Virus record (IMG/VR): IMGVR_UViG_3300022668_000024
Location: 1-47,793 of that record
DNA from: a virus
Strand: one strand, 5' to 3'
Length of the DNA stretch: 47,793 bases
The notes under the pieces: generated by a model
What the model saw: the letters and a program-made list of their open reading frames with translations, nothing else
What the model was told of the DNA's origin: nothing
The model's database searches: none
Translations under genes and position numbers: made by a program
In this document: positions 1-47,793 of the stretch, piece after piece
Numbering within the stretch: position 1 is the first letter of the stretch
How the letters are laid out: each line of letters starts with the position of its first letter

Positions 1-31
1 GTAAATTGGCGGCTTTTATGTTCGTATAAAT

Positions 32-44
32 TAACTATTAATAA
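32..44. repeat. 13-bp direct repeat, left copy
   Basis: The sequence TAACTATTAATAA occurs here and again at 4926-4938, just before the recombinase gene. The two copies bracket the whole cassette array. It is AT-rich, so chance is possible, but its placement suits an array boundary or a recombinase-related site. This is inference. Confidence 0.35.
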
Positions 45-89
45 CGCTAGCCTGCTTAATTGCACAATAGATAAAATTGATAGCCGCTT

Positions 90-224
90 GCATACAACGA
101 TAAAGTATATGTGGTCGGTTGCATTTAATGGCACGAAACTACGCATACCAACGAAACTAAATAAATGAGATAAAACAACAATAACGAACTAAGCTGCAAC
201 TGCCATATATACGGTGTTGTACGC
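90..224 (+). repeat. attC-like imperfect inverted repeat 1
   Basis: The left arm (90-123) and right arm (195-224) pair when folded: an outer ACAAC/GTTGT box, then an inner GTATATGTGG / CCATATATAC box, then GTTGCA / TGCAAC. The left arm carries six bases between AAC and GTATAT, while the right arm carries three between ATATAC and GTT, so the stem has a fixed asymmetric unpaired spacer. About 70 bases lie in the loop. The same layout recurs at 2972/3862 and at 4573-4695. It resembles integron attC sites (R''-L''-loop-L'-R'). Recombination at the site is inferred. Confidence 0.65.
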
Positions 225-242
225 TTTTAAAAATGCGGAATT

Positions 243-557
243 ATGAATGGAAAATATTTAATAAATACAGATGAATGGTTTGTTGCACCTGATGGGAATA
301 GCTACAAAGCAGCGTGGGGAGATGTTGAAATAGTAGAAGATACTTTTTTAGGACTAAAGACCAATCGAAATAGCAGTAACTGGTTTGCTAAAGTGGGGAG
401 CGAGGATAAGCATGTTATAATTGCAGGATGTCAAATACACTATGCTGTGAAATGTGATAAAAAACCAAACACCAAGCCGAGCGAGGAGTGGCAAGCAGAT
501 GCAACCAATGGAATAAAGGAGTTTAAAGCACCATGCCGAATATATGTAGCACAGTAG
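243..557 (+). CDS. Hypothetical protein, 104 aa, first gene of the cassette array
   Basis: Not recognised. It is a soluble protein with no signal peptide or membrane segment, rich in aromatic residues and charged turns (a DEWFVAPDG start, a WFAKVG segment in the middle). It begins at the ATG 18 bases after the attC-like repeat at 90-224, so it sits as the first single-gene unit of the array. Downstream, at about 569, a GCGTACAA stretch resembles the outer box of the attC-like sites. The leader has no Shine-Dalgarno, as is usual here. Confidence 0.6.
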   Translation: MNGKYLINTDEWFVAPDGNSYKAAWGDVEIVEDTFLGLKTNRNSSNWFAKVGSEDKHVIIAGCQIHYAVKCDKKPNTKPSEEWQADATNGIKEFKAPCRIYVAQ

Positions 558-622
558 CATTTTTTATTGCGTACAATGGTTTGGTATGTTTAGAAAATTT
601 AACGACTTAAAAGAACAGAATT

Positions 623-886
623 ATGAATACTATATTACAAAAAATAATGGAACTTGGAGCTATGGAAGATAGAGCTTGTTCAGAGAAAGAAAGAAAACTG
701 ATAATTAATGAAGCAGAAGTACTTTATAATAAGCACTTAGCTGAGTTAAATTTATTAAATATACCTGATGTTGTACAGCAAAGCGAACTGTTAAGTGGCT
801 TTAAATATTGGTATGACCATTTAAGTGTTGAAGAAGATAATATGTACGAAGGTAGGTATGAAGAGGTATATTTAGCCACTTTATAG
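623..886 (+). CDS. Hypothetical protein, 87 aa, with SELL-WY motif
   Basis: Not recognised. The protein is helical and acidic. The segment QQSELLSGFKYWYDHL (residues about 52-67) resembles SQRSELLAFLVWYRKQ in the 1980-2318 protein of the same array, and both are followed by a motif ending near the C-terminus with Tyr and Glu. The two may be distant relatives carried as separate cassettes. The stop codon runs straight into GTGTACAACG, which resembles the outer box of the attC-like repeats. Confidence 0.6.
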   Translation: MNTILQKIMELGAMEDRACSEKERKLIINEAEVLYNKHLAELNLLNIPDVVQQSELLSGFKYWYDHLSVEEDNMYEGRYEEVYLATL

Positions 887-969
887 TGTACAACGAGATT
901 AATAAACGTTGAGCCGTAATGAAACGAGAAAATATAACACGAGTACGAATGATTAATTAAATTTTTAAT

Positions 970-1344
970 ATGAAAACCACACCAATAAAATTACTTACTG
1001 AGCAAATTAATCATTACAAAACGTTTAAGCAGATAGTGATTGATAAGTATAAAAATGGAGAAATTACAGAGCTAAAAAAGGATTCTGTAATTTGCGATAC
1101 TGAAAAGCAGATACAAACTTTTGAAGATGCTGTAAAAAATTTAACACCACAGCCGAAACCACGAGCTAATAAAAAGGCTTTACGTTTATTTGGTGTTGTG
1201 CCTAGTTTTTTACAGGTATTTGTTGAAATACTTGGCTATTGCGCTTTTTCTTATATAGTGTGCTTTTTAATATTTGGCGGTGAATTTCATATTGAGATAT
1301 ACTTTAAAGAAAGTATTGAAGCATTAAAGAATATTTTAAATTAG
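970..1344 (+). CDS. Hypothetical membrane protein, 124 aa
   Basis: Not recognised. The N-terminal 80 residues are charged and helical (probable short coiled coil around residues 10-55). Residues about 78-105 are hydrophobic, including the run LGYCAFSYIVCFLIFGG, and form one likely membrane-spanning segment. The protein is therefore probably anchored with the N-terminal part in the cytoplasm. A GGCACAACGG sequence overlapping the stop resembles the outer box of the array's inverted repeats. Confidence 0.55.
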   Translation: MKTTPIKLLTEQINHYKTFKQIVIDKYKNGEITELKKDSVICDTEKQIQTFEDAVKNLTPQPKPRANKKALRLFGVVPSFLQVFVEILGYCAFSYIVCFLIFGGEFHIEIYFKESIEALKNILN

Positions 1345-1421
1345 GCACAACGGTTTACATAAGAATAGTACGAGAAATTTAGTATAAATTATAAACGAGA
1401 TAAAAATTAAAATTGATTATT

Positions 1422-1607
1422 ATGACTAAATCTTTAACATTTACATGGGGAGTTTGCGAAATGCATATTTCCGATACTGACGAAGAAAAAGAAATTGGGA
1501 TTAGCATTCTCGATAAACAAACAGAAGATGAAAATGTGGTGTATTTAACTGAGGAAAATATTATTTCGCTTAGAGAACACTTAGACTACATTATAGCTAA
1601 ATTTTAA
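1422..1607 (+). CDS. Small acidic hypothetical protein, 61 aa
   Basis: Not recognised. The ATG at 1422 (MTKSLTFTWG...) is preferred to the in-frame one at 1413, because starts in this array are typically preceded by ATT or TATT directly before ATG. The protein is acidic (a DTDEEKE segment) with beta-strand-like ends. It lies between the membrane-protein cassette and a GTTAGGC core-like site at 1668. Confidence 0.5.
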   Translation: MTKSLTFTWGVCEMHISDTDEEKEIGISILDKQTEDENVVYLTEENIISLREHLDYIIAKF

Positions 1608-1667
1608 TTGATTAATTAACCACCACCGCAACTACGAGCGCAACAATAAGTATTATTTTTATGTGTT

Positions 1668-1899
1668 GTTAGGCTTTCGTTTTTGTGGGTAGGCAACTGA
1701 AATAAAAAGATGGATAAATTAAATTTAAGACTTAGAAAGCCAAGTAGCACTGGAATTTTTCACGATAGCAGAGCAGATACAGCTCTTTTTATGAAAGTTT
1801 TTAATGCACTACACGACAAGGTAAATGAAATGATTGATGAAAACACCGAACTTAAAAAACGCATTAAAGATTTAGAAGCGAGGGCAAATGAAGCCTAAC
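1668..1899 (+). repeat. Integron-like cassette ends GTTAGGC ... GCCTAAC
   Basis: GTTAGGC at 1668-1674 fits the integron core-site consensus GTTRRRY. GCCTAAC at 1893-1899 fits its complement RYYYAAC. They bracket the single gene 1710-1898 exactly as the two ends of a classical integron cassette would, with the second box overlapping the stop codon. Recombination activity is not shown by sequence alone. Confidence 0.5.
1710..1898 (+). CDS. Small coiled-coil hypothetical protein, 62 aa
   Basis: Not recognised. Residues about 27-60 are a heptad-like charged helix (NEMIDENTELKKRIKDLEAR), suggesting an oligomerising coiled coil. The N-terminal part is basic. It is the only gene between the GTTAGGC and GCCTAAC boxes at 1668 and 1893, so it looks like a one-gene cassette. 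Confidence 0.55.
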   Translation: MDKLNLRLRKPSSTGIFHDSRADTALFMKVFNALHDKVNEMIDENTELKKRIKDLEARANEA

Positions 1900-1979
1900 G
1901 AGCTTGCGGTATGATTTCGTTTGCTCTTCCGAATTAGCACAAAGTAAGAGCGTGATTATAAACTTTAAATAACCGATCG

Positions 1980-2318
1980 ATGGAAATTAGATTAAATATA
2001 TTTGACGAAAACAACAAGTGGGTGGGTCAGGAATACCTTACCGAAAAAGGGAAATGGCTACACAGGTGGACGCTAAAAGGAGAGCTTGAAAAGGGTAGTT
2101 GGCGAGGGCGAGCCAAAGGAGATAATGAGTTGAATTGGAGGTATGAGCGTGTGGAGGAAGAAGATTCAATCGGGCTAAAAGCAAATGAATTATTACCGCA
2201 TGTTAGCCAGCGAAGCGAACTTTTGGCTTTTTTGGTGTGGTATAGAAAACAGCCAGATTTGCATAGTTGGAGTGTTGACATTGCGGTGCAACAGTATGAA
2301 AAAGCCAATTGTGGCTAA
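1980..2318 (+). CDS. Hypothetical protein, 112 aa, with SELL-WY motif
   Basis: Not recognised. The N-terminal half is Trp- and Gly-rich with predicted strands (KGKWLHRWTLKG). The C-terminal third (SQRSELLAFLVWYRKQ, then SVDIAVQQY) matches the style of the 623-886 protein. The stop overlaps the left arm of a 15-bp perfect inverted repeat (2317-2331 with 2668-2682). It is probably a cassette gene. Confidence 0.6.
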   Translation: MEIRLNIFDENNKWVGQEYLTEKGKWLHRWTLKGELEKGSWRGRAKGDNELNWRYERVEEEDSIGLKANELLPHVSQRSELLAFLVWYRKQPDLHSWSVDIAVQQYEKANCG

Positions 2319-2379
2319 CGCTCCCGCACAAACGTAGTTTGATAAATGAGTAGTGATTTAATATTTAAAACAGTTTATT

Positions 2380-2559
2380 ATGAAAGATTTATTTAATTGG
2401 CTATTTAGTGTCGCAACACTTGCAACATTAGGAGTCACAGTTACAATTATCGTTGATTGCCTTATAAAAGGATCTAATTTCACTATATGGATAGTGCTTG
2501 CAAGTGTGGAGTTACATATTTGGATTTATTACATAAGGAAGGTTTTAAATATAAAATAA
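2380..2559 (+). CDS. Small two-segment membrane protein, 59 aa
   Basis: Not recognised. Two hydrophobic stretches (residues about 6-29 and 34-52) separated by the polar turn KGSN suggest a two-span membrane hairpin. It begins ATG AAA GAT after an ATT triplet, like its neighbours. It sits wholly inside the inverted repeat 2317-2682. Possible roles such as superinfection exclusion or a holin-like function cannot be judged from the sequence. Confidence 0.5.
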   Translation: MKDLFNWLFSVATLATLGVTVTIIVDCLIKGSNFTIWIVLASVELHIWIYYIRKVLNIK

Positions 2560-2579
2560 CGAAAGCATTTAGAGAACTC

Positions 2580-2663
2580 AACAGGTCAAACAGCTCTACT
2601 GCTCCAAATTACGTTTGTGCAATGTTATGTTTCGTTACCGTAGCGGGCAGTAGAGCACCTGTT
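2580..2663 (+). repeat. Long hairpin with 6-base bulge
   Basis: AACAGGT (2580-2586) pairs with ACCTGTT (2657-2663), and GCTCTACTGC (2593-2602) pairs nearly perfectly with GCAGTAGAGC (2647-2656). Six unpaired bases lie on the left arm only. The one-sided bulge is like the asymmetric spacers of the other array repeats and of attC sites. It follows the 59-aa membrane gene. Confidence 0.6.
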
Positions 2664-2739
2664 TAGGTTGTGCGGGAGCGTTATGTTTAAATGGTATTTC
2701 GGGAGTGCCCGAATCTTAAATTAATTAAATTTGTATAAA

Positions 2740-2910
2740 ATGAAACTACTTATCAAATACTTGGAATTAAAATTGAAATGGTTACGTATTTTGCATAGAA
2801 CATTATTTGGATTTGATGGACTGCATACTGATAGAGAAATGAAGTTTAGGTACGGGAAAATGTATCCTTTGCAAAATTTCATTGAGCTACTTAAGCGAAA
2901 ATTTAAATAA
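2740..2910 (+). CDS. Small basic hypothetical protein, 56 aa
   Basis: Not recognised. It is a Lys/Arg-rich, Leu-rich small protein (MKLLIKYLELKLKWLRILHR...), possibly membrane-associated or nucleic-acid binding. A short TTCGGG/CCCGAA hairpin (2698-2713) lies just upstream, and TAAATTTG at 2726-2733 matches the Bacteroidetes -7 element but without a convincing -33 element. The assignment rests on the open frame and the position between array repeats. Confidence 0.4.
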   Translation: MKLLIKYLELKLKWLRILHRTLFGFDGLHTDREMKFRYGKMYPLQNFIELLKRKFK

Positions 2911-2971
2911 TTTTAGAGGCACGAAGAAATGACCAAAGCTTAGCACTAGGCTAAGCGGAGGTAATGAAAAC

Positions 2972-3890
2972 ATAACGGCTTTGTATATGGTGCGTTGCAT
3001 CACTAAAGTTGATTTGAAAAACTAAACTAAAAATTTTAAAAATGAGCGATGGACAATTAGGCTTTGCCTACAATACGATAAATTACACCCTAATAACTAA
3101 GTTTAAAAACAGAGAGGTAAAAGCAAAAAATACTTTTACTATTAGTGAGATTGAAAAAGCAACAGCGTATGCATTTATAAGAACTTACCACTATTTAAAA
3201 GATGCTAAGTTTTTTGCTAAATATTGCTATGGCTTGTTTTTAGATGGGGAGTTAGTTGGAGCTGCAACGTATAGCAACCCACAAGGCATAGTGGCTATGA
3301 AAAGTTGGTTTAACTTGCCTAACAGCGACCAAAGTGTATTAGAACTTAGTAGGCTTTGTATGTTGCCCGAATTAAATGGAACTAATGCAACAAGTTACCT
3401 ATTAGGTAATAGCATGAAGCAGTTAAAAAGCCATGACATAAAAGCCGTTATAACTTTAGCTGACAATAGTAGGCATGTTGGGAGCATTTACCAAGTTTGT
3501 AATTTTAAATACTACGGATTAACCGATAAGAAAACAGATTTTTATGTTGCCGATGGTAGAGTAAACCCAAGAGGTAAAACAAAAGACTTGCATGGTGTAT
3601 GGCTGCCTAGAACTAGAAAGCATAGATATTGCTTTTTACTTGACAAGAAAATGCCAATAATGATAACAGAGCAAGATAGACCAACTTTAACAGAAACAGA
3701 TGATTATGATTGTTGTAATAAAACTAATAAAGTGTTTGATAAAAGGTTTAAAGAATGGTACACTTGCCCTAAATGTACAGAGCGTATTAAGTTGTTAGAA
3801 AAAGAGGGAGGGGATTTTTAAAATTTGACAATTACGCACAAATGCTAATTAAATGAACTGAAGCAATGCACTATATACGTTGTTAGGCAC
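2972..3890 (+). repeat. Split attC-like arms flanking the Mom-like gene
   Basis: The left arm (2972-3000) and right arm (3862-3890) are complementary: AAC-N6-GTATATGGTGCGTTGC against GCAATGCACTATATAC-N3-GTT. The 6-versus-3 spacer asymmetry matches the compact repeats at 90-224 and 4573-4695. Here the two arms are separated by 860 bases holding one complete 259-aa gene. Either the gene was inserted into the loop of a site, or two different sites were separated by cassette gain. Confidence 0.6.
3042..3821 (+). CDS. Mom-like DNA-modifying acyltransferase (GNAT fold), 259 aa
   Basis: Probably modifies adenines in phage DNA, as phage Mu Mom does, protecting it from host restriction. Residues 49-160 match the Mom family pattern I know: YHYLKD, then YGLFLDGELVGAATYSNP, then VLELSRLCMLPE, NATSYLLGNSMKQL, and the hallmark LADNSRHVGSIYQVCNFKYYG. 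The C-terminal 50 residues add a Cys pair and a CPKC zinc-binding-like motif. It is the only gene between the two complementary arms at 2972 and 3862, so it looks like mobile cargo. The family call is good; the exact chemical modification is unknown. Confidence 0.75.
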   Translation: MSDGQLGFAYNTINYTLITKFKNREVKAKNTFTISEIEKATAYAFIRTYHYLKDAKFFAKYCYGLFLDGELVGAATYSNPQGIVAMKSWFNLPNSDQSVLELSRLCMLPELNGTNATSYLLGNSMKQLKSHDIKAVITLADNSRHVGSIYQVCNFKYYGLTDKKTDFYVADGRVNPRGKTKDLHGVWLPRTRKHRYCFLLDKKMPIMITEQDRPTLTETDDYDCCNKTNKVFDKRFKEWYTCPKCTERIKLLEKEGGDF

Positions 3891-3960
3891 AGTACTTTTT
3901 ATAAGAGCTACTGAGCTACAAATAACAGCGTATAAATTCCTTTTTAGTATTGTGCCTAAC
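3882..3960 (+). repeat. Inverted repeat GTTAGGC...GCCTAAC without a gene
   Basis: GTTAGGCACAGTACT (3882-3896) pairs with AGTATTGTGCCTAAC (3946-3960), with one mismatch. Both ends fit the integron core consensus (GTTRRRY / RYYYAAC). Only about 50 bases and no reading frame lie between, so it is either an empty cassette or a complete folded recombination site. Confidence 0.6.
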
Positions 3961-3974
3961 GAAAATAATAAGAC

Positions 3975-4082
3975 ATGCAAAATATAGATAAATACAGTAG
4001 AAAACTAAACGCTAAATTAACATTAATAGGAGCTATTATACTGGCAGTAGTTAGCTTTTGTTTGTTTTATTTAGTGTTATAA
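3975..4082 (+). CDS. Very small membrane protein, 35 aa
   Basis: Not recognised. After a charged N-terminus (MQNIDKYSRKLNAK) comes one hydrophobic segment of about 18 residues (LIGAIILAVVSFCLFYLVL). This is the arrangement of a single-span small membrane protein. The frame is short, so the call rests on the clean TM profile and the ATG placement directly after the inverted repeat at 3882-3960. Confidence 0.4.
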   Translation: MQNIDKYSRKLNAKLTLIGAIILAVVSFCLFYLVL

Positions 4083-4095
4083 ACTTTTATTAGCG

Positions 4096-4284
4096 ATGGG
4101 AAAAATACATTATAGAGATGGAAGTATTTGCGTAGATGCACCGTATTATGAAAAAGAGAAATGGATAAAGCGTGAAGAGTGGGGAGCTGCATGTGGCTAC
4201 ATTCGAAAAAACACTACCTACGATAAAGAAGCTGTGACTTGTTTTTATTGCAAAAGAGAATTGCAGCGTAGGAATTGTTTATAA
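4096..4284 (+). CDS. Small Cys-containing hypothetical protein, 62 aa
   Basis: Not recognised. It is basic, with Tyr- and Trp-rich N-terminal residues and a C-terminal CFYCKREL pair of cysteines. With the upstream Cys34 this could form a zinc site. The stop codon overlaps the left outer box of the attC-like site 4277-4374, the typical position in this array. Confidence 0.5.
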   Translation: MGKIHYRDGSICVDAPYYEKEKWIKREEWGAACGYIRKNTTYDKEAVTCFYCKRELQRRNCL

Positions 4285-4374
4285 CGTAGATGCGGTATGA
4301 ATAGTGCCGATGCAGAACTATTTAAATTACATACAAAGATTGACAGGCATTATTTATGACCGCTTGTTATAAAC
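4277..4374 (+). repeat. attC-like imperfect inverted repeat 2
   Basis: A compact 98-base site. The outer box GTTTATAAC (4277-4285) is perfectly complementary to GTTATAAAC (4366-4374). Inside it are a 7-versus-3 unpaired spacer and then a paired box (CGGTATGAATAGTGCC against GGCATTATTTATGACCG). This is the cleanest single attC-like structure in the array. The mechanism is inferred. Confidence 0.7.
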
Positions 4375-4384
4375 TGATAAAATT

Positions 4385-4564
4385 ATGGCTTATAAATTAA
4401 AACCAGTACGCTGCGATAATTGCAAACATTGGACACGCAACCCTATATATGATTACGAAGGAGTATGTGATAAAAGCGATAAGATTACAAGAGAACACCA
4501 TGTTTGCAATTTATTACCCACAAATGATGATAGAAGAAATGCGAAAATAGACAAATGGAAATAA
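4385..4564 (+). CDS. Small zinc-finger-like protein, 59 aa
   Basis: Not recognised. The cysteine pattern CDNCKHW (residues 10-16), then VCD and HHVCN, gives four Cys plus His, suggesting a small zinc-binding fold. Similar small CxxC...C...C proteins are common phage hypotheticals. It is a single gene between the attC-like sites 4277-4374 and 4573-4695, so a one-gene cassette. Confidence 0.55.
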   Translation: MAYKLKPVRCDNCKHWTRNPIYDYEGVCDKSDKITREHHVCNLLPTNDDRRNAKIDKWK

Positions 4565-4572
4565 TTTTATTT

Positions 4573-4695
4573 GTTTATAACGTTGTAGTATATGTGGCGT
4601 TGAACACAGAACTACGGAAATGAGATACGGTAACAAATTAAAATAAAAGTTAAACCAAAGCACTGATGCAATGCCATATATACATTGTTGTGTGC
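4573..4695 (+). repeat. attC-like imperfect inverted repeat 3
   Basis: The left arm (4573-4602: outer box TTTATAAC, N6, GTATATGTGGCGTTG) pairs with the right arm (4668-4695: GCAATGCCATATATAC, N3, GTTGTGTGC). The inner 15 bases pair with few mismatches, while the outer boxes differ in the positions that come from the next cassette in an integron model. The structure and spacer asymmetry match the sites at 90-224 and 2972/3862. Confidence 0.7.
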
Positions 4696-4713
4696 TTTTA
4701 AAACTCGATTGAT

Positions 4714-4887
4714 ATGTACTACTTAAAGACAAAAGAATTTAGATATTTAGTGATAAGCTGGGGACGTGATGATGACGACCCCAAATACTTTACAGCTTTT
4801 AAACACAAAGGAAGCTCATTTTTTAAACGATACTCGAAAGTAATTGACATGTGCTTTTGGGGGCGGCGGTTGGTGCTAGAGTTTTAA
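4714..4887 (+). CDS. Small basic hypothetical protein, 57 aa
   Basis: Not recognised. It is a small, aromatic and basic protein (MYYLKTKEFRYLVISWG...). The beta-rich start and the GRRLVLEF end suggest a compact strand-rich fold. It is the last short gene before the recombinase and lies between site 4573-4695 and the terminal half-site at 4889. Confidence 0.5.
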   Translation: MYYLKTKEFRYLVISWGRDDDDPKYFTAFKHKGSSFFKRYSKVIDMCFWGRRLVLEF

Positions 4888-4888
4888 T

Positions 4889-4914
4889 TGCATACAACGA
4901 CAATTTATCACCAC
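4889..4914 (+). repeat. Terminal attC-like half-site
   Basis: GCATACAACGA at 4889-4899 repeats exactly the left arm of site 1 (90-100). No matching right arm was found before the recombinase gene. It appears to be the unpaired end of the array, beside the 13-bp repeat at 4926-4938. Confidence 0.45.
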
Positions 4915-4925
4915 CTAAGCTTAAC

Positions 4926-4938
4926 TAACTATTAATAA
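4926..4938. repeat. 13-bp direct repeat, right copy
   Basis: TAACTATTAATAA, identical to 32-44. It lies in the leader of the recombinase gene and, with the left copy, frames the array. Confidence 0.35.
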
Positions 4939-4953
4939 ATAAATTACAAAATT

Positions 4954-5784
4954 ATGAATACAGACTTTAATAAAAACCGTGTATTGGAATTTAAAAAATA
5001 CTTAACGAATATAAAGCGTTATTCAGATAATACAGTCAGCTCATATATTAGTAGTTTAGTTAAGTTTTTTAATTATTGTCAAAAGGATTCATCAAGAATT
5101 TATATGTCCGATGTTGATGATTATATTGAATATTTAGTTATTCAAAATTTATCATTTAGCACTCAAAATATATTTATAAGCTCTTTAATATTATACTTTA
5201 AAAAATTTCATCCAGAAAGAAGATTTGTAAATAAATTAGAAAGACCAGTTAATCAAGAAACGATACCAGACATATTATCAAAAGATGAAATAAATAAATT
5301 AATTGATTCGTATGATAATATCAAACACAAAGTTATTATAGGCTTTGTTTATTATCATGGTCTCAGAAAATCAGAAGCAATAAGTTTCAAACTATCTGAC
5401 TTTGATAAAGAAAATGGTTCAATTAAAATCAAACAATCAAAAGGTCGCAAAGATCGAATAGTTGGATTAAATTTAAAGTGTAGACAATTATTAATAGCTT
5501 ATTTCAATAAATACCATCCTATAGATTATTTATTTAACGGCCAAAATTCAGATCAATATTCGGCATCATCAATGGACAAAGTTTTAAAAAAAGGACTTAA
5601 AAAATGCAAAATAACAAAACATATTACCTTACATTCATTACGACACTCCTTCGCTTGCCACTTATATAATCAAGGTGTTAAGCTTGACAAAATACAATTA
5701 ATTCTAGGCCATTCATCGCCTAATACTACAAAAATATATGCAAAATTATCTGAAGAAAATATAATTAATATCCAAGTCGCTTAA
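4954..5784 (+). CDS. Tyrosine recombinase (Xer/phage integrase type), 276 aa
   Basis: Cuts and rejoins DNA by a 3'-phosphotyrosine mechanism. All catalytic residues are visible: Arg138 (HGLRKSE), Lys163 region (SKGRKDR), His227 and Arg230 (HSLRHSFA), His253 (LGHSS) and Tyr262 (KIYAKLS). Residues 1-95 form the usual SAM-like core-binding domain. The length is that of XerC/XerD. It lacks the extra helix insertion that marks integron integrases between the Lys region and HxxR. It stands at the end of the cassette array, and the helicase gene begins 3 bases after its stop. It could integrate the phage, shuffle the cassettes, or both; the sequence does not decide. Confidence 0.93.
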   Translation: MNTDFNKNRVLEFKKYLTNIKRYSDNTVSSYISSLVKFFNYCQKDSSRIYMSDVDDYIEYLVIQNLSFSTQNIFISSLILYFKKFHPERRFVNKLERPVNQETIPDILSKDEINKLIDSYDNIKHKVIIGFVYYHGLRKSEAISFKLSDFDKENGSIKIKQSKGRKDRIVGLNLKCRQLLIAYFNKYHPIDYLFNGQNSDQYSASSMDKVLKKGLKKCKITKHITLHSLRHSFACHLYNQGVKLDKIQLILGHSSPNTTKIYAKLSEENIINIQVA

Positions 5785-5787
5785 CCT

Positions 5788-7425
5788 ATGCTAAACAAAA
5801 CAATTGAACTTTACGAATACCAAAAAAAATACATAAAAGCAATACAGCAATTCTTTTTAAATGGTGGATTAAAAGCGATAATTTGCGCACCTACTGGTTC
5901 AGGAAAAACTATAATGTTTTCTTACCTAGCAATGTTGGCAACAAACAAAGGAAACAAAGTTTTAATATTAACTGATAGAAAAGAACTACAAAAACAAACA
6001 GCGAAAGCTTTTAAATCGTTTAGTCTTAATCCATTTTTAATTTCCGCAGGAGCAAAATATGTGACCGATGCAAATTGCTATGTTGCAATGGTGGAGACTT
6101 TCAAAAGGAGGTTATCCGAAAAAAACCCATTTTGGCTCAATTGGTACAAAAAAAATATTGACTTACTCATCATCGATGAATGTCACGAACAGACATTTAA
6201 CGATATTCTTTCAATGGAGGAATCAGAAGATAAACATATACTAGGATTCACAGCCACACCTTCACATACTGGGAAAATGAGGCAATTAGGAGTTGATTAT
6301 GAAAAAATAATTGAATGCATAACCGTAGGTGAATTAATAGAATTAAAAAAACTATGTCCGGCTAAACACTACACACCATTTGCTCCAGATACAGAAAAAG
6401 TAGAATTTGATGCAAAAACAGGCGATTATAAACGTTCAAGTTTATACACACAATTCAACAAAACAGAATTATATGCAGGAGTCGTTGAAAATTGGATAGA
6501 TACCAACAAGGGTAAAAAAACAATATGCTTCTGTATTAATAAACAACACGCCATTAACACCTGTTTAGAATTTGAAAAACACGGCATTAAGGCAAAATAC
6601 ATAGTAAGCAAGTCAAGCTCACCAAAAAAGCCAGAAAACGCAGAAGATCAAAGCGCATGGTCAAAGTATTGTGACAAGCTAAAGAAGTACGAAAAAGAGC
6701 TAAGTACTAGCCATCTAACAGGCGATAGAGACCAGATATTTGAAGAGTTTGAAAACGGAGAATTTGAAGTTTTGGTTAATGTAGATATTGCAACAAAAGG
6801 TTATGATTGTCCAAGCATAGAATGCGTTATATTGAACATGGCTACATTGTCGCTGACGCGATATTTACAAGCGATTGGCAGGGGTGCAAGGATATGCGAA
6901 TGGATAGGTAAGAAGTTCTTTTCAATACTTGATTTCGGAGGTAATATCGAACGTCATGGAAGGTATGAAGAAAGTCGTATATGGGGACTTTGGCATGAGG
7001 AAAGCAAAGGAGGTGGAATAGCTCCAATAAAAGAGTGTGGTCATGATTCATTTGGCCAACAAATAAAAGCTGGTGATGATTCGGAAAAAGTAGGTTGCAA
7101 AATGTTTATTCCTGCAAGTGCTAGAATATGTCCTCATATAAAATGCGGTTTTGTTTATCCTGAAAACAAGCGCGAAGGAAAAAAAGTAAAACTATTTGAC
7201 CATGATTCAGAATTAGGATCGGTGCCAATTTTCAACAAAAGGAAAATGGATACAGAAGAATTTGTTTCGCATTGCATTATGCAAAAATATGATTCAGTAA
7301 AAATCTGGCGTGAATTGTACTTACGAGGTGGAGTTGAAGAAGTTAAGAAAGCAGCAAGATTATACAAATGGAGAAAACCCAATCTTGACGCAGCACTTAG
7401 ATATTGTAAGAGGTTTAGGAATTAA
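5788..7425 (+). CDS. SF2 DNA helicase, DECH box, 545 aa
   Basis: An ATP-dependent helicase of the phage UvsW/Rad25-like superfamily 2 group, expected to remodel replication or recombination intermediates. Motifs in order: Walker A APTGSGKT (34-41), motif Ia LTDRKELQ, motif II DECH (130-133), motif III GFTATPSH, then in the second RecA-like domain NVDIATKGYDCP and motif VI QAIGRGAR. The C-terminal part holds spaced Cys residues (KECGHD, VGCKMF, ICPHIKCGFV) that look like a zinc ribbon. It is coupled to the recombinase by a 3-base gap and followed by a terminator at 7509. Confidence 0.92.
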   Translation: MLNKTIELYEYQKKYIKAIQQFFLNGGLKAIICAPTGSGKTIMFSYLAMLATNKGNKVLILTDRKELQKQTAKAFKSFSLNPFLISAGAKYVTDANCYVAMVETFKRRLSEKNPFWLNWYKKNIDLLIIDECHEQTFNDILSMEESEDKHILGFTATPSHTGKMRQLGVDYEKIIECITVGELIELKKLCPAKHYTPFAPDTEKVEFDAKTGDYKRSSLYTQFNKTELYAGVVENWIDTNKGKKTICFCINKQHAINTCLEFEKHGIKAKYIVSKSSSPKKPENAEDQSAWSKYCDKLKKYEKELSTSHLTGDRDQIFEEFENGEFEVLVNVDIATKGYDCPSIECVILNMATLSLTRYLQAIGRGARICEWIGKKFFSILDFGGNIERHGRYEESRIWGLWHEESKGGGIAPIKECGHDSFGQQIKAGDDSEKVGCKMFIPASARICPHIKCGFVYPENKREGKKVKLFDHDSELGSVPIFNKRKMDTEEFVSHCIMQKYDSVKIWRELYLRGGVEEVKKAARLYKWRKPNLDAALRYCKRFRN

Positions 7426-7508
7426 CCGTTGGCATGGTGTTATAATAATACTGATTTTTATTAACTTGCAATGTTTTTGAAGTTGTTTTTCTTCTTTATT
7501 TTTGCAGG

Positions 7509-7536
7509 CCTCCGGTTTTTGATCGGAGGTTTTTTG
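7509..7536 (+). terminator. Intrinsic terminator after the helicase gene
   Basis: The stem CCTCCG / CGGAGG with a 9-base loop is followed directly by a T-run. It ends the recombinase-helicase unit and separates it from the promoter at 7555. The 252-base gap 7426-7677 holds only this terminator, that promoter and a leader. Confidence 0.85.
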
Positions 7537-7554
7537 TAAAAAGGTTAAAATATA

Positions 7555-7585
7555 TTTTATTAATTAAAATATATTTGTAATTTTG
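7555..7585 (+). promoter_or_regulatory. Bacteroidetes-type promoter with GTTAAAATATA motif (P1)
   Basis: TTTT at 7555-7558 stands in for the -33 box, then 19 bp, then TAATTTTG at 7578-7585 as the -7 box. ATTAAAATATA lies in the spacer at 7563, and GTTAAAATATA lies exactly 19 bp upstream at 7544. The same arrangement is seen at 11951 and 16221. It drives the gene at 7678. Confidence 0.7.
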
Positions 7586-7677
7586 ATGTATGAAAATAAA
7601 GAAAACAAGTCGTGACACGATGTTGCTTGTTAAAATAGCAAAAATTGCAAAGGAAATAAACTTTAAAAACAAAAATA

Positions 7678-7998
7678 ATGGCAGTAATTCGATTGATGAC
7701 CAGAAGAGAGAACTTGAAAAAGGCTATGCAGCTGCACGATCAGCAAGCTTCGTCTATTCTTTCTGACAAAACAAAAACTGAAAATTTATTTAATGCTTCT
7801 CTAAAGTTGCTTATCCATGCAAACGATGAAGATTTTAAAGAAGAAATTCTGACCACAGCAAGCTATTCAGAAACTTCTGAAAGCTTAGCGATTAAAGAAA
7901 AAGCTGAACAAACTTATGAGTCAAAAACAGGACTAAAGCCAACATCAAGAAAACTCTATGACATGGCTATTGGATTATTTATTAAAAAGTACTCTTAG
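7678..7998 (+). CDS. Hypothetical protein, 106 aa, first early gene
   Basis: Not recognised. It is helical and charged, with no membrane segment. The N-terminus (MTRRENLKKAMQLHDQQASSI) is basic and the C-terminus (LKPTSRKLYDMAIGLFIKKYS) amphipathic. It is the first gene after terminator 7509 and the motif-bearing promoter at 7555. The leader is about 85 bases, and a second frame starting at 7590 overlaps its beginning. Being first behind a dedicated promoter suggests an early regulatory or accessory job, which is inference. Confidence 0.6.
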   Translation: MAVIRLMTRRENLKKAMQLHDQQASSILSDKTKTENLFNASLKLLIHANDEDFKEEILTTASYSETSESLAIKEKAEQTYESKTGLKPTSRKLYDMAIGLFIKKYS

Positions 7999-8022
7999 TT
8001 ATGAAATTTAAATACTAAAGAA

Positions 8023-8334
8023 ATGATTAATTATAACACAGATTTTTTAGTTAAAGTACAGACAAACAACTTTTGTAAAAGTGATTGGTATACTTACCAT
8101 TCAGAGAAAAAAAAAATAGGTTTTTTTACCATAAAAGATGGAATTTACGCGTTTGGATCTTATTTAGGTAATAAAGTGCCAAAATACCATTCTTTAAAAG
8201 ATGGTGTAATTTATAAAAAACCTGAATGTATATTATATTATGCCGATGGAAGTAAAGTGACCTATTATTTTGACTCACATACTGATGCTGTTGAATTTGG
8301 CGCAAAATTTACCGTTGGTGAAAAATGGATTTAA
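8023..8334 (+). CDS. Hypothetical protein, 103 aa
   Basis: Not recognised. It is a Tyr- and Lys-rich, strand-forming protein (IYAFGSYLGNKVPKYHSLKDG, then ILYYADGSKVTYYF), with alternating aromatic and polar residues and no membrane segment. It lies in a same-strand series with short gaps to its neighbours (24 and 33 bases). Confidence 0.6.
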   Translation: MINYNTDFLVKVQTNNFCKSDWYTYHSEKKKIGFFTIKDGIYAFGSYLGNKVPKYHSLKDGVIYKKPECILYYADGSKVTYYFDSHTDAVEFGAKFTVGEKWI

Positions 8335-8367
8335 TCAAGAATTAAGTAAAATTTATTTGAAATAGTT

Positions 8368-8586
8368 ATGAAATTACCAATAATAATATATAAAAATCCT
8401 TTGAACGGTGATTTATTCGCTGAAGATATGGGAATTAAAAAGCTGGATAAATATGTTCTGGCAATAGGGTTGCCAACTAAGGAAGTTGAAGATAGTTTTC
8501 AATTTCGTTACGACCTTACAGGAACTGAAAAAAAATTAACCCGTAAAGAAATAATTAAATTTTTAACTGAAAATAATATTGATTAA
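8368..8586 (+). CDS. Hypothetical protein, 72 aa
   Basis: Not recognised. It is a small alpha/beta protein ending in a basic helix (KLTRKEIIKFLTENNID). Its stop is 2 bases before the next gene, which carries an SSB-like tail, so the two are probably translated together. Confidence 0.6.
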   Translation: MKLPIIIYKNPLNGDLFAEDMGIKKLDKYVLAIGLPTKEVEDSFQFRYDLTGTEKKLTRKEIIKFLTENNID

Positions 8587-8588
8587 TC

Positions 8589-8933
8589 ATGGCAAAACCA
8601 TTAGTAAAAATTAATGTCAATTTAGCTCAATTGGGCTTTCAAGTGATTGATGGAACAGGAAAAAACGCAGGTAAAAAATATGTGGTTGCTCCACTTACCG
8701 ATGAAATTAGCTTTTATGAAAACCTTCCACAAATAAGGCTTGTAGGTTGGGAGCTTCCAAACAAAAAAGGAACTGCACCTTTAAAATTAGATTACGAAGA
8801 AGGTAAAAAGTACACTGGTTCTGAACAATACCAACCGACAATTGGATGGGCGAATGTTGGCGCAAGTAGTGGACAAAGCCAAGCGCAAGCGAATAATACA
8901 CCTCCATTGAGCGAGGATGATATACCTGTATAA
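8589..8933 (+). CDS. Putative ssDNA-binding-like protein with acidic DDIP tip, 114 aa
   Basis: The C-terminus is a Gln/Ser/Ala-rich flexible tail (SSGQSQAQANNTPP) ending in LSEDDIPV. Bacterial SSB proteins end in a flexible linker and DDDIPF, the peptide that recruits DNA-repair partners, so the resemblance is strong in layout. The N-terminal 85 residues do not show an OB fold I can recognise by eye. It lies just before a nuclease and a recombination module. Proposed role: phage SSB or an SSB-mimicking recruiter; the fold is unproven. Confidence 0.55.
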   Translation: MAKPLVKINVNLAQLGFQVIDGTGKNAGKKYVVAPLTDEISFYENLPQIRLVGWELPNKKGTAPLKLDYEEGKKYTGSEQYQPTIGWANVGASSGQSQAQANNTPPLSEDDIPV

Positions 8934-9223
8934 TGGGCGAAACTGTACAAATAAAATCGGCAAACGATAGTGACTTTCGTGTATTAGCAGTAAGTGCTGC
9001 ACATATAAAAGGAGTTGCTGGCGATGTTGATTTTTTGGAATTTGGAAAGCGAAAATTTAAAGTTGAAAAAGATAGCCATGGACATAGTATTTTTTGGGAG
9101 TGGGAAAAAGGAAACCCGTTTACGTATGGGATGGCTAAACTTTCGGCTGCTGCAATTAGCCCTAAAATAGTACAAGATTACGGAATTGAAAAGATTTATT
9201 TTTATTTAGTTAGTGAGGTGTGA
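8933..9223 (+). CDS. Hypothetical protein, 96 aa, in the recombination operon
   Basis: Not recognised. The start ATG overlaps the stop of the SSB-like gene (TAATG-type junction), and its end overlaps the nuclease gene by 4 bases, so all three are translationally coupled. The protein is a compact alpha/beta type with aromatic residues (HSIFWEWEKGNPFTYGMAKL). Its position suggests a DNA-processing accessory. Confidence 0.6.
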   Translation: MGETVQIKSANDSDFRVLAVSAAHIKGVAGDVDFLEFGKRKFKVEKDSHGHSIFWEWEKGNPFTYGMAKLSAAAISPKIVQDYGIEKIYFYLVSEV

Positions 9224-9681
9224 TTATGAGCAAACGGCAAGAAGATAAGCTCAGAGAAACTATTTATAAAAGCTATCACGATAATAATATCGAATATGCA
9301 AATCGTTTAATCGGTACTTTTCAGGAGTTTACACCAGCTCAAATCATGCAAAAAAAATCATTAGGTTTAACTCCTGGCGTTTCTGATTTGATTTTCTTTG
9401 GAGACTATGCAACAGGATATATTGAAGTAAAATATCCGGGTTCGGTTCATAGTTTAAAACACGTAAAAAGACAAGCTGAATTATTAATATGGTATCAAAA
9501 CCACGTGAAAACAGGCGCAAGGGGTTATTTTATTACAACAAAAGAGGCGGCTTTTTATTGTATAGACCAATGCAACGGCTTAATATTAGCACCAAATGTT
9601 GAAGGATTGGAAACTGCTGGTCAAGTTTATAGTCGTATCTTGCAACTAGAAAAAGAAGGTAAGAAAATAATTAAATTCTAG
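9220..9681 (+). CDS. VRR-NUC type endonuclease, 153 aa
   Basis: A PD-(D/E)xK-fold nuclease, likely a stand-alone VRR-NUC enzyme that resolves branched DNA. Visible signature: TPGVSDLIFFG (active Asp), then GYIEVKYPG (the ExK pair), then KRQAELLIWYQ (the Gln-helix that follows in VRR-NUC domains) and GARGYFIT. The length is right for a single-domain phage nuclease. It overlaps the previous gene by 4 bases. Confidence 0.8.
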   Translation: MIMSKRQEDKLRETIYKSYHDNNIEYANRLIGTFQEFTPAQIMQKKSLGLTPGVSDLIFFGDYATGYIEVKYPGSVHSLKHVKRQAELLIWYQNHVKTGARGYFITTKEAAFYCIDQCNGLILAPNVEGLETAGQVYSRILQLEKEGKKIIKF

Positions 9682-9684
9682 GAT

Positions 9685-10491
9685 ATGGCAGCAAGAACCA
9701 GCTTTATAGATTTGAATGCTCAGGGAATTATTGAGCTGACAAATACACTTGAAAAACTTCCTTATGACGTAATGCCAAAAGTTGTAGGAAGCACGTTAAA
9801 CGACCTTGCTTTTGATGCAAAAGGATTTAAAGGCCGTGTTGGTACTATTGAAATTGCAACCAGAAAAGCAGCAACATACGACAGAGCCAATAAAGGTTTT
9901 TACAAGCGCATTACTAGCGTTGATATGGCCGACAAAAAAGGCTCTATCAAAAAACAGGAATCAGAAGCAGGAATAAGCCGAAAAGCTCCAGGACTAGATA
10001 AAACCGCTGAAGGATTAGGCCGTTTTAATCGTGGTGGAGGAAAAAACCAAGATTTTAACCCTGTTGATGATAACCGTGTTTCAAAATCACGATCAAGGTT
10101 AATGGGTAAGGCTCAAAGCAAATCACGTGTTGGCGGTCGAAAAGCCATTGATGAGGTGAAAAACAAACGGCCAAGTGATTTTGTCAGGTACAAAAAAAAC
10201 AGTGGCAAAGGAAAATATGTTGCTGCTGCTGTAGTGGCAAAGCGTGAAAACAAATTTTTATTGATTGAAAGCGCACCGAATAGAGGTCTTTTGGTTAAGG
10301 TAACACATGTAGATTTGGAAGGTAAGCCAAATATTAATAGCGTTGTTTATGGTTATTATCGCCAAGGCAGAGTTATAAGAACAGCTCCAAACCGATTTAT
10401 TGAAAAATCCGCCAACGAAACAATGAAAAAAGGAAAGAAATTTTTTGAAAAAAACGCAAAATTCCGCATGCAAAAAGCAGGGTGGAAATAG
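9685..10491 (+). CDS. Putative tail-completion-like (minor tail Z type) protein, 268 aa
   Basis: The protein is very basic, with a long polar middle (residues about 85-165, rich in Lys, Ser, Gly). The N-terminal part (PYDVMPKVVGSTLNDLAFDAKGF... then RKAATYDRANKGFYKRI) and the C-terminal end (IRTAPNRFIEKSANETMKKGKKF) recall phage minor tail/tail-completion proteins of the gpZ and HK97 gp10 kind. It is odd that such a gene sits among early recombination genes on the + strand. A basic DNA-binding protein is the alternative. Family confidence is moderate. Confidence 0.45.
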   Translation: MAARTSFIDLNAQGIIELTNTLEKLPYDVMPKVVGSTLNDLAFDAKGFKGRVGTIEIATRKAATYDRANKGFYKRITSVDMADKKGSIKKQESEAGISRKAPGLDKTAEGLGRFNRGGGKNQDFNPVDDNRVSKSRSRLMGKAQSKSRVGGRKAIDEVKNKRPSDFVRYKKNSGKGKYVAAAVVAKRENKFLLIESAPNRGLLVKVTHVDLEGKPNINSVVYGYYRQGRVIRTAPNRFIEKSANETMKKGKKFFEKNAKFRMQKAGWK

Positions 10492-10515
10492 TATAAATTT
10501 AAACCCAAATTAAAA

Positions 10516-11037
10516 ATGACACGTTACAAATCAAAGGAAGAGTTTGAACAGGCATTGAGAACTCCACCACCTGAAAAGTTTATTGAAACAAGAAATGATG
10601 CAGGAACAGGAGGTGTTGACCTTGAAACAGTACCTTATGACTTGGTTAGAGAGATAGCCGACATAATGTACAGTGAAATATTAATAGTTAAAAATTCATG
10701 CACCATTGAGCCGTCAATGGGCTTGTGCTTGGTGGAAATGGAAATTTTAGCAACTCCAAGTTATCCAGATGCAAAACCTATTAGGCTTTTTGCAAACTGC
10801 ATGCAGCGATTAATTAATAAGGATGGTAAAGTTTTGGAGCCGTATATGATTCAAAGAAAGTCTGAATCGTTGGCATTTCGTGACGCATTCAAACAACAAG
10901 GCAATATTTTTGGTCGCAATTTACGTGGAAAACATGGCGCTGATTTCACACTACAAGCAAAAGAAACTGTTGATGGTAAGCCACAAGCAGAAACACCCCA
11001 AGAAAAGCCACAAAGCACAGTAAATAGTCCTGTATAA
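10516..11037 (+). CDS. Putative ssDNA annealing protein, Rad52-like, 173 aa
   Basis: Likely pairs complementary single strands produced by the exonuclease encoded next to it. Residues about 35-60 (VPYDLVREIADIMYSEILIVKNSC) and especially RKSESLAFRDAFKQQGNIFGRNLRG (about 115-140) resemble the Rad52/Sak core, where an AxxDAxKRAxxxFG helix is typical. The C-terminal 35 residues are Pro/Gln/Glu-rich and disordered. The stop overlaps the exonuclease start by one base, the classic arrangement of phage two-gene recombination modules. Confidence 0.6.
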   Translation: MTRYKSKEEFEQALRTPPPEKFIETRNDAGTGGVDLETVPYDLVREIADIMYSEILIVKNSCTIEPSMGLCLVEMEILATPSYPDAKPIRLFANCMQRLINKDGKVLEPYMIQRKSESLAFRDAFKQQGNIFGRNLRGKHGADFTLQAKETVDGKPQAETPQEKPQSTVNSPV

Positions 11038-11921
11038 TGCCAATTATCACAGCGCAAAATATAGCCCCTAGACTACCATCTAATCAACATCAATCAAGCG
11101 CATTGACCGATGAAGATTTAGAGAATCGAAGGGGTTGTTTTACTGGTTCCAGTGATGCGAAATTAATGTCCAAATCTTCAAAAGCTGGCTCATGGTCGGC
11201 TTATACTCCTGAAATGATTTGTGATTTTGGTAAAACTGCCAAAGATTTGATTTTTCAGAAACTAATGGAACGCAAAACTGGAATAGTTACCCGAATGAAA
11301 CAAACGCAAGATATGCGTTATGGTAACGACCATGAAGATGATATTTTTGAACCGTTAAAAAAAGAGCTTCAAGAAAAAGAAGGTATTACGCTTGAAAAAT
11401 GCAAGTTTATAAAACTTCCTAATATAATGGCAGGAGCTACACCCGATGGAGTAGGATTAAAAAATAAAAAAAACGTTTTAGCCGTTGAAATAAAATGTTG
11501 TTTAACTGCTGGTACATTTCGGCATCGAGTTGAAACAGCCAATACAGATAAGAATTGCGACTACTGGCAACATATTAGGGAAATGATGGTGTTAGGGGTC
11601 GATAGACTTGTTTATGCTATTGGAATGCCTCCAAAATCATTTAATGATCCTGTTCCAAATTATGAAATTATGGAAGTGCGATTTTCAAAAATACATGCAC
11701 GTGCACTATCCGATAGAACCAATTTATCCGATAAGATTATTAATGATTTTATTGCGAACGATAGAAAGTATCAAGATTTTAATCAATCAATGTTGCAATC
11801 AATATCAGAATGGCGACCACCAGAAGAAAAGGTGGTTTTTGTTCCTCCAGAGGAAAAAAGCCAGAAAAAGGCCACAAAGTGGCTACAAAAAGAAGATATT
11901 GGTAATATTTGTGCTTGGTAA
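11037..11921 (+). CDS. YqaJ/lambda-type recombination exonuclease, 294 aa
   Basis: A 5'-3' dsDNA exonuclease of the YqaJ family, partner of the upstream annealing protein. Motifs: RRGCFTGSS (31-39, like RxGxxTAS), RYGNDHEDD (94-102), GATPDG (133-138), EIKCC (151-155) supplying the ExK catalytic pair, then YWQHIREMMVLG (the helix that contacts DNA). The C-terminal 60 residues are charged. The gene is followed by a promoter at 11951, so it closes the recombination operon. Confidence 0.88.
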   Translation: MPIITAQNIAPRLPSNQHQSSALTDEDLENRRGCFTGSSDAKLMSKSSKAGSWSAYTPEMICDFGKTAKDLIFQKLMERKTGIVTRMKQTQDMRYGNDHEDDIFEPLKKELQEKEGITLEKCKFIKLPNIMAGATPDGVGLKNKKNVLAVEIKCCLTAGTFRHRVETANTDKNCDYWQHIREMMVLGVDRLVYAIGMPPKSFNDPVPNYEIMEVRFSKIHARALSDRTNLSDKIINDFIANDRKYQDFNQSMLQSISEWRPPEEKVVFVPPEEKSQKKATKWLQKEDIGNICAW

Positions 11922-11950
11922 ATAAAAAAACATCATTTAGTGAAAATATA

Positions 11951-11981
11951 TTTGTGTAGTTAAAATATAGTTGTATCTTTG
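11951..11981 (+). promoter_or_regulatory. Bacteroidetes-type promoter with GTTAAAATATA motif (P2)
   Basis: TTTG (11951-11954), 19 bp, TATCTTTG (11974-11981). GTTAAAATATA occupies the spacer at 11959-11969, and a near copy (GTGAAAATATA) lies 19 bp upstream at 11940. It drives the small gene at 12009. Confidence 0.85.
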
Positions 11982-12008
11982 TTACCATAATCATAAAGAA
12001 AAAACGAT

Positions 12009-12233
12009 ATGACAACTTTTGAAGCAAATAGCACATACCAAATGAGATTTATAACTGATTGTGATTTAAGAGTTCCTGTTAAAATTATCAAGAGAACTGA
12101 CAAATCAGTTAGAATTGAATTGCATGGCGAACAAAAAACTTGTAGAATAAAATTTTATGACAACTGTGAATATATTTTACCAGAAGGAAATTATTCAATG
12201 GCTCCAAGTTGTAGAGCTGAAAACAAGATTTAA
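12009..12233 (+). CDS. Small beta-rich hypothetical protein, 74 aa
   Basis: Function not known. The sequence is a row of short strands (YQMRFITDCDLRVPVKIIKRT, SVRIELHG, CRIKFYDNCEYI) ending in YSMAPSCRAENK. A SMAP.xRA ending is one I associate with small proteins on mobile elements. It starts about 25 bases after the -7 box of the motif-bearing promoter at 11951, so it is the first gene of a new unit. Confidence 0.65.
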   Translation: MTTFEANSTYQMRFITDCDLRVPVKIIKRTDKSVRIELHGEQKTCRIKFYDNCEYILPEGNYSMAPSCRAENKI

Positions 12234-12244
12234 TCACATTCACC

Positions 12245-12406
12245 ATGAAAACACTACCCCAAAAAATCAAAAACACTTCTGCATCCGTAGAAGTGTTGAC
12301 AGGATCAGTAGAAGCGTTGACAGAATCGCTAGAAAAAGCGAAACATCATGTTGAAAATTTCGTTAGATCAGTTGAAAATTGTGAAAAATTAATCAAAGAA
12401 TTTTAA
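12245..12406 (+). CDS. Small coiled-coil protein, 53 aa
   Basis: Not recognised. After a basic start (MKTLPQKIKN) the rest is a heptad-like helix with repeats of the kind VEVLTGSVEALTESLEKA, so it is probably an oligomerising coiled coil. It starts 11 bases after the previous stop, and the next gene begins 2 bases after its own stop. An overlapping longer frame at 12157-12354 is less likely. Confidence 0.55.
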   Translation: MKTLPQKIKNTSASVEVLTGSVEALTESLEKAKHHVENFVRSVENCEKLIKEF

Positions 12407-12408
12407 TT

Positions 12409-12711
12409 ATGAACCCTCACCAACTAATAACAAACGCCATATATGATAGCGTTTCAAATATACAGAAGTTTACGGTTAAATGTATCGTTGAAGATATGCG
12501 CAAAAATAATCTAACCGAATTCAATAACGTACATGACATGATTGTGATTAATGATGCTTGGTTAATGCCAAACTCAATGGAGCAGAAGCCAATTAAATTA
12601 AGCCAAATAACTGATATTAATTTACTTTTAAAAATCCTCAAAGACTTATGCAACCAGAAATCAAATTCATTAACAAAGCTATACGTATTAGGAAGCAATG
12701 TGATAAACTAA
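12409..12711 (+). CDS. Hypothetical protein, 100 aa
   Basis: Not recognised. It is soluble and helical. Residues about 20-50 (QKFTVKCIVEDMRKNNLTEFNNVHDMIVIND) and 65-83 (SQITDINLLLKILKDLC) form amphipathic helices. The last 20 residues overlap the start of the following gene in another frame by 64 bases, unusual for this phage, so either the tail here or the start of the next gene may be shorter than drawn. Confidence 0.5.
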   Translation: MNPHQLITNAIYDSVSNIQKFTVKCIVEDMRKNNLTEFNNVHDMIVINDAWLMPNSMEQKPIKLSQITDINLLLKILKDLCNQKSNSLTKLYVLGSNVIN

Positions 12712-12896
12712 AAGCCAACAAAAAGCCAGGAGTAATGACTCATGTCATGTGGTTAGATCGTCACATTCAGGCTAATAAATATTCAAGTCCTGAAACTGCA
12801 AAAAGTTTTTTAAGGCGTGAATTATTAAGGGTTACTTATATCATCCCTGCCAATAACAAAAAGATGTTTAAAGAATTAAGCGAATTATTAAATTGA
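12648..12896 (+). CDS. Basic hypothetical protein, 82 aa
   Basis: Not recognised. It is rich in Lys and Arg (AIRIRKQCDKLKANKKPG, then FLRRELLRVTYII) and may bind nucleic acid. The start used gives a 64-base overlap with the previous gene; the next in-frame ATG at 12735 would remove it but cost 29 residues. Four-helix character with no catalytic motif. Confidence 0.5.
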   Translation: MQPEIKFINKAIRIRKQCDKLKANKKPGVMTHVMWLDRHIQANKYSSPETAKSFLRRELLRVTYIIPANNKKMFKELSELLN

Positions 12897-12903
12897 GAAT
12901 ACC

Positions 12904-13209
12904 ATGAGACACGAAAAAATAATTAAACGATACAAAGGCGATATATTCAGGATTATAGCCGAAATTATAACCGCTGAACCGTTCTACAAAATAACCGTTT
13001 TAAGACAATTTCGAGGCGGTAAAAGTTGGTATCCATTACCCGATTTATTAGAGAATTCAACTTATAAATCACTTTCATGCGATGAAAAAAGAGAACATGA
13101 TATGGGAATTGCTTTAAAATTTGTTACTGCTGACGAAATAAAAGAGCTTATTGAAGATTTGCACGAGAAACTTAAACCTGATTATAAATTACTTAATATT
13201 GAGAAATGA
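12904..13209 (+). CDS. Hypothetical protein, 101 aa, upstream of the SMC-like ATPase
   Basis: Not recognised. Alpha/beta pattern: strands in IFRIIAEIITAEPFYKITVLRQF, a Gly-rich turn GGKSWYPLPDLL, and a C-terminal helix TADEIKELIEDLHEKL. Its stop overlaps the start of the ATPase gene by 4 bases (ATGA), suggesting coupled translation and perhaps a shared complex. Confidence 0.6.
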   Translation: MRHEKIIKRYKGDIFRIIAEIITAEPFYKITVLRQFRGGKSWYPLPDLLENSTYKSLSCDEKREHDMGIALKFVTADEIKELIEDLHEKLKPDYKLLNIEK

Positions 13210-14966
13210 CACACTTAGCTAAAATTATTTCAATTTCCGCAAAAAATGTGGGAACAGTTAACATCAAAGAATATGTATTCTCACCCAATGGTGGCAGATT
13301 GATACTAAAAGGTGGCAATGGCGAAGGAAAGACAACGTTTCAAGACACTTTAAAACTTGGTACTGGTGGCTCAACTATTGTAAACCGTGAGTATATCGAT
13401 GAAAAGCTACTTTTAAACGCATTTATTGCAGATGGTGATAACAGAGTTGCTGTAACAGTAAAACATGGCAAAAACGGTCTTTATTATGCTTTGAAAGGTT
13501 ACGATGCAGCAAAACAACCAATAGGTGAAATTGATGGTGTAAAATTAACAGCCGGATCTTATTTGAAAATGATGTACGATCCAATGATTACAAAAGTAGC
13601 TGATTTTTGCTCAGAAGATCGTACACGTGCCAGAAATTGCCATACTGAATTGTTTGCTGATAAATTAGGAAAAATTGAAATTGATCAGCTTATAAAAGAC
13701 CTCAAAGAAGCTCGTGAGGATATGCAGTACAAAGAACGGTTGAGAAACACTGTTGAATATGGTTTTCGAGGTACTGACGAATTCTTAAAAACAAAAGGCG
13801 TTGATTGGAAAAGACCAGACACTTATCCTCCTGAACAATTTGAAAATCTTGAAAGCAAAAAGATTGAATTAATGGCCGAAAAATCAAGGTTAAAAAGCGC
13901 ACCAAAGCAAGAACGCATCGACAAAATGAATGCACTTGAAAGCGAAATGAAATTGATTGCTGAAAAGGTCAAGAATTATAATAACGGGATTGATGCGAAG
14001 GAAAAGGAACGAAAAGTAAAAAAAGATGCAAGAATACAAGATTTTGAGCTTGCTGAAGGGTTGTGTCAAACGATTGAAAGTTCTTTTTCCGAATTGGTTG
14101 ATTTGAAATTATTTTCGGTTGATAAATTGTCTGAATCATCGAAAATGCTTGGTGATGTAATGGATTTTATTGCAACTTCTAGGGATAATTTAAACTCTAC
14201 ATTCGACCCAATCCCTTCTAAAATACAATACGACCAAAACGACAAAGTTGATGTTGAAAAAACCGATAACCTAACCGATGAAGCAAAGGAATTATTGGCC
14301 GACCTTCAAAACAGGCGGGTAATGTGGGGTAGCCTGTACAATTCAAATCAAGGAGACCAAATCGAAATCGAAACGCCAGAAATTGACCAAAAACTTGCAC
14401 AATTAGAAGTTACAATTTCAGAACAAAAAGAGCAAAAAGGACTTAGAAAAGCACTGGACGCTTTCTTTTCGTGGCAAGATGCACGCGATAAAGTGACCGA
14501 ATTAAAATCTAAAATCGCGGCAAAATATGCGTCAATTGATACAGGCATTGATGGGCTTGAGTTCAAGTACGATGATACGGCCAATAAGACAGACATGTAC
14601 TATGATGGCACTGGTTTTGACTTCTTTAAAAAGCTACACGGAAACCCTAAACGAGTTACGGCACTTAGCGAAACAGAACGTGCATTGCTATGTTTAATGG
14701 TTCAATTCAAAAGAATGAGTGAACGTGCCAAAGCAATCAATCTAACTTACATCGATTGTTCTATTACACAGAATAGCTATGAGTGTATTGAGCAAGCATT
14801 AGCTAGATATGGGCTAAAAGATGTTTATGTGGTAGCTTCTCAAGCTTGCGATGTCACAAAGGAGCAGTTGAATGATTGTGACGTTCTTATTGAAGGTGGT
14901 GAAATATTTTTTAATGGACAAAGATCAGAAGAAGAAGAAGGAAAAGTAATTGAAACTAAATATTAA
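13206..14966 (+). CDS. SMC/SbcC-like AAA ATPase, 586 aa
   Basis: An ABC-type ATPase of the SMC/Rad50/RecN group, likely acting on DNA ends or replication intermediates. Walker A GGNGEGKTT is at 36-44. The middle (about 215-285 and 385-450) is coiled-coil rich, short for a true SMC. The signature-like motif ALSETERALLCLMV replaces LSGGE, and the Walker B position reads LTYIDCS, with Asp but without the following Glu that normally activates water. That loss hints at slow or no hydrolysis. It is coupled to the previous gene by an ATGA overlap. Confidence 0.75.
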   Translation: MTHLAKIISISAKNVGTVNIKEYVFSPNGGRLILKGGNGEGKTTFQDTLKLGTGGSTIVNREYIDEKLLLNAFIADGDNRVAVTVKHGKNGLYYALKGYDAAKQPIGEIDGVKLTAGSYLKMMYDPMITKVADFCSEDRTRARNCHTELFADKLGKIEIDQLIKDLKEAREDMQYKERLRNTVEYGFRGTDEFLKTKGVDWKRPDTYPPEQFENLESKKIELMAEKSRLKSAPKQERIDKMNALESEMKLIAEKVKNYNNGIDAKEKERKVKKDARIQDFELAEGLCQTIESSFSELVDLKLFSVDKLSESSKMLGDVMDFIATSRDNLNSTFDPIPSKIQYDQNDKVDVEKTDNLTDEAKELLADLQNRRVMWGSLYNSNQGDQIEIETPEIDQKLAQLEVTISEQKEQKGLRKALDAFFSWQDARDKVTELKSKIAAKYASIDTGIDGLEFKYDDTANKTDMYYDGTGFDFFKKLHGNPKRVTALSETERALLCLMVQFKRMSERAKAINLTYIDCSITQNSYECIEQALARYGLKDVYVVASQACDVTKEQLNDCDVLIEGGEIFFNGQRSEEEEGKVIETKY

Positions 14967-14970
14967 AGTT

Positions 14971-15255
14971 ATGGAAAAACCAAAAATACTACTTCCAGAG
15001 AAACAATGCGAAACTTATGTTTTTAATGTCGAAGGCCACAAAGATTTTTTTTGTGAATTAAATGTTAGTTACGAAAACGCATTTTTTACAATAAAACCTT
15101 CTCAAAAAACAAACTTAAACTTCAATAGCGCACTATGTATTCAACAATATAAAATAATGCAAGAGTTGATTTCAGAAGCCATTAAAAAAGGAGAGTCTTT
15201 AATAAAGCCTGACGGTTCAGATAGGCCTGCGTTTGACCCTAACTATACATCATAA
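14971..15255 (+). CDS. Hypothetical protein, 94 aa
   Basis: Not recognised. The ATG at 14971 follows the ATPase stop by 4 bases (TAA-AGTT-ATG), a spacing seen at other starts here. An ATG at 14950 inside the ATPase gene would add 7 residues. The protein has strands (ETYVFNVEGHKDFFCELNVSYENAFF) and a C-terminal basic helix. Confidence 0.6.
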   Translation: MEKPKILLPEKQCETYVFNVEGHKDFFCELNVSYENAFFTIKPSQKTNLNFNSALCIQQYKIMQELISEAIKKGESLIKPDGSDRPAFDPNYTS

Positions 15256-15257
15256 CA

Positions 15258-16208
15258 ATGCCCCAATTTAAGCTCCGTAAGCAAACAAAAAAAACGATGT
15301 GCCCCGAATGTGGGCACTCGTTAAAAGGCCGCAAAACCTTCCGCATGTACTCCGATGAAAACGGTAATACGCTGCATAATACTGTAGGCCGTTGTGATCG
15401 TGACAGCTCATGCGGTTATGATTACAAGCCGTTTGATTTTTTAAAGGAAAATAAGGGTTATAAGCTGGATAAATCACGGCCAAAAATTGCGCCAAATCCA
15501 AAACCAAAAGCAAATACTCATCCTTCAAGGTTAGTTCTTTCAAATCTTGAATCAATACCATATTTACCCGAAGCAAGAGACAAACAGTTTATTAATAAAT
15601 ATCGCCTTAGCCAAACAAAAAATGGAGGTTTAATTTATTGGCAAATTGACCAGAACCAAAAAGTAAAAGGTGGAAAGGTCATGTATTACGATGAAAACGG
15701 CAACCGAAAAAAAGAAGAAGAATTCCGGCAGAATTGGATTCATTGGCTTTTAAAAAATCGTACTGATTGTGGAATAGTTGGAGCTGCATTTGTTTTGGAA
15801 CAGTGTTTATTTGGACTTCATTTGCTGGATAAATTCACAACTAATGGGGGTAATATTATAATGATAGCTGAAAGTGAGAAAACGGCTATTATAATGGATC
15901 ATTTTACTTCTGGGCGCTTTTTATGGCTTTCGTGCGGTGCATTATATGGCCTTGAAAACGAAGGAGCTAATAAACTTGCTGTTATTCACGATTGGAAAAA
16001 AAAGACAAAAGGAAATGTTTTTTTATTGCCAGATTCAGGCGAAAAAGCAGAACACCACTGGCGTATAAAAGCCTATCGGTATGGATTTGGATTGCTTACA
16101 GTTTCGGAATTAACAGGAATCAAAAAACCTAAAGATGGTGCAGATGTAGCCGATTATTTGGGAAAAATTGAAATAATATTGAAAAAAATTAAGGAAAAAG
16201 TGAAATAA
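15258..16208 (+). CDS. Zinc-finger and Toprim-like primase-related protein (DUF6371 type), 316 aa
   Basis: Likely part of replication priming. Residues 15-57 carry a primase-like zinc motif (CPECG, then CDRDSSCGYDYKPFDFL). The C-terminal half has a Toprim-like pattern: IIMIAESEKTAI (the conserved Glu), LSCGALYGL, then VFLLPDSGEKAEHHW (Asp motif) and KDGADVADYL. The combination matches the DUF6371 proteins of Bacteroidetes phages and mobile elements as I recall them. It is the last gene of the early operon, followed at once by promoter P3. Confidence 0.75.
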   Translation: MPQFKLRKQTKKTMCPECGHSLKGRKTFRMYSDENGNTLHNTVGRCDRDSSCGYDYKPFDFLKENKGYKLDKSRPKIAPNPKPKANTHPSRLVLSNLESIPYLPEARDKQFINKYRLSQTKNGGLIYWQIDQNQKVKGGKVMYYDENGNRKKEEEFRQNWIHWLLKNRTDCGIVGAAFVLEQCLFGLHLLDKFTTNGGNIIMIAESEKTAIIMDHFTSGRFLWLSCGALYGLENEGANKLAVIHDWKKKTKGNVFLLPDSGEKAEHHWRIKAYRYGFGLLTVSELTGIKKPKDGADVADYLGKIEIILKKIKEKVK

Positions 16209-16220
16209 GGTTAAAATATA

Positions 16221-16251
16221 TTTGTCAGGTTAAAATATAGTTGTATGTTTG
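16221..16251 (+). promoter_or_regulatory. Bacteroidetes-type promoter with GTTAAAATATA motif (P3)
   Basis: TTTG (16221-16224), 19 bp, TATGTTTG (16244-16251). Two copies of GTTAAAATATA lie at 16210 and 16229, exactly 19 bp apart, the second within the spacer. It drives the small gene at 16298. Confidence 0.88.
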
Positions 16252-16297
16252 TATCAACAAAAGGGAATAATCCCGATAAAATTTAAAAACTGTCGAT

Positions 16298-16543
16298 ATG
16301 AAAACTTCAATTACAATTTCAGGTCAAATTTCAGGAAATAGAAATTTATTAAACAAAATTCAAACTATTGATTCAGAAGTTAAAAATTTATCTTTCAATG
16401 GATTTGAAATTATTTTTAATACGAAAAAAGAAGCAGTAAAAGCACTAAGTGAAGCAAGACAATCAATCAAAGACGAAGAACCAGAATATTACAATGAAGG
16501 TGTTAGTTATTCAAGAGGTTGGATGTTGACTTATGATGCATAA
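16298..16543 (+). CDS. Small accessory protein, 81 aa
   Basis: Not recognised. Strands and helices alternate (SITISGQISG, LSFNGFEIIFNTKKEAVKALSEARQSI, YSRGWMLTYDA), suggesting a small ferredoxin-like fold. It is a self-contained unit: its own motif-bearing promoter at 16221 and a terminator at 16636. That isolation is typical of phage accessory (moron) genes, perhaps counter-defence, but nothing in the sequence shows a target. Confidence 0.65.
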   Translation: MKTSITISGQISGNRNLLNKIQTIDSEVKNLSFNGFEIIFNTKKEAVKALSEARQSIKDEEPEYYNEGVSYSRGWMLTYDA

Positions 16544-16572
16544 AAAGCAGTAATAGATTAATCCTCATAGTT

Positions 16573-16590
16573 CCTCGACAGTCTGCGAGG
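16573..16590 (+). other. Small hairpin between gene and terminator
   Basis: CCTCG (16573-16577) pairs with CGAGG (16586-16590) around an 8-base loop. There is no T-run, so it is more likely an RNA stem than a terminator. It lies between the stop at 16543 and the terminator at 16636. Confidence 0.4.
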
Positions 16591-16635
16591 TATCCGAAAC
16601 GATAAAAAACTAAGGTTCTTATTATTTCTCAATTT

Positions 16636-16663
16636 AGCCCAGAGTTCTAAATCTGGGCTTTTT
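16636..16663 (+). terminator. Intrinsic terminator
   Basis: AGCCCAGA (16636-16643) pairs perfectly with TCTGGGCT (16652-16659), followed by a T-run. It ends the 16298-16543 unit. Confidence 0.85.
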
Positions 16664-16683
16664 AAAACTTAACAATTATAATT

Positions 16684-16944
16684 ATGGAAACAACAATAAA
16701 AATTAACAATGCTAATAAAGATAGAGATTACTTCCCATCTTTGTTTACAAATAAAGATAATACAGTATTAATATTAGCCGATTCAAGAGTTTCTGATAAA
16801 ACATTTTCTGGAATGGTAATTCATTCAAAAAATAATACAAAAACTACTTTAATCGGAACTTATTCTAGCGGATGGACATATGCTCAATTTAAGCGGCTGC
16901 CAAAGGGATCTACCGTTGATATTCAAATAAAACAGGAGGATTAA
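16684..16944 (+). CDS. Hypothetical protein, 86 aa
   Basis: Not recognised. It is strand-rich (TTIKINNANKD, TVLILADSRVSDKTFSGMVIH, TTLIGTYSSGWTYAQF, STVDIQIKQED), suggesting a small beta barrel. Its last codons contain an AGGAGGA sequence that serves as ribosome-binding site for the next gene, so the two are linked. No clear promoter lies between the terminator at 16636 and its start. Confidence 0.6.
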   Translation: METTIKINNANKDRDYFPSLFTNKDNTVLILADSRVSDKTFSGMVIHSKNNTKTTLIGTYSSGWTYAQFKRLPKGSTVDIQIKQED

Positions 16945-16947
16945 AAA

Positions 16948-17922
16948 ATGAATTTACATAAAAAATTATTCTATAATTTCTTGACAAACAAGAAATTATA
17001 TTCAAAACTTTGTGATACAAAGACAACAATGTTTAAACATTCAACATCTAAAGTTTTTTTTAACGAGTTATTTAAATCAAAAGGGATTTTTAATAAAAAA
17101 TATTTCATAACTAAAAACACAAATGAAAGAATTCGCAATATGGATTTATCAAAAATAAATCCTATTGATTATATAAATATTAGTGATAAAGAAGAGATAG
17201 GATTTATTTTTGATGAAGATAATTTACAAACAGGATTTTGTATAAAAAAAACCGAATGCATTTTGGTTTCTGGTAAAGGTAATAATTCTTTACTTACTAA
17301 AAGTATGGATCAAAATCAAGCCCTTTACAATATGGTTAATGGAATAGTTTATTTTAATTATTTAAGCAATGAAATTGAGATAATTCCAACGTCACCAATT
17401 AGTATATTACTAGGGATTGCTGACAATGTGAACATAAATCTTGACAAAATGGAAATTAAATTCTTAAAAAAAGAAGAAAAGACAATTATTGAATTATTAA
17501 AGAATTTTTCTAAAAATGATTTGTTAAATATTATTGAGATTGCTAACGAGATAAAAAATAAGACCGATAGCCATGTATTAAAACAATATATAGACGATTT
17601 TTTATCGAAATATTATTCCTTAATAACGTCCATTAAGCAATTTACCTTTATTCATTTTGCAAAAGAGGTAGACAAAACATTTATTTCTGATAATAGCGGA
17701 TTAAAGCATTCTCAAATAATTAGGGGTATAAAATCGGACAAGAGTGATATAATTAAAATTGATTCATTTTACAACGAGAACATAAATGTAATTAACCCAT
17801 TTGCTGTTAAGGGGCATTTTAGAAATCAGCCAATAGGTGAAGGTAGAAATAATAATAAATTAATATATGTAGATTCTTTTATGAAAACCGGATACAATAG
17901 AAAGTCTGTTATTTCAAAATAA
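16948..17922 (+). CDS. Unknown protein with FRNQP-type C-terminal motif, 324 aa
   Basis: Function not known. The C-terminus FAVKGHFRNQPIGEGRNNNKLIYVDSFMKTGY resembles a basic ending (V.GH.R.Q..G.GR....IW) seen on many uncharacterised phage and mobile-element proteins. The rest is Lys/Asn/Ile-rich with no catalytic motif seen. It has a strong Shine-Dalgarno AGGAGGA (16934-16940) 7 bases before the ATG, unlike nearly all other genes here, and is very AT-rich. It lies between two terminators (16636, 17929). These signs suggest later acquisition. Confidence 0.6.
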   Translation: MNLHKKLFYNFLTNKKLYSKLCDTKTTMFKHSTSKVFFNELFKSKGIFNKKYFITKNTNERIRNMDLSKINPIDYINISDKEEIGFIFDEDNLQTGFCIKKTECILVSGKGNNSLLTKSMDQNQALYNMVNGIVYFNYLSNEIEIIPTSPISILLGIADNVNINLDKMEIKFLKKEEKTIIELLKNFSKNDLLNIIEIANEIKNKTDSHVLKQYIDDFLSKYYSLITSIKQFTFIHFAKEVDKTFISDNSGLKHSQIIRGIKSDKSDIIKIDSFYNENINVINPFAVKGHFRNQPIGEGRNNNKLIYVDSFMKTGYNRKSVISK

Positions 17923-17928
17923 TAAAAT

Positions 17929-17956
17929 CCGTGTCAATGGCGGCACGGTTTTTTTT
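17929..17956 (+). terminator. Intrinsic terminator
   Basis: CCGTGTC (17929-17935) pairs with GGCACGG (17942-17948, one G-T pair), followed by eight T. It lies between the stop at 17922 and the ATG at 17970 and argues against a start at 17931. Confidence 0.85.
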
Positions 17957-17969
17957 AAACCCTACAGTT

Positions 17970-18218
17970 ATGAAACAAACGATAATAAAAACATACAATC
18001 CTGATAAAAAACAATACGAAACAACTAGGATTATTTGCAAAAATAGCGAAGAAGATAGTTTATTTATAAAATTTCATTTTCCTAACAGTCCAGCACACAG
18101 ATTAATAAAAGAAGATAAAAAGATTTTTAAGCAATCAAAACCACACAAAGATTTAAAATCACCTTTCTTTGACACTGTACTTGGAGTGCCTTATAGTAAG
18201 AAATCATGCAAATCCTAA
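17970..18218 (+). CDS. Hypothetical basic protein, 82 aa
   Basis: Not recognised. The ATG at 17970 (MKQTIIKTYNPDKK...) is chosen because an earlier in-frame ATG (17931) lies inside the terminator hairpin. The protein is basic with strands in the first half. Its 3' end overlaps the convergent baseplate hub gene by 15 bases, so + and - transcription collide here. Confidence 0.5.
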   Translation: MKQTIIKTYNPDKKQYETTRIICKNSEEDSLFIKFHFPNSPAHRLIKEDKKIFKQSKPHKDLKSPFFDTVLGVPYSKKSCKS

Positions 18219-19238
18219 CCTTGGCGTTAATCCGCTTAATGCCTCGTGTAACACTAGTGTTACTGTTGAGCTTTCACCGTCAGCATCCAAAGACAACCGA
18301 TTATTCAAAACCATCATTTTTTGAGGTTGCAAAATTCCTAATTTTGGTGCCAAAATTTCCACCATATCGCCAGGAATCATAACCAAATCGTTTATTGTCC
18401 ATTGACTACAAATAACCGTGGCAGAAATACTTTTTAATTCTCTTGCCCTTACTTGTTCAGCCGTTGTTTTACTGTCCACGTCTTCACCCCTTGTTTGAGT
18501 TACTGTTAATGGCCTATCAGATTTTACGAGGCCATTTGTTTCTGTCCCTTCGCGTTGTCCTTGCTTTGATATTGAAGTTTGGCCAACTGCTGAAATCTTA
18601 CTATGCATATTTGTACCAACGGCTACAACTTCCATTTCTAAAATTGGCATTTGTCCGATTTCGTAACGTGATAAAATCTTATCATTTGGATCAGGCTTTG
18701 TGAATAATAAACGACCTTCTTCATCATGCCTTTCAATCATTCCTGCCTGGGTAGCCAAAGAAGCTAAATAATCGGCTGGTTTTTGTGTTGGGTCGATTGC
18801 ATCCGATTGATATTCTTTATCGGGCAATCCTTGTTTTTCGGCTACTGGTGAAAATTTAACAGTTACACCAAAAGGTTTAGCTAGTTTATTTGCAATTTGT
18901 CTAAGGGTTAAATTTGCGCTTTGAAAATCAAAATCTACTGGTAAACTACATTGGCTCATTACAATAGGCTTACTTGCTCCGCTTACATTTGCGGTGCATT
19001 CATTTGCGTTTTGCTTTCTTTTTACATTTTGTAATTCACCAGTTAAGATAAGTTGATTATTGTATTTGATCTTGCATTTTTGATAAGTCAGTAATTCGAA
19101 TAGTTTTTTATGGTCTGGATTTTCGTAATTATAAGGCGAAACATCAAAGCTAAATGTACTACCAAGGGTATCAAAATTAAGGTTTATTTGAAACTTTGAA
19201 AAGTCTTTAAAATCAGTATTACCAACTGTTAATATCAT
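18204..19238 (-). CDS. Baseplate hub protein, Mu gp44 (P)-like, 344 aa
   Basis: Forms the hub ring at the centre of the contractile-tail baseplate. The N-terminal pattern FKDFSKFQINLNFDTLGSTFSFDV, then CKIKYNNQLILTGELQNV, is that of Mu gp44/gpD-type hubs. It is followed by LTLRQIANKLAKPFGV and the late domain LVMIPGDMVEILAPKLGILQPQKMMV with a final VTLVLHEAL. It is the last late gene, next to its usual partner the spike (19249), but about 10 kb from the rest of the baseplate genes. Confidence 0.82.
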   Translation of the reverse strand: MILTVGNTDFKDFSKFQINLNFDTLGSTFSFDVSPYNYENPDHKKLFELLTYQKCKIKYNNQLILTGELQNVKRKQNANECTANVSGASKPIVMSQCSLPVDFDFQSANLTLRQIANKLAKPFGVTVKFSPVAEKQGLPDKEYQSDAIDPTQKPADYLASLATQAGMIERHDEEGRLLFTKPDPNDKILSRYEIGQMPILEMEVVAVGTNMHSKISAVGQTSISKQGQREGTETNGLVKSDRPLTVTQTRGEDVDSKTTAEQVRARELKSISATVICSQWTINDLVMIPGDMVEILAPKLGILQPQKMMVLNNRLSLDADGESSTVTLVLHEALSGLTPRLGFA

Positions 19239-19248
19239 GCTATAAGGG

Positions 19249-19809
19249 TTAATTTATTAAAATCTCTTCGCTTTTTGCGCCGGACATATCAGCCGCAGCT
19301 AATGTCACTGTATTCGCTGTAGCTGGTAATCCTGTTGTTGCAGGTGATCCCGGAACATATGCAGCCGCAAAAATATTCCATTCTTGAATCATGACGTTAA
19401 CCTCCCCTTTCAACTCATCAAAAGCCGTCTGCATTTCAGTAAACTTTGTAACAAAATTAGCTGGCTCCGTTCCATCGGGTGCTGTTCCAATTTCCATTTT
19501 ATCGCCTCGAATAGTGACAATAAACATAGGATTACCATCAGCATCATATGAATAAAAAGCTTTTTCACCTTCTTTTAAATCTTCACGCGTACCAGAATCA
19601 TCAACGCACAACATCGCCACATCTTCTTTTGGATCAAGAGTTTTTAAAATCAACATCTTGGTGCTAGGATGTGGATTTGTATCAGTTCCAGGTTCTTTTG
19701 CATGTATAACATCTCGCAAAGCATTGCGACCAAGCCAGCGCAATTTAATGCGTCTGAATCCATCTTTTATAACCGTTGGATCAACTATGCTACCAATGAT
19801 TGCTTTCAT
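19249..19809 (-). CDS. Baseplate spike/assembly protein, Mu gp45 (gpV)-like, 186 aa
   Basis: Likely the trimeric spike or its adaptor at the tail tip. Visible pattern: IGSIVDPTVIKDGFRRIKLRWLGRNALRDV, an OB-fold-type start; GREDLKEGEKAFYSYDADGNPMFIVTIRGDKMEIG, the strand-rich centre typical of gp45; and a Gly/Ala-rich C-terminus. It overlaps the NHL protein gene start by one base and lies 10 bases before the hub gene, the expected gp45-gp44 pairing in reversed order. Confidence 0.7.
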   Translation of the reverse strand: MKAIIGSIVDPTVIKDGFRRIKLRWLGRNALRDVIHAKEPGTDTNPHPSTKMLILKTLDPKEDVAMLCVDDSGTREDLKEGEKAFYSYDADGNPMFIVTIRGDKMEIGTAPDGTEPANFVTKFTEMQTAFDELKGEVNVMIQEWNIFAAAYVPGSPATTGLPATANTVTLAAADMSGAKSEEILIN

Positions 19810-21137
19810 TATAGGAATTTATAAATTGAACGCTTATCATCATAAAAATCATTGTTTGCAAAATACAATTCTTTCCCGTCTATATTTCCATCTTCAAAAG
19901 TATAATCAGAAATAATTGTCTTTAAGTTGTCTCTATATTTGTCGTTTACATCATAGATTTTATAATTTTTATCAACTAAAAAAATACCATCACTACCTTT
20001 CAAGATCATATAATTATCGTTGACAGCAAACAATTTATTAACGTTCAATGATGCTTCAAAATTAAATAATCCTTGACCAACAATTGCCGCACTATTTGAA
20101 GCATCAAAAAGCCTAATAGAACTATCGATGCCAGAAGAATAGAATAATAAATAAACAATATCTTTGTGTATCGCTATATCTGTAAAATTTTCGTTTAGTC
20201 CAAAAGTAAAGTTGTACAAACCATCATCCGCAGAATATGCTTTTGCATTATCTTGCGTATTACTATCTATAATGTAGATTTTGTTTTGCGTTTCAGAAGC
20301 AACTATTTTATTTGGTTGAAGCATATTTCCACCATTAAAACTAAATATAAAACTTCCTGTTAAACTATAAACATTAACTCTATTGTTATTGTAATCACAT
20401 ATGTATAACTTATCATTAACGGCTGTTATTCCTCGAGGTGAATCTAATTCGCCTGCTCCAGATCCGCTGGCTCCAAATTCGACTTTCAAAACACCTTCTG
20501 AATCATATACATTTATTCTATCAGAAGCCAAACGAGAAACATAATAACGATTTTTATACTTGAATATTCCTCCAATTAAATTAATGTTTGAAAACAATTC
20601 AAAGCTATTAAAAGATGAGCCAATAAACTCATTTACATTTGAAATTGGCGAAACTTGAACACTCGTTGCAGAATCAACGTATACATTGAATGGCTGATTT
20701 GATAAAATAAAACTACAATTAACAAAATTAATTGAAAAATCAACTGCGTCAACTTTTAAATAAACTCCATCGCTCGGTAATAAATTTTTATCAACAATAA
20801 ATTTGTAAGTTTTCCCTTCAGTCAAAAAATCAATATCAGTGGAATCTGCATAAATATCACCACCGCCAGCATCCGTCCAATTCGCTGTATAAACCTTTGG
20901 TTGCCCTAATCTCTCAAAAGCTTCTAATATTTGGTATCCATTTGTTTCATTATCTGGCAAATCATTTGGGGTTAATCCAACTAATCTAATTACTTTTTGA
21001 ATTCCATGAATCATATCGGCAAAAATGCGCTCCCATAATTTTGTGCCATCGGTTGCCCCTACTGTGTCGCGAACTTGTCTGTATGGATAATCTGCACTTA
21101 CTGCATTAGTGTTATCGCTTGAATTTAAACTTCTCAT
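19809..21137 (-). CDS. Tail protein with NHL beta-propeller, 442 aa
   Basis: Residues 1-85 (DYPYRQVRDTVGATDGTKLWERIFADMIHGIQKVIRLVG...) look like a baseplate-attachment head. Residues about 190-440 contain NHL-type blades, for example GELDSPRGITAVNDKLYICDY followed by NNNRVNVYSLTGSFIFSF. NHL propellers usually bind proteins, sugars or RNA, so this is a candidate receptor-binding or adhesin fibre. It directly follows another NHL gene (21139) in the same transcript. Confidence 0.75.
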   Translation of the reverse strand: MRSLNSSDNTNAVSADYPYRQVRDTVGATDGTKLWERIFADMIHGIQKVIRLVGLTPNDLPDNETNGYQILEAFERLGQPKVYTANWTDAGGGDIYADSTDIDFLTEGKTYKFIVDKNLLPSDGVYLKVDAVDFSINFVNCSFILSNQPFNVYVDSATSVQVSPISNVNEFIGSSFNSFELFSNINLIGGIFKYKNRYYVSRLASDRINVYDSEGVLKVEFGASGSGAGELDSPRGITAVNDKLYICDYNNNRVNVYSLTGSFIFSFNGGNMLQPNKIVASETQNKIYIIDSNTQDNAKAYSADDGLYNFTFGLNENFTDIAIHKDIVYLLFYSSGIDSSIRLFDASNSAAIVGQGLFNFEASLNVNKLFAVNDNYMILKGSDGIFLVDKNYKIYDVNDKYRDNLKTIISDYTFEDGNIDGKELYFANNDFYDDKRSIYKFL

Positions 21138-21138
21138 T

Positions 21139-22275
21139 TTATGATAATTTTATATGTTGTAATGCTGCCGTGTGTGCTGGCTTATTTGCTAGTACTAATA
21201 TTCTAAATTCCAATTCCCTATTAGATGGAATAGTCGCGTCTGCTTCATAATCTGGAATTCCACGAACTCCAACCGCTCCACCAGTTCCACCAGTTAAAAA
21301 GAAAGTTGATTTTAATAATGGGTTGGTGTCATCTTGTAAATTTCCCATATCAAATACACTGTCTTCTTCAGGATAAATTGAGTTTACAATTTTTGGCTCT
21401 TGTGCTATTGTTGAAACATTTCTTCCCATTACAGCTCTATCTTCAAATGGTGTTTCTTGCCCCATGTATTCGTCATCCTGCATAACTATATTGACATCCT
21501 TCCATCTTGGAACTTTTGTTTCATATCCTCCTGCACCGTCTGAAAATTTATTTTCCAAAACGTAAACTTCAAATCCTGCGTTGAATAGTTGATCTTGCAA
21601 CCATGCGGCAGATTGTCGGCCTTGATAACCAGAAGCCCCTTTCATTTTTTGTTCAAGAGCTGCTAATCTATTTTCAACGGGTATTGATTTGTTGATTAGT
21701 AAGCCATAAGCGTTTTCAAGCCTTGCCAAATCATCAAGCGTAAAATCATCATCAACTGGAATTTTTGGAATAGTTAAGTTTTCAACCGAAATAAAATCAT
21801 CTAAAGCTTGTGCAAAAACTTTGGCCGTTGCTTGATGATATTTGTCAGCATCTAAATTTGGCTCTGGCTGGAATGCATCGCCAGTTGGTAATGACTTTTT
21901 GAAAGCTGCTTTAAATGCTTTGTTGAATTCTTCTACTGGATCAACTGGATCAACTGGAATGTCAGGCTCAACAACATAATCAAATATTTGAATTCTGTTG
22001 TTATCGGAATCAACAACATATAGTCTTGTGCCATCAAAATGAACGCCTGTAGGATTTAACATATCGCCAATACCTAAATATTGAACGAATGTTTTATCAT
22101 CAAGATTTAAAGCTTGAATTCTGTTATTTTCAGAATCGGAGACAATTATTCGATCTTCAGCAATTGAAATTCCTTTAACACGTGCAAATTGCAATTGCCC
22201 TGTGCCAGTTTCGCCAAACTGAGAAATATAATTCCCGTTTTTATCTAATATTTGTACCCTATCCTGAAAACTCAT
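21139..22275 (-). CDS. NHL repeats fused to a gp48-like baseplate wedge domain, 378 aa
   Basis: Residues 1-105 hold two to three NHL blades (ISVAEDRIIVSDSENNRIQAL-type and GTRLYVVDSDNNRIQIFDY). After a Pro/Val/Asp hinge (PDIPVDPVDPVEE), residues about 115-260 match the Mu gp48/YmfQ wedge pattern: FKKSLPTGDAFQPEPN (usual LLPPGxAF), then LARLENAYGLLINKSIPVENRLAALEQKM and WLQDQLFNAGFEVYVLEN. The fusion puts an adhesive propeller on a wedge subunit. The gene is far from the gp47-like gene it usually follows. Confidence 0.72.
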   Translation of the reverse strand: MSFQDRVQILDKNGNYISQFGETGTGQLQFARVKGISIAEDRIIVSDSENNRIQALNLDDKTFVQYLGIGDMLNPTGVHFDGTRLYVVDSDNNRIQIFDYVVEPDIPVDPVDPVEEFNKAFKAAFKKSLPTGDAFQPEPNLDADKYHQATAKVFAQALDDFISVENLTIPKIPVDDDFTLDDLARLENAYGLLINKSIPVENRLAALEQKMKGASGYQGRQSAAWLQDQLFNAGFEVYVLENKFSDGAGGYETKVPRWKDVNIVMQDDEYMGQETPFEDRAVMGRNVSTIAQEPKIVNSIYPEEDSVFDMGNLQDDTNPLLKSTFFLTGGTGGAVGVRGIPDYEADATIPSNRELEFRILVLANKPAHTAALQHIKLS

Positions 22276-22284
22276 TGTGTAAAA

Positions 22285-22485
22285 TTACTTATCTTTTCCA
22301 AATAATGCTGCAATAATAGGAATTAATACTCCTATTCCAGAAACAATTTCACCAACTGCTACATTAATAGCTTCGCCAGTTTCCGGATTAATTTTGTCAG
22401 GCCAAAGCACACCAGCTATAAATAAAACTCCACCTACAATACCCATTACTGTAGTTTTCCAATCTTTAATGTTCTCTAACTTCAT
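22285..22485 (-). CDS. Phage holin-like small membrane protein, 66 aa
   Basis: One hydrophobic segment (VMGIVGGVLFIAGVLW, residues about 13-29) and a second (IVSGIGVLIPIIAALFG, about 47-63) joined by a polar loop with NPETGEA. It ends in a charged tail (KDK), as holins do. It lies 84 bases after the endopeptidase gene. Proposed role: forms membrane lesions that release the endolysin. Confidence 0.75.
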   Translation of the reverse strand: MKLENIKDWKTTVMGIVGGVLFIAGVLWPDKINPETGEAINVAVGEIVSGIGVLIPIIAALFGKDK

Positions 22486-22569
22486 AATTTTCGTTTTTTA
22501 CAAAATGATAAATATAAATATGCTGACCGATTATGTCAACTCCAATGCAATATTGAATTTTTTTCATGG

Positions 22570-22989
22570 TTATATTAATTCAAAGTGAGGTAAATCATCA
22601 AATGATTGATCTACTAAATATTCCTGATCCATATCCCAATTACCACCCCAACGCAATTTTAAACCTAATTCGTCAGCGCATGCCATAAAAACACCTGCAA
22701 TCATAAAATAATTTTCTGTTGTTGGGTCTGGCTGACCATTAATATAAGGTATTACATCAACGGCTGTGCCAAATTGGTGTTTAGACCGTTTTTTATATCC
22801 ATCCTTAGTAGTTACTTTTGGTACTTTATCAAATAGTTCTTTTTGATCTTCGGCTGTCCTAAATCCACCTTTCCAAGACACACCAAAATCTATAGGAGTA
22901 CGTTTTAATGCAAGAAATAACAATTGCTTTAATTCAGTTGTCATTCCATTCATTCTCTTTAATGAGTTGTTTGAAAATTTATATTTCAT
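22570..22989 (-). CDS. M15-family peptidoglycan endopeptidase (endolysin), 139 aa
   Basis: A zinc-dependent D-Ala-L-amino-acid or D-Ala-D-Ala peptidase that cuts cell-wall peptides. The zinc/active-site pattern SKHQFGTAVDVIPY (His and Asp ligands) is followed by the catalytic segment and DLPHFEL with the final His ligand. The length is that of a single-domain M15 lysin (A500/gp-type). It lies between the TM proteins and the holin, completing the lysis set. No signal peptide. Confidence 0.88.
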   Translation of the reverse strand: MKYKFSNNSLKRMNGMTTELKQLLFLALKRTPIDFGVSWKGGFRTAEDQKELFDKVPKVTTKDGYKKRSKHQFGTAVDVIPYINGQPDPTTENYFMIAGVFMACADELGLKLRWGGNWDMDQEYLVDQSFDDLPHFELI

Positions 22990-22992
22990 AAG

Positions 22993-23415
22993 CTAGTTTT
23001 TAATCGTTTTCCCTCTTAGGCCGTCAATATTGAAGTCAGGATTAATTTGCTTAACACCAAAGCCAATGTAATATTGTTTTTTATCAATGTCGTTCAATTT
23101 CTCCAAGAAAGTTAAGTTTATTTCATCCTGCTTTTCTTGTGTGGTTTCGCTCTTAGTTATAGATTCTTTTATAATAATATTTTGTTGATCTATTGATTCT
23201 TTAAGTCCAGTGTATTGAGTATCTAATTTTACTAAGGCATTGGAATTATGAATAAATATTACGATCAAAAACGCCAATGAACCAATTATAGAACCTGTTA
23301 TCCATCGGTTAATTGGTACGAGCCTATTGGTAACAGCAATATTAACTTTATCATCAACGATCTTTTCAACTCGTTCAACGATAACCGCTTCGTGTTCTTT
23401 ACATTCTGCTTTCAT
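22993..23415 (-). CDS. Membrane/coiled-coil lysis-associated protein, 140 aa
   Basis: One hydrophobic segment (GSIIGSLAFLIVIFI, residues about 41-56) follows a charged N-terminal helix, and a long polar coiled-coil region (about 62-120, LKESIDQQNIIIKESITKSETT) follows. The layout recalls XhlA or spanin-like proteins of phage lysis sets, but no signal peptide or lipobox is visible. It overlaps the preceding gene by 3 bases and sits 4 bases before the endopeptidase. Confidence 0.6.
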   Translation of the reverse strand: MKAECKEHEAVIVERVEKIVDDKVNIAVTNRLVPINRWITGSIIGSLAFLIVIFIHNSNALVKLDTQYTGLKESIDQQNIIIKESITKSETTQEKQDEINLTFLEKLNDIDKKQYYIGFGVKQINPDFNIDGLRGKTIKN

Positions 23416-23573
23416 TGTTCTATAAGTGCTTTGTGAATTTCATTTGTTTGCCTGTAAACCTCATTTATTTTATTTCCATAAAGTAACCTAAGAGTGAATA
23501 AAATAATCATGGCAGTTAGCAATGCAGTACAAAGTAAGGATTTAACAGGATTTTTTTGTACCCATTTAGTCAT
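23412..23573 (-). CDS. Small single-span membrane protein, 53 aa
   Basis: The N-terminus is short and basic, followed by one hydrophobic segment (LLCTALLTAMIILFTLRLLY) and a polar helix. This could be an i-spanin or accessory holin. ATGA overlaps at both ends (with 23570 and 23415) show translational coupling within the lysis block. It is too short for confident family assignment. Confidence 0.55.
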   Translation of the reverse strand: MTKWVQKNPVKSLLCTALLTAMIILFTLRLLYGNKINEVYRQTNEIHKALIEQ

Positions 23574-23941
23574 TTGATTCTAGTTATGATTGCAATTAAT
23601 ATTATTATTATCAAAAATAATGAAATTGACCATAAATCCCTATTAAATTTTTCTTGCCATAACCTAAACCATTTAAACATAAATAAAGAAACAAGTAATA
23701 TTTTATAACTAGGATAAATAGATAGCGTTAAAACCAATCTTCTGTACATCTTAAATTGTGGTTTAATTAACGATCTTATATAATGCAAAGAAGCTACTAT
23801 TATTCCATTGTGCGCAATGTGATAAAACCTTTCCATTAATTGCACTTGAAAGTTATAATACCTAGCCAAATGATACATTGCTATTACGAATAATAACAAT
23901 GTAATCACTTGAATATACCTATCTATTTTGCCTAAATTCAT
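23570..23941 (-). CDS. Multi-span membrane protein, 123 aa
   Basis: Hydrophobic segments lie at about residues 10-28 (VITLLLFVIAMYHLA), 42-58, 68-88 (LVLTLSIYPSYKILLVSLFMF) and 104-121 (SISLFLIIIILIAIIT). It is therefore a three- to four-span inner-membrane protein. Its place at the head of the lysis block, with ATGA coupling to the next gene, suggests a holin or antiholin. Alternative: a superinfection-exclusion protein. Confidence 0.55.
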   Translation of the reverse strand: MNLGKIDRYIQVITLLLFVIAMYHLARYYNFQVQLMERFYHIAHNGIIVASLHYIRSLIKPQFKMYRRLVLTLSIYPSYKILLVSLFMFKWFRLWQEKFNRDLWSISLFLIIIILIAIITRIK

Positions 23942-24064
23942 CTACAAAGGTTCTGGTGCAATTTCATTTGGCAATTCATCTTCTTCACCCTCTGGCTTTG
24001 TGCTTTCCTCTATTGGCTCTTTTACTTCGGGTTCATCGTCCCAAACTCTAAAATCTTTTTTCAT
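23942..24064 (-). CDS. Very small acidic protein, 40 aa
   Basis: Not recognised. It is almost entirely Glu, Asp, Pro and Lys (WDDEPEVKEPIEESTKPEG). It overlaps the end of the previous gene by 17 bases and is immediately followed by the next ATG. Intrinsically disordered. Supported by frame and coupling only. Confidence 0.4.
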   Translation of the reverse strand: MKKDFRVWDDEPEVKEPIEESTKPEGEEDELPNEIAPEPL

Positions 24065-24359
24065 CTTGTTTAAAATTTAAGTTGTTATATTGTTCTTGTG
24101 TTAGTATGTTGTTTTCACCATACATTAATTTAGCTAATTCCACCTCTTTATAATTCATGTTACTTATTGCACATTTGTTAGGTAGGTAGATTTTGTTAGC
24201 TAAATTTACTGAAATAGCAAATGTACCATCTTCTAATTCACGATGAGATATACAACAATCAATCAATTTGACTCCATCTGGATAATCCATGAATTCTTTA
24301 ATTTCATTAGGAATTATTGAATTTAAAATATCGCTGGTGACTATTGTGTAATATTTCAT
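24048..24359 (-). CDS. Hypothetical protein, 103 aa, downstream of the fibre genes
   Basis: Not recognised. Soluble; about half is strand-forming (YYTIVTSDILNSIIPNEIKEF, FAISVNLANKIYLP). The C-terminal part (MNYKEVELAKLMYGENNILTQEQYNNL) is helical and could be a short tail-associated chaperone region. It lies between a fibre-like protein and the lysis genes on the late transcript. Confidence 0.5.
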   Translation of the reverse strand: MKYYTIVTSDILNSIIPNEIKEFMDYPDGVKLIDCCISHRELEDGTFAISVNLANKIYLPNKCAISNMNYKEVELAKLMYGENNILTQEQYNNLNFKQDEKRF

Positions 24360-24370
24360 CTTGTTTTATT

Positions 24371-24874
24371 TTAATTTATTTCTAAAATAACTATTGTTGT
24401 TTTATAAAAAGTCAAGGTTCCTCCCCCTTCAGATACGACATAAACCTCAATATAATCATTATGAGATGCAGAAAAGGTTCCGCTAATACTCATTGCGCCT
24501 TTGTCTGATCCTACGCCTATTTTTCTATCAATGTTTACCCCTTCTTCAAGAATTCCATTTTTATACATCATAATAGAGGTTTCGTTGTTTCCTACACTAG
24601 CCGTTAAGCTAGTTGTCATAGAGATAAAAAAATCCCTGTTAGAAGCGTTTGCATTATTTAAAAACCATCTTGAATTTGGAACGTCTAGCATCCAATCTTT
24701 AACTTTTTTTACAGTAGTAGGTATCAGCAATTTGGTTGGCTGGCCTGACGTTAACGTGGGGGTTGTGTACCCATTGCCTGAATTATAGTTACTAGGTAAA
24801 TAGCTACTTAGTATACTGGGTGTTAAAGTTTTCCTATAAACTTCATTTCCTTGCTCATCTGTATAATTAATCAT
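24371..24874 (-). CDS. Putative fibre/tail-tip beta-sandwich protein, 167 aa
   Basis: Not recognised. The C-terminal 100 residues alternate short strands with Ser/Asn/Gly turns (VGSDKGAMSISGTFSASHNDYIEVYVVSEGGGTLTFY), typical of phage fibre tips of the C1q/TNF-like or jelly-roll kind. The Gly/Ser-rich character and its position directly after the large fibre genes support a surface role. Confidence 0.5.
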   Translation of the reverse strand: MINYTDEQGNEVYRKTLTPSILSSYLPSNYNSGNGYTTPTLTSGQPTKLLIPTTVKKVKDWMLDVPNSRWFLNNANASNRDFFISMTTSLTASVGNNETSIMMYKNGILEEGVNIDRKIGVGSDKGAMSISGTFSASHNDYIEVYVVSEGGGTLTFYKTTIVILEIN

Positions 24875-24876
24875 GC

Positions 24877-26163
24877 TTAAAATGTTTTTATATTGTGCAT
24901 ATTGCCATCTAAGTTAATCATATTACCATCTAAATTAATCATTTGTTTAAATGGTTGACTAGCCATATCCGTAATTACTAAATTTTCAATAGTTATTCTA
25001 AAATCTTCCTCTGGAATACCTGTTGTGTCAATTGCGGCTATTTGTTCAAATGTCACGTCTAATGCATCATTTGAAGTTGCGCCATAAAAAATATCTAAAG
25101 CTGGATATTGTTTAGTTAATGTGAATAATCCTCCATCTCCTACTGGTTGCCTTATTGTATTTATTGTGTTTGAAAATCCTGCTTTTGGATTAACTTCTCC
25201 AACTTTAATATAACCTGGAATTATAGGTGTTTGAGGTTGGTCATTTGCGAAAATAACATAAACCCATTTATCTTTATTTTGATCGTCACCTAACTCACCA
25301 AAAATTTCAAAACCGTAAATAAATAAAGCTGGTAATACTTCATCTGAATAATTAGTCCAAAAATCATCAAGTATAGCGCCATTTAGCGTTGCATCATAAC
25401 CATTTCCTGAACTATCATATATAGTTGTTAAATTACCTTCTTGAAAATGTTGACTAATTAATAATTCATCAGACTCTCCATATAATTCTACCAAAGCAAT
25501 TTCCCCGGCATATCTTTCTGTTGAATTTATAGGATTTCCACCTGTCCCAAAATCACTTTCACCTATAGTCAACGCACTTCCGAAGTTACCTGAACTATGG
25601 GTCATTGGCTCCTGAACTCCATCGATATATAATTTTGCTATATTTTCATTACCAATTAAACTCCCATCATAAACATAATCTATCTCTATAAACCTATCTG
25701 TTGGAAAACTATTGTTACTTGTTGCAAATGTACTACCTCCAACATTGTTTTGAATAATTATTTTATTGTCTGATTGAGCAAAAATACCAAACCTATCAAA
25801 AGCACCTATATAATTGACTGCTAAATAACCATCATTGTTATTTAATTTAGCGCACACCTTAATTCGTGCTTTAGTAACTCCAGATAATGCATTAAAATTT
25901 CTAATTCTAGCTACTGCGTTGCCATCAAACGTGCCAACTTGTGTATTGTTAATCTTTGTTCTGACTGGAATTAAGCCAGTGCCATAGTTTTCAAAATACC
26001 ATCCATCACCATCTTGCACTATATTACCGTTTGGCTTAAATACCCATTGGTAGTAGTCGGCAAATCCATCATCCGGAGGTAGTAGACCATTGGCATAAAG
26101 TATGCCTTGTTGGGCTATTATTCCTTGATGAAGTATTATTCCTATGTGCTTTACTATGCTCAT
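24877..26163 (-). CDS. Tail protein with concanavalin/LamG-like domain, 428 aa
   Basis: Residues about 35-225 look like a LamG/ConA-type jelly roll: WVFKPNGNIVQDGDGWYF, RIKVCAKLNNNDGYLAVNYIG, RFIEIDYVYDGSLIGNENIAKLYIDGVQEPM and RYAGEIALVELYGE, a typical sugar-binding fold. The remainder is strand-rich. The repetitive end NLDGNMINLDGNMHNIKTF is short and odd. Role: carbohydrate-recognising tail component (inferred). Confidence 0.6.
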   Translation of the reverse strand: MSIVKHIGIILHQGIIAQQGILYANGLLPPDDGFADYYQWVFKPNGNIVQDGDGWYFENYGTGLIPVRTKINNTQVGTFDGNAVARIRNFNALSGVTKARIKVCAKLNNNDGYLAVNYIGAFDRFGIFAQSDNKIIIQNNVGGSTFATSNNSFPTDRFIEIDYVYDGSLIGNENIAKLYIDGVQEPMTHSSGNFGSALTIGESDFGTGGNPINSTERYAGEIALVELYGESDELLISQHFQEGNLTTIYDSSGNGYDATLNGAILDDFWTNYSDEVLPALFIYGFEIFGELGDDQNKDKWVYVIFANDQPQTPIIPGYIKVGEVNPKAGFSNTINTIRQPVGDGGLFTLTKQYPALDIFYGATSNDALDVTFEQIAAIDTTGIPEEDFRITIENLVITDMASQPFKQMINLDGNMINLDGNMHNIKTF

Positions 26164-26172
26164 GTTGCAAAA

Positions 26173-26463
26173 TTATGAAATATCTTTAATATACTTGTAG
26201 TCGTAACCTCTTAAATTAATGCGGTCAGCCGTGCCGATGAAAGCAATGTATTCTGGAACATTACTGAGTGCTTGATAAAAATCTGCGCTTATCGCTTCAC
26301 TTGCTGGTGTCATATCGGCAACTGCGGTTATGTCCTCTTCTTTTTCCTCGGTTCCGTAAATAGTTAAATTTACATTTCCTTTAATCTCAACAAGTCTAGG
26401 ACTTTCATTTTCTGCCGATGTATTTGGCTGAACTCTGTATAATTTGTTTGTTAAAATTGCCAT
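26173..26463 (-). CDS. Small tail-associated protein, 96 aa
   Basis: Not recognised. A strand-rich N-terminal part (MAILTNKLYRVQP, RLVEIKGNVNLTIYG) and a helical C-terminal part (SEAISADFYQALSNVPEYIAFIG). It lies between the LamG-like and SGNH fibre genes, so it may be a connector or fibre chaperone. Confidence 0.45.
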   Translation of the reverse strand: MAILTNKLYRVQPNTSAENESPRLVEIKGNVNLTIYGTEEKEEDITAVADMTPASEAISADFYQALSNVPEYIAFIGTADRINLRGYDYKYIKDIS

Positions 26464-26476
26464 GGTTTTATTTTGT

Positions 26477-29152
26477 TTATTTTAATAAAAATTGCGAATC
26501 AAATAAAATACGCCTATACATGTAATCGTGACCAATAATTGATGGATGAACTAAATCTCCTAATTGAAATCCAGCCCTCCAAGAAGTTTCATCGCCTGTT
26601 TCTGTTACAGCTAAGCTCATATCAATAAATCTTTCGCCCAATGATCTAACCCATGGATTTGTTTGTGTTATAAATGCTGAGTTGTCAGAATCGCCACGAT
26701 ATGTAACTGTTACGAGTATTGGAATAATATTTTTGCTCTTTAAATAAGCAACCATTAAATTTATATTTGTTTGATAAGTAGCAAATACTGTATCATTCGT
26801 ACCAATTGCAAGTAAACAATATTTTGCATCTTCGTACCAATCTACTTGTTGATAAAATCTACCTAATAAGCTCGTTGTTGTTTCTCCTCCTTTTCCCAAT
26901 AACAATGTTTGTTCAATGTCCAAATCATCTGCTAATAAAGCGGCATATCGCTTATCTTTATCTGCTGTAATGCTGTTCCCTTCAATAAAAGAATCTCCAA
27001 AAATTAACAACTTCGGGTCTCTATTTTGAACGTATGGCATTGAATAATCAAACTCTGAAGCTTCGCATTGACCAACAATAGACCATATTGATGGATAACC
27101 CCATTTTGAGCCAATTGCAGGGGTGTTTGTTGTGAACTCAAACTCTTCGCCAATATCAGAAATAACATTAACTGTGAAATCGTTTACATTTTTTGCTATA
27201 GACAGCATGTAGTCTCTATTGCTACTTAAATCAAAAGGTAAAGTTTGCTTTGTTCCTGTTGATTCCGTTGGGTTTGAAGCGTCAGAAAGTTGGTAAAATT
27301 TCACGTAACTATTCAAGCCTTCTTTCGCTAAAGTTACCGCTGTGCCAGATATTGAAGCACGTTTTCCTATTCCCATTTCAAAATCACCGCCTGAAATATC
27401 TTTTAGTTTAACTGCTAATGTAAATTTATCCTCGTTCAGATTTACATTATAAAAAGCAAAATTATCCCAACCCGTATTTTGTGATTGTACTATTCCATTA
27501 GAATAAGTCCAACCTATTAAGCTTAATTTATCAGTTCCATTAATTAAATTTTCTGTTTTCTTTTCAGGAGTTAATACATTGTCAATATTTTCTTTGTTTT
27601 GAATGTCGTACTTAAAATTAGCCTCTGAGAAACATTTTTCAGATAATGTCCAAACATTTTCGTATAAAGATTGGTAATTAACATCTTGAACTTTTGACCA
27701 ATCAACTAAAGCTTTTGCCGAAAACCCAGAACTATTAAATTCAGGTACGTCTACTGTTTCAATAATCGTGTAGGGGGTAGATTGATTAATTGTTAGATTA
27801 CATATTTCTGTTGGTGTGCCTGCGTCCGTTTCAAATATTCTTATTCTTCTACTTGATGTGCTGTTTGAAAATACAACTACCGAATATGTTTTATTTTCAT
27901 CAATTGCTCCATTCAGCCATATTGAAAGTAATCCTTTTTTTATATGGTCAATATTTTCTTGCTGTTCATCGCTTGGAGTTGTTGTTGCAAAATAACCCTG
28001 TTCACTGTCTTTTATTTTTGGTATAAGTTCTTCATATACAAAGTATTTAGCGTTAAATGCTGTTTCTGAAAACTTCCATACCTCATAATTTAGTGTAGTT
28101 CCAAGATAACTTACTCCTTGTAATAAACCCCAATCAACTGCGATATAAGCAAAGTATCCTGAGTTACTGTATTCTGGTATTTTTACTATTTCTGACTTTG
28201 TATATATTTCTGTTTGAAGAACAGTAAGATTACATATTTCAGTACTTGTTACACCATCCCACTCGAATAACCTTAATCTTCTTGTACCTACATCATTAGT
28301 GTATACTCCTAAATAATAAATGCTATTTTCGTTTTTTGTTCCTTTTAAATAAATGCCAGAAATTGCCGCGCTTACTGCTTTCGATTCATCGGTAACATTT
28401 AATAATTCAAATGGTTTATCAATCTTATTTGATTTATTAAAATTGCCTAGGTTATCAAACGTAGACTTGAAGGATTTATTGCTCATAATCCACTTATCCG
28501 CAAATAAAGAATCATAATCCACATCAATCAAACCAGCCCAATCAATATTAATTATTGCATAATTTCCAGAATTATTATATTCTGGAATCAAAATACGTTC
28601 CGTTTCTTCTCTATCAACGGTTTGGTTTATTTCTAGTCTGCAAATTTCTGTTTGTGATCCTGAAGAAATACCTTCTTTATATATTCTTAAAATCCTACTT
28701 GTTGAATTATTTTTAACTACAGCTAAAGAATAATAAAAATTATCTAAATCAATAGTTCCTTTTAAAATCAAAGAAGATACGGATTCCTTTATTTTTATCA
28801 TTTCTGAATATAATATATCAGAACTGTCAACATTTATTTTAAATATAGAATCCGATTTGCTATTTTGCAAATCTAATATCGACTGGCCTGTTTCAGTACT
28901 ACCATTTTTTACATAATCAGTACCGTTCCAGCTATAATATCCATTTAATAAACTAGTATCATTCGTTACTTTATATGAAACTTTTAATGTTCCAGGCTGT
29001 GGTAAATCGCTATATAACAAGTACGATTCAACGCCTGTTATCTGATTTTCTTCAAGTCCTGATACCTTATTCGCTTCTGTGATTGTGTCGTTAAGTATAG
29101 ACCTAACCTGATCACCATCTTGTTTATCTTGTATATACGGTATTTCTGCCAT
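26477..29152 (-). CDS. Large tail fibre with three tandem repeats and a C-terminal SGNH/GDSL hydrolase, 891 aa
   Basis: The receptor-facing enzyme fibre. Residues about 130-510 hold three related units of about 125 residues, each with the pattern RxLRIFE-like, then TEICxLxIxQT and IPEYNxSG...xVDW. From about residue 705 follows a GDSL/SGNH esterase: GDSF with the nucleophile Ser, IGTND (block III Asn) and LVHPSIIGH with the catalytic His. The enzyme probably removes acyl groups from surface sugars. It is the largest protein in the window. Confidence 0.8.
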   Translation of the reverse strand: MAEIPYIQDKQDGDQVRSILNDTITEANKVSGLEENQITGVESYLLYSDLPQPGTLKVSYKVTNDTSLLNGYYSWNGTDYVKNGSTETGQSILDLQNSKSDSIFKINVDSSDILYSEMIKIKESVSSLILKGTIDLDNFYYSLAVVKNNSTSRILRIYKEGISSGSQTEICRLEINQTVDREETERILIPEYNNSGNYAIINIDWAGLIDVDYDSLFADKWIMSNKSFKSTFDNLGNFNKSNKIDKPFELLNVTDESKAVSAAISGIYLKGTKNENSIYYLGVYTNDVGTRRLRLFEWDGVTSTEICNLTVLQTEIYTKSEIVKIPEYSNSGYFAYIAVDWGLLQGVSYLGTTLNYEVWKFSETAFNAKYFVYEELIPKIKDSEQGYFATTTPSDEQQENIDHIKKGLLSIWLNGAIDENKTYSVVVFSNSTSSRRIRIFETDAGTPTEICNLTINQSTPYTIIETVDVPEFNSSGFSAKALVDWSKVQDVNYQSLYENVWTLSEKCFSEANFKYDIQNKENIDNVLTPEKKTENLINGTDKLSLIGWTYSNGIVQSQNTGWDNFAFYNVNLNEDKFTLAVKLKDISGGDFEMGIGKRASISGTAVTLAKEGLNSYVKFYQLSDASNPTESTGTKQTLPFDLSSNRDYMLSIAKNVNDFTVNVISDIGEEFEFTTNTPAIGSKWGYPSIWSIVGQCEASEFDYSMPYVQNRDPKLLIFGDSFIEGNSITADKDKRYAALLADDLDIEQTLLLGKGGETTTSLLGRFYQQVDWYEDAKYCLLAIGTNDTVFATYQTNINLMVAYLKSKNIIPILVTVTYRGDSDNSAFITQTNPWVRSLGERFIDMSLAVTETGDETSWRAGFQLGDLVHPSIIGHDYMYRRILFDSQFLLK

Positions 29153-29163
29153 AAAAATAATTA

Positions 29164-29775
29164 TTAATAATTCCCATCATTCCATTGTGCACTGTCGTCC
29201 CAAATTCCATCATCATTCCATGTTCCATCTAATAAAAGCCAAATTCCTGTTTTTTCTGAATCTCCAACAAGTAAATTGTCACCTAAAAATGAAATTCCTG
29301 TCGTTAATTCAAATTCAACATTACCAACTCCTAATGTTCCAAATTTACGAATAAAATTGCCTACCAAATCAAAGACTTGTATTTGTTGGTTGTTTTTATC
29401 TGAAACGTAAATTTCATCATCTTTTATAGTTATAAATTCAGCTTCATTAAAGGCTTCTTCTGTGCTTTCAAAATCCCTCAAATAACTATCTGTACCATCA
29501 AACACCTGAACCCTATTATTACCAGAATCTAAAATAAACAATTCACTATTATAATAATGTATTCCTTTCGGATTATCAAATTCTCCATTTCCAGATCCAA
29601 AACTGCCAAAACTGCCAATAAAACTTCCTAATAAATCAAATATCTGCACCCTATTGTTTTGGGTGTCGGTTACAAATAGCTTACTTGCTCCAACCGTACA
29701 ATCGAATGGTGCATTAAATTCACCTTTATTATTGCCTAAGCTCCCAAACTTGCTATTTAATTGGAATTGCCCCAT
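29164..29775 (-). CDS. NHL beta-propeller tail protein, 203 aa
   Basis: Almost entirely NHL blades: NKGEFNAPFDCTVGASKLFV with TQNNRVQIFDLLGSFIGSF, then NGEFDNPKGIHYYNSELFILD with GNNRVQVFDG, then a third with IYVSDKNNQQIQVFDL and a fourth partial (GISFLGDNLLVGDSE). This makes four to five blades, fewer than a usual six-bladed propeller, so it may close with a partner. The C-terminal WLLLDGTWNDDGIWDDSAQW is Trp/Asp-rich. It lies 1 base after the gp47-like gene. Confidence 0.78.
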   Translation of the reverse strand: MGQFQLNSKFGSLGNNKGEFNAPFDCTVGASKLFVTDTQNNRVQIFDLLGSFIGSFGSFGSGNGEFDNPKGIHYYNSELFILDSGNNRVQVFDGTDSYLRDFESTEEAFNEAEFITIKDDEIYVSDKNNQQIQVFDLVGNFIRKFGTLGVGNVEFELTTGISFLGDNLLVGDSEKTGIWLLLDGTWNDDGIWDDSAQWNDGNY

Positions 29776-29776
29776 T

Positions 29777-31036
29777 TTATAATATCGTTACTAAAGTACT
29801 TGGTACATCTGCGCCTGAAAATCTTCTTTCGCCTAAATTTGGCGTTTCAATTCTATTACCGCCCTCATATATTTCGATTGATTGAAAATATTGATCAGAA
29901 GTAAGTATGTAATTAACACGGCCAATAATATCACTTTCTCTGACTGTATCTTTTATAGTATTTGGATTATCAGCGCCCGGAACTCGTGGTCTAATTTCGT
30001 AAATAAATGCGTGAATTTCTTTTGTAATTCGCTCAATTAGCACGCTTTCTTGTTCGCTTCCTGAGTTTAGTCCAGCAATGCGCACGTCTAATTGAATAAT
30101 ATTAACATTTGATATTTCAATATCCCAAACTCCCAATGGTTTACGCCCGTGAATATCGGTTGTGCTCGGTGTGATTACACTTTCATCATACATAAAGTAC
30201 CCGACTTGATTTTCCGGATCAGTCGAATCATACAATGCTAATTTAATCGCGTCTGGCAATGCATCACTAGGTGGGTTTATTGGGTCTAAATCTGTTGCAA
30301 TTTGCTCAATAAAACATTCTAATATCTGAGGCGCACCACTTTTTGCGTATATGAATAATTTTCTAATTCGTAAATCTTGTGGAGCAATAGGCAAGTCTAA
30401 AGCCCATTTGCGATAATCAGATGCACTTCCACCTGTAGGCGATAAAGAACGTTCTTCGTTTATTCTATCGCTTAATTCTTCGTCTGTTTCTTCGTCAACT
30501 GGTGCGCTTGTTTCTTCGGTAATGGTTACGGTTTTAATTTCAATTTTTGGCGTTGTTGGCTCTAATATTTGTCCAATTTCAAGCGCATATAACGAACCAG
30601 CATCAGCCGATTTTAATACAACTGTTACGCCTGTGCCAGATCCTGTTACGTCAGCCTGCGCAATATAAAGTGCATCTCCATTTGGTCGCTTGAATGTATC
30701 GCCTTGTTTGATTTCAAAAGTTCCCGTACCTGTTGGATTTATTTCTGCAATATAAGTTCCTTGTGTGGCTGGAAATTTCGAACGGCCTAAAAATAATTCA
30801 GCCCATCTATCAAGCGTACCGCCTACTGTTGAACTTTCGGCCAAATCCCAAAGTATGTTTTTTTGAATGGATGACATGCGTAAGTACATAGGCTTTAAAA
30901 TGCCAGCAATAGCAATTGCATCGGTCAACAAAAATTGTTTACCTAATTCTGTTGAATCATCAATATTAAATGCCTCTCTGTATGTATTTTGAACTCTTAA
31001 AATTAATTCTTCAAGAGTTGGATTATGTCTTGCCAT
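29777..31036 (-). CDS. Baseplate wedge protein, Mu gp47 / gpJ-like, 419 aa
   Basis: A major baseplate wedge subunit. Hallmarks of baseplate J/gp47 are visible: WAELFLGRSKFPATQGTY, then IKQGDTFKRPNGDALYIA, the acidic TDEELSDRINEERS segment, SPTGGSASDYRKWALD, and APQDLRIRKLFIY. The C-terminal part has the typical DVRIAGLNSG...IHAFIYEIRPRVPGADNPNTI. The length is close to the family's. It follows the gp43-like gene by 9 bases. Confidence 0.88.
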   Translation of the reverse strand: MARHNPTLEELILRVQNTYREAFNIDDSTELGKQFLLTDAIAIAGILKPMYLRMSSIQKNILWDLAESSTVGGTLDRWAELFLGRSKFPATQGTYIAEINPTGTGTFEIKQGDTFKRPNGDALYIAQADVTGSGTGVTVVLKSADAGSLYALEIGQILEPTTPKIEIKTVTITEETSAPVDEETDEELSDRINEERSLSPTGGSASDYRKWALDLPIAPQDLRIRKLFIYAKSGAPQILECFIEQIATDLDPINPPSDALPDAIKLALYDSTDPENQVGYFMYDESVITPSTTDIHGRKPLGVWDIEISNVNIIQLDVRIAGLNSGSEQESVLIERITKEIHAFIYEIRPRVPGADNPNTIKDTVRESDIIGRVNYILTSDQYFQSIEIYEGGNRIETPNLGERRFSGADVPSTLVTIL

Positions 31037-31045
31037 TTTGCTAAG

Positions 31046-32356
31046 TTAAGGATAATATTTTATTTCTCTATTAACTGGTATCTGAATTAATTCATTTGCT
31101 TTTAATGCATTGGCCAAAACAAACTCATTGAATCGATCTTCATCATAATAACCATACAATTGAACGAACAAATTAATAGGATTTATTTTTTCGAAATTAA
31201 TATACGTTGATTCTGGCTGTGCATTTCTTAGCAAGGAAGTTAAATTGGTTGTGCATAATAAGACTATTCTCCTAAGATTTTCAATTGTATCTTCTGGCAA
31301 TGTATAATTGAATGATGGAATATTTGAACTTCCATCGGGCGTAATGCTTGTTTCTGCCAATTCATCGTAATAAATTACAAATTCATTATACTTTTCTATA
31401 ATCAATTCGACTGTTTGTGCTATTTCTGTTTGTGTTCTTAATGATGATTTTTGAGGTGCTCCGGTTGTTTCGTCAACATCAATAATATCTGGTGTGTCTT
31501 GACTTGCATCAACAACGGATGAAATAGCTAAATTTTGAATGTTCGACGCAAATGTCATTGCTCCTAATGATTTCGCGCTATCTGTACTATCATTTGTGAT
31601 AATATCGAGAAAAGCATTAAATGTATCATTATAAACATCTAACTTTGCCTGTATTTTTGCTTTTAAAGCGCCTGGTAAATTCATTAAATCCTGTAATGAT
31701 GCTAAAGCATTGGCTGGAAAGGCTGCTATTTGATCAATTGCTGCAAGTGCATCATCAACCAAATTCAAAAATTCATCTACTGCATCACCTATAGCTGCAA
31801 TAGTTTCAAAAACTTCAACTATTTTTTCAAGCACTTCAAGTGCTGGTGACCTATCCGAAATATCAACATCGGTTGTAACCTCGTATATTTCTTGATTTAA
31901 TTCGTCTGCCTCTAAGGATAATGTTTGAATTTCTTCAAGGGTGTTATCACGACCATTTACTGCTTCATCTATAATTGATTCGATGAATTTGAAAGTAATT
32001 AAAAAACCGTTGATAGTCTGTTGAGGATCGCCATTTATTCCATTGATAGGATGTCCAACTATTAAGCCATAAACTGGATGTTCAATTGTCCATGGGTTCA
32101 AATCTTCAGTGCTTTTTAAAAATTCCTGTAGTTGCTCGTTGGCATCTTCGCCATCAATCCAAAACTCAATGTCAAAAATCGGTGATTTTAATAACCTCCT
32201 ATCAACTTTTGATCCTTGTCTGTCTGGATATTCGTAAGTTTTGCCATTTATAGGATAATTAACAGGCCTATGTTTCCACTTAAAATTATTGAAAATTTTA
32301 TCATCACCAGTGGTTATTGTAAAAACATTTTCTGTTATTCTCTCTACTTGATTCAT
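31046..32356 (-). CDS. DNA-circularisation N-domain / Mu gp43-like baseplate protein, 436 aa
   Basis: The N-terminal 120 residues fit the DNA_circ_N/Mu gp43 pattern: FKWKHRPVNYPINGKTYEYPDRQ, DRRLLKSPIFDIEFWIDGEDANEQL, LNPWTIEHPVYGLIVGHP (the L.HP.YG signature) and GFLITFKFIES. The rest is helical and acidic, probably a long coiled-coil arm (residues about 140-300). In Mu, this protein contacts the tape measure and baseplate. It follows the gp46-like gene by 2 bases. Confidence 0.75.
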   Translation of the reverse strand: MNQVERITENVFTITTGDDKIFNNFKWKHRPVNYPINGKTYEYPDRQGSKVDRRLLKSPIFDIEFWIDGEDANEQLQEFLKSTEDLNPWTIEHPVYGLIVGHPINGINGDPQQTINGFLITFKFIESIIDEAVNGRDNTLEEIQTLSLEADELNQEIYEVTTDVDISDRSPALEVLEKIVEVFETIAAIGDAVDEFLNLVDDALAAIDQIAAFPANALASLQDLMNLPGALKAKIQAKLDVYNDTFNAFLDIITNDSTDSAKSLGAMTFASNIQNLAISSVVDASQDTPDIIDVDETTGAPQKSSLRTQTEIAQTVELIIEKYNEFVIYYDELAETSITPDGSSNIPSFNYTLPEDTIENLRRIVLLCTTNLTSLLRNAQPESTYINFEKINPINLFVQLYGYYDEDRFNEFVLANALKANELIQIPVNREIKYYP

Positions 32357-32358
32357 TA

Positions 32359-32787
32359 TTAATTACTTAATGTGTTATTTAAGTTATCCCAATTAAAATA
32401 AATCACTACATCGTTTATGCTTTCAAATTGAATAGTAACGGTGATTTCCAACCATCGCAAGTTACGAATAAATAAATCAACATTAAAGCCAATTATTCCC
32501 TGAATTTCGTTTAAATACGATAAATCTTTAATTATAGCATCTTCAACTCTTTGAACTTCGTCAGGTAGTGTAATTGATAATAAAGTTTTTTCTGTTAACG
32601 AATTTAGCTTATATTTATCTTGCTTAAAGAACTGATTGCCCCACCACTCAGAACCATCTTTATTTCCTCCAAAGCAAGCCAAGTATACTTGATTGTGTAA
32701 ACTGCCAAACAATTGAAAGTCGTTGCCCTCTAATGTTCTTACAAAATCACCCCCTTGACCGTTTGATATTAGTTTTATGTCTGCCAT
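32359..32787 (-). CDS. Baseplate wedge protein, Mu gp46-like, 142 aa
   Basis: A small baseplate wedge/cap subunit. The gp46-type pattern is clear: LISNGQGGDFVRTLEGNDFQL, NQVYLACFGGNKDGSEWWGNQF (the family's GWWGD site), LNSLTEKTLLSITLPDEVQ, then IKDLSYLNEIQGIIGFNVDLFIRNL and a final strand. The length is right. In Mu the order is gp43-gp46-gp47; here gp46 precedes gp43. Confidence 0.75.
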   Translation of the reverse strand: MADIKLISNGQGGDFVRTLEGNDFQLFGSLHNQVYLACFGGNKDGSEWWGNQFFKQDKYKLNSLTEKTLLSITLPDEVQRVEDAIIKDLSYLNEIQGIIGFNVDLFIRNLRWLEITVTIQFESINDVVIYFNWDNLNNTLSN

Positions 32788-33297
32788 TTATTTGAATGTT
32801 AATTTATCGTGACATTCGTCACATTTTAGATCGTCTTTTTTTACTTTTCTCTGACAGTTAGGGCATGTAATTTCATCTATTTTTTTTACACCAAACAAAC
32901 TAATTAATGGTTTTGATATAGAAAAAGTCTTTTTTGATTCACAAACTCGTTTTAGCTCCGATAAGCTGTAATTGTCAATTTCTTTTTGTAGTATTTTGTT
33001 TTCGTTTCTAAGTTGATTTATATAAATTTCTATATCATAAGGCAATTCCATTGACCCTTGATCTGTTTCGATTGTTGTTTGTCTGGACAATACCATCCTA
33101 CCGCCCCACGGGCTTTTCCTTATTATTGTTATTTCTTCAACGGTTCTATATTCTGCATCTGGGTCTTTTTTAAAATTCTCTGTAAATTGATATTTCAATT
33201 CACCAGCATTTTCAAAAACACACATGTTTGTTTTTTTATCAAAAACTACTTTCTCAATTACACCATTTTTTCTCGATTCAATAAAATATTTTTTCAT
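32788..33297 (-). CDS. Moron: zinc-ribbon protein inserted between tail genes, 169 aa
   Basis: Function not recognised. The start at 33297 (MKKYFIESRKNG) is chosen because the longer frame to 33345 would overlap the promoter at 33335-33365, which would put transcription start near 33328. Residues about 1-100 are strand-rich; 108-125 form a short coiled coil (RNENKILQKEIDNYSL); the C-terminus has CPNCQRKVKKDDLKCDECH, a four-Cys zinc ribbon. It interrupts the usual tape-measure/baseplate order and has its own promoter of the accessory class. Confidence 0.65.
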   Translation of the reverse strand: MKKYFIESRKNGVIEKVVFDKKTNMCVFENAGELKYQFTENFKKDPDAEYRTVEEITIIRKSPWGGRMVLSRQTTIETDQGSMELPYDIEIYINQLRNENKILQKEIDNYSLSELKRVCESKKTFSISKPLISLFGVKKIDEITCPNCQRKVKKDDLKCDECHDKLTFK

Positions 33298-33334
33298 TTT
33301 AATTCTATTTATAAGTGTTTGTATTATCGCAGCA

Positions 33335-33365
33335 CAAGTATACAAATATATTTTAACCTATCAAA
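33335..33365 (-). promoter_or_regulatory. Bacteroidetes-type promoter with GTTAAAATATA motif (P4, minus strand)
   Basis: Read on the minus strand: TTTG (33365-33362), 19 bp, TATACTTG (33342-33335). GTTAAAATATA lies in the spacer at 33357-33347, starting four bases after TTTG, the same position as in P1-P3. It drives only the moron gene 32788-33297. Confidence 0.85.
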
Positions 33366-33373
33366 ATAAAACT

Positions 33374-35641
33374 TTAATCACCTGTAAATCCAGTCGTAAA
33401 AAAAGATGGTATTTCATTACCACTACTTTCAACCGTTGCAACTCCTTTAGGATCGTTTATATTTATGTTTAATTCTTGCTTTTGTGTGCTTGTGGTACTT
33501 GTTTCGCTTTTTACAATTCCTGCGCCTTCCAAATCAGTAGGAATATTCATTATGCCCGAAGCTCTATCTTGAATCGCTTGTATTTGAGGATCAACATTAG
33601 CAGTTCCAAAACGTGACATTGTGGAAATTATTTCAGAAACAAGCCTTTGAGTCGATCCACCAACTGAAATATCCCTAGCTAAACCCATTGCGCTACCGCT
33701 GGTAATCATGCCCCTGTTAGCAAGTTCAGTGGCTCTGTTTACTTGTTCGTTTGTAAGCCCTAAATCAAATAGCTTATCTCTCGAATCGCTTACTTTATTA
33801 ATAGATTTTGCTAGTATTTCTTTCTTTTTTGCTGCGGTGGCTTCTTCTATAATTTGCGTCCGTAATGCTGCCGTTGATTTTACTCTTGCTTGCTCAATTT
33901 CTTCTTCTTTGGCTTTTATTAAATCCATATCCCTTAATAATGCAGGATATTGAGCTTGCATTTCAGCAAGTATTTTTTTGCGTTTTTCACTTTCTGGATT
34001 AGTTCGTTTTAATTGTTCGAAATAATCATCAAGTTTTCTTGTTTCTTTGAATAAATTCTTTTGAACCGATGCACCGAATTTTTTTGATATTTTTTCAGCC
34101 GACATTGTAGCTTTTGAGTAAGCAATTATTGCAACCGTGGCTGCTGTTACTCCTAGAGCTATCCAACCAACTGGTCCTTGCATGGCTTTTTGTGCAACTG
34201 CTAATGCTGTTGCTGCACCTCTGGCTGCAACCATGGCCGATGCTTGCTGCCTGTATTTTAGTACGCTTGCACCTGTTAATACATTGGTTGTGGCTGCAAT
34301 TATGTTATAAGCTGCCATGGTTCCGCGCATCAACATAGCCGCTTTTTGAACGCCAAATAAAGCTATTTTGGCTTTAACGAACCACATTGCAGCGGTACCA
34401 ACGGTGTTTATTAATTGCTTATTTTCTTTTACCCAAGCTCCTGTTGCTCTAGCTGCTTCTGTTATACCTTTTATGCTATCATTTATTTCAGTTCTAAAAG
34501 TGGCTTCCATTGATATCCCAATTTCTTCCAAAGCTGAAATTAGTGATTTATAAACTCCAGATAAGCCACCACGCATAAATGAAGCCATTTTCTCAGTCTG
34601 TCCGGCTGCACCTTCAATTTCATTGCGATAAGATCGCATGGCCTCAGCGCCTTGTCCAAGAAGTACATTTATTGCTTTTTGTGCTCGAACGCCAAATATT
34701 TCACTTAAAAAAGCTGCTTTCGTGGCTGTCCCCATGCCTTTTGTAGCGACTTCAACATCTTGAATTATATCGAAAAAGTCTCGGAAATTACCAGCACTAT
34801 CAGCAACGGTAATGTTATGCTTATCAAGTAGCTTTTGAGCTGCTGCGGTTGGCTTTGCTAACCGAGTTAATGCCATGTTCAATTGAGAACCTGCCGAACT
34901 TGCATCAACCCCTGCACTTACTGTTTTACCAACACTTGCCGCCCACGTTTCAAAACTTAATCCTGCTGCTTTTGCGGATGCTCCAGAAGCTCCGAGCGTT
35001 GTTAAAACTTCGTTAAGGCTTCCAAAACCTGACGTAGTAATTAACTTATTGGTGCTATCTGCAACCCTTTCAAGATTTTGCGCTAATTGCTCAGTGTCAT
35101 TACTTTTTAAAGCAAATGCGTTTAGTGCCTTTCCTGCAAAATCTGCTGTTTCTCCTAATTCCGATTGTGTGGCCGTGGCTAAATCAAGAGTGGTTCCAAT
35201 TCCGGCCATGGCTTGGTTGGCCTTAAAACCTGCAACCCCTAATTTTTCAAGCCCTTCGGCTGCCTGTCCTGCTGTAAATTCAGTTGTAGACCCGAAACGT
35301 CTTGCAGTATCTTCAAGTCTTTTGTATGTATCTGATTCTCGATCAAATATTTGGAATTTGGCGGCAGCACTTGAAAGGTTTTGATCCAATGTCATTGCGG
35401 CTGTTGCGGCTCCTGTTAAGGCCATTGTCAACCCCACGCCAGCCACTAATCCTTTCATCGAACTTGACAAAAGGTTTGTTGTCTTATTTAACTTTCTGGC
35501 AGACCTTTCAACGCTTAAAAATCCAGCTTGTGCTTTTGTTGCAAAATTACCAGTGGTGCGACTCATCGCTTTTACTGGATTTGTGTATTGATCTACGGCT
35601 TTAAATACCGTTGAAGCTGTATATTTTCCTGTTGCTGCCAT
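33374..35641 (-). CDS. Tail tape measure protein, 755 aa
   Basis: Determines tail length. The N-terminal 170 residues carry the TP901/Mu-type tape-measure pattern (RRFGSTTEFTAGQAAEGLEKLGVAGFKANQAM, then AGVDASSAGSQLNMALTRLAKPTAAAQ and FLSEIFGVRAQKAINVLLGQG). Hydrophobic segments occur near residue 60-80 and 480-500. By the usual rough rule of 0.15 nm per residue the tail would be near 110 nm (inference). It starts right after the frameshifted chaperone. Confidence 0.9.
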   Translation of the reverse strand: MAATGKYTASTVFKAVDQYTNPVKAMSRTTGNFATKAQAGFLSVERSARKLNKTTNLLSSSMKGLVAGVGLTMALTGAATAAMTLDQNLSSAAAKFQIFDRESDTYKRLEDTARRFGSTTEFTAGQAAEGLEKLGVAGFKANQAMAGIGTTLDLATATQSELGETADFAGKALNAFALKSNDTEQLAQNLERVADSTNKLITTSGFGSLNEVLTTLGASGASAKAAGLSFETWAASVGKTVSAGVDASSAGSQLNMALTRLAKPTAAAQKLLDKHNITVADSAGNFRDFFDIIQDVEVATKGMGTATKAAFLSEIFGVRAQKAINVLLGQGAEAMRSYRNEIEGAAGQTEKMASFMRGGLSGVYKSLISALEEIGISMEATFRTEINDSIKGITEAARATGAWVKENKQLINTVGTAAMWFVKAKIALFGVQKAAMLMRGTMAAYNIIAATTNVLTGASVLKYRQQASAMVAARGAATALAVAQKAMQGPVGWIALGVTAATVAIIAYSKATMSAEKISKKFGASVQKNLFKETRKLDDYFEQLKRTNPESEKRKKILAEMQAQYPALLRDMDLIKAKEEEIEQARVKSTAALRTQIIEEATAAKKKEILAKSINKVSDSRDKLFDLGLTNEQVNRATELANRGMITSGSAMGLARDISVGGSTQRLVSEIISTMSRFGTANVDPQIQAIQDRASGIMNIPTDLEGAGIVKSETSTTSTQKQELNININDPKGVATVESSGNEIPSFFTTGFTGD

Positions 35642-35651
35642 TAATTTGTTA

Positions 35652-36217
35652 TTATTTAGGCTTGTTTATATTCTTAATTAATCCGTATATCCAAAATAAG
35701 CCGTGATAGTCGTAGTTATCTAAATTTAACTGGTCGATTTCCCACGGCTTATAACCCTTTATTAATAATGCTGCAATAGCGTTAATTAATTCCTGTGAAT
35801 ATTCGCAAACCTCTAGGCTAAAAAAAGTTGAAAAATCATAGTAATATATTCCTCATCCGAAGAGCTCAATTCAACATATTGATGCTTTTTTAATTGAGCA
35901 TAAGCACATACTACTGCGATGCCTTTATCTTCATCATTTTTAGCATCCTTCAATGCTTCTTGACGAAGTTTAATTGAATCACGACTAATAAATTCAACCT
36001 CTTTTTTGTCACCAATTGGTTCCTCTAAAACATAAATGATACATTTTTTGCTATCATCCCATTTTATAGCACCAAGTTTGATTAACTCAATAATCGTTTT
36101 CTTTTCTTCTTTAAAAACGTCAGAATCCCAATCTCTTACCGTTAATTTTCTACGGCTTGAAACAATTTTATTAAAAATTGATTGTGCGCTCTGATCGTCC
36201 ATTAATTCTTTTTGCAT
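35652..36217 (-). CDS. Tail assembly chaperone fusion by -1 frameshift, 188 aa
   Basis: Translation of the 35813-36217 frame reaches CTT TTT TTA GCC TAG. The heptamer T TTT TTA is a classic -1 slippery site at 35825-35819. After slipping, reading continues for 55 residues (SLEVCEYSQELINAIAALLI...) to a stop at 35652, ten bases before the tape-measure ATG. Such a -1 product is standard for tail chaperones (lambda G/GT, Mu gp41/42), and the continuing frame is clean of stops. The product is 133 + 55 residues. Confidence 0.82.
35813..36217 (-). CDS. Tail assembly chaperone, short form (gpG-type), 134 aa
   Basis: The unshifted product, ending MIFQLFLA. It is acidic with predicted helices (SIFNKIVSSRRKLTVRDWDSDVFKEEKKTIIELIKLG and SIKLRQEALKDAKNDEDKGIAVVCAYAQLKKH). 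It occupies the usual slot between tube and tape measure, where chaperones that coat the tape measure during assembly are encoded. No sequence family was recognised beyond position and frameshift. Confidence 0.78.
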   Translation of the reverse strand: MQKELMDDQSAQSIFNKIVSSRRKLTVRDWDSDVFKEEKKTIIELIKLGAIKWDDSKKCIIYVLEEPIGDKKEVEFISRDSIKLRQEALKDAKNDEDKGIAVVCAYAQLKKHQYVELSSSDEEYITMIFQLFLA

Positions 36218-36245
36218 GTTTTTAAAGTTTTTTTGTTGTTATTTA

Positions 36246-36662
36246 CTAAGGCGCAACTGGTACAATTTCGCTTTCAAAACGTAATGTAATTGGCATTGCT
36301 CCGCTGTTAATCGTTTGTGTTACATCTTCGGAAACTTTAGCATCACCAGTGTATTTCCATCCAGTAATAGTTTCGATCACTATTGCGCCTAATTCATTGG
36401 CTTTTATGCAATCCTGAATGTATTCCATATCACCTTTGCTGGGGTCAGTTAAAAGGTTGATCGAAACAGTTGGTGCAACTCTAGTTTGCATAACATTCAA
36501 TTCACCTTTTGAACTCACATCGTCAGCCGTTCCACTATCGCGCACACCTTTAAGGTTGGTAACCTCTGTGTCGCTTCCACCTTGTACGGAGAACTCTTTT
36601 AGTCCTCCGATTGATGGAAAATTCATTGAAAGTTTTAATACTTCGCCATTAAAAAATGCCAT
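36246..36662 (-). CDS. Tail tube protein, 138 aa
   Basis: Forms the inner tube through which DNA passes. The small, strand-rich sequence with the conserved order of a Mu/P2-type tube is visible: an ordered N-terminus (LSMNFPSIGGLKEFSV), a middle GELNVMQTRVAPTVSINLLTD, and a C-terminal strand (MPITLRFESEIVPVAP). It lies 11 bases after the sheath gene, as in most contractile-tail phages. Confidence 0.75.
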   Translation of the reverse strand: MAFFNGEVLKLSMNFPSIGGLKEFSVQGGSDTEVTNLKGVRDSGTADDVSSKGELNVMQTRVAPTVSINLLTDPSKGDMEYIQDCIKANELGAIVIETITGWKYTGDAKVSEDVTQTINSGAMPITLRFESEIVPVAP

Positions 36663-36673
36663 AATTTCAATTT

Positions 36674-38185
36674 TTAAATTCCAAATTCATAAGTGGCATT
36701 GGCAATAATATCACCTTGACCAACTACACTTGTTCTCTTATATGGATATTGTACTAATATCCTTCGTGGATTAGCTGGCGAAATGCCAACTTGGAGCCCT
36801 GCAATATTATCATCACCTCCAATTGAATAATCAATATCAGTAATTAAATAATCAGCTCGTGCAAATCTGAACATTGAAATATAAGCCGCTTGAATATCTC
36901 CAAGTGTAACAGTGGTGTCGCTACCAACAACCGCAGGGTCTTGAATAGTTTTTCCAGCCGCAACCTGAATAAATACCAATGCTGCACGATATTTCATATT
37001 AAAATCAATACCCATCAAATTACGAATAAATGAGAATTGACGCGCTGTTACTGGCTCACTTGCTTTCGCCCATGTCGTAACATCATCTTTTACAACTAAA
37101 CTACCATTTTCAATAGCTACGGTTGACATTCCAGAAGTTACTAATTCGTTTCGTTTGTTTAGGTCGCCAAAATCACCAATATCATTATTAGCTGGTAATC
37201 TAAAGCCACTAATAACAGTATCAACATAGCCTTTATGTGGTGTTGTTTGAAGCGTTTTGCAAACTTGCGCTGCTCTATAAGCTGCCATTTCAAATGGAAA
37301 CTCATCAAAATTTGGTGCAGGACAAAATTTGTTTGTTGCTTCTAAACTTCTTCCAGTAGTCAATGCATCAAGTTCCGTTGTTTTATTTAAATCTGTTCCT
37401 GTAAATGCAACAAATGGTTTCCAGCTTGTAGGATCGTAATTTGAAACTTTAGTTTCTGGACTACCATTTTTAACTTGAAGAGCATCAAGTACATCAGTTT
37501 GGCCATTCAAGCAATTTACAACACAAGTTACCCACTCATTATTATCAATTTTACCGATTGCTGTTGCATAATCAGCTAATCCTGTTCCTTCAACTGCTGC
37601 AACTAATGCGTAACTAATACCAGAATCAGCATCAAAATCAATATCAAGATTTAATTTTGCTGTTGTTCCTTTCCATTTTGTTGTAAAAGTTGTTGTGCCA
37701 GTTACATTTACGGCTGAACATGGTGCATTTACCACGGCTGTTACTGCTGCTGCAATTTTATCACCAACTTGTGTGGCTGTTTCGTCTTTTACAACTGAAA
37801 AACCGTATGCTTTACCATTGATATACAATGTTGCTGCACTTGTTTTAGTAACTGTTCCAGTTGCTGTTATTCCTGCTGTTCCAGCTGTTGCCGATCCGTT
37901 TTCTTCACAAGGAATTACAACCGTTTTTATCGATCCTAAAATGTCAGATAGTGGATTACGCATCCTAATTGCGGCCAAATGAGCCGGAGAACCATAACCG
38001 AAACGCTGTGCTACTTCATCCGATGAAGCAAAATCCAACGGTGTTAAATCGGCTTGATTTGCTGTGTTAGCTTCTGCCAACACTACGATGTATTGAGGTA
38101 GATTTTGAGGTGGTAAATTCGCTTGAATACCCCTCAACTCATATCCTAAAACACCGCTCGTTATTAAACTTAATTCTAAAGCCAT
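36674..38185 (-). CDS. Contractile tail sheath protein, 503 aa
   Basis: The contracting outer sheath, proving a myovirus tail. The Mu-type order is visible: the N-terminal pattern NTANQADLTPLDFASSDEVAQRFGYGSPAHLAAIRMRN, an insert domain of Ala/Thr-rich strands (about 105-230), then FPFEMAAYRAAQVCKTLQTTPHKGYVDTVISGFRLP and the C-terminal FARADYLITDIDYSIGG...ANPRRILVQYPYKRTSVVGQGDI. The length is typical. Confidence 0.9.
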   Translation of the reverse strand: MALELSLITSGVLGYELRGIQANLPPQNLPQYIVVLAEANTANQADLTPLDFASSDEVAQRFGYGSPAHLAAIRMRNPLSDILGSIKTVVIPCEENGSATAGTAGITATGTVTKTSAATLYINGKAYGFSVVKDETATQVGDKIAAAVTAVVNAPCSAVNVTGTTTFTTKWKGTTAKLNLDIDFDADSGISYALVAAVEGTGLADYATAIGKIDNNEWVTCVVNCLNGQTDVLDALQVKNGSPETKVSNYDPTSWKPFVAFTGTDLNKTTELDALTTGRSLEATNKFCPAPNFDEFPFEMAAYRAAQVCKTLQTTPHKGYVDTVISGFRLPANNDIGDFGDLNKRNELVTSGMSTVAIENGSLVVKDDVTTWAKASEPVTARQFSFIRNLMGIDFNMKYRAALVFIQVAAGKTIQDPAVVGSDTTVTLGDIQAAYISMFRFARADYLITDIDYSIGGDDNIAGLQVGISPANPRRILVQYPYKRTSVVGQGDIIANATYEFGI

Positions 38186-38197
38186 TGTTTTTAATTT

Positions 38198-38893
38198 TTA
38201 ATAAATTGATTCTGGAACGTTATAAAATAAACCATTACCATCATTTTTAATGTCGAAACCTTCTATAGCTACACCTTGATCGTAAGATGAACATTCATTA
38301 ATTTTTACTGAATATTCAAAACGACCTGAAATCATTGGTAATGATTGCATTGTTTGATTAGGTTGACCGACAATGAAATTACGAATGTTTGGAGTTGATA
38401 AAATAACACCGTCAGATCTTGGGAATTGTAAGGTCACATTATCGCCATGCCTTAATATATCCATTGCTATTGCTAATAATCGGTGTAATTTTACACTTGC
38501 TCTTTCATCGCCTGTTTTTCCATCGGCTGCACGTGCATTCGCTGTGCTTTCAACAAAAAACAATGCATTATCAGACTGACTTATTATTGCGTTTTCATCA
38601 GAAAGAGGATTTGAAACAAATGTTACGTTAATGTAACGATCTTCATTAACTCCTACAGCCGTATATCTTTCTAAATAAACTTTGTCAGGTATGCAATCAA
38701 TTGAAAGTTGCCAGTTTGCTATCTTTTCAGTATCAGGTGATGGTTTCGCTTGTTCTTCGGCTAATTTGTCCTCAAAATATTGTTTAAAGACTGGAAAATT
38801 AACCGTTAAAACTAATGCGAGACGATCCCGAACAGATTCAAAAGTTGCTTTTTCAAAATTTACATTATCAATATTTATTCCATCTATAGCCAT
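38198..38893 (-). CDS. Putative tail terminator/neck protein, 231 aa
   Basis: No family recognised with confidence. The gene sits between head-neck and sheath genes, the slot for the tail terminator. It starts with a helix-rich part (FESVRDRLALVLTVNFPVFKQYFEDKLAEEQ), then strands (RYINVTFVSNPL, DNVTLQFPR). The start overlaps the previous gene by one base. Role inferred from position. Confidence 0.5.
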   Translation of the reverse strand: MAIDGINIDNVNFEKATFESVRDRLALVLTVNFPVFKQYFEDKLAEEQAKPSPDTEKIANWQLSIDCIPDKVYLERYTAVGVNEDRYINVTFVSNPLSDENAIISQSDNALFFVESTANARAADGKTGDERASVKLHRLLAIAMDILRHGDNVTLQFPRSDGVILSTPNIRNFIVGQPNQTMQSLPMISGRFEYSVKINECSSYDQGVAIEGFDIKNDGNGLFYNVPESIY

Positions 38894-39267
38894 TACTGCT
38901 TAGTTTCATGAACAAAACAAACAATCAAACCCAAAGTCTCGTCTGGTTTAGTTTCTTCAATAGTTCCATTAATTGTTTTACCTAAATCAATCCATTCAAC
39001 AAGCCAACCATTTATATCAACTTGTTGTCTCGAATCCCTAAAAATAAACCCTTTTTCAGTTAATTCAGTCATTGAAAAAGTAATGTTCATTTGTGGTTGA
39101 TTTACTGGTGCTCCATCCTGAGAATCATAACCTTGGTTATGAGAGCTTGCACGTCCTCCTACCTCTGCAACAAGACCGATTTTGTTATTTAGTACGGCCG
39201 TTAAACTGTCGCTTCCTTTAGAATTGTAATTCTGTGCATCGCGTTGTGCAAGCTCTCTAACGTTCAC
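38893..39267 (-). CDS. Putative head-tail connector protein, 124 aa
   Basis: Not recognised. The N-terminal MNVRELAQRDAQNYNSKGSDSLTAVLNN resembles a small phage head-completion/stopper type, followed by strands (NITFSMTELTEKGFIFRDSRQQV). Position between capsid and tail-sheath genes suggests a neck role. It is coupled to the next gene by a one-base overlap. Confidence 0.5.
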   Translation of the reverse strand: MNVRELAQRDAQNYNSKGSDSLTAVLNNKIGLVAEVGGRASSHNQGYDSQDGAPVNQPQMNITFSMTELTEKGFIFRDSRQQVDINGWLVEWIDLGKTINGTIEETKPDETLGLIVCFVHETKQ

Positions 39268-39286
39268 TTTTCTCAGATATAAATAG

Positions 39287-39496
39287 TTACTTCTTAGCTG
39301 TCGGTTTCTTTTCGACTGCCTTTTTTACTTCCTTTTTCTCAGGCTCTTTTTTTTCTGGTGTAAACTCTTCTACATAGCCACTATTTAAGAGTTCCTGCAT
39401 TGAAGCAGAAACATCTTTTTGTGTGACTTTTCGAAGAGCAGGAATTAAATTCCCAAATTTACTCCAAATTGGCCTTGTAGTTCTATAGTTTGCCAT
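39287..39496 (-). CDS. Small basic protein after the major capsid gene, 69 aa
   Basis: Not recognised. It ends in a Lys/Glu/Pro-rich tail (EKKEPEKKEVKKAVEKKP) like histone- or linker-like phage head proteins. The N-terminal half includes VTQKDVSASMQELLNSGYVEE, a short helix pair. Its start follows the capsid gene stop by 2 bases, so it probably acts in the head or neck. Confidence 0.5.
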   Translation of the reverse strand: MANYRTTRPIWSKFGNLIPALRKVTQKDVSASMQELLNSGYVEEFTPEKKEPEKKEVKKAVEKKPTAKK

Positions 39497-39498
39497 AA

Positions 39499-40653
39499 TT
39501 AACCAACTATTCCAATTACTGAACTAACTTGATCAATTGAAAATGGCATGGCAATGGGACATGCTTTGAGTCCGAACTTATGCGCCTCAACTTCTGGTTT
39601 AATTACCATAAATGGAACTACACCCGGCAAGTTTTCTTGCATTTTGTTCAGGTATCGCTTCGCGATGGTTGAAGCATTCGTAAATGGAGTTGTTATTGCT
39701 CCTGGCACATAAGGCACATCTGCAAATGCAGTTTGTCCACTAAAAGAAGGTGCGAAATAATGCACATCTTTTGCGCCTAAGAAATCAACATATTCGCCAG
39801 TTGAAGGATCGTTATATCCATCAGGGTACGTCCAAATATCAACACCATAATCACCAACAGTAATTGTCCCGTGATAAACACCGCCAGTATTAGCAAGACG
39901 TGGATTATTGATTTGAATTAAATCAGCCCTACGGAAATTCAGGCGATCTTTTATTCCTGTATTGTTGAGTATCATGTCAACAACATCAGCTCCAAAAATA
40001 CCAATAACATTACCGCCTCCGGCCATTCTGCCTTGAATACGCATAAACTTTAATGATTTTTGAGAAATAGTCAAAAAGTTAGCATTTGAAGTTGTTGCAA
40101 CATCACCGGCCTGCACTGAGTATAAACCTAATCCTGTTTGATCAGTGATTGCAGCTAATGTTCCAGAATAAGCTTTTCTACGATAATCAACAGGATCGAT
40201 GGTCGTAAAATTCAAAATACCAGTTTTTAAGAAATCGCTAATCTGCTTTGTGGCATATCGCGAAATCATATCGCCAATATCATCAATAACACCGATTGTT
40301 TGTTGCACAAGTGCGTTAACATCAGCCATTCTTGGTGAAAAATTAGCTTCTGGACGAAATACTAATGGATATGCATCCAATTCAGTAAGGTTTGTTCCAA
40401 CTTTTACATAAGGAGGTTTAACCCTCTTTTCTGTAGTTTTGTTGGCTTTTACATTTTCACCTTCTGTACCTCTTGCGACTTCTTCAGGAATGTTCCTTTC
40501 TGTTCTCTTTACTGCCCACGGAACTAATAAACCATTGGTTTTTTTGCGTGGGAAAAATGACTCTAACAACGAGGTTGGAGCCGCATAATCGGAATAATAC
40601 TGCATCATTCCTTCAGCGTATAATTTTGACGCTTGACTTTGATTAATGCTCAT
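39499..40653 (-). CDS. Major capsid protein (lambda gpE/major capsid E type), 384 aa
   Basis: The main head protein. Pattern typical of the family: YYSDYAAPTSLLESFFP, PEEVARGTEGENVKANKTTEKRVKPPYV, PEANFSPRMADVNALVQQTIGVIDDI and the C-terminal PGAITTPFTNASTIAKRYLNKMQENLPGVVPFMVIKPEVE. The length fits. It follows the decoration protein gene by 16 bases, the same D-E order as in lambda. Confidence 0.85.
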   Translation of the reverse strand: MSINQSQASKLYAEGMMQYYSDYAAPTSLLESFFPRKKTNGLLVPWAVKRTERNIPEEVARGTEGENVKANKTTEKRVKPPYVKVGTNLTELDAYPLVFRPEANFSPRMADVNALVQQTIGVIDDIGDMISRYATKQISDFLKTGILNFTTIDPVDYRRKAYSGTLAAITDQTGLGLYSVQAGDVATTSNANFLTISQKSLKFMRIQGRMAGGGNVIGIFGADVVDMILNNTGIKDRLNFRRADLIQINNPRLANTGGVYHGTITVGDYGVDIWTYPDGYNDPSTGEYVDFLGAKDVHYFAPSFSGQTAFADVPYVPGAITTPFTNASTIAKRYLNKMQENLPGVVPFMVIKPEVEAHKFGLKACPIAMPFSIDQVSSVIGIVG

Positions 40654-40669
40654 AATTCAATTGTTTTTT

Positions 40670-41083
40670 TTAGTTATCCAACCCGTTTAATTCTCTCACT
40701 TTTACGAATCTAACACCAAAATGCGCTCCACGCATTAAGTTAACATTTGCCGCCGTATTAGCTGCAATTGAAATAGTTTCGTCAACATCACCAGCAACAA
40801 CAACTGTTATTACTGCGGTTGCAGCATCAAGCACTGTTTGTGCTTTAATGGCCAAACCAAAAGGAATAGTTTCTGCACCTGTTCCACCCGGAACAAATGG
40901 GATTAACTTTCCAGTAGCTGCATCATAAGCCAATATTTGCCCCTCTGCAATGTCGGTATCTCCCGAAGCTGTGAAATTATGTTTTTCGGTGCGATTTCCG
41001 CCCAACATAAACTGTCTAACTTCATGATCGACCGTTTGAAAACTAGAATTGTTTGCTGCTCTAAAATCTTCTATAGCTCCCAT
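40670..41083 (-). CDS. Head decoration protein (lambda gpD type), 137 aa
   Basis: Likely stabilises the expanded capsid. The central pattern HNFTASGDTDIAEGQILAYDAATGKLIPFVPGG, then TIPFGLAIKAQTVLDAATAVITVVVAGDV, is that of the gpD/HDPD family. It lies between protease and capsid genes, as gpD does in lambda. The N-terminal 30 residues are an extension. Confidence 0.75.
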   Translation of the reverse strand: MGAIEDFRAANNSSFQTVDHEVRQFMLGGNRTEKHNFTASGDTDIAEGQILAYDAATGKLIPFVPGGTGAETIPFGLAIKAQTVLDAATAVITVVVAGDVDETISIAANTAANVNLMRGAHFGVRFVKVRELNGLDN

Positions 41084-41086
41084 AGT

Positions 41087-42178
41087 TTATTTTTTTTGTG
41101 CATAATCAGAGGCCAATTCCTCTAACATAGCTTTTGTTTCTAACTCTGAAAATCCAAGCCCTTTTGCTTCATTTTCTTTCGATTCTCTGACATCAGTAGG
41201 AATTACCGATAAATCAACCGTTTTTGCATTTTTTTTAGGTTCATTTTTTGGCTGTCCAGAATTTAAAGGCTTTTCACTGCCATTGTTTAAATTTTCTCCT
41301 AATGCGTTGGCCTTCGCTTTTGCTGAAATTTCTTTCAAAAATGCTGCATCAACGGTTGCTTCAGGGTCTTTGACCTTGGCCGCAACTAATTCTGCATCAA
41401 TTTCTGCAAACTCCAAAAAAGCATCCACCCTTTGTTGATTAGCTTGCACTCCTAGAGGCTTGCCTTCTTCAACACCTGCATTGTATATCTCATTATACAA
41501 TGCAGGTTGTTCAGTTTTTAACTGCTCCTTGTTCATTTTTTGAGATTTATTATTAATATTTGTTCCACGTGGAACATTGTTTTCTTTGAATTCTACAAAT
41601 TGGTAATAGCCGACTGGATCGGCTTCGGCTGTTAACCTAATAGTTGGGTCTATGTTATAAACCTTATCAACTAACTTTATTTTTTTTGCTTCTTTTGCAT
41701 TCAACCAAACGTCAAATCTTTCGCCATTTGACGGAATCATTACTTCTTTTAATGTTTTCCCAGTAACCTCTTTAAATTTATCTAAATCAATAACTTTTGC
41801 TATCATTTTATATAAATCCAATGCTGATTCACTAAGTAATTTCCCAGACTCTCCACCAACTGCATGAAACATGAATTTTGCTTGATCTGAACATATCTTT
41901 TCATCAGCATAAAGCATAAATGCTATTCCGAAAGATGCAGAAACTCCAGGAACATCAACAATTGAATGGCCTTTGAAATTTTGCAAGGCAAGGCAAGACT
42001 CCCAACCATCCCAAAGTGTACCACCGTAAGTTTTAAGTATAAAATGCAAATCATTTCCATCCTCAATGGCTTCTATTTCATTTGCCGCATTACGTGCCGA
42101 TTCATTATCAAATACCGTTAACTGAGGCTTTATTTTAATTATTTCCTTCGCCATTTGTGTTTGTATTTTGGTTAGCAT
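41087..42178 (-). CDS. ClpP-type head maturation protease with C-terminal scaffold, 363 aa
   Basis: A phage S14/ClpP-fold protease. The Ser motif PGVSASFGIAFML (Ser82) and the His site FMFHAVGG (His105) match the ClpP pair. Residues about 200-215 are a linker carrying VPRGT, then MNKEQLKTEQPALYNEI begins a helical scaffold-like C-terminal part. An internal ATG at 41536 (Met215) could yield a free scaffold protein, as Nu3 does in lambda gene C. A perfect parS lies in the linker (41561-41576). The start at 42178 overlaps the portal gene by 44 bases; the Met at 42154 is an alternative start. Confidence 0.82.
   Translation of the reverse strand: MLTKIQTQMAKEIIKIKPQLTVFDNESARNAANEIEAIEDGNDLHFILKTYGGTLWDGWESCLALQNFKGHSIVDVPGVSASFGIAFMLYADEKICSDQAKFMFHAVGGESGKLLSESALDLYKMIAKVIDLDKFKEVTGKTLKEVMIPSNGERFDVWLNAKEAKKIKLVDKVYNIDPTIRLTAEADPVGYYQFVEFKENNVPRGTNINNKSQKMNKEQLKTEQPALYNEIYNAGVEEGKPLGVQANQQRVDAFLEFAEIDAELVAAKVKDPEATVDAAFLKEISAKAKANALGENLNNGSEKPLNSGQPKNEPKKNAKTVDLSVIPTDVRESKENEAKGLGFSELETKAMLEELASDYAQKK
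41561..41576. promoter_or_regulatory. parS-type ParB-binding site, perfect 16-mer
   Basis: TGTTCCACGTGGAACA, an exact match to the chromosomal parS consensus TGTTNCACGTGNAACA and a perfect palindrome. It lies in the codons of the protease/scaffold linker (VPRGT), 25 bases upstream of the internal ATG at 41536. No parB gene was found in the window. Confidence 0.85.
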
Positions 42179-43805
42179 TTTGTTTCGCCAATTCTTCAGC
42201 CGCTTCTTTTTCTGAATTTGGTATCTTTTCTACTGCTTTTAAATCTTTAATCACACCATCAATAAATGATTTAGTGTCCATTTTGCTATTGTTAGCAGAA
42301 ATTACACTATTAAACGTGCTTAATGGTACATGCGCAAATTCAGCGCCTAACATTTCGCGAATTGCTTTCGCTTCCTTCAATGGGTCAACTTGTGGAGCTT
42401 TACGCCCTATCCAAAGTGCTTTTGTATACGCTTCAATGGCCATGGTGTCATCATTTATTAATGCATCGATATAACCATCTAATCGAATGACTCTATTAGC
42501 TGCCATTACAGCAAGCCAAAACTGAAACATTTTTTTATTAAGTTGTTCTGCAATAACATAACGATAAACTTCATCGAGTGTGTAAAACCAACCTAATATT
42601 GCGGCTCTTGATGCTGTGTAATTGCTATTATACGACTGCTTTCTTACTTCTGGCGGCATCATTAAAGATAAACCCATTCCATCTTCTAGGAATTCAATAA
42701 ATTTTTCTGAATTTTCTAATTGTGAATATTCAAAGTTTTTAAATGAGAATCCAGGAGGTAATTTATGAATGGTTTTTTCATAACTAGCCATCATAGTTTT
42801 TTGAAATGTCGCTACTTCTGCATCAGTGCTTAAAGTTTGTTTTGGAACTGGATTTGTGCCTCTTCTAAGGTTAGCCCCTATCTTTGATGCTTCGCTTGGA
42901 TATTCTTCATCCTGAGCATCTTTATCAACTTCAATCCAATAAGGCATTTTTGCCGCTTCTTCCCAATTACTGGCCGCAGCTTCAATAAATCGATCGGTTT
43001 TTCTTGCTTTTTCCAAAATTGCACCAATCGCAGAAACGCCACGCACATCATTTGGCCTATACATTAATGGTGATTTAATCATGAATATTCTTTCAAGATT
43101 AAAATCTTTTGAAAAACGCTCTATTCTGCGTGATTTATTTATTGTGACATCAAAAATGTGGTAAGCTATTGGTATAGCTGAAGTGTTAAATTCAACACCC
43201 TCGATTACTTCGTGTTTTTCTGGCTTACTTTCTGCTTCATCTTCGCATAATGAGCCATCAACCAACTGAAACGTTACATTTTTACCATCAACACGAGGTA
43301 TTAAAAATATATCACCCCCAATTAGGCAGGAATGTAATATGACTTTTTGTGCTTCATTAAAGCTTTTTTCTTTTTTTATATCATTTCTTGATGAATTAGC
43401 CCATGTCCTCCAAAGTGATTGGATTTTTATTTCATCTTCTTCTGAAATTGGAGCTAATCCCAACGATTCCAAAGCCTCATTATCTGGCTTATAATCCATA
43501 TATAGACCAGTACCAATTGCATCATTACATGTTCTGTTTATTATATTCTGAACATTATCAGTTTTCAAATAAACATTATAAGCATTTTTTGCAAGTGTCT
43601 GATAATCGACAAAGTAAGCTGGTATGTTTGGAAGTTCTCCTGGGTTTTTTTCGCCTGTAAAGGCCAAATCAGAAAGCAAGCCGTGGTATCCTTCGAGTTG
43701 TAAGTATGCTTCTGTAGCTTTAGTTTGAAGATTTTCAACCTTTGATTCAAGTTCTTGAACCTTAGTTCTGTTTATTGAGTTTATAAAATCTTTTACTTTA
43801 CCCAT
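42135..43805 (-). CDS. Portal protein (lambda gpB type), 556 aa
   Basis: Forms the 12-subunit DNA entry ring. The gpB pattern is visible: DNVQNIINRTCNDAIGTGLYMDYKPDNEAL, WANSSRNDIKKEKSFNEAQKVILHSCLIGGDIFLIPRV, DFNLERIFMIKSPLMYRPNDVRGVSAIGAILEKARKTDRFIEAA, and the KQSYNSNYTASRAAILGWFYTLDEVYRYVI segment that follows. The length is right. A coiled-coil-like N-terminus (residues 11-40) precedes it, and the C-terminus is Asn-rich. Confidence 0.9.
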   Translation of the reverse strand: MGKVKDFINSINRTKVQELESKVENLQTKATEAYLQLEGYHGLLSDLAFTGEKNPGELPNIPAYFVDYQTLAKNAYNVYLKTDNVQNIINRTCNDAIGTGLYMDYKPDNEALESLGLAPISEEDEIKIQSLWRTWANSSRNDIKKEKSFNEAQKVILHSCLIGGDIFLIPRVDGKNVTFQLVDGSLCEDEAESKPEKHEVIEGVEFNTSAIPIAYHIFDVTINKSRRIERFSKDFNLERIFMIKSPLMYRPNDVRGVSAIGAILEKARKTDRFIEAAASNWEEAAKMPYWIEVDKDAQDEEYPSEASKIGANLRRGTNPVPKQTLSTDAEVATFQKTMMASYEKTIHKLPPGFSFKNFEYSQLENSEKFIEFLEDGMGLSLMMPPEVRKQSYNSNYTASRAAILGWFYTLDEVYRYVIAEQLNKKMFQFWLAVMAANRVIRLDGYIDALINDDTMAIEAYTKALWIGRKAPQVDPLKEAKAIREMLGAEFAHVPLSTFNSVISANNSKMDTKSFIDGVIKDLKAVEKIPNSEKEAAEELAKQNANQNTNTNGEGNN

Positions 43806-43807
43806 AA

Positions 43808-44083
43808 TTATAAATTACCCGGTACATTGTATGTGATGCTTCCGCATACTTGACGTTTCAGTCTTGTTAATTGATTTTCCCAAAACTTTATGTTTTCTGT
43901 AATCTTACCTATTGATTCATAAGTTGTCCATATAACCGTCTGTCCATCATTTAATTGGTAACGTATCACGCCATCGCTAGCTGTACGATTACCCATTAAA
44001 ATATAAAGGTCGTCAATGATTTTCGTAATCTTATCAATTCGAGCTTGGACATCAAAACTAAATACGTAATCGCACATTGTCAT
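43808..44083 (-). CDS. Head-joining protein (gpW-like), 91 aa
   Basis: A small protein resembling gpW-type head-joining proteins: ARIDKITKIIDDLYILMGNRTASDGVIRYQLNDGQTVIWTTYESIGKITENIKFWENQLTRLKRQ shows the two-helix plus strand layout and ends in a short tail. It lies between terminase and portal, as W does in lambda. The ATG at 44083 falls where transcription from the promoter at 44088-44118 would begin, so either the message is leaderless or Met3 at 44077 is used. Confidence 0.6.
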   Translation of the reverse strand: MTMCDYVFSFDVQARIDKITKIIDDLYILMGNRTASDGVIRYQLNDGQTVIWTTYESIGKITENIKFWENQLTRLKRQVCGSITYNVPGNL

Positions 44084-44087
44084 ATGA

Positions 44088-44118
44088 CAAATTTATATAT
44101 GTTTTTCGTAATAACAAA
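44088..44118 (-). promoter_or_regulatory. Consensus Bacteroidetes promoter for the head/tail operon
   Basis: Minus strand: TTTG (44118-44115), 19 bp, TAAATTTG (44095-44088). It matches both consensus boxes exactly, and lacks the GTTAAAATATA spacer motif of the other class. It follows the terminator at 44144 and would restart transcription for the head and tail genes. A perfect parS lies 5 bp upstream. Confidence 0.85.
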
Positions 44119-44123
44119 ATAAA

Positions 44124-44139
44124 TGTTCCACGTGGAACA
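44124..44139. promoter_or_regulatory. parS-type ParB-binding site, perfect 16-mer (intergenic)
   Basis: TGTTCCACGTGGAACA, extended to 18 bp as a perfect palindrome (44123-44140). It lies between the bidirectional terminator 44144-44175 and the promoter 44088-44118, in non-coding DNA, so it cannot be explained by protein coding. Confidence 0.92.
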
Positions 44140-44143
44140 TAAA

Positions 44144-44175
44144 AAAAAGGCTTTACCCCTCAATAAAGCCTTTTT
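44144..44175. terminator. Bidirectional intrinsic terminator after the terminase gene
   Basis: AAAAAGGCTTTA pairs with TAAAGCCTTTTT around an 8-base loop (CCCCTCAA), with T-runs on both strands. It would end the terminase transcript on the minus strand. The 191-base gap 44084-44274 holds this terminator, a parS site and a promoter. Confidence 0.85.
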
Positions 44176-44274
44176 ACCAATGAAAAAATCAAACACTTAA
44201 CAAATTAATTTTACATAAACAGGTTGTTTATAATTAATTACTTATGAACCACTAAATTACACTTTTTTTAGTTA

Positions 44275-46320
44275 TTAACAAAATTTATCTACAAAACTTG
44301 TCCAAGTTGGTTCAATTTTTAAATCATCACACATGATTTTCACTAAAATATCTTTTGCAGCTAAATTATAACATGCACAATCAAAGTGGTGATTTTCTTT
44401 CCCTGAACGTTTTTTCCAAACCTCTGTATTTCTTTTTACATCGATTCCTTTTTCTTCTGCTGAAAAATGATCATAAAAGCCTTTTTGTGTAAATTGATGA
44501 CCATCGGTTTTGGGGAAATTTATATGCAATGGGTCTTGATCTTCCGAACCATCCCAACGCAGCATTAAGGAGTAAGCTAATCTATTTTTTAATTCAATGG
44601 TATTTAATAAATATAAATTTGATACTCTTGGGCTTAATTTGAACGTTTTTCTATCTCTAATTAATGAAGATTCAACACCTTCGCCTTTTACGCCATAAAT
44701 TGGTACTGTAGTTTGAAATCTCGCACGCTCAATAAATGAATAGACCGTTTGATCAACACCTCCTGTTTCAGTTTCTTCATAACCATATACATTGCCAGTA
44801 TCAACAAGCGCAATTGCAATAGGATAATCCGCTCCACCATCATCAGCTTTTAATGTTGATTCTATAATTCGCATAAATTCAATCCAAATACAATTTTTTG
44901 AGTCGTGCCTATAAGACCATTTTTCCCTATCTTTTTCTTTTTCGAAATCTTCAACTCTATATTTATGAGCTGCTTTAAATGTTCCAATACTTCCAGCATT
45001 AATGTAATATTGCTGGCCATTCCTTGCCCAGCCAACTATTGAATAATCTAAACGGCCATCATCAAGCTTGCCGTTTAAGTCACTGGCCAATGTTACAATT
45101 ACTATATCTCCATTTCCATCTTTTACGCTCAATGCAGTTGGAACGATACCCGGTTCATAGAGCCTTGAATTTTTAGAAAGTGTTTTACTACTGATTGGCT
45201 TTGTACTTGTTTTCCAAGGAATACCCAAAACATCAGCAAAGAATGATTTTAATGCTTCCTGATTTGGATGTCCTCCGCGTGGATAAGCCGCTTGAAATTT
45301 CTGGCATATATCAAACCATCCAGAGTGTTGAGGCGGTGCAAGAAGTCTGTTTATTTGATACGAAACTAATCCTTCTTGTTGTGCGGTTGCTGTTGCGATA
45401 TGTTTTCCTTTTCCTGATCTAACAATTTTAAACTTATCCATTTCGGTAAATTCTCCAGCACATTTCTGACACCTATACCTTATGCTTTCTCGAATTACCT
45501 TTCCTTCTTTTACATCAAAAACAACTCCTGTTCGTTTTCCGTCAACTTTTAAATGTGATCCTTCCTCATCAACTGGTGCAAATTCTAGGTGAATATATTT
45601 TTTGCAGCATGGACAAATAATGTGGTACTTTCTTTGATCGCCTCTTAAATAAATTTGAAAAGTATGACTTAACTCTTCGCTATTCGGTTTTGACATCCAG
45701 TATATTTTACTGATCGGCAAAAATCCTTCGATCCTAGATTTTATTAATTGTTCAGGAGTACCATCTTTTGAAGTCAACGCCATGTCGAAATCATCACAAA
45801 ACATGTACTGTATCGAATCCTGACGCATATTATTGGAAAGGTTCTGCATACCCTTCAGCATTATTGAACCTCCACGAAATTCTTTTAAACTATCCGTGTC
45901 ACCGCTTGCGCTGTTTTTTATTTTCTTAACAGTTGGCGCCAATAAATCTTCAAGCTTTGCGTCACGAATTGCAGGATCAAGACGTTTTTTAATGAATGTT
46001 TTTAATAATGCTTCATCACCGGATAACATCATTGTAGGTCCTGGGCATTCGGACATGATGTATAAAAGTGCTGGAAGTATAACGTTTTGAGTCTTTCCAA
46101 TCTGTGATGCACCCATTACGCATATTTCGCGCGTTGGTGACATTGGTGAAAGATGTTCCAATATTTCCATGAAAAATGGGAAATAATCCCATTTGAATCT
46201 ACCAGGTATTGATGAAACACCTTTAGGAATTCGAATATTTTCTTCTGCAAATTTTGCCGGGGAAAGTTGAGCTTTTTTGTTAAAATGACCTTCAAATAAT
46301 TGAAGAATCTTTTGCAACAT
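44275..46320 (-). CDS. Terminase large subunit (lambda GpA family), 681 aa
   Basis: The packaging motor. Walker A GASQIGKT is at 70-77. The Walker B position reads YMFCDDFD (about 172-179). A zinc-like CPCCKKYI ... CQKCAGEF pair lies at about 240-300. The nuclease domain begins with IALVDTGNVYGYEETETGG, typical of GpA proteins. The length is close to the family's 640-660. It overlaps the small-terminase-like gene by one base. Confidence 0.93.
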   Translation of the reverse strand: MLQKILQLFEGHFNKKAQLSPAKFAEENIRIPKGVSSIPGRFKWDYFPFFMEILEHLSPMSPTREICVMGASQIGKTQNVILPALLYIMSECPGPTMMLSGDEALLKTFIKKRLDPAIRDAKLEDLLAPTVKKIKNSASGDTDSLKEFRGGSIMLKGMQNLSNNMRQDSIQYMFCDDFDMALTSKDGTPEQLIKSRIEGFLPISKIYWMSKPNSEELSHTFQIYLRGDQRKYHIICPCCKKYIHLEFAPVDEEGSHLKVDGKRTGVVFDVKEGKVIRESIRYRCQKCAGEFTEMDKFKIVRSGKGKHIATATAQQEGLVSYQINRLLAPPQHSGWFDICQKFQAAYPRGGHPNQEALKSFFADVLGIPWKTSTKPISSKTLSKNSRLYEPGIVPTALSVKDGNGDIVIVTLASDLNGKLDDGRLDYSIVGWARNGQQYYINAGSIGTFKAAHKYRVEDFEKEKDREKWSYRHDSKNCIWIEFMRIIESTLKADDGGADYPIAIALVDTGNVYGYEETETGGVDQTVYSFIERARFQTTVPIYGVKGEGVESSLIRDRKTFKLSPRVSNLYLLNTIELKNRLAYSLMLRWDGSEDQDPLHINFPKTDGHQFTQKGFYDHFSAEEKGIDVKRNTEVWKKRSGKENHHFDCACYNLAAKDILVKIMCDDLKIEPTWTSFVDKFC

Positions 46321-47240
46321 TAGTTTTTTTTTTCAATCGGTACGCCTGTTTGATCTTTTATAAGTTGTTCGAATAACTGAAACCCCATTTTTTTCTGTTC
46401 TTCCACGCCATCAAATATTGATTCATTGAGCTGATTTAAATAATGACTCCTATCGTCATTTGATAGGCCATGTTCCAAGGCAAAACTATTAATTAATAAT
46501 TCAGCACATTGTTTAAAAGAAGTCATTGCTGCATCACCATACTTTGACCATGCTGTTTTTGCCATGTCAGTTTGAATAGTCCTACCTTCTTCTTTATAAA
46601 TTTGGATTTCAATTTTTTGTTTTTCGGCTCTTTTCTTTTCTACTTCAATTCTTTTTGCCTGAAGGTCAGTATACACTTTTGCATTTTGAGCTTCATATTC
46701 TGGAATCAATGCAACTCCCAATTTTGACAAATCAGAAAGTATTTTTTCGTACTTCTTTAATTTTTCAGGTGGCAAGCTTTCCGAAAATTCAACAATCATC
46801 CTTTCAACTGGTAAATTTGAATCTTGAATTTCATCGGATGAGGTACGAATTATATTTGTTTTTTGCGGCTTTATTTTTTTTGGTTCGGTTGTTATTTTTG
46901 AAATTGCCGTTTTTGCTGTTACCACCTCCATTTCCGGTTTTGGTTCTGGTTTTGGTTCAGTTGTTCCACGTGGTACAAGTACTTGCTCCGGTAATTGTTT
47001 AACAGCTTTTTTTGATTGTCTTGTGAATAATTGACCACGATAAGCCACTCCATCTCGATGTAATTCTAAATAATCTTGAAGCGCTTTTTTATTCTTTGGT
47101 AAATCAAAATCAATAAGTTTTTTTGCCTTTCCATTCATTTCATGAACAGTGACTTGTAAATTGGCTTCTATGAATTTTGATGCATTTGGACGCTTTATGT
47201 CCAAGTATTCACAAAGGTCTGTTGGTGTTTTTAGGTTCAT
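46320..47240 (-). CDS. Putative small terminase subunit, 306 aa
   Basis: Its place directly before TerL, with a one-base overlap, argues for a small terminase that recognises phage DNA. The N-terminal 35 residues (TPTDLCEYLDIKRPNASKFI) fit a small DNA-binding helix-turn-helix, and residues about 80-115 are a Pro/Lys/Glu-rich linker with VPRGT and EPKPEPKPE. A coiled coil follows (about 150-230). Family not certain. A near-parS (15/16) lies in the linker at 46962. Confidence 0.65.
   Translation of the reverse strand: MNLKTPTDLCEYLDIKRPNASKFIEANLQVTVHEMNGKAKKLIDFDLPKNKKALQDYLELHRDGVAYRGQLFTRQSKKAVKQLPEQVLVPRGTTEPKPEPKPEMEVVTAKTAISKITTEPKKIKPQKTNIIRTSSDEIQDSNLPVERMIVEFSESLPPEKLKKYEKILSDLSKLGVALIPEYEAQNAKVYTDLQAKRIEVEKKRAEKQKIEIQIYKEEGRTIQTDMAKTAWSKYGDAAMTSFKQCAELLINSFALEHGLSNDDRSHYLNQLNESIFDGVEEQKKMGFQLFEQLIKDQTGVPIEKKN
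46962..46977. promoter_or_regulatory. parS-like site, 15/16 match
   Basis: TGTTCCACGTGGTACA differs from the perfect site at one position. It is encoded in the disordered linker of the small-terminase-like gene, again as VPRGT. It lies 2838 bases from the intergenic perfect site. Confidence 0.6.
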
Positions 47241-47262
47241 TTATTTTATCAGTTATTTTTTT

Positions 47263-47637
47263 TTATTCAACTTCAAATCCTGCGGCCATTTTCAGTGCTT
47301 CCATCCAAACTTTTTCCGTTGCACTCGTGTAGTCAATGTCGTTTGCTTCTAAAAATGCAAGTGCTTTGTTAAGGTTTTCTTTATTGCCTTTTGTCTCCAA
47401 ACATACAACTCTTACTTTATCCAAAGGAGTTGGTTTTATAGATATGTCATTTGGGACAAAAACAACGCTATCGTTTTTATCCTTAAAAAAAGCATTCGAT
47501 CCAATGACTTCTTTAAGTTCATGATGAACAAAATTTAAACAGTCTTTTGCTTTGTTTTTTTTGGGTTCGTAATCCTTGCAGCTTTTTTCGTGGCGACAAT
47601 AGCCGCAGCCTATTTGTTCAGAAGTTTTTTTTTTCAT
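47263..47637 (-). CDS. Hypothetical zinc-binding protein, first late gene, 124 aa
   Basis: Not recognised. The N-terminus has CGYCRHEKSC...DCLNF, a four-Cys zinc-type motif, and the rest is alpha/beta (VVFVPNDISI, VRVVCLETKG, NLNKALAFLEANDIDYTSATEKVW). It is the first gene after the promoter 47678-47708 (leader about 35 bases). As first late gene it could be a late regulator or terminase accessory. Confidence 0.6.
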   Translation of the reverse strand: MKKKTSEQIGCGYCRHEKSCKDYEPKKNKAKDCLNFVHHELKEVIGSNAFFKDKNDSVVFVPNDISIKPTPLDKVRVVCLETKGNKENLNKALAFLEANDIDYTSATEKVWMEALKMAAGFEVE

Positions 47638-47677
47638 ATAACAATTTTTAAGTGTTTGATTATCAGTGTTTGTAATA

Positions 47678-47708
47678 CAAATATAACATTTTTTTGTTAT
47701 ATAACAAT
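47678..47708 (-). promoter_or_regulatory. Late promoter at the right end
   Basis: Minus strand: ATTG (47708-47705), 19 bp, TATATTTG (47685-47678). It drives the packaging genes leftward. It lacks the GTTAAAATATA motif. A weaker + strand -7 box TACATTTG lies at 47730-47737, so the region may be divergent. Confidence 0.7.
47695..47706. promoter_or_regulatory. Operator-like palindrome in the late promoter
   Basis: TGTTATATAACA is a perfect 12-bp palindrome within the promoter spacer. Half-sites GTTATAT recur at the start codon of the 47637 gene (minus strand) and at 47739-47745. This layout suits a repressor or activator. No repressor gene was recognised in the window. Confidence 0.5.
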
Positions 47709-47793
47709 TATAGTTTCACTTTAAAATTATACATTTGTGTTATATGGGATTCAAAAGTTGATTTACCTAGTGAGAGATCGGAGTGCAACCTCT

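Follow-up and report, generated by a model that had tools for sequence, protein, structure and literature searches.

The window, by which we mean the whole 47,793-nucleotide stretch of viral DNA analysed, opens with a row of short genes separated by long inverted repeats, and raises the question of whether this phage carries an integron and which enzyme would move its genes. An earlier note had read the region as an integron-like cassette array by which a phage might swap small accessory genes, and this reading is supported both by a model search and by comparison of related phages. Positions 88-4898 (+) comprise ten gene units and as many attC-like sites, with every gene on the + strand. They form an alternating chain linked by two kinds of pairing, between the arms within a site and between the ends within a gene unit. 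When both kinds of pairing are counted the chain comprises 16 pairs with a score of 33, absolute counts being somewhat inflated by the bias of the search to complementary boxes, which does not affect the shuffles and swapped controls. The top chain in 1000 dinucleotide shuffles scored 12.8, with at most six links, and the remaining 5-kb pieces of the window genome reached no more than 13.1. Unit-end pairing amounted to 72.5, against a mean of 18.5 and a maximum of 57.5 in 20,000 permutations. The array in the window is real and far from chance.

A covariance model (R1) was built on 32 sites, all from loci other than the window; compensatory changes were present in 19 of its 24 pairs and the outer boxes were invariant, and this covariation shows that a predicted hairpin fold is conserved. 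Such a search had been proposed in the earlier note, and attC-like structure was indeed found in the window, at four sites of the array, with nothing else below E 0.1 over the 47.8 kb. The sites combine conserved structure and variable sequence with RYYYAAC/GTTRRRY boxes, as attC sites do, and some window boxes (e.g. GTTGTAC) do not fit the strict core consensus. All ten lie on the + strand. S1 runs from the AAC box at 96-98 to the GTT box at 216-218 around a loop without a gene (arm score 12.7; covariance match 88-229, E 8.6e-10). S2 (575-772) has a degenerate left box, AAT at 575-577, and a GTT right box at 770-772; its arms, 583-603 and 745-765, form 18 of 21 pairs, and the start of the ORF at 623-886 lies in its loop. 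S3 (892-1197; arm score 8.9), where unit ends pair as GTTGTGCCTAGTTT with AAATTAGGCACAAC at 1195/1351, and S5 (1897-2204; arm score 13.1) each hold in their loop the start of an ORF that crosses the GTT box, 970-1344 and 1980-2318, respectively. The loop of S4 (1349-1670; arm score 8.5) contains the ORF 1422-1607 and that of S6 (2317-2682; arm score 12.3) the ORF 2380-2559, S6 also displaying a perfect 16-nt inverted repeat (2316-2331/2668-2683). S7 (2974-3884; arm score 11.0) spans 911 nt, with the entire Mom gene, 3042-3821, in its loop, and is followed by the unit-end pair GTTAGGCACAGTACT/AGTATTGTGCCTAAC at 3882/3960. The model matched S8 (3958-4078; arm score 9.2) at 3950-4089 (E 0.004), S9 (4283-4368) at 4275-4379 (E 1.9e-6) and S10 (4579-4689) at 4571-4700 (E 5.1e-8). 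Site loops can contain gene starts or, as for the Mom gene in the window, entire genes.

These assignments both uphold and revise the earlier note. Its inverted repeats are present where it had placed them, and the fit to the core consensus is as described, with GTTAGGC at 1668 and 3882 and GCCTAAC at 1893 and 3954; however, 1668/1893 and 3882/3954, taken there for outer boxes of a site, each mark both ends of a single gene unit. The repeat at 2972/3862 is real, and is now assigned to the two arms of the single site S7. Several stop codons do run into the AAC box (TAAC at 1896, 2316 and 4282), and the list of sites was incomplete, lacking S2 to S6 and S8.

The gene of unit 1 (99-577), at 243-557, is an ORF of unknown function, and Flavobacterium columnare phage genes show 75% DNA identity to it over 243-445. 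Single ORFs are carried by unit 2 (578-894; 623-886), unit 3 (895-1351; 970-1344), unit 5 (1900-2319; 1980-2318), unit 9 (4286-4581; 4385-4564), whose ends pair over 21 nt, and unit 10 (4582-4898; 4714-4887), whose ends pair over 20 nt and whose gene adjoins the recombinase described below. Two ORFs each are found in unit 4 (1352-1899; 1422-1607 and 1710-1898), unit 6 (2320-2976; 2380-2559 and 2740-2910) and unit 8 (3961-4285; 3975-4082 and 4096-4284). Unit 7 (2977-3960) carries the Mom-family DNA modification gene (PF25680, E 5e-29; phrog_1384, E 7.7e-34), and DNA methyltransferases are among the cargo of the relatives' arrays. This cargo suggests that accessory genes, those for anti-restriction among them, form an exchangeable pool.

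The cut that delimits a unit falls at the AAC box that follows the gene; the site consequently travels ahead of its gene. In the phage arrays 89 of 282 ORFs would be severed at the GTT box and 13 at the AAC box. The classical polarity, in which the cut falls at GTT and the gene precedes its site, was dropped on account of these severed ORFs and because exchange ends at AAC; the idea that GTT-crossing ORFs reflect domain shuffling between units was also dropped, since with AAC ends these ORFs sit inside one unit. The polarity of the units is therefore the mirror image of that of classical cassettes. Pairing of unit ends is seen in 97% of true and 6.5% of swapped pairs, with arm scores of 13.7 and 4.5 for true sites and swapped controls, respectively. 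G-T wobbles number 393 on the sense strand and 83 on the other, which suggests that the gene-sense strand is the one used in single-stranded form. Co-directional genes separated by long hairpins whose transcribed strand has G-U wobbles would also suit transcription terminators or RNA processing elements among small genes, with no role in recombination. Terminators would, however, interrupt the coding sequence that often lies inside the hairpins or the ORFs that they overlap, the AAC/GTT borders of the hairpins are fixed, unit ends pair across genes, and an Rfam search of the region gave no family matches; moreover, units are exchanged exactly at AAC, and the Freya series below contradicts this explanation except as an added function, so that we give it almost no weight.

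The cultured Polaribacter phages known as the Freya isolates differ solely by whole units, of 307, 472, 842 and 902 bp, which end exactly at AAC and are located beside the integrase or internally; the differences of 307, 472 and 902 bp are single units. Among viral contigs, L002 and L004 display an exchange of 1357 bp at 100% identity with flanks that are unrelated up to the box, L120 and L124 a unit exchange of 495 bp at 99.4% identity, and L130 and L142 share a 277 bp unit whose neighbour is attI in one contig and a different unit in the second. These comparisons show exact gain and loss of units, and the unit boundaries, in phages other than the window phage; neither the recombinase nor the helicase of the window had a close relative in the viral contigs searched, which is why exchange is documented in other phages and not in the window array. 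The earlier note had expected related phages to gain and lose single cassettes with exact ends, and they do, with the ends at AAC and not at the GTT that precedes the gene. Homologous recombination between similar repeats, instead of site-specific exchange, could be supported by a site-plus-leader module of ~130 bp that is conserved in some units, but the Freya junctions share only 3-11 nt (AAC, CAAC, TACCAAC, TTGTTTACAAC), too short for such recombination, the rest of the compared stretch being identical, and the unrelated flanks of L002/L004 also speak against it; we regard this origin of the unit differences as very unlikely.

The description of the array in the earlier note omitted a tyrosine recombinase of 276 amino acids (4954-5784, +), with which the array is not an orphan. 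This XerA-like protein, whose gene starts 55 nt past the last unit, is our proposed cassette integrase. Its best NCBIfam model is NF040815 (E 9.9e-54; 183 bits, under the equivalog cut-off of 220), whereas the IntI model TIGR02249 gave 135 bits against a cut-off of 265, ten relatives scoring 92-207 bits. The stretch that best fits TIGR02249 comes to an end before or within approximately positions 180-205, no stretch spans the insertion, and the spacing from D167 to H227 is just 55-61 residues in 38 of 38 alignment rows. Residues R138, K163, H227, R230, H253 and Y262 are invariant across 38 relatives, and the structure model (pLDDT 91.9) has 5hxy (XerA) and 4a8e as the nearest solved structures. 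The protein thus has the sequence, fold and R-K-H-R-H-Y set of a simple Xer recombinase, and is, as judged from sequence and predicted fold, XerA-like, devoid of the IntI-specific domain near patch III and outside the IntI family; in a tree of this recombinase and its relatives its branch is long and falls outside the main viral clade.

The last AAC box (4896-4898) and the stretch up to the recombinase start (4896-4953, +) constitute a putative attI-like site. In relatives a conserved attI-like motif, AACTATTATATATAAA, lies 36-55 nt upstream of the recombinase start in most cases, and new units are found exactly there. The window stretch, AAC followed by GACAATTTATCACC, has diverged from the constant motif of the relatives, AAC followed by TATTATATATAAA, at the same place and distance, and because of this divergence we call the window attI putative.

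Relatives of the window recombinase in viral contigs have an array upstream in 44 of 47 non-redundant loci; in the controls, a chain above threshold was found downstream of the recombinase in 4 of 66 and in none of 235 shuffles. The recombinase occupies the same array end, usually 36-55 nt off the last box, in many unrelated phages, and related arrays, accompanied by related recombinases, are present on Flavobacteriaceae chromosomes. This tight co-localisation points to catalysis of unit movement by the adjoining recombinase. If the array were an orphan (CALIN) on which a host integron integrase acted in trans, the adjoining recombinase serving lysogeny only, this would account for the several phages that have such arrays without a tyrosine recombinase in the record. 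P12002L is one of these; its sites are of the same kind, as they are found by R1, one of its attC sites has been shown to work with IntI1 (Qi et al. 2023, PMC9892861), and its record shows that a recombinase of this type need not be present locally for units to persist or move. The recombinases of Freya and Ingeline are also annotated as integrases and taken as a temperate sign (PMC8776804). Nevertheless, a CALIN has no integrase nearby, whereas the window and its relatives have a recombinase at a constant array end with the attI-like motif between; new Freya units appear precisely at that end, a search of records and genomes turned up no IntI that exceeded the TIGR02249 cut-off, and bacterial chromosomes too pair such arrays with related recombinases. 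We therefore consider an orphan array unlikely. In Flavobacterium columnare phages, which share one gene with the window, the stretches read gave no clear array of this kind, and in an FCL-2-type stretch (V156) the chain scored a weak 17-18 and had links of implausible length. The terminase family of the window, phrog_15, is absent from 20 other array records, whose phage status was checked on four contigs.

It is very probable that the locus represents a complete phage-borne integron-like platform, with a ten-site/unit array, a 3' attI-like point and a dedicated XerA-type recombinase. A unit would extend from behind one AAC to the end of the next (G-arm-loop-arm-GTT, gene, AAC); once the unit is excised and circular, its AAC box would meet its GTT box to yield a fully matched hairpin, and the recombinase would join the folded site to the attI beside its own gene, crossing over within the AAC box, which reads GTT on the opposite strand. 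Since genes, sites and recombinase lie on one strand, the units probably ride phage transcription.

The arrays share with classical integrons the one-gene units, hairpin sites of conserved structure and variable sequence, GTT/AAC core boxes, base pairing between the beginning of a unit and its own final box, and a constant attI beside the integrase as insertion point. They differ in that the recombinase lacks the IntI-specific domain and scores far under the IntI cut-off, that the phage units have the site ahead of the gene and genes pointing toward the integrase, whereas a classical cassette has the gene followed by attC and is cut between G and TT of the downstream R' box, and that some site spans exceed 200 nt with coding sequence inside. 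Known XerA proteins act in chromosome dimer resolution at dif; the recombinases described here resemble XerA and simple Xer recombinases in sequence and predicted fold but are linked to arrays of cassettes and to an attI-like site. Integrase and array also have an odd relative orientation in Treponema-type integrons; those use IntI and have its gene inverted, whereas the arrays described here have a non-IntI recombinase and genes turned round relative to their sites. The inverted integrase of Treponema-type integrons is mentioned in PMC9668308. The phage integrons and CALINs of Qi et al. (PMC9892861) are IntI integrons from bacteria or integrase-less arrays; these too bring attC-like sites and cassettes into phages, P12002L included, whereas the present arrays, which are common in Bacteroidota-type phages, have an attI and a non-IntI recombinase of their own. 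Among the papers that we consulted, none describes such a platform.

We think it likely that these loci form a second, IntI-independent integron class, with XerA-type recombinases that lack the I2 domain and are common in Bacteroidota phages and chromosomes, the phage cassettes being flipped, joining phage transcription and offering their site loops as gene space. Integrons are held to require IntI with an extra domain for handling folded attC sites. A widespread integron-like system whose recombinase lacks this domain would be a natural test of whether the domain is needed and whether the trait has arisen more than once; missing intermediates in the origin of folded-attC handling have been named as a limit of the field (PMC7790495). 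IntegronFinder 2.0 reported for Bacteroidota only In0 elements and one complete integron, in Salinibacter (PMC9024848); if our reading is correct, Bacteroidota hold many integrons that would escape protein profiles specific for IntI. Phages would have a system of their own to gain and lose small genes singly, with DNA-modification genes among the cargo, and the cultured isolates, already differing by single units, make this system testable now.

The analysed sequence is a complete IMG/VR virus record of 47,793 bases. Judging from its minus-strand genes (tail sheath, tape measure, baseplate hub, portal and large terminase), the virus is a contractile-tailed phage. Every gene of the array, which occupies the left end of the record, is on the plus strand, among ten attC-like sites that each run from an AAC box to a GTT box. 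Both boxes could be read from the sequence at 96-218, 892-1197, 1349-1670, 1897-2204, 2317-2682, 2974-3884, 3958-4078, 4283-4368 and 4579-4689, the site at 575-772 has a degenerate left box, and the last AAC box is at 4896-4898. Two pairings alternate along the array, one between the arms of a site across its loop and the other, over 8-21 nt, between the GTT end of a unit and its own AAC end. The latter is the expected trace of a cassette that was once circular, because in the circle both boxes form one site.

The pairing chain found by dynamic programming scored 33 with 16 links, against a maximum of 12.8 and 6 links in 1000 dinucleotide shuffles and at most 13.1 in the remaining genome. When unit start and unit end assignments were permuted, the observed pairing sum was never reached in 20,000 trials. 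A covariance model was trained on 32 sites, all from loci other than the window; 19 of its 24 pairs show changes on both sides, a count biased towards structure, since the input sites were chosen for complementary arms. It matched the window at 88-229 (E 8.6e-10), 4571-4700 (E 5.1e-8), 4275-4379 (E 1.9e-6) and 3950-4089 (E 0.004), with no further match below E 0.1 on either strand of the genome; sites with loops longer than 300 nt are beyond its reach.

The recombinase ORF (4954-5784) starts 55 nt past the last AAC and encodes a tyrosine recombinase whose nearest family is XerA (NF040815, E 9.9e-54). Against the integron-integrase profile TIGR02249 it scores 135 bits, far below the cut-off of 265, and the central part of the profile around the IntI insertion is unmatched. 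An extra domain defines IntI (PMC9668308); the 38 relatives of the recombinase have 55-61 residues at that place, and the catalytic residues are invariant across them. The closest structures by E-value to the structure model (pLDDT 91.9) are XerA 5hxy, then IntI4 2a3v. We class the system as integron-like in its working, and not among the IntI integrons.

A Mom-gene search led to phage contigs carrying similar arrays, and a profile from four recombinases to 80 viral loci. Among the 47 non-redundant loci with at least 1.5 kb upstream, the window and locus L107 counted in, 44 have an array upstream of the recombinase, 35 of these ending at most 150 nt before its start; 4 of 66 stretches downstream of the recombinase and none of 235 shuffles passed the chain threshold. 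Most loci have the conserved motif AACTATTATATATAAA, or close variants of it, in the interval from the last AAC to the start codon. The putative insertion point, attI, of the window is placed between the last AAC and the recombinase from position, because its own stretch differs from the motif and its recombinase forms a long branch that falls outside the main viral clade. On either side of the array (29-44 and 4923-4938) lies a 16-nt near-repeat, AAYTAACTATTAATAA, which resembles the attI motif of relatives, AACTATTATATATAA, possibly by chance.

Phages share, or differ by, whole units. Loci L002 and L004 have 1357 bp in common at 100% identity, from ACTAAC to ATAAC, between unrelated flanks; L120 and L124 share one unit of 495 bp (99.4%), and L130 and L142 one of 277 bp that sits directly at attI in L130 and directly next to another unit in L142. 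Records of the cultured Polaribacter phage Freya differ by whole units and match exactly over the rest of the compared stretch: F10 exceeds F9 by 307 bp at attI (ambiguous bases AAC), F6 exceeds F5 by 472 bp at attI (TACCAAC), F5 exceeds F4 by 902 bp (CAAC), F8 is without an internal 902-bp unit (CAAC) and F4 exceeds F1 by 842 bp (TTGTTTACAAC), these being length differences that may reflect either gain or loss. The Freya paper takes the integrase to indicate a temperate life style, and a text search of it found neither "cassette" nor "insertion" (PMC8776804).

The earlier note had recognised an integron-like cassette array in a phage genome, which holds, and had expected exchange to end at GTT; instead, each of these ends falls at the AAC box on the 3' side of a gene. 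Consistent with AAC as the unit end, cutting there would split 13 of 282 ORFs in phage arrays, against 89 of 282 for GTT. A conserved site-plus-leader module of ~130 bp also stands ahead of different genes. The AAC ends, the ORF cuts and this module together indicate that the site travels ahead of its gene, the mirror image of the order in classical cassettes. This order also accounts for site loops that hold gene starts, or an entire Mom gene, since a site ahead of its gene keeps both within one unit. The module (..TTGTTGTGTGTAGTACGGAATTTAAGCCACAAACTTTATTAAAATG) shows 86-97% identity across L055-L085 (e.g. L056 8797-8930), in many phages and some bacteria. In the window (3882-3960) and in L001 (7931-7965), a Mom-like gene entirely inside a site loop is followed by a gene-less mini-unit, of 79 bp and 35 bp respectively, with ends paired perfectly or nearly so.

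We propose that the recombinase would act on a folded single strand of the site. Arm mismatches are G-T 393 times on the gene-sense strand and 83 times on the other, so the gene-sense strand folds better; because the polarity is reversed, this is the bottom strand in integron terms. The site spacers are asymmetric (AAC-N5-stem versus stem-N1/2-GTT), which would set direction.

A Psychroserpens assembly (L109, L111) carries a related recombinase followed by an array. Of 23 Flavobacteriaceae loci, 13 have a site no more than 1.5 kb 3' of the recombinase and on the opposite strand. Sites turn their AAC side towards the recombinase in phages and chromosomes alike; phage arrays differ in that their genes, and the recombinase gene with them, are turned round relative to the sites and all point one way (218/225 ORFs, 48/48 arrays). 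The Psychroserpens array is chromosomal and spans at least 27 kb, with about 20 sites. Together with its XerA-like recombinase of 307 aa, it resembles a large sedentary integron.

Integrons and CALINs in phages, P12002L included, are already known (Qi 2023, PMC9892861). Our covariance model finds sites in P12002L beside Mom-like and methylase genes, and no recombinase of the window type was found in that genome. We found no description in the open-licence literature of integrons run by XerA-like recombinases or of reversed phage cassettes. The P12002L sites (29998-39252) are on the minus strand, and their neighbours include several DNA methyltransferase genes as well as one that is Mom-like.

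Only a minority of 104 cassette proteins have a Pfam match, among them four N6/N4 DNA methylases, two Mom, one Dam-type and one EcoRI-type methylase, YopX, GNAT and others; an anti-restriction role is plausible for part of the cargo. The cassette proteins at 623-886 and 1980-2318 have similar C-terminal parts past the GTT box (VVQQSELLsgFkyWY and VSQRSELLafLvWY); their DNA at 762-792 and 2194-2224, around the box, is also 77% alike. In the FCL-2 group of Flavobacterium columnare phages, a gene close to the end of the genome matches the stretch 243-445 at ~75% DNA identity, as do Cellulophaga phage genes. One array-bearing phage, on a 78 kb contig (L119/G021) with a 3044-aa ORF, portal phrog_6547 and terminase phrog_6681, is perhaps crAss-like.
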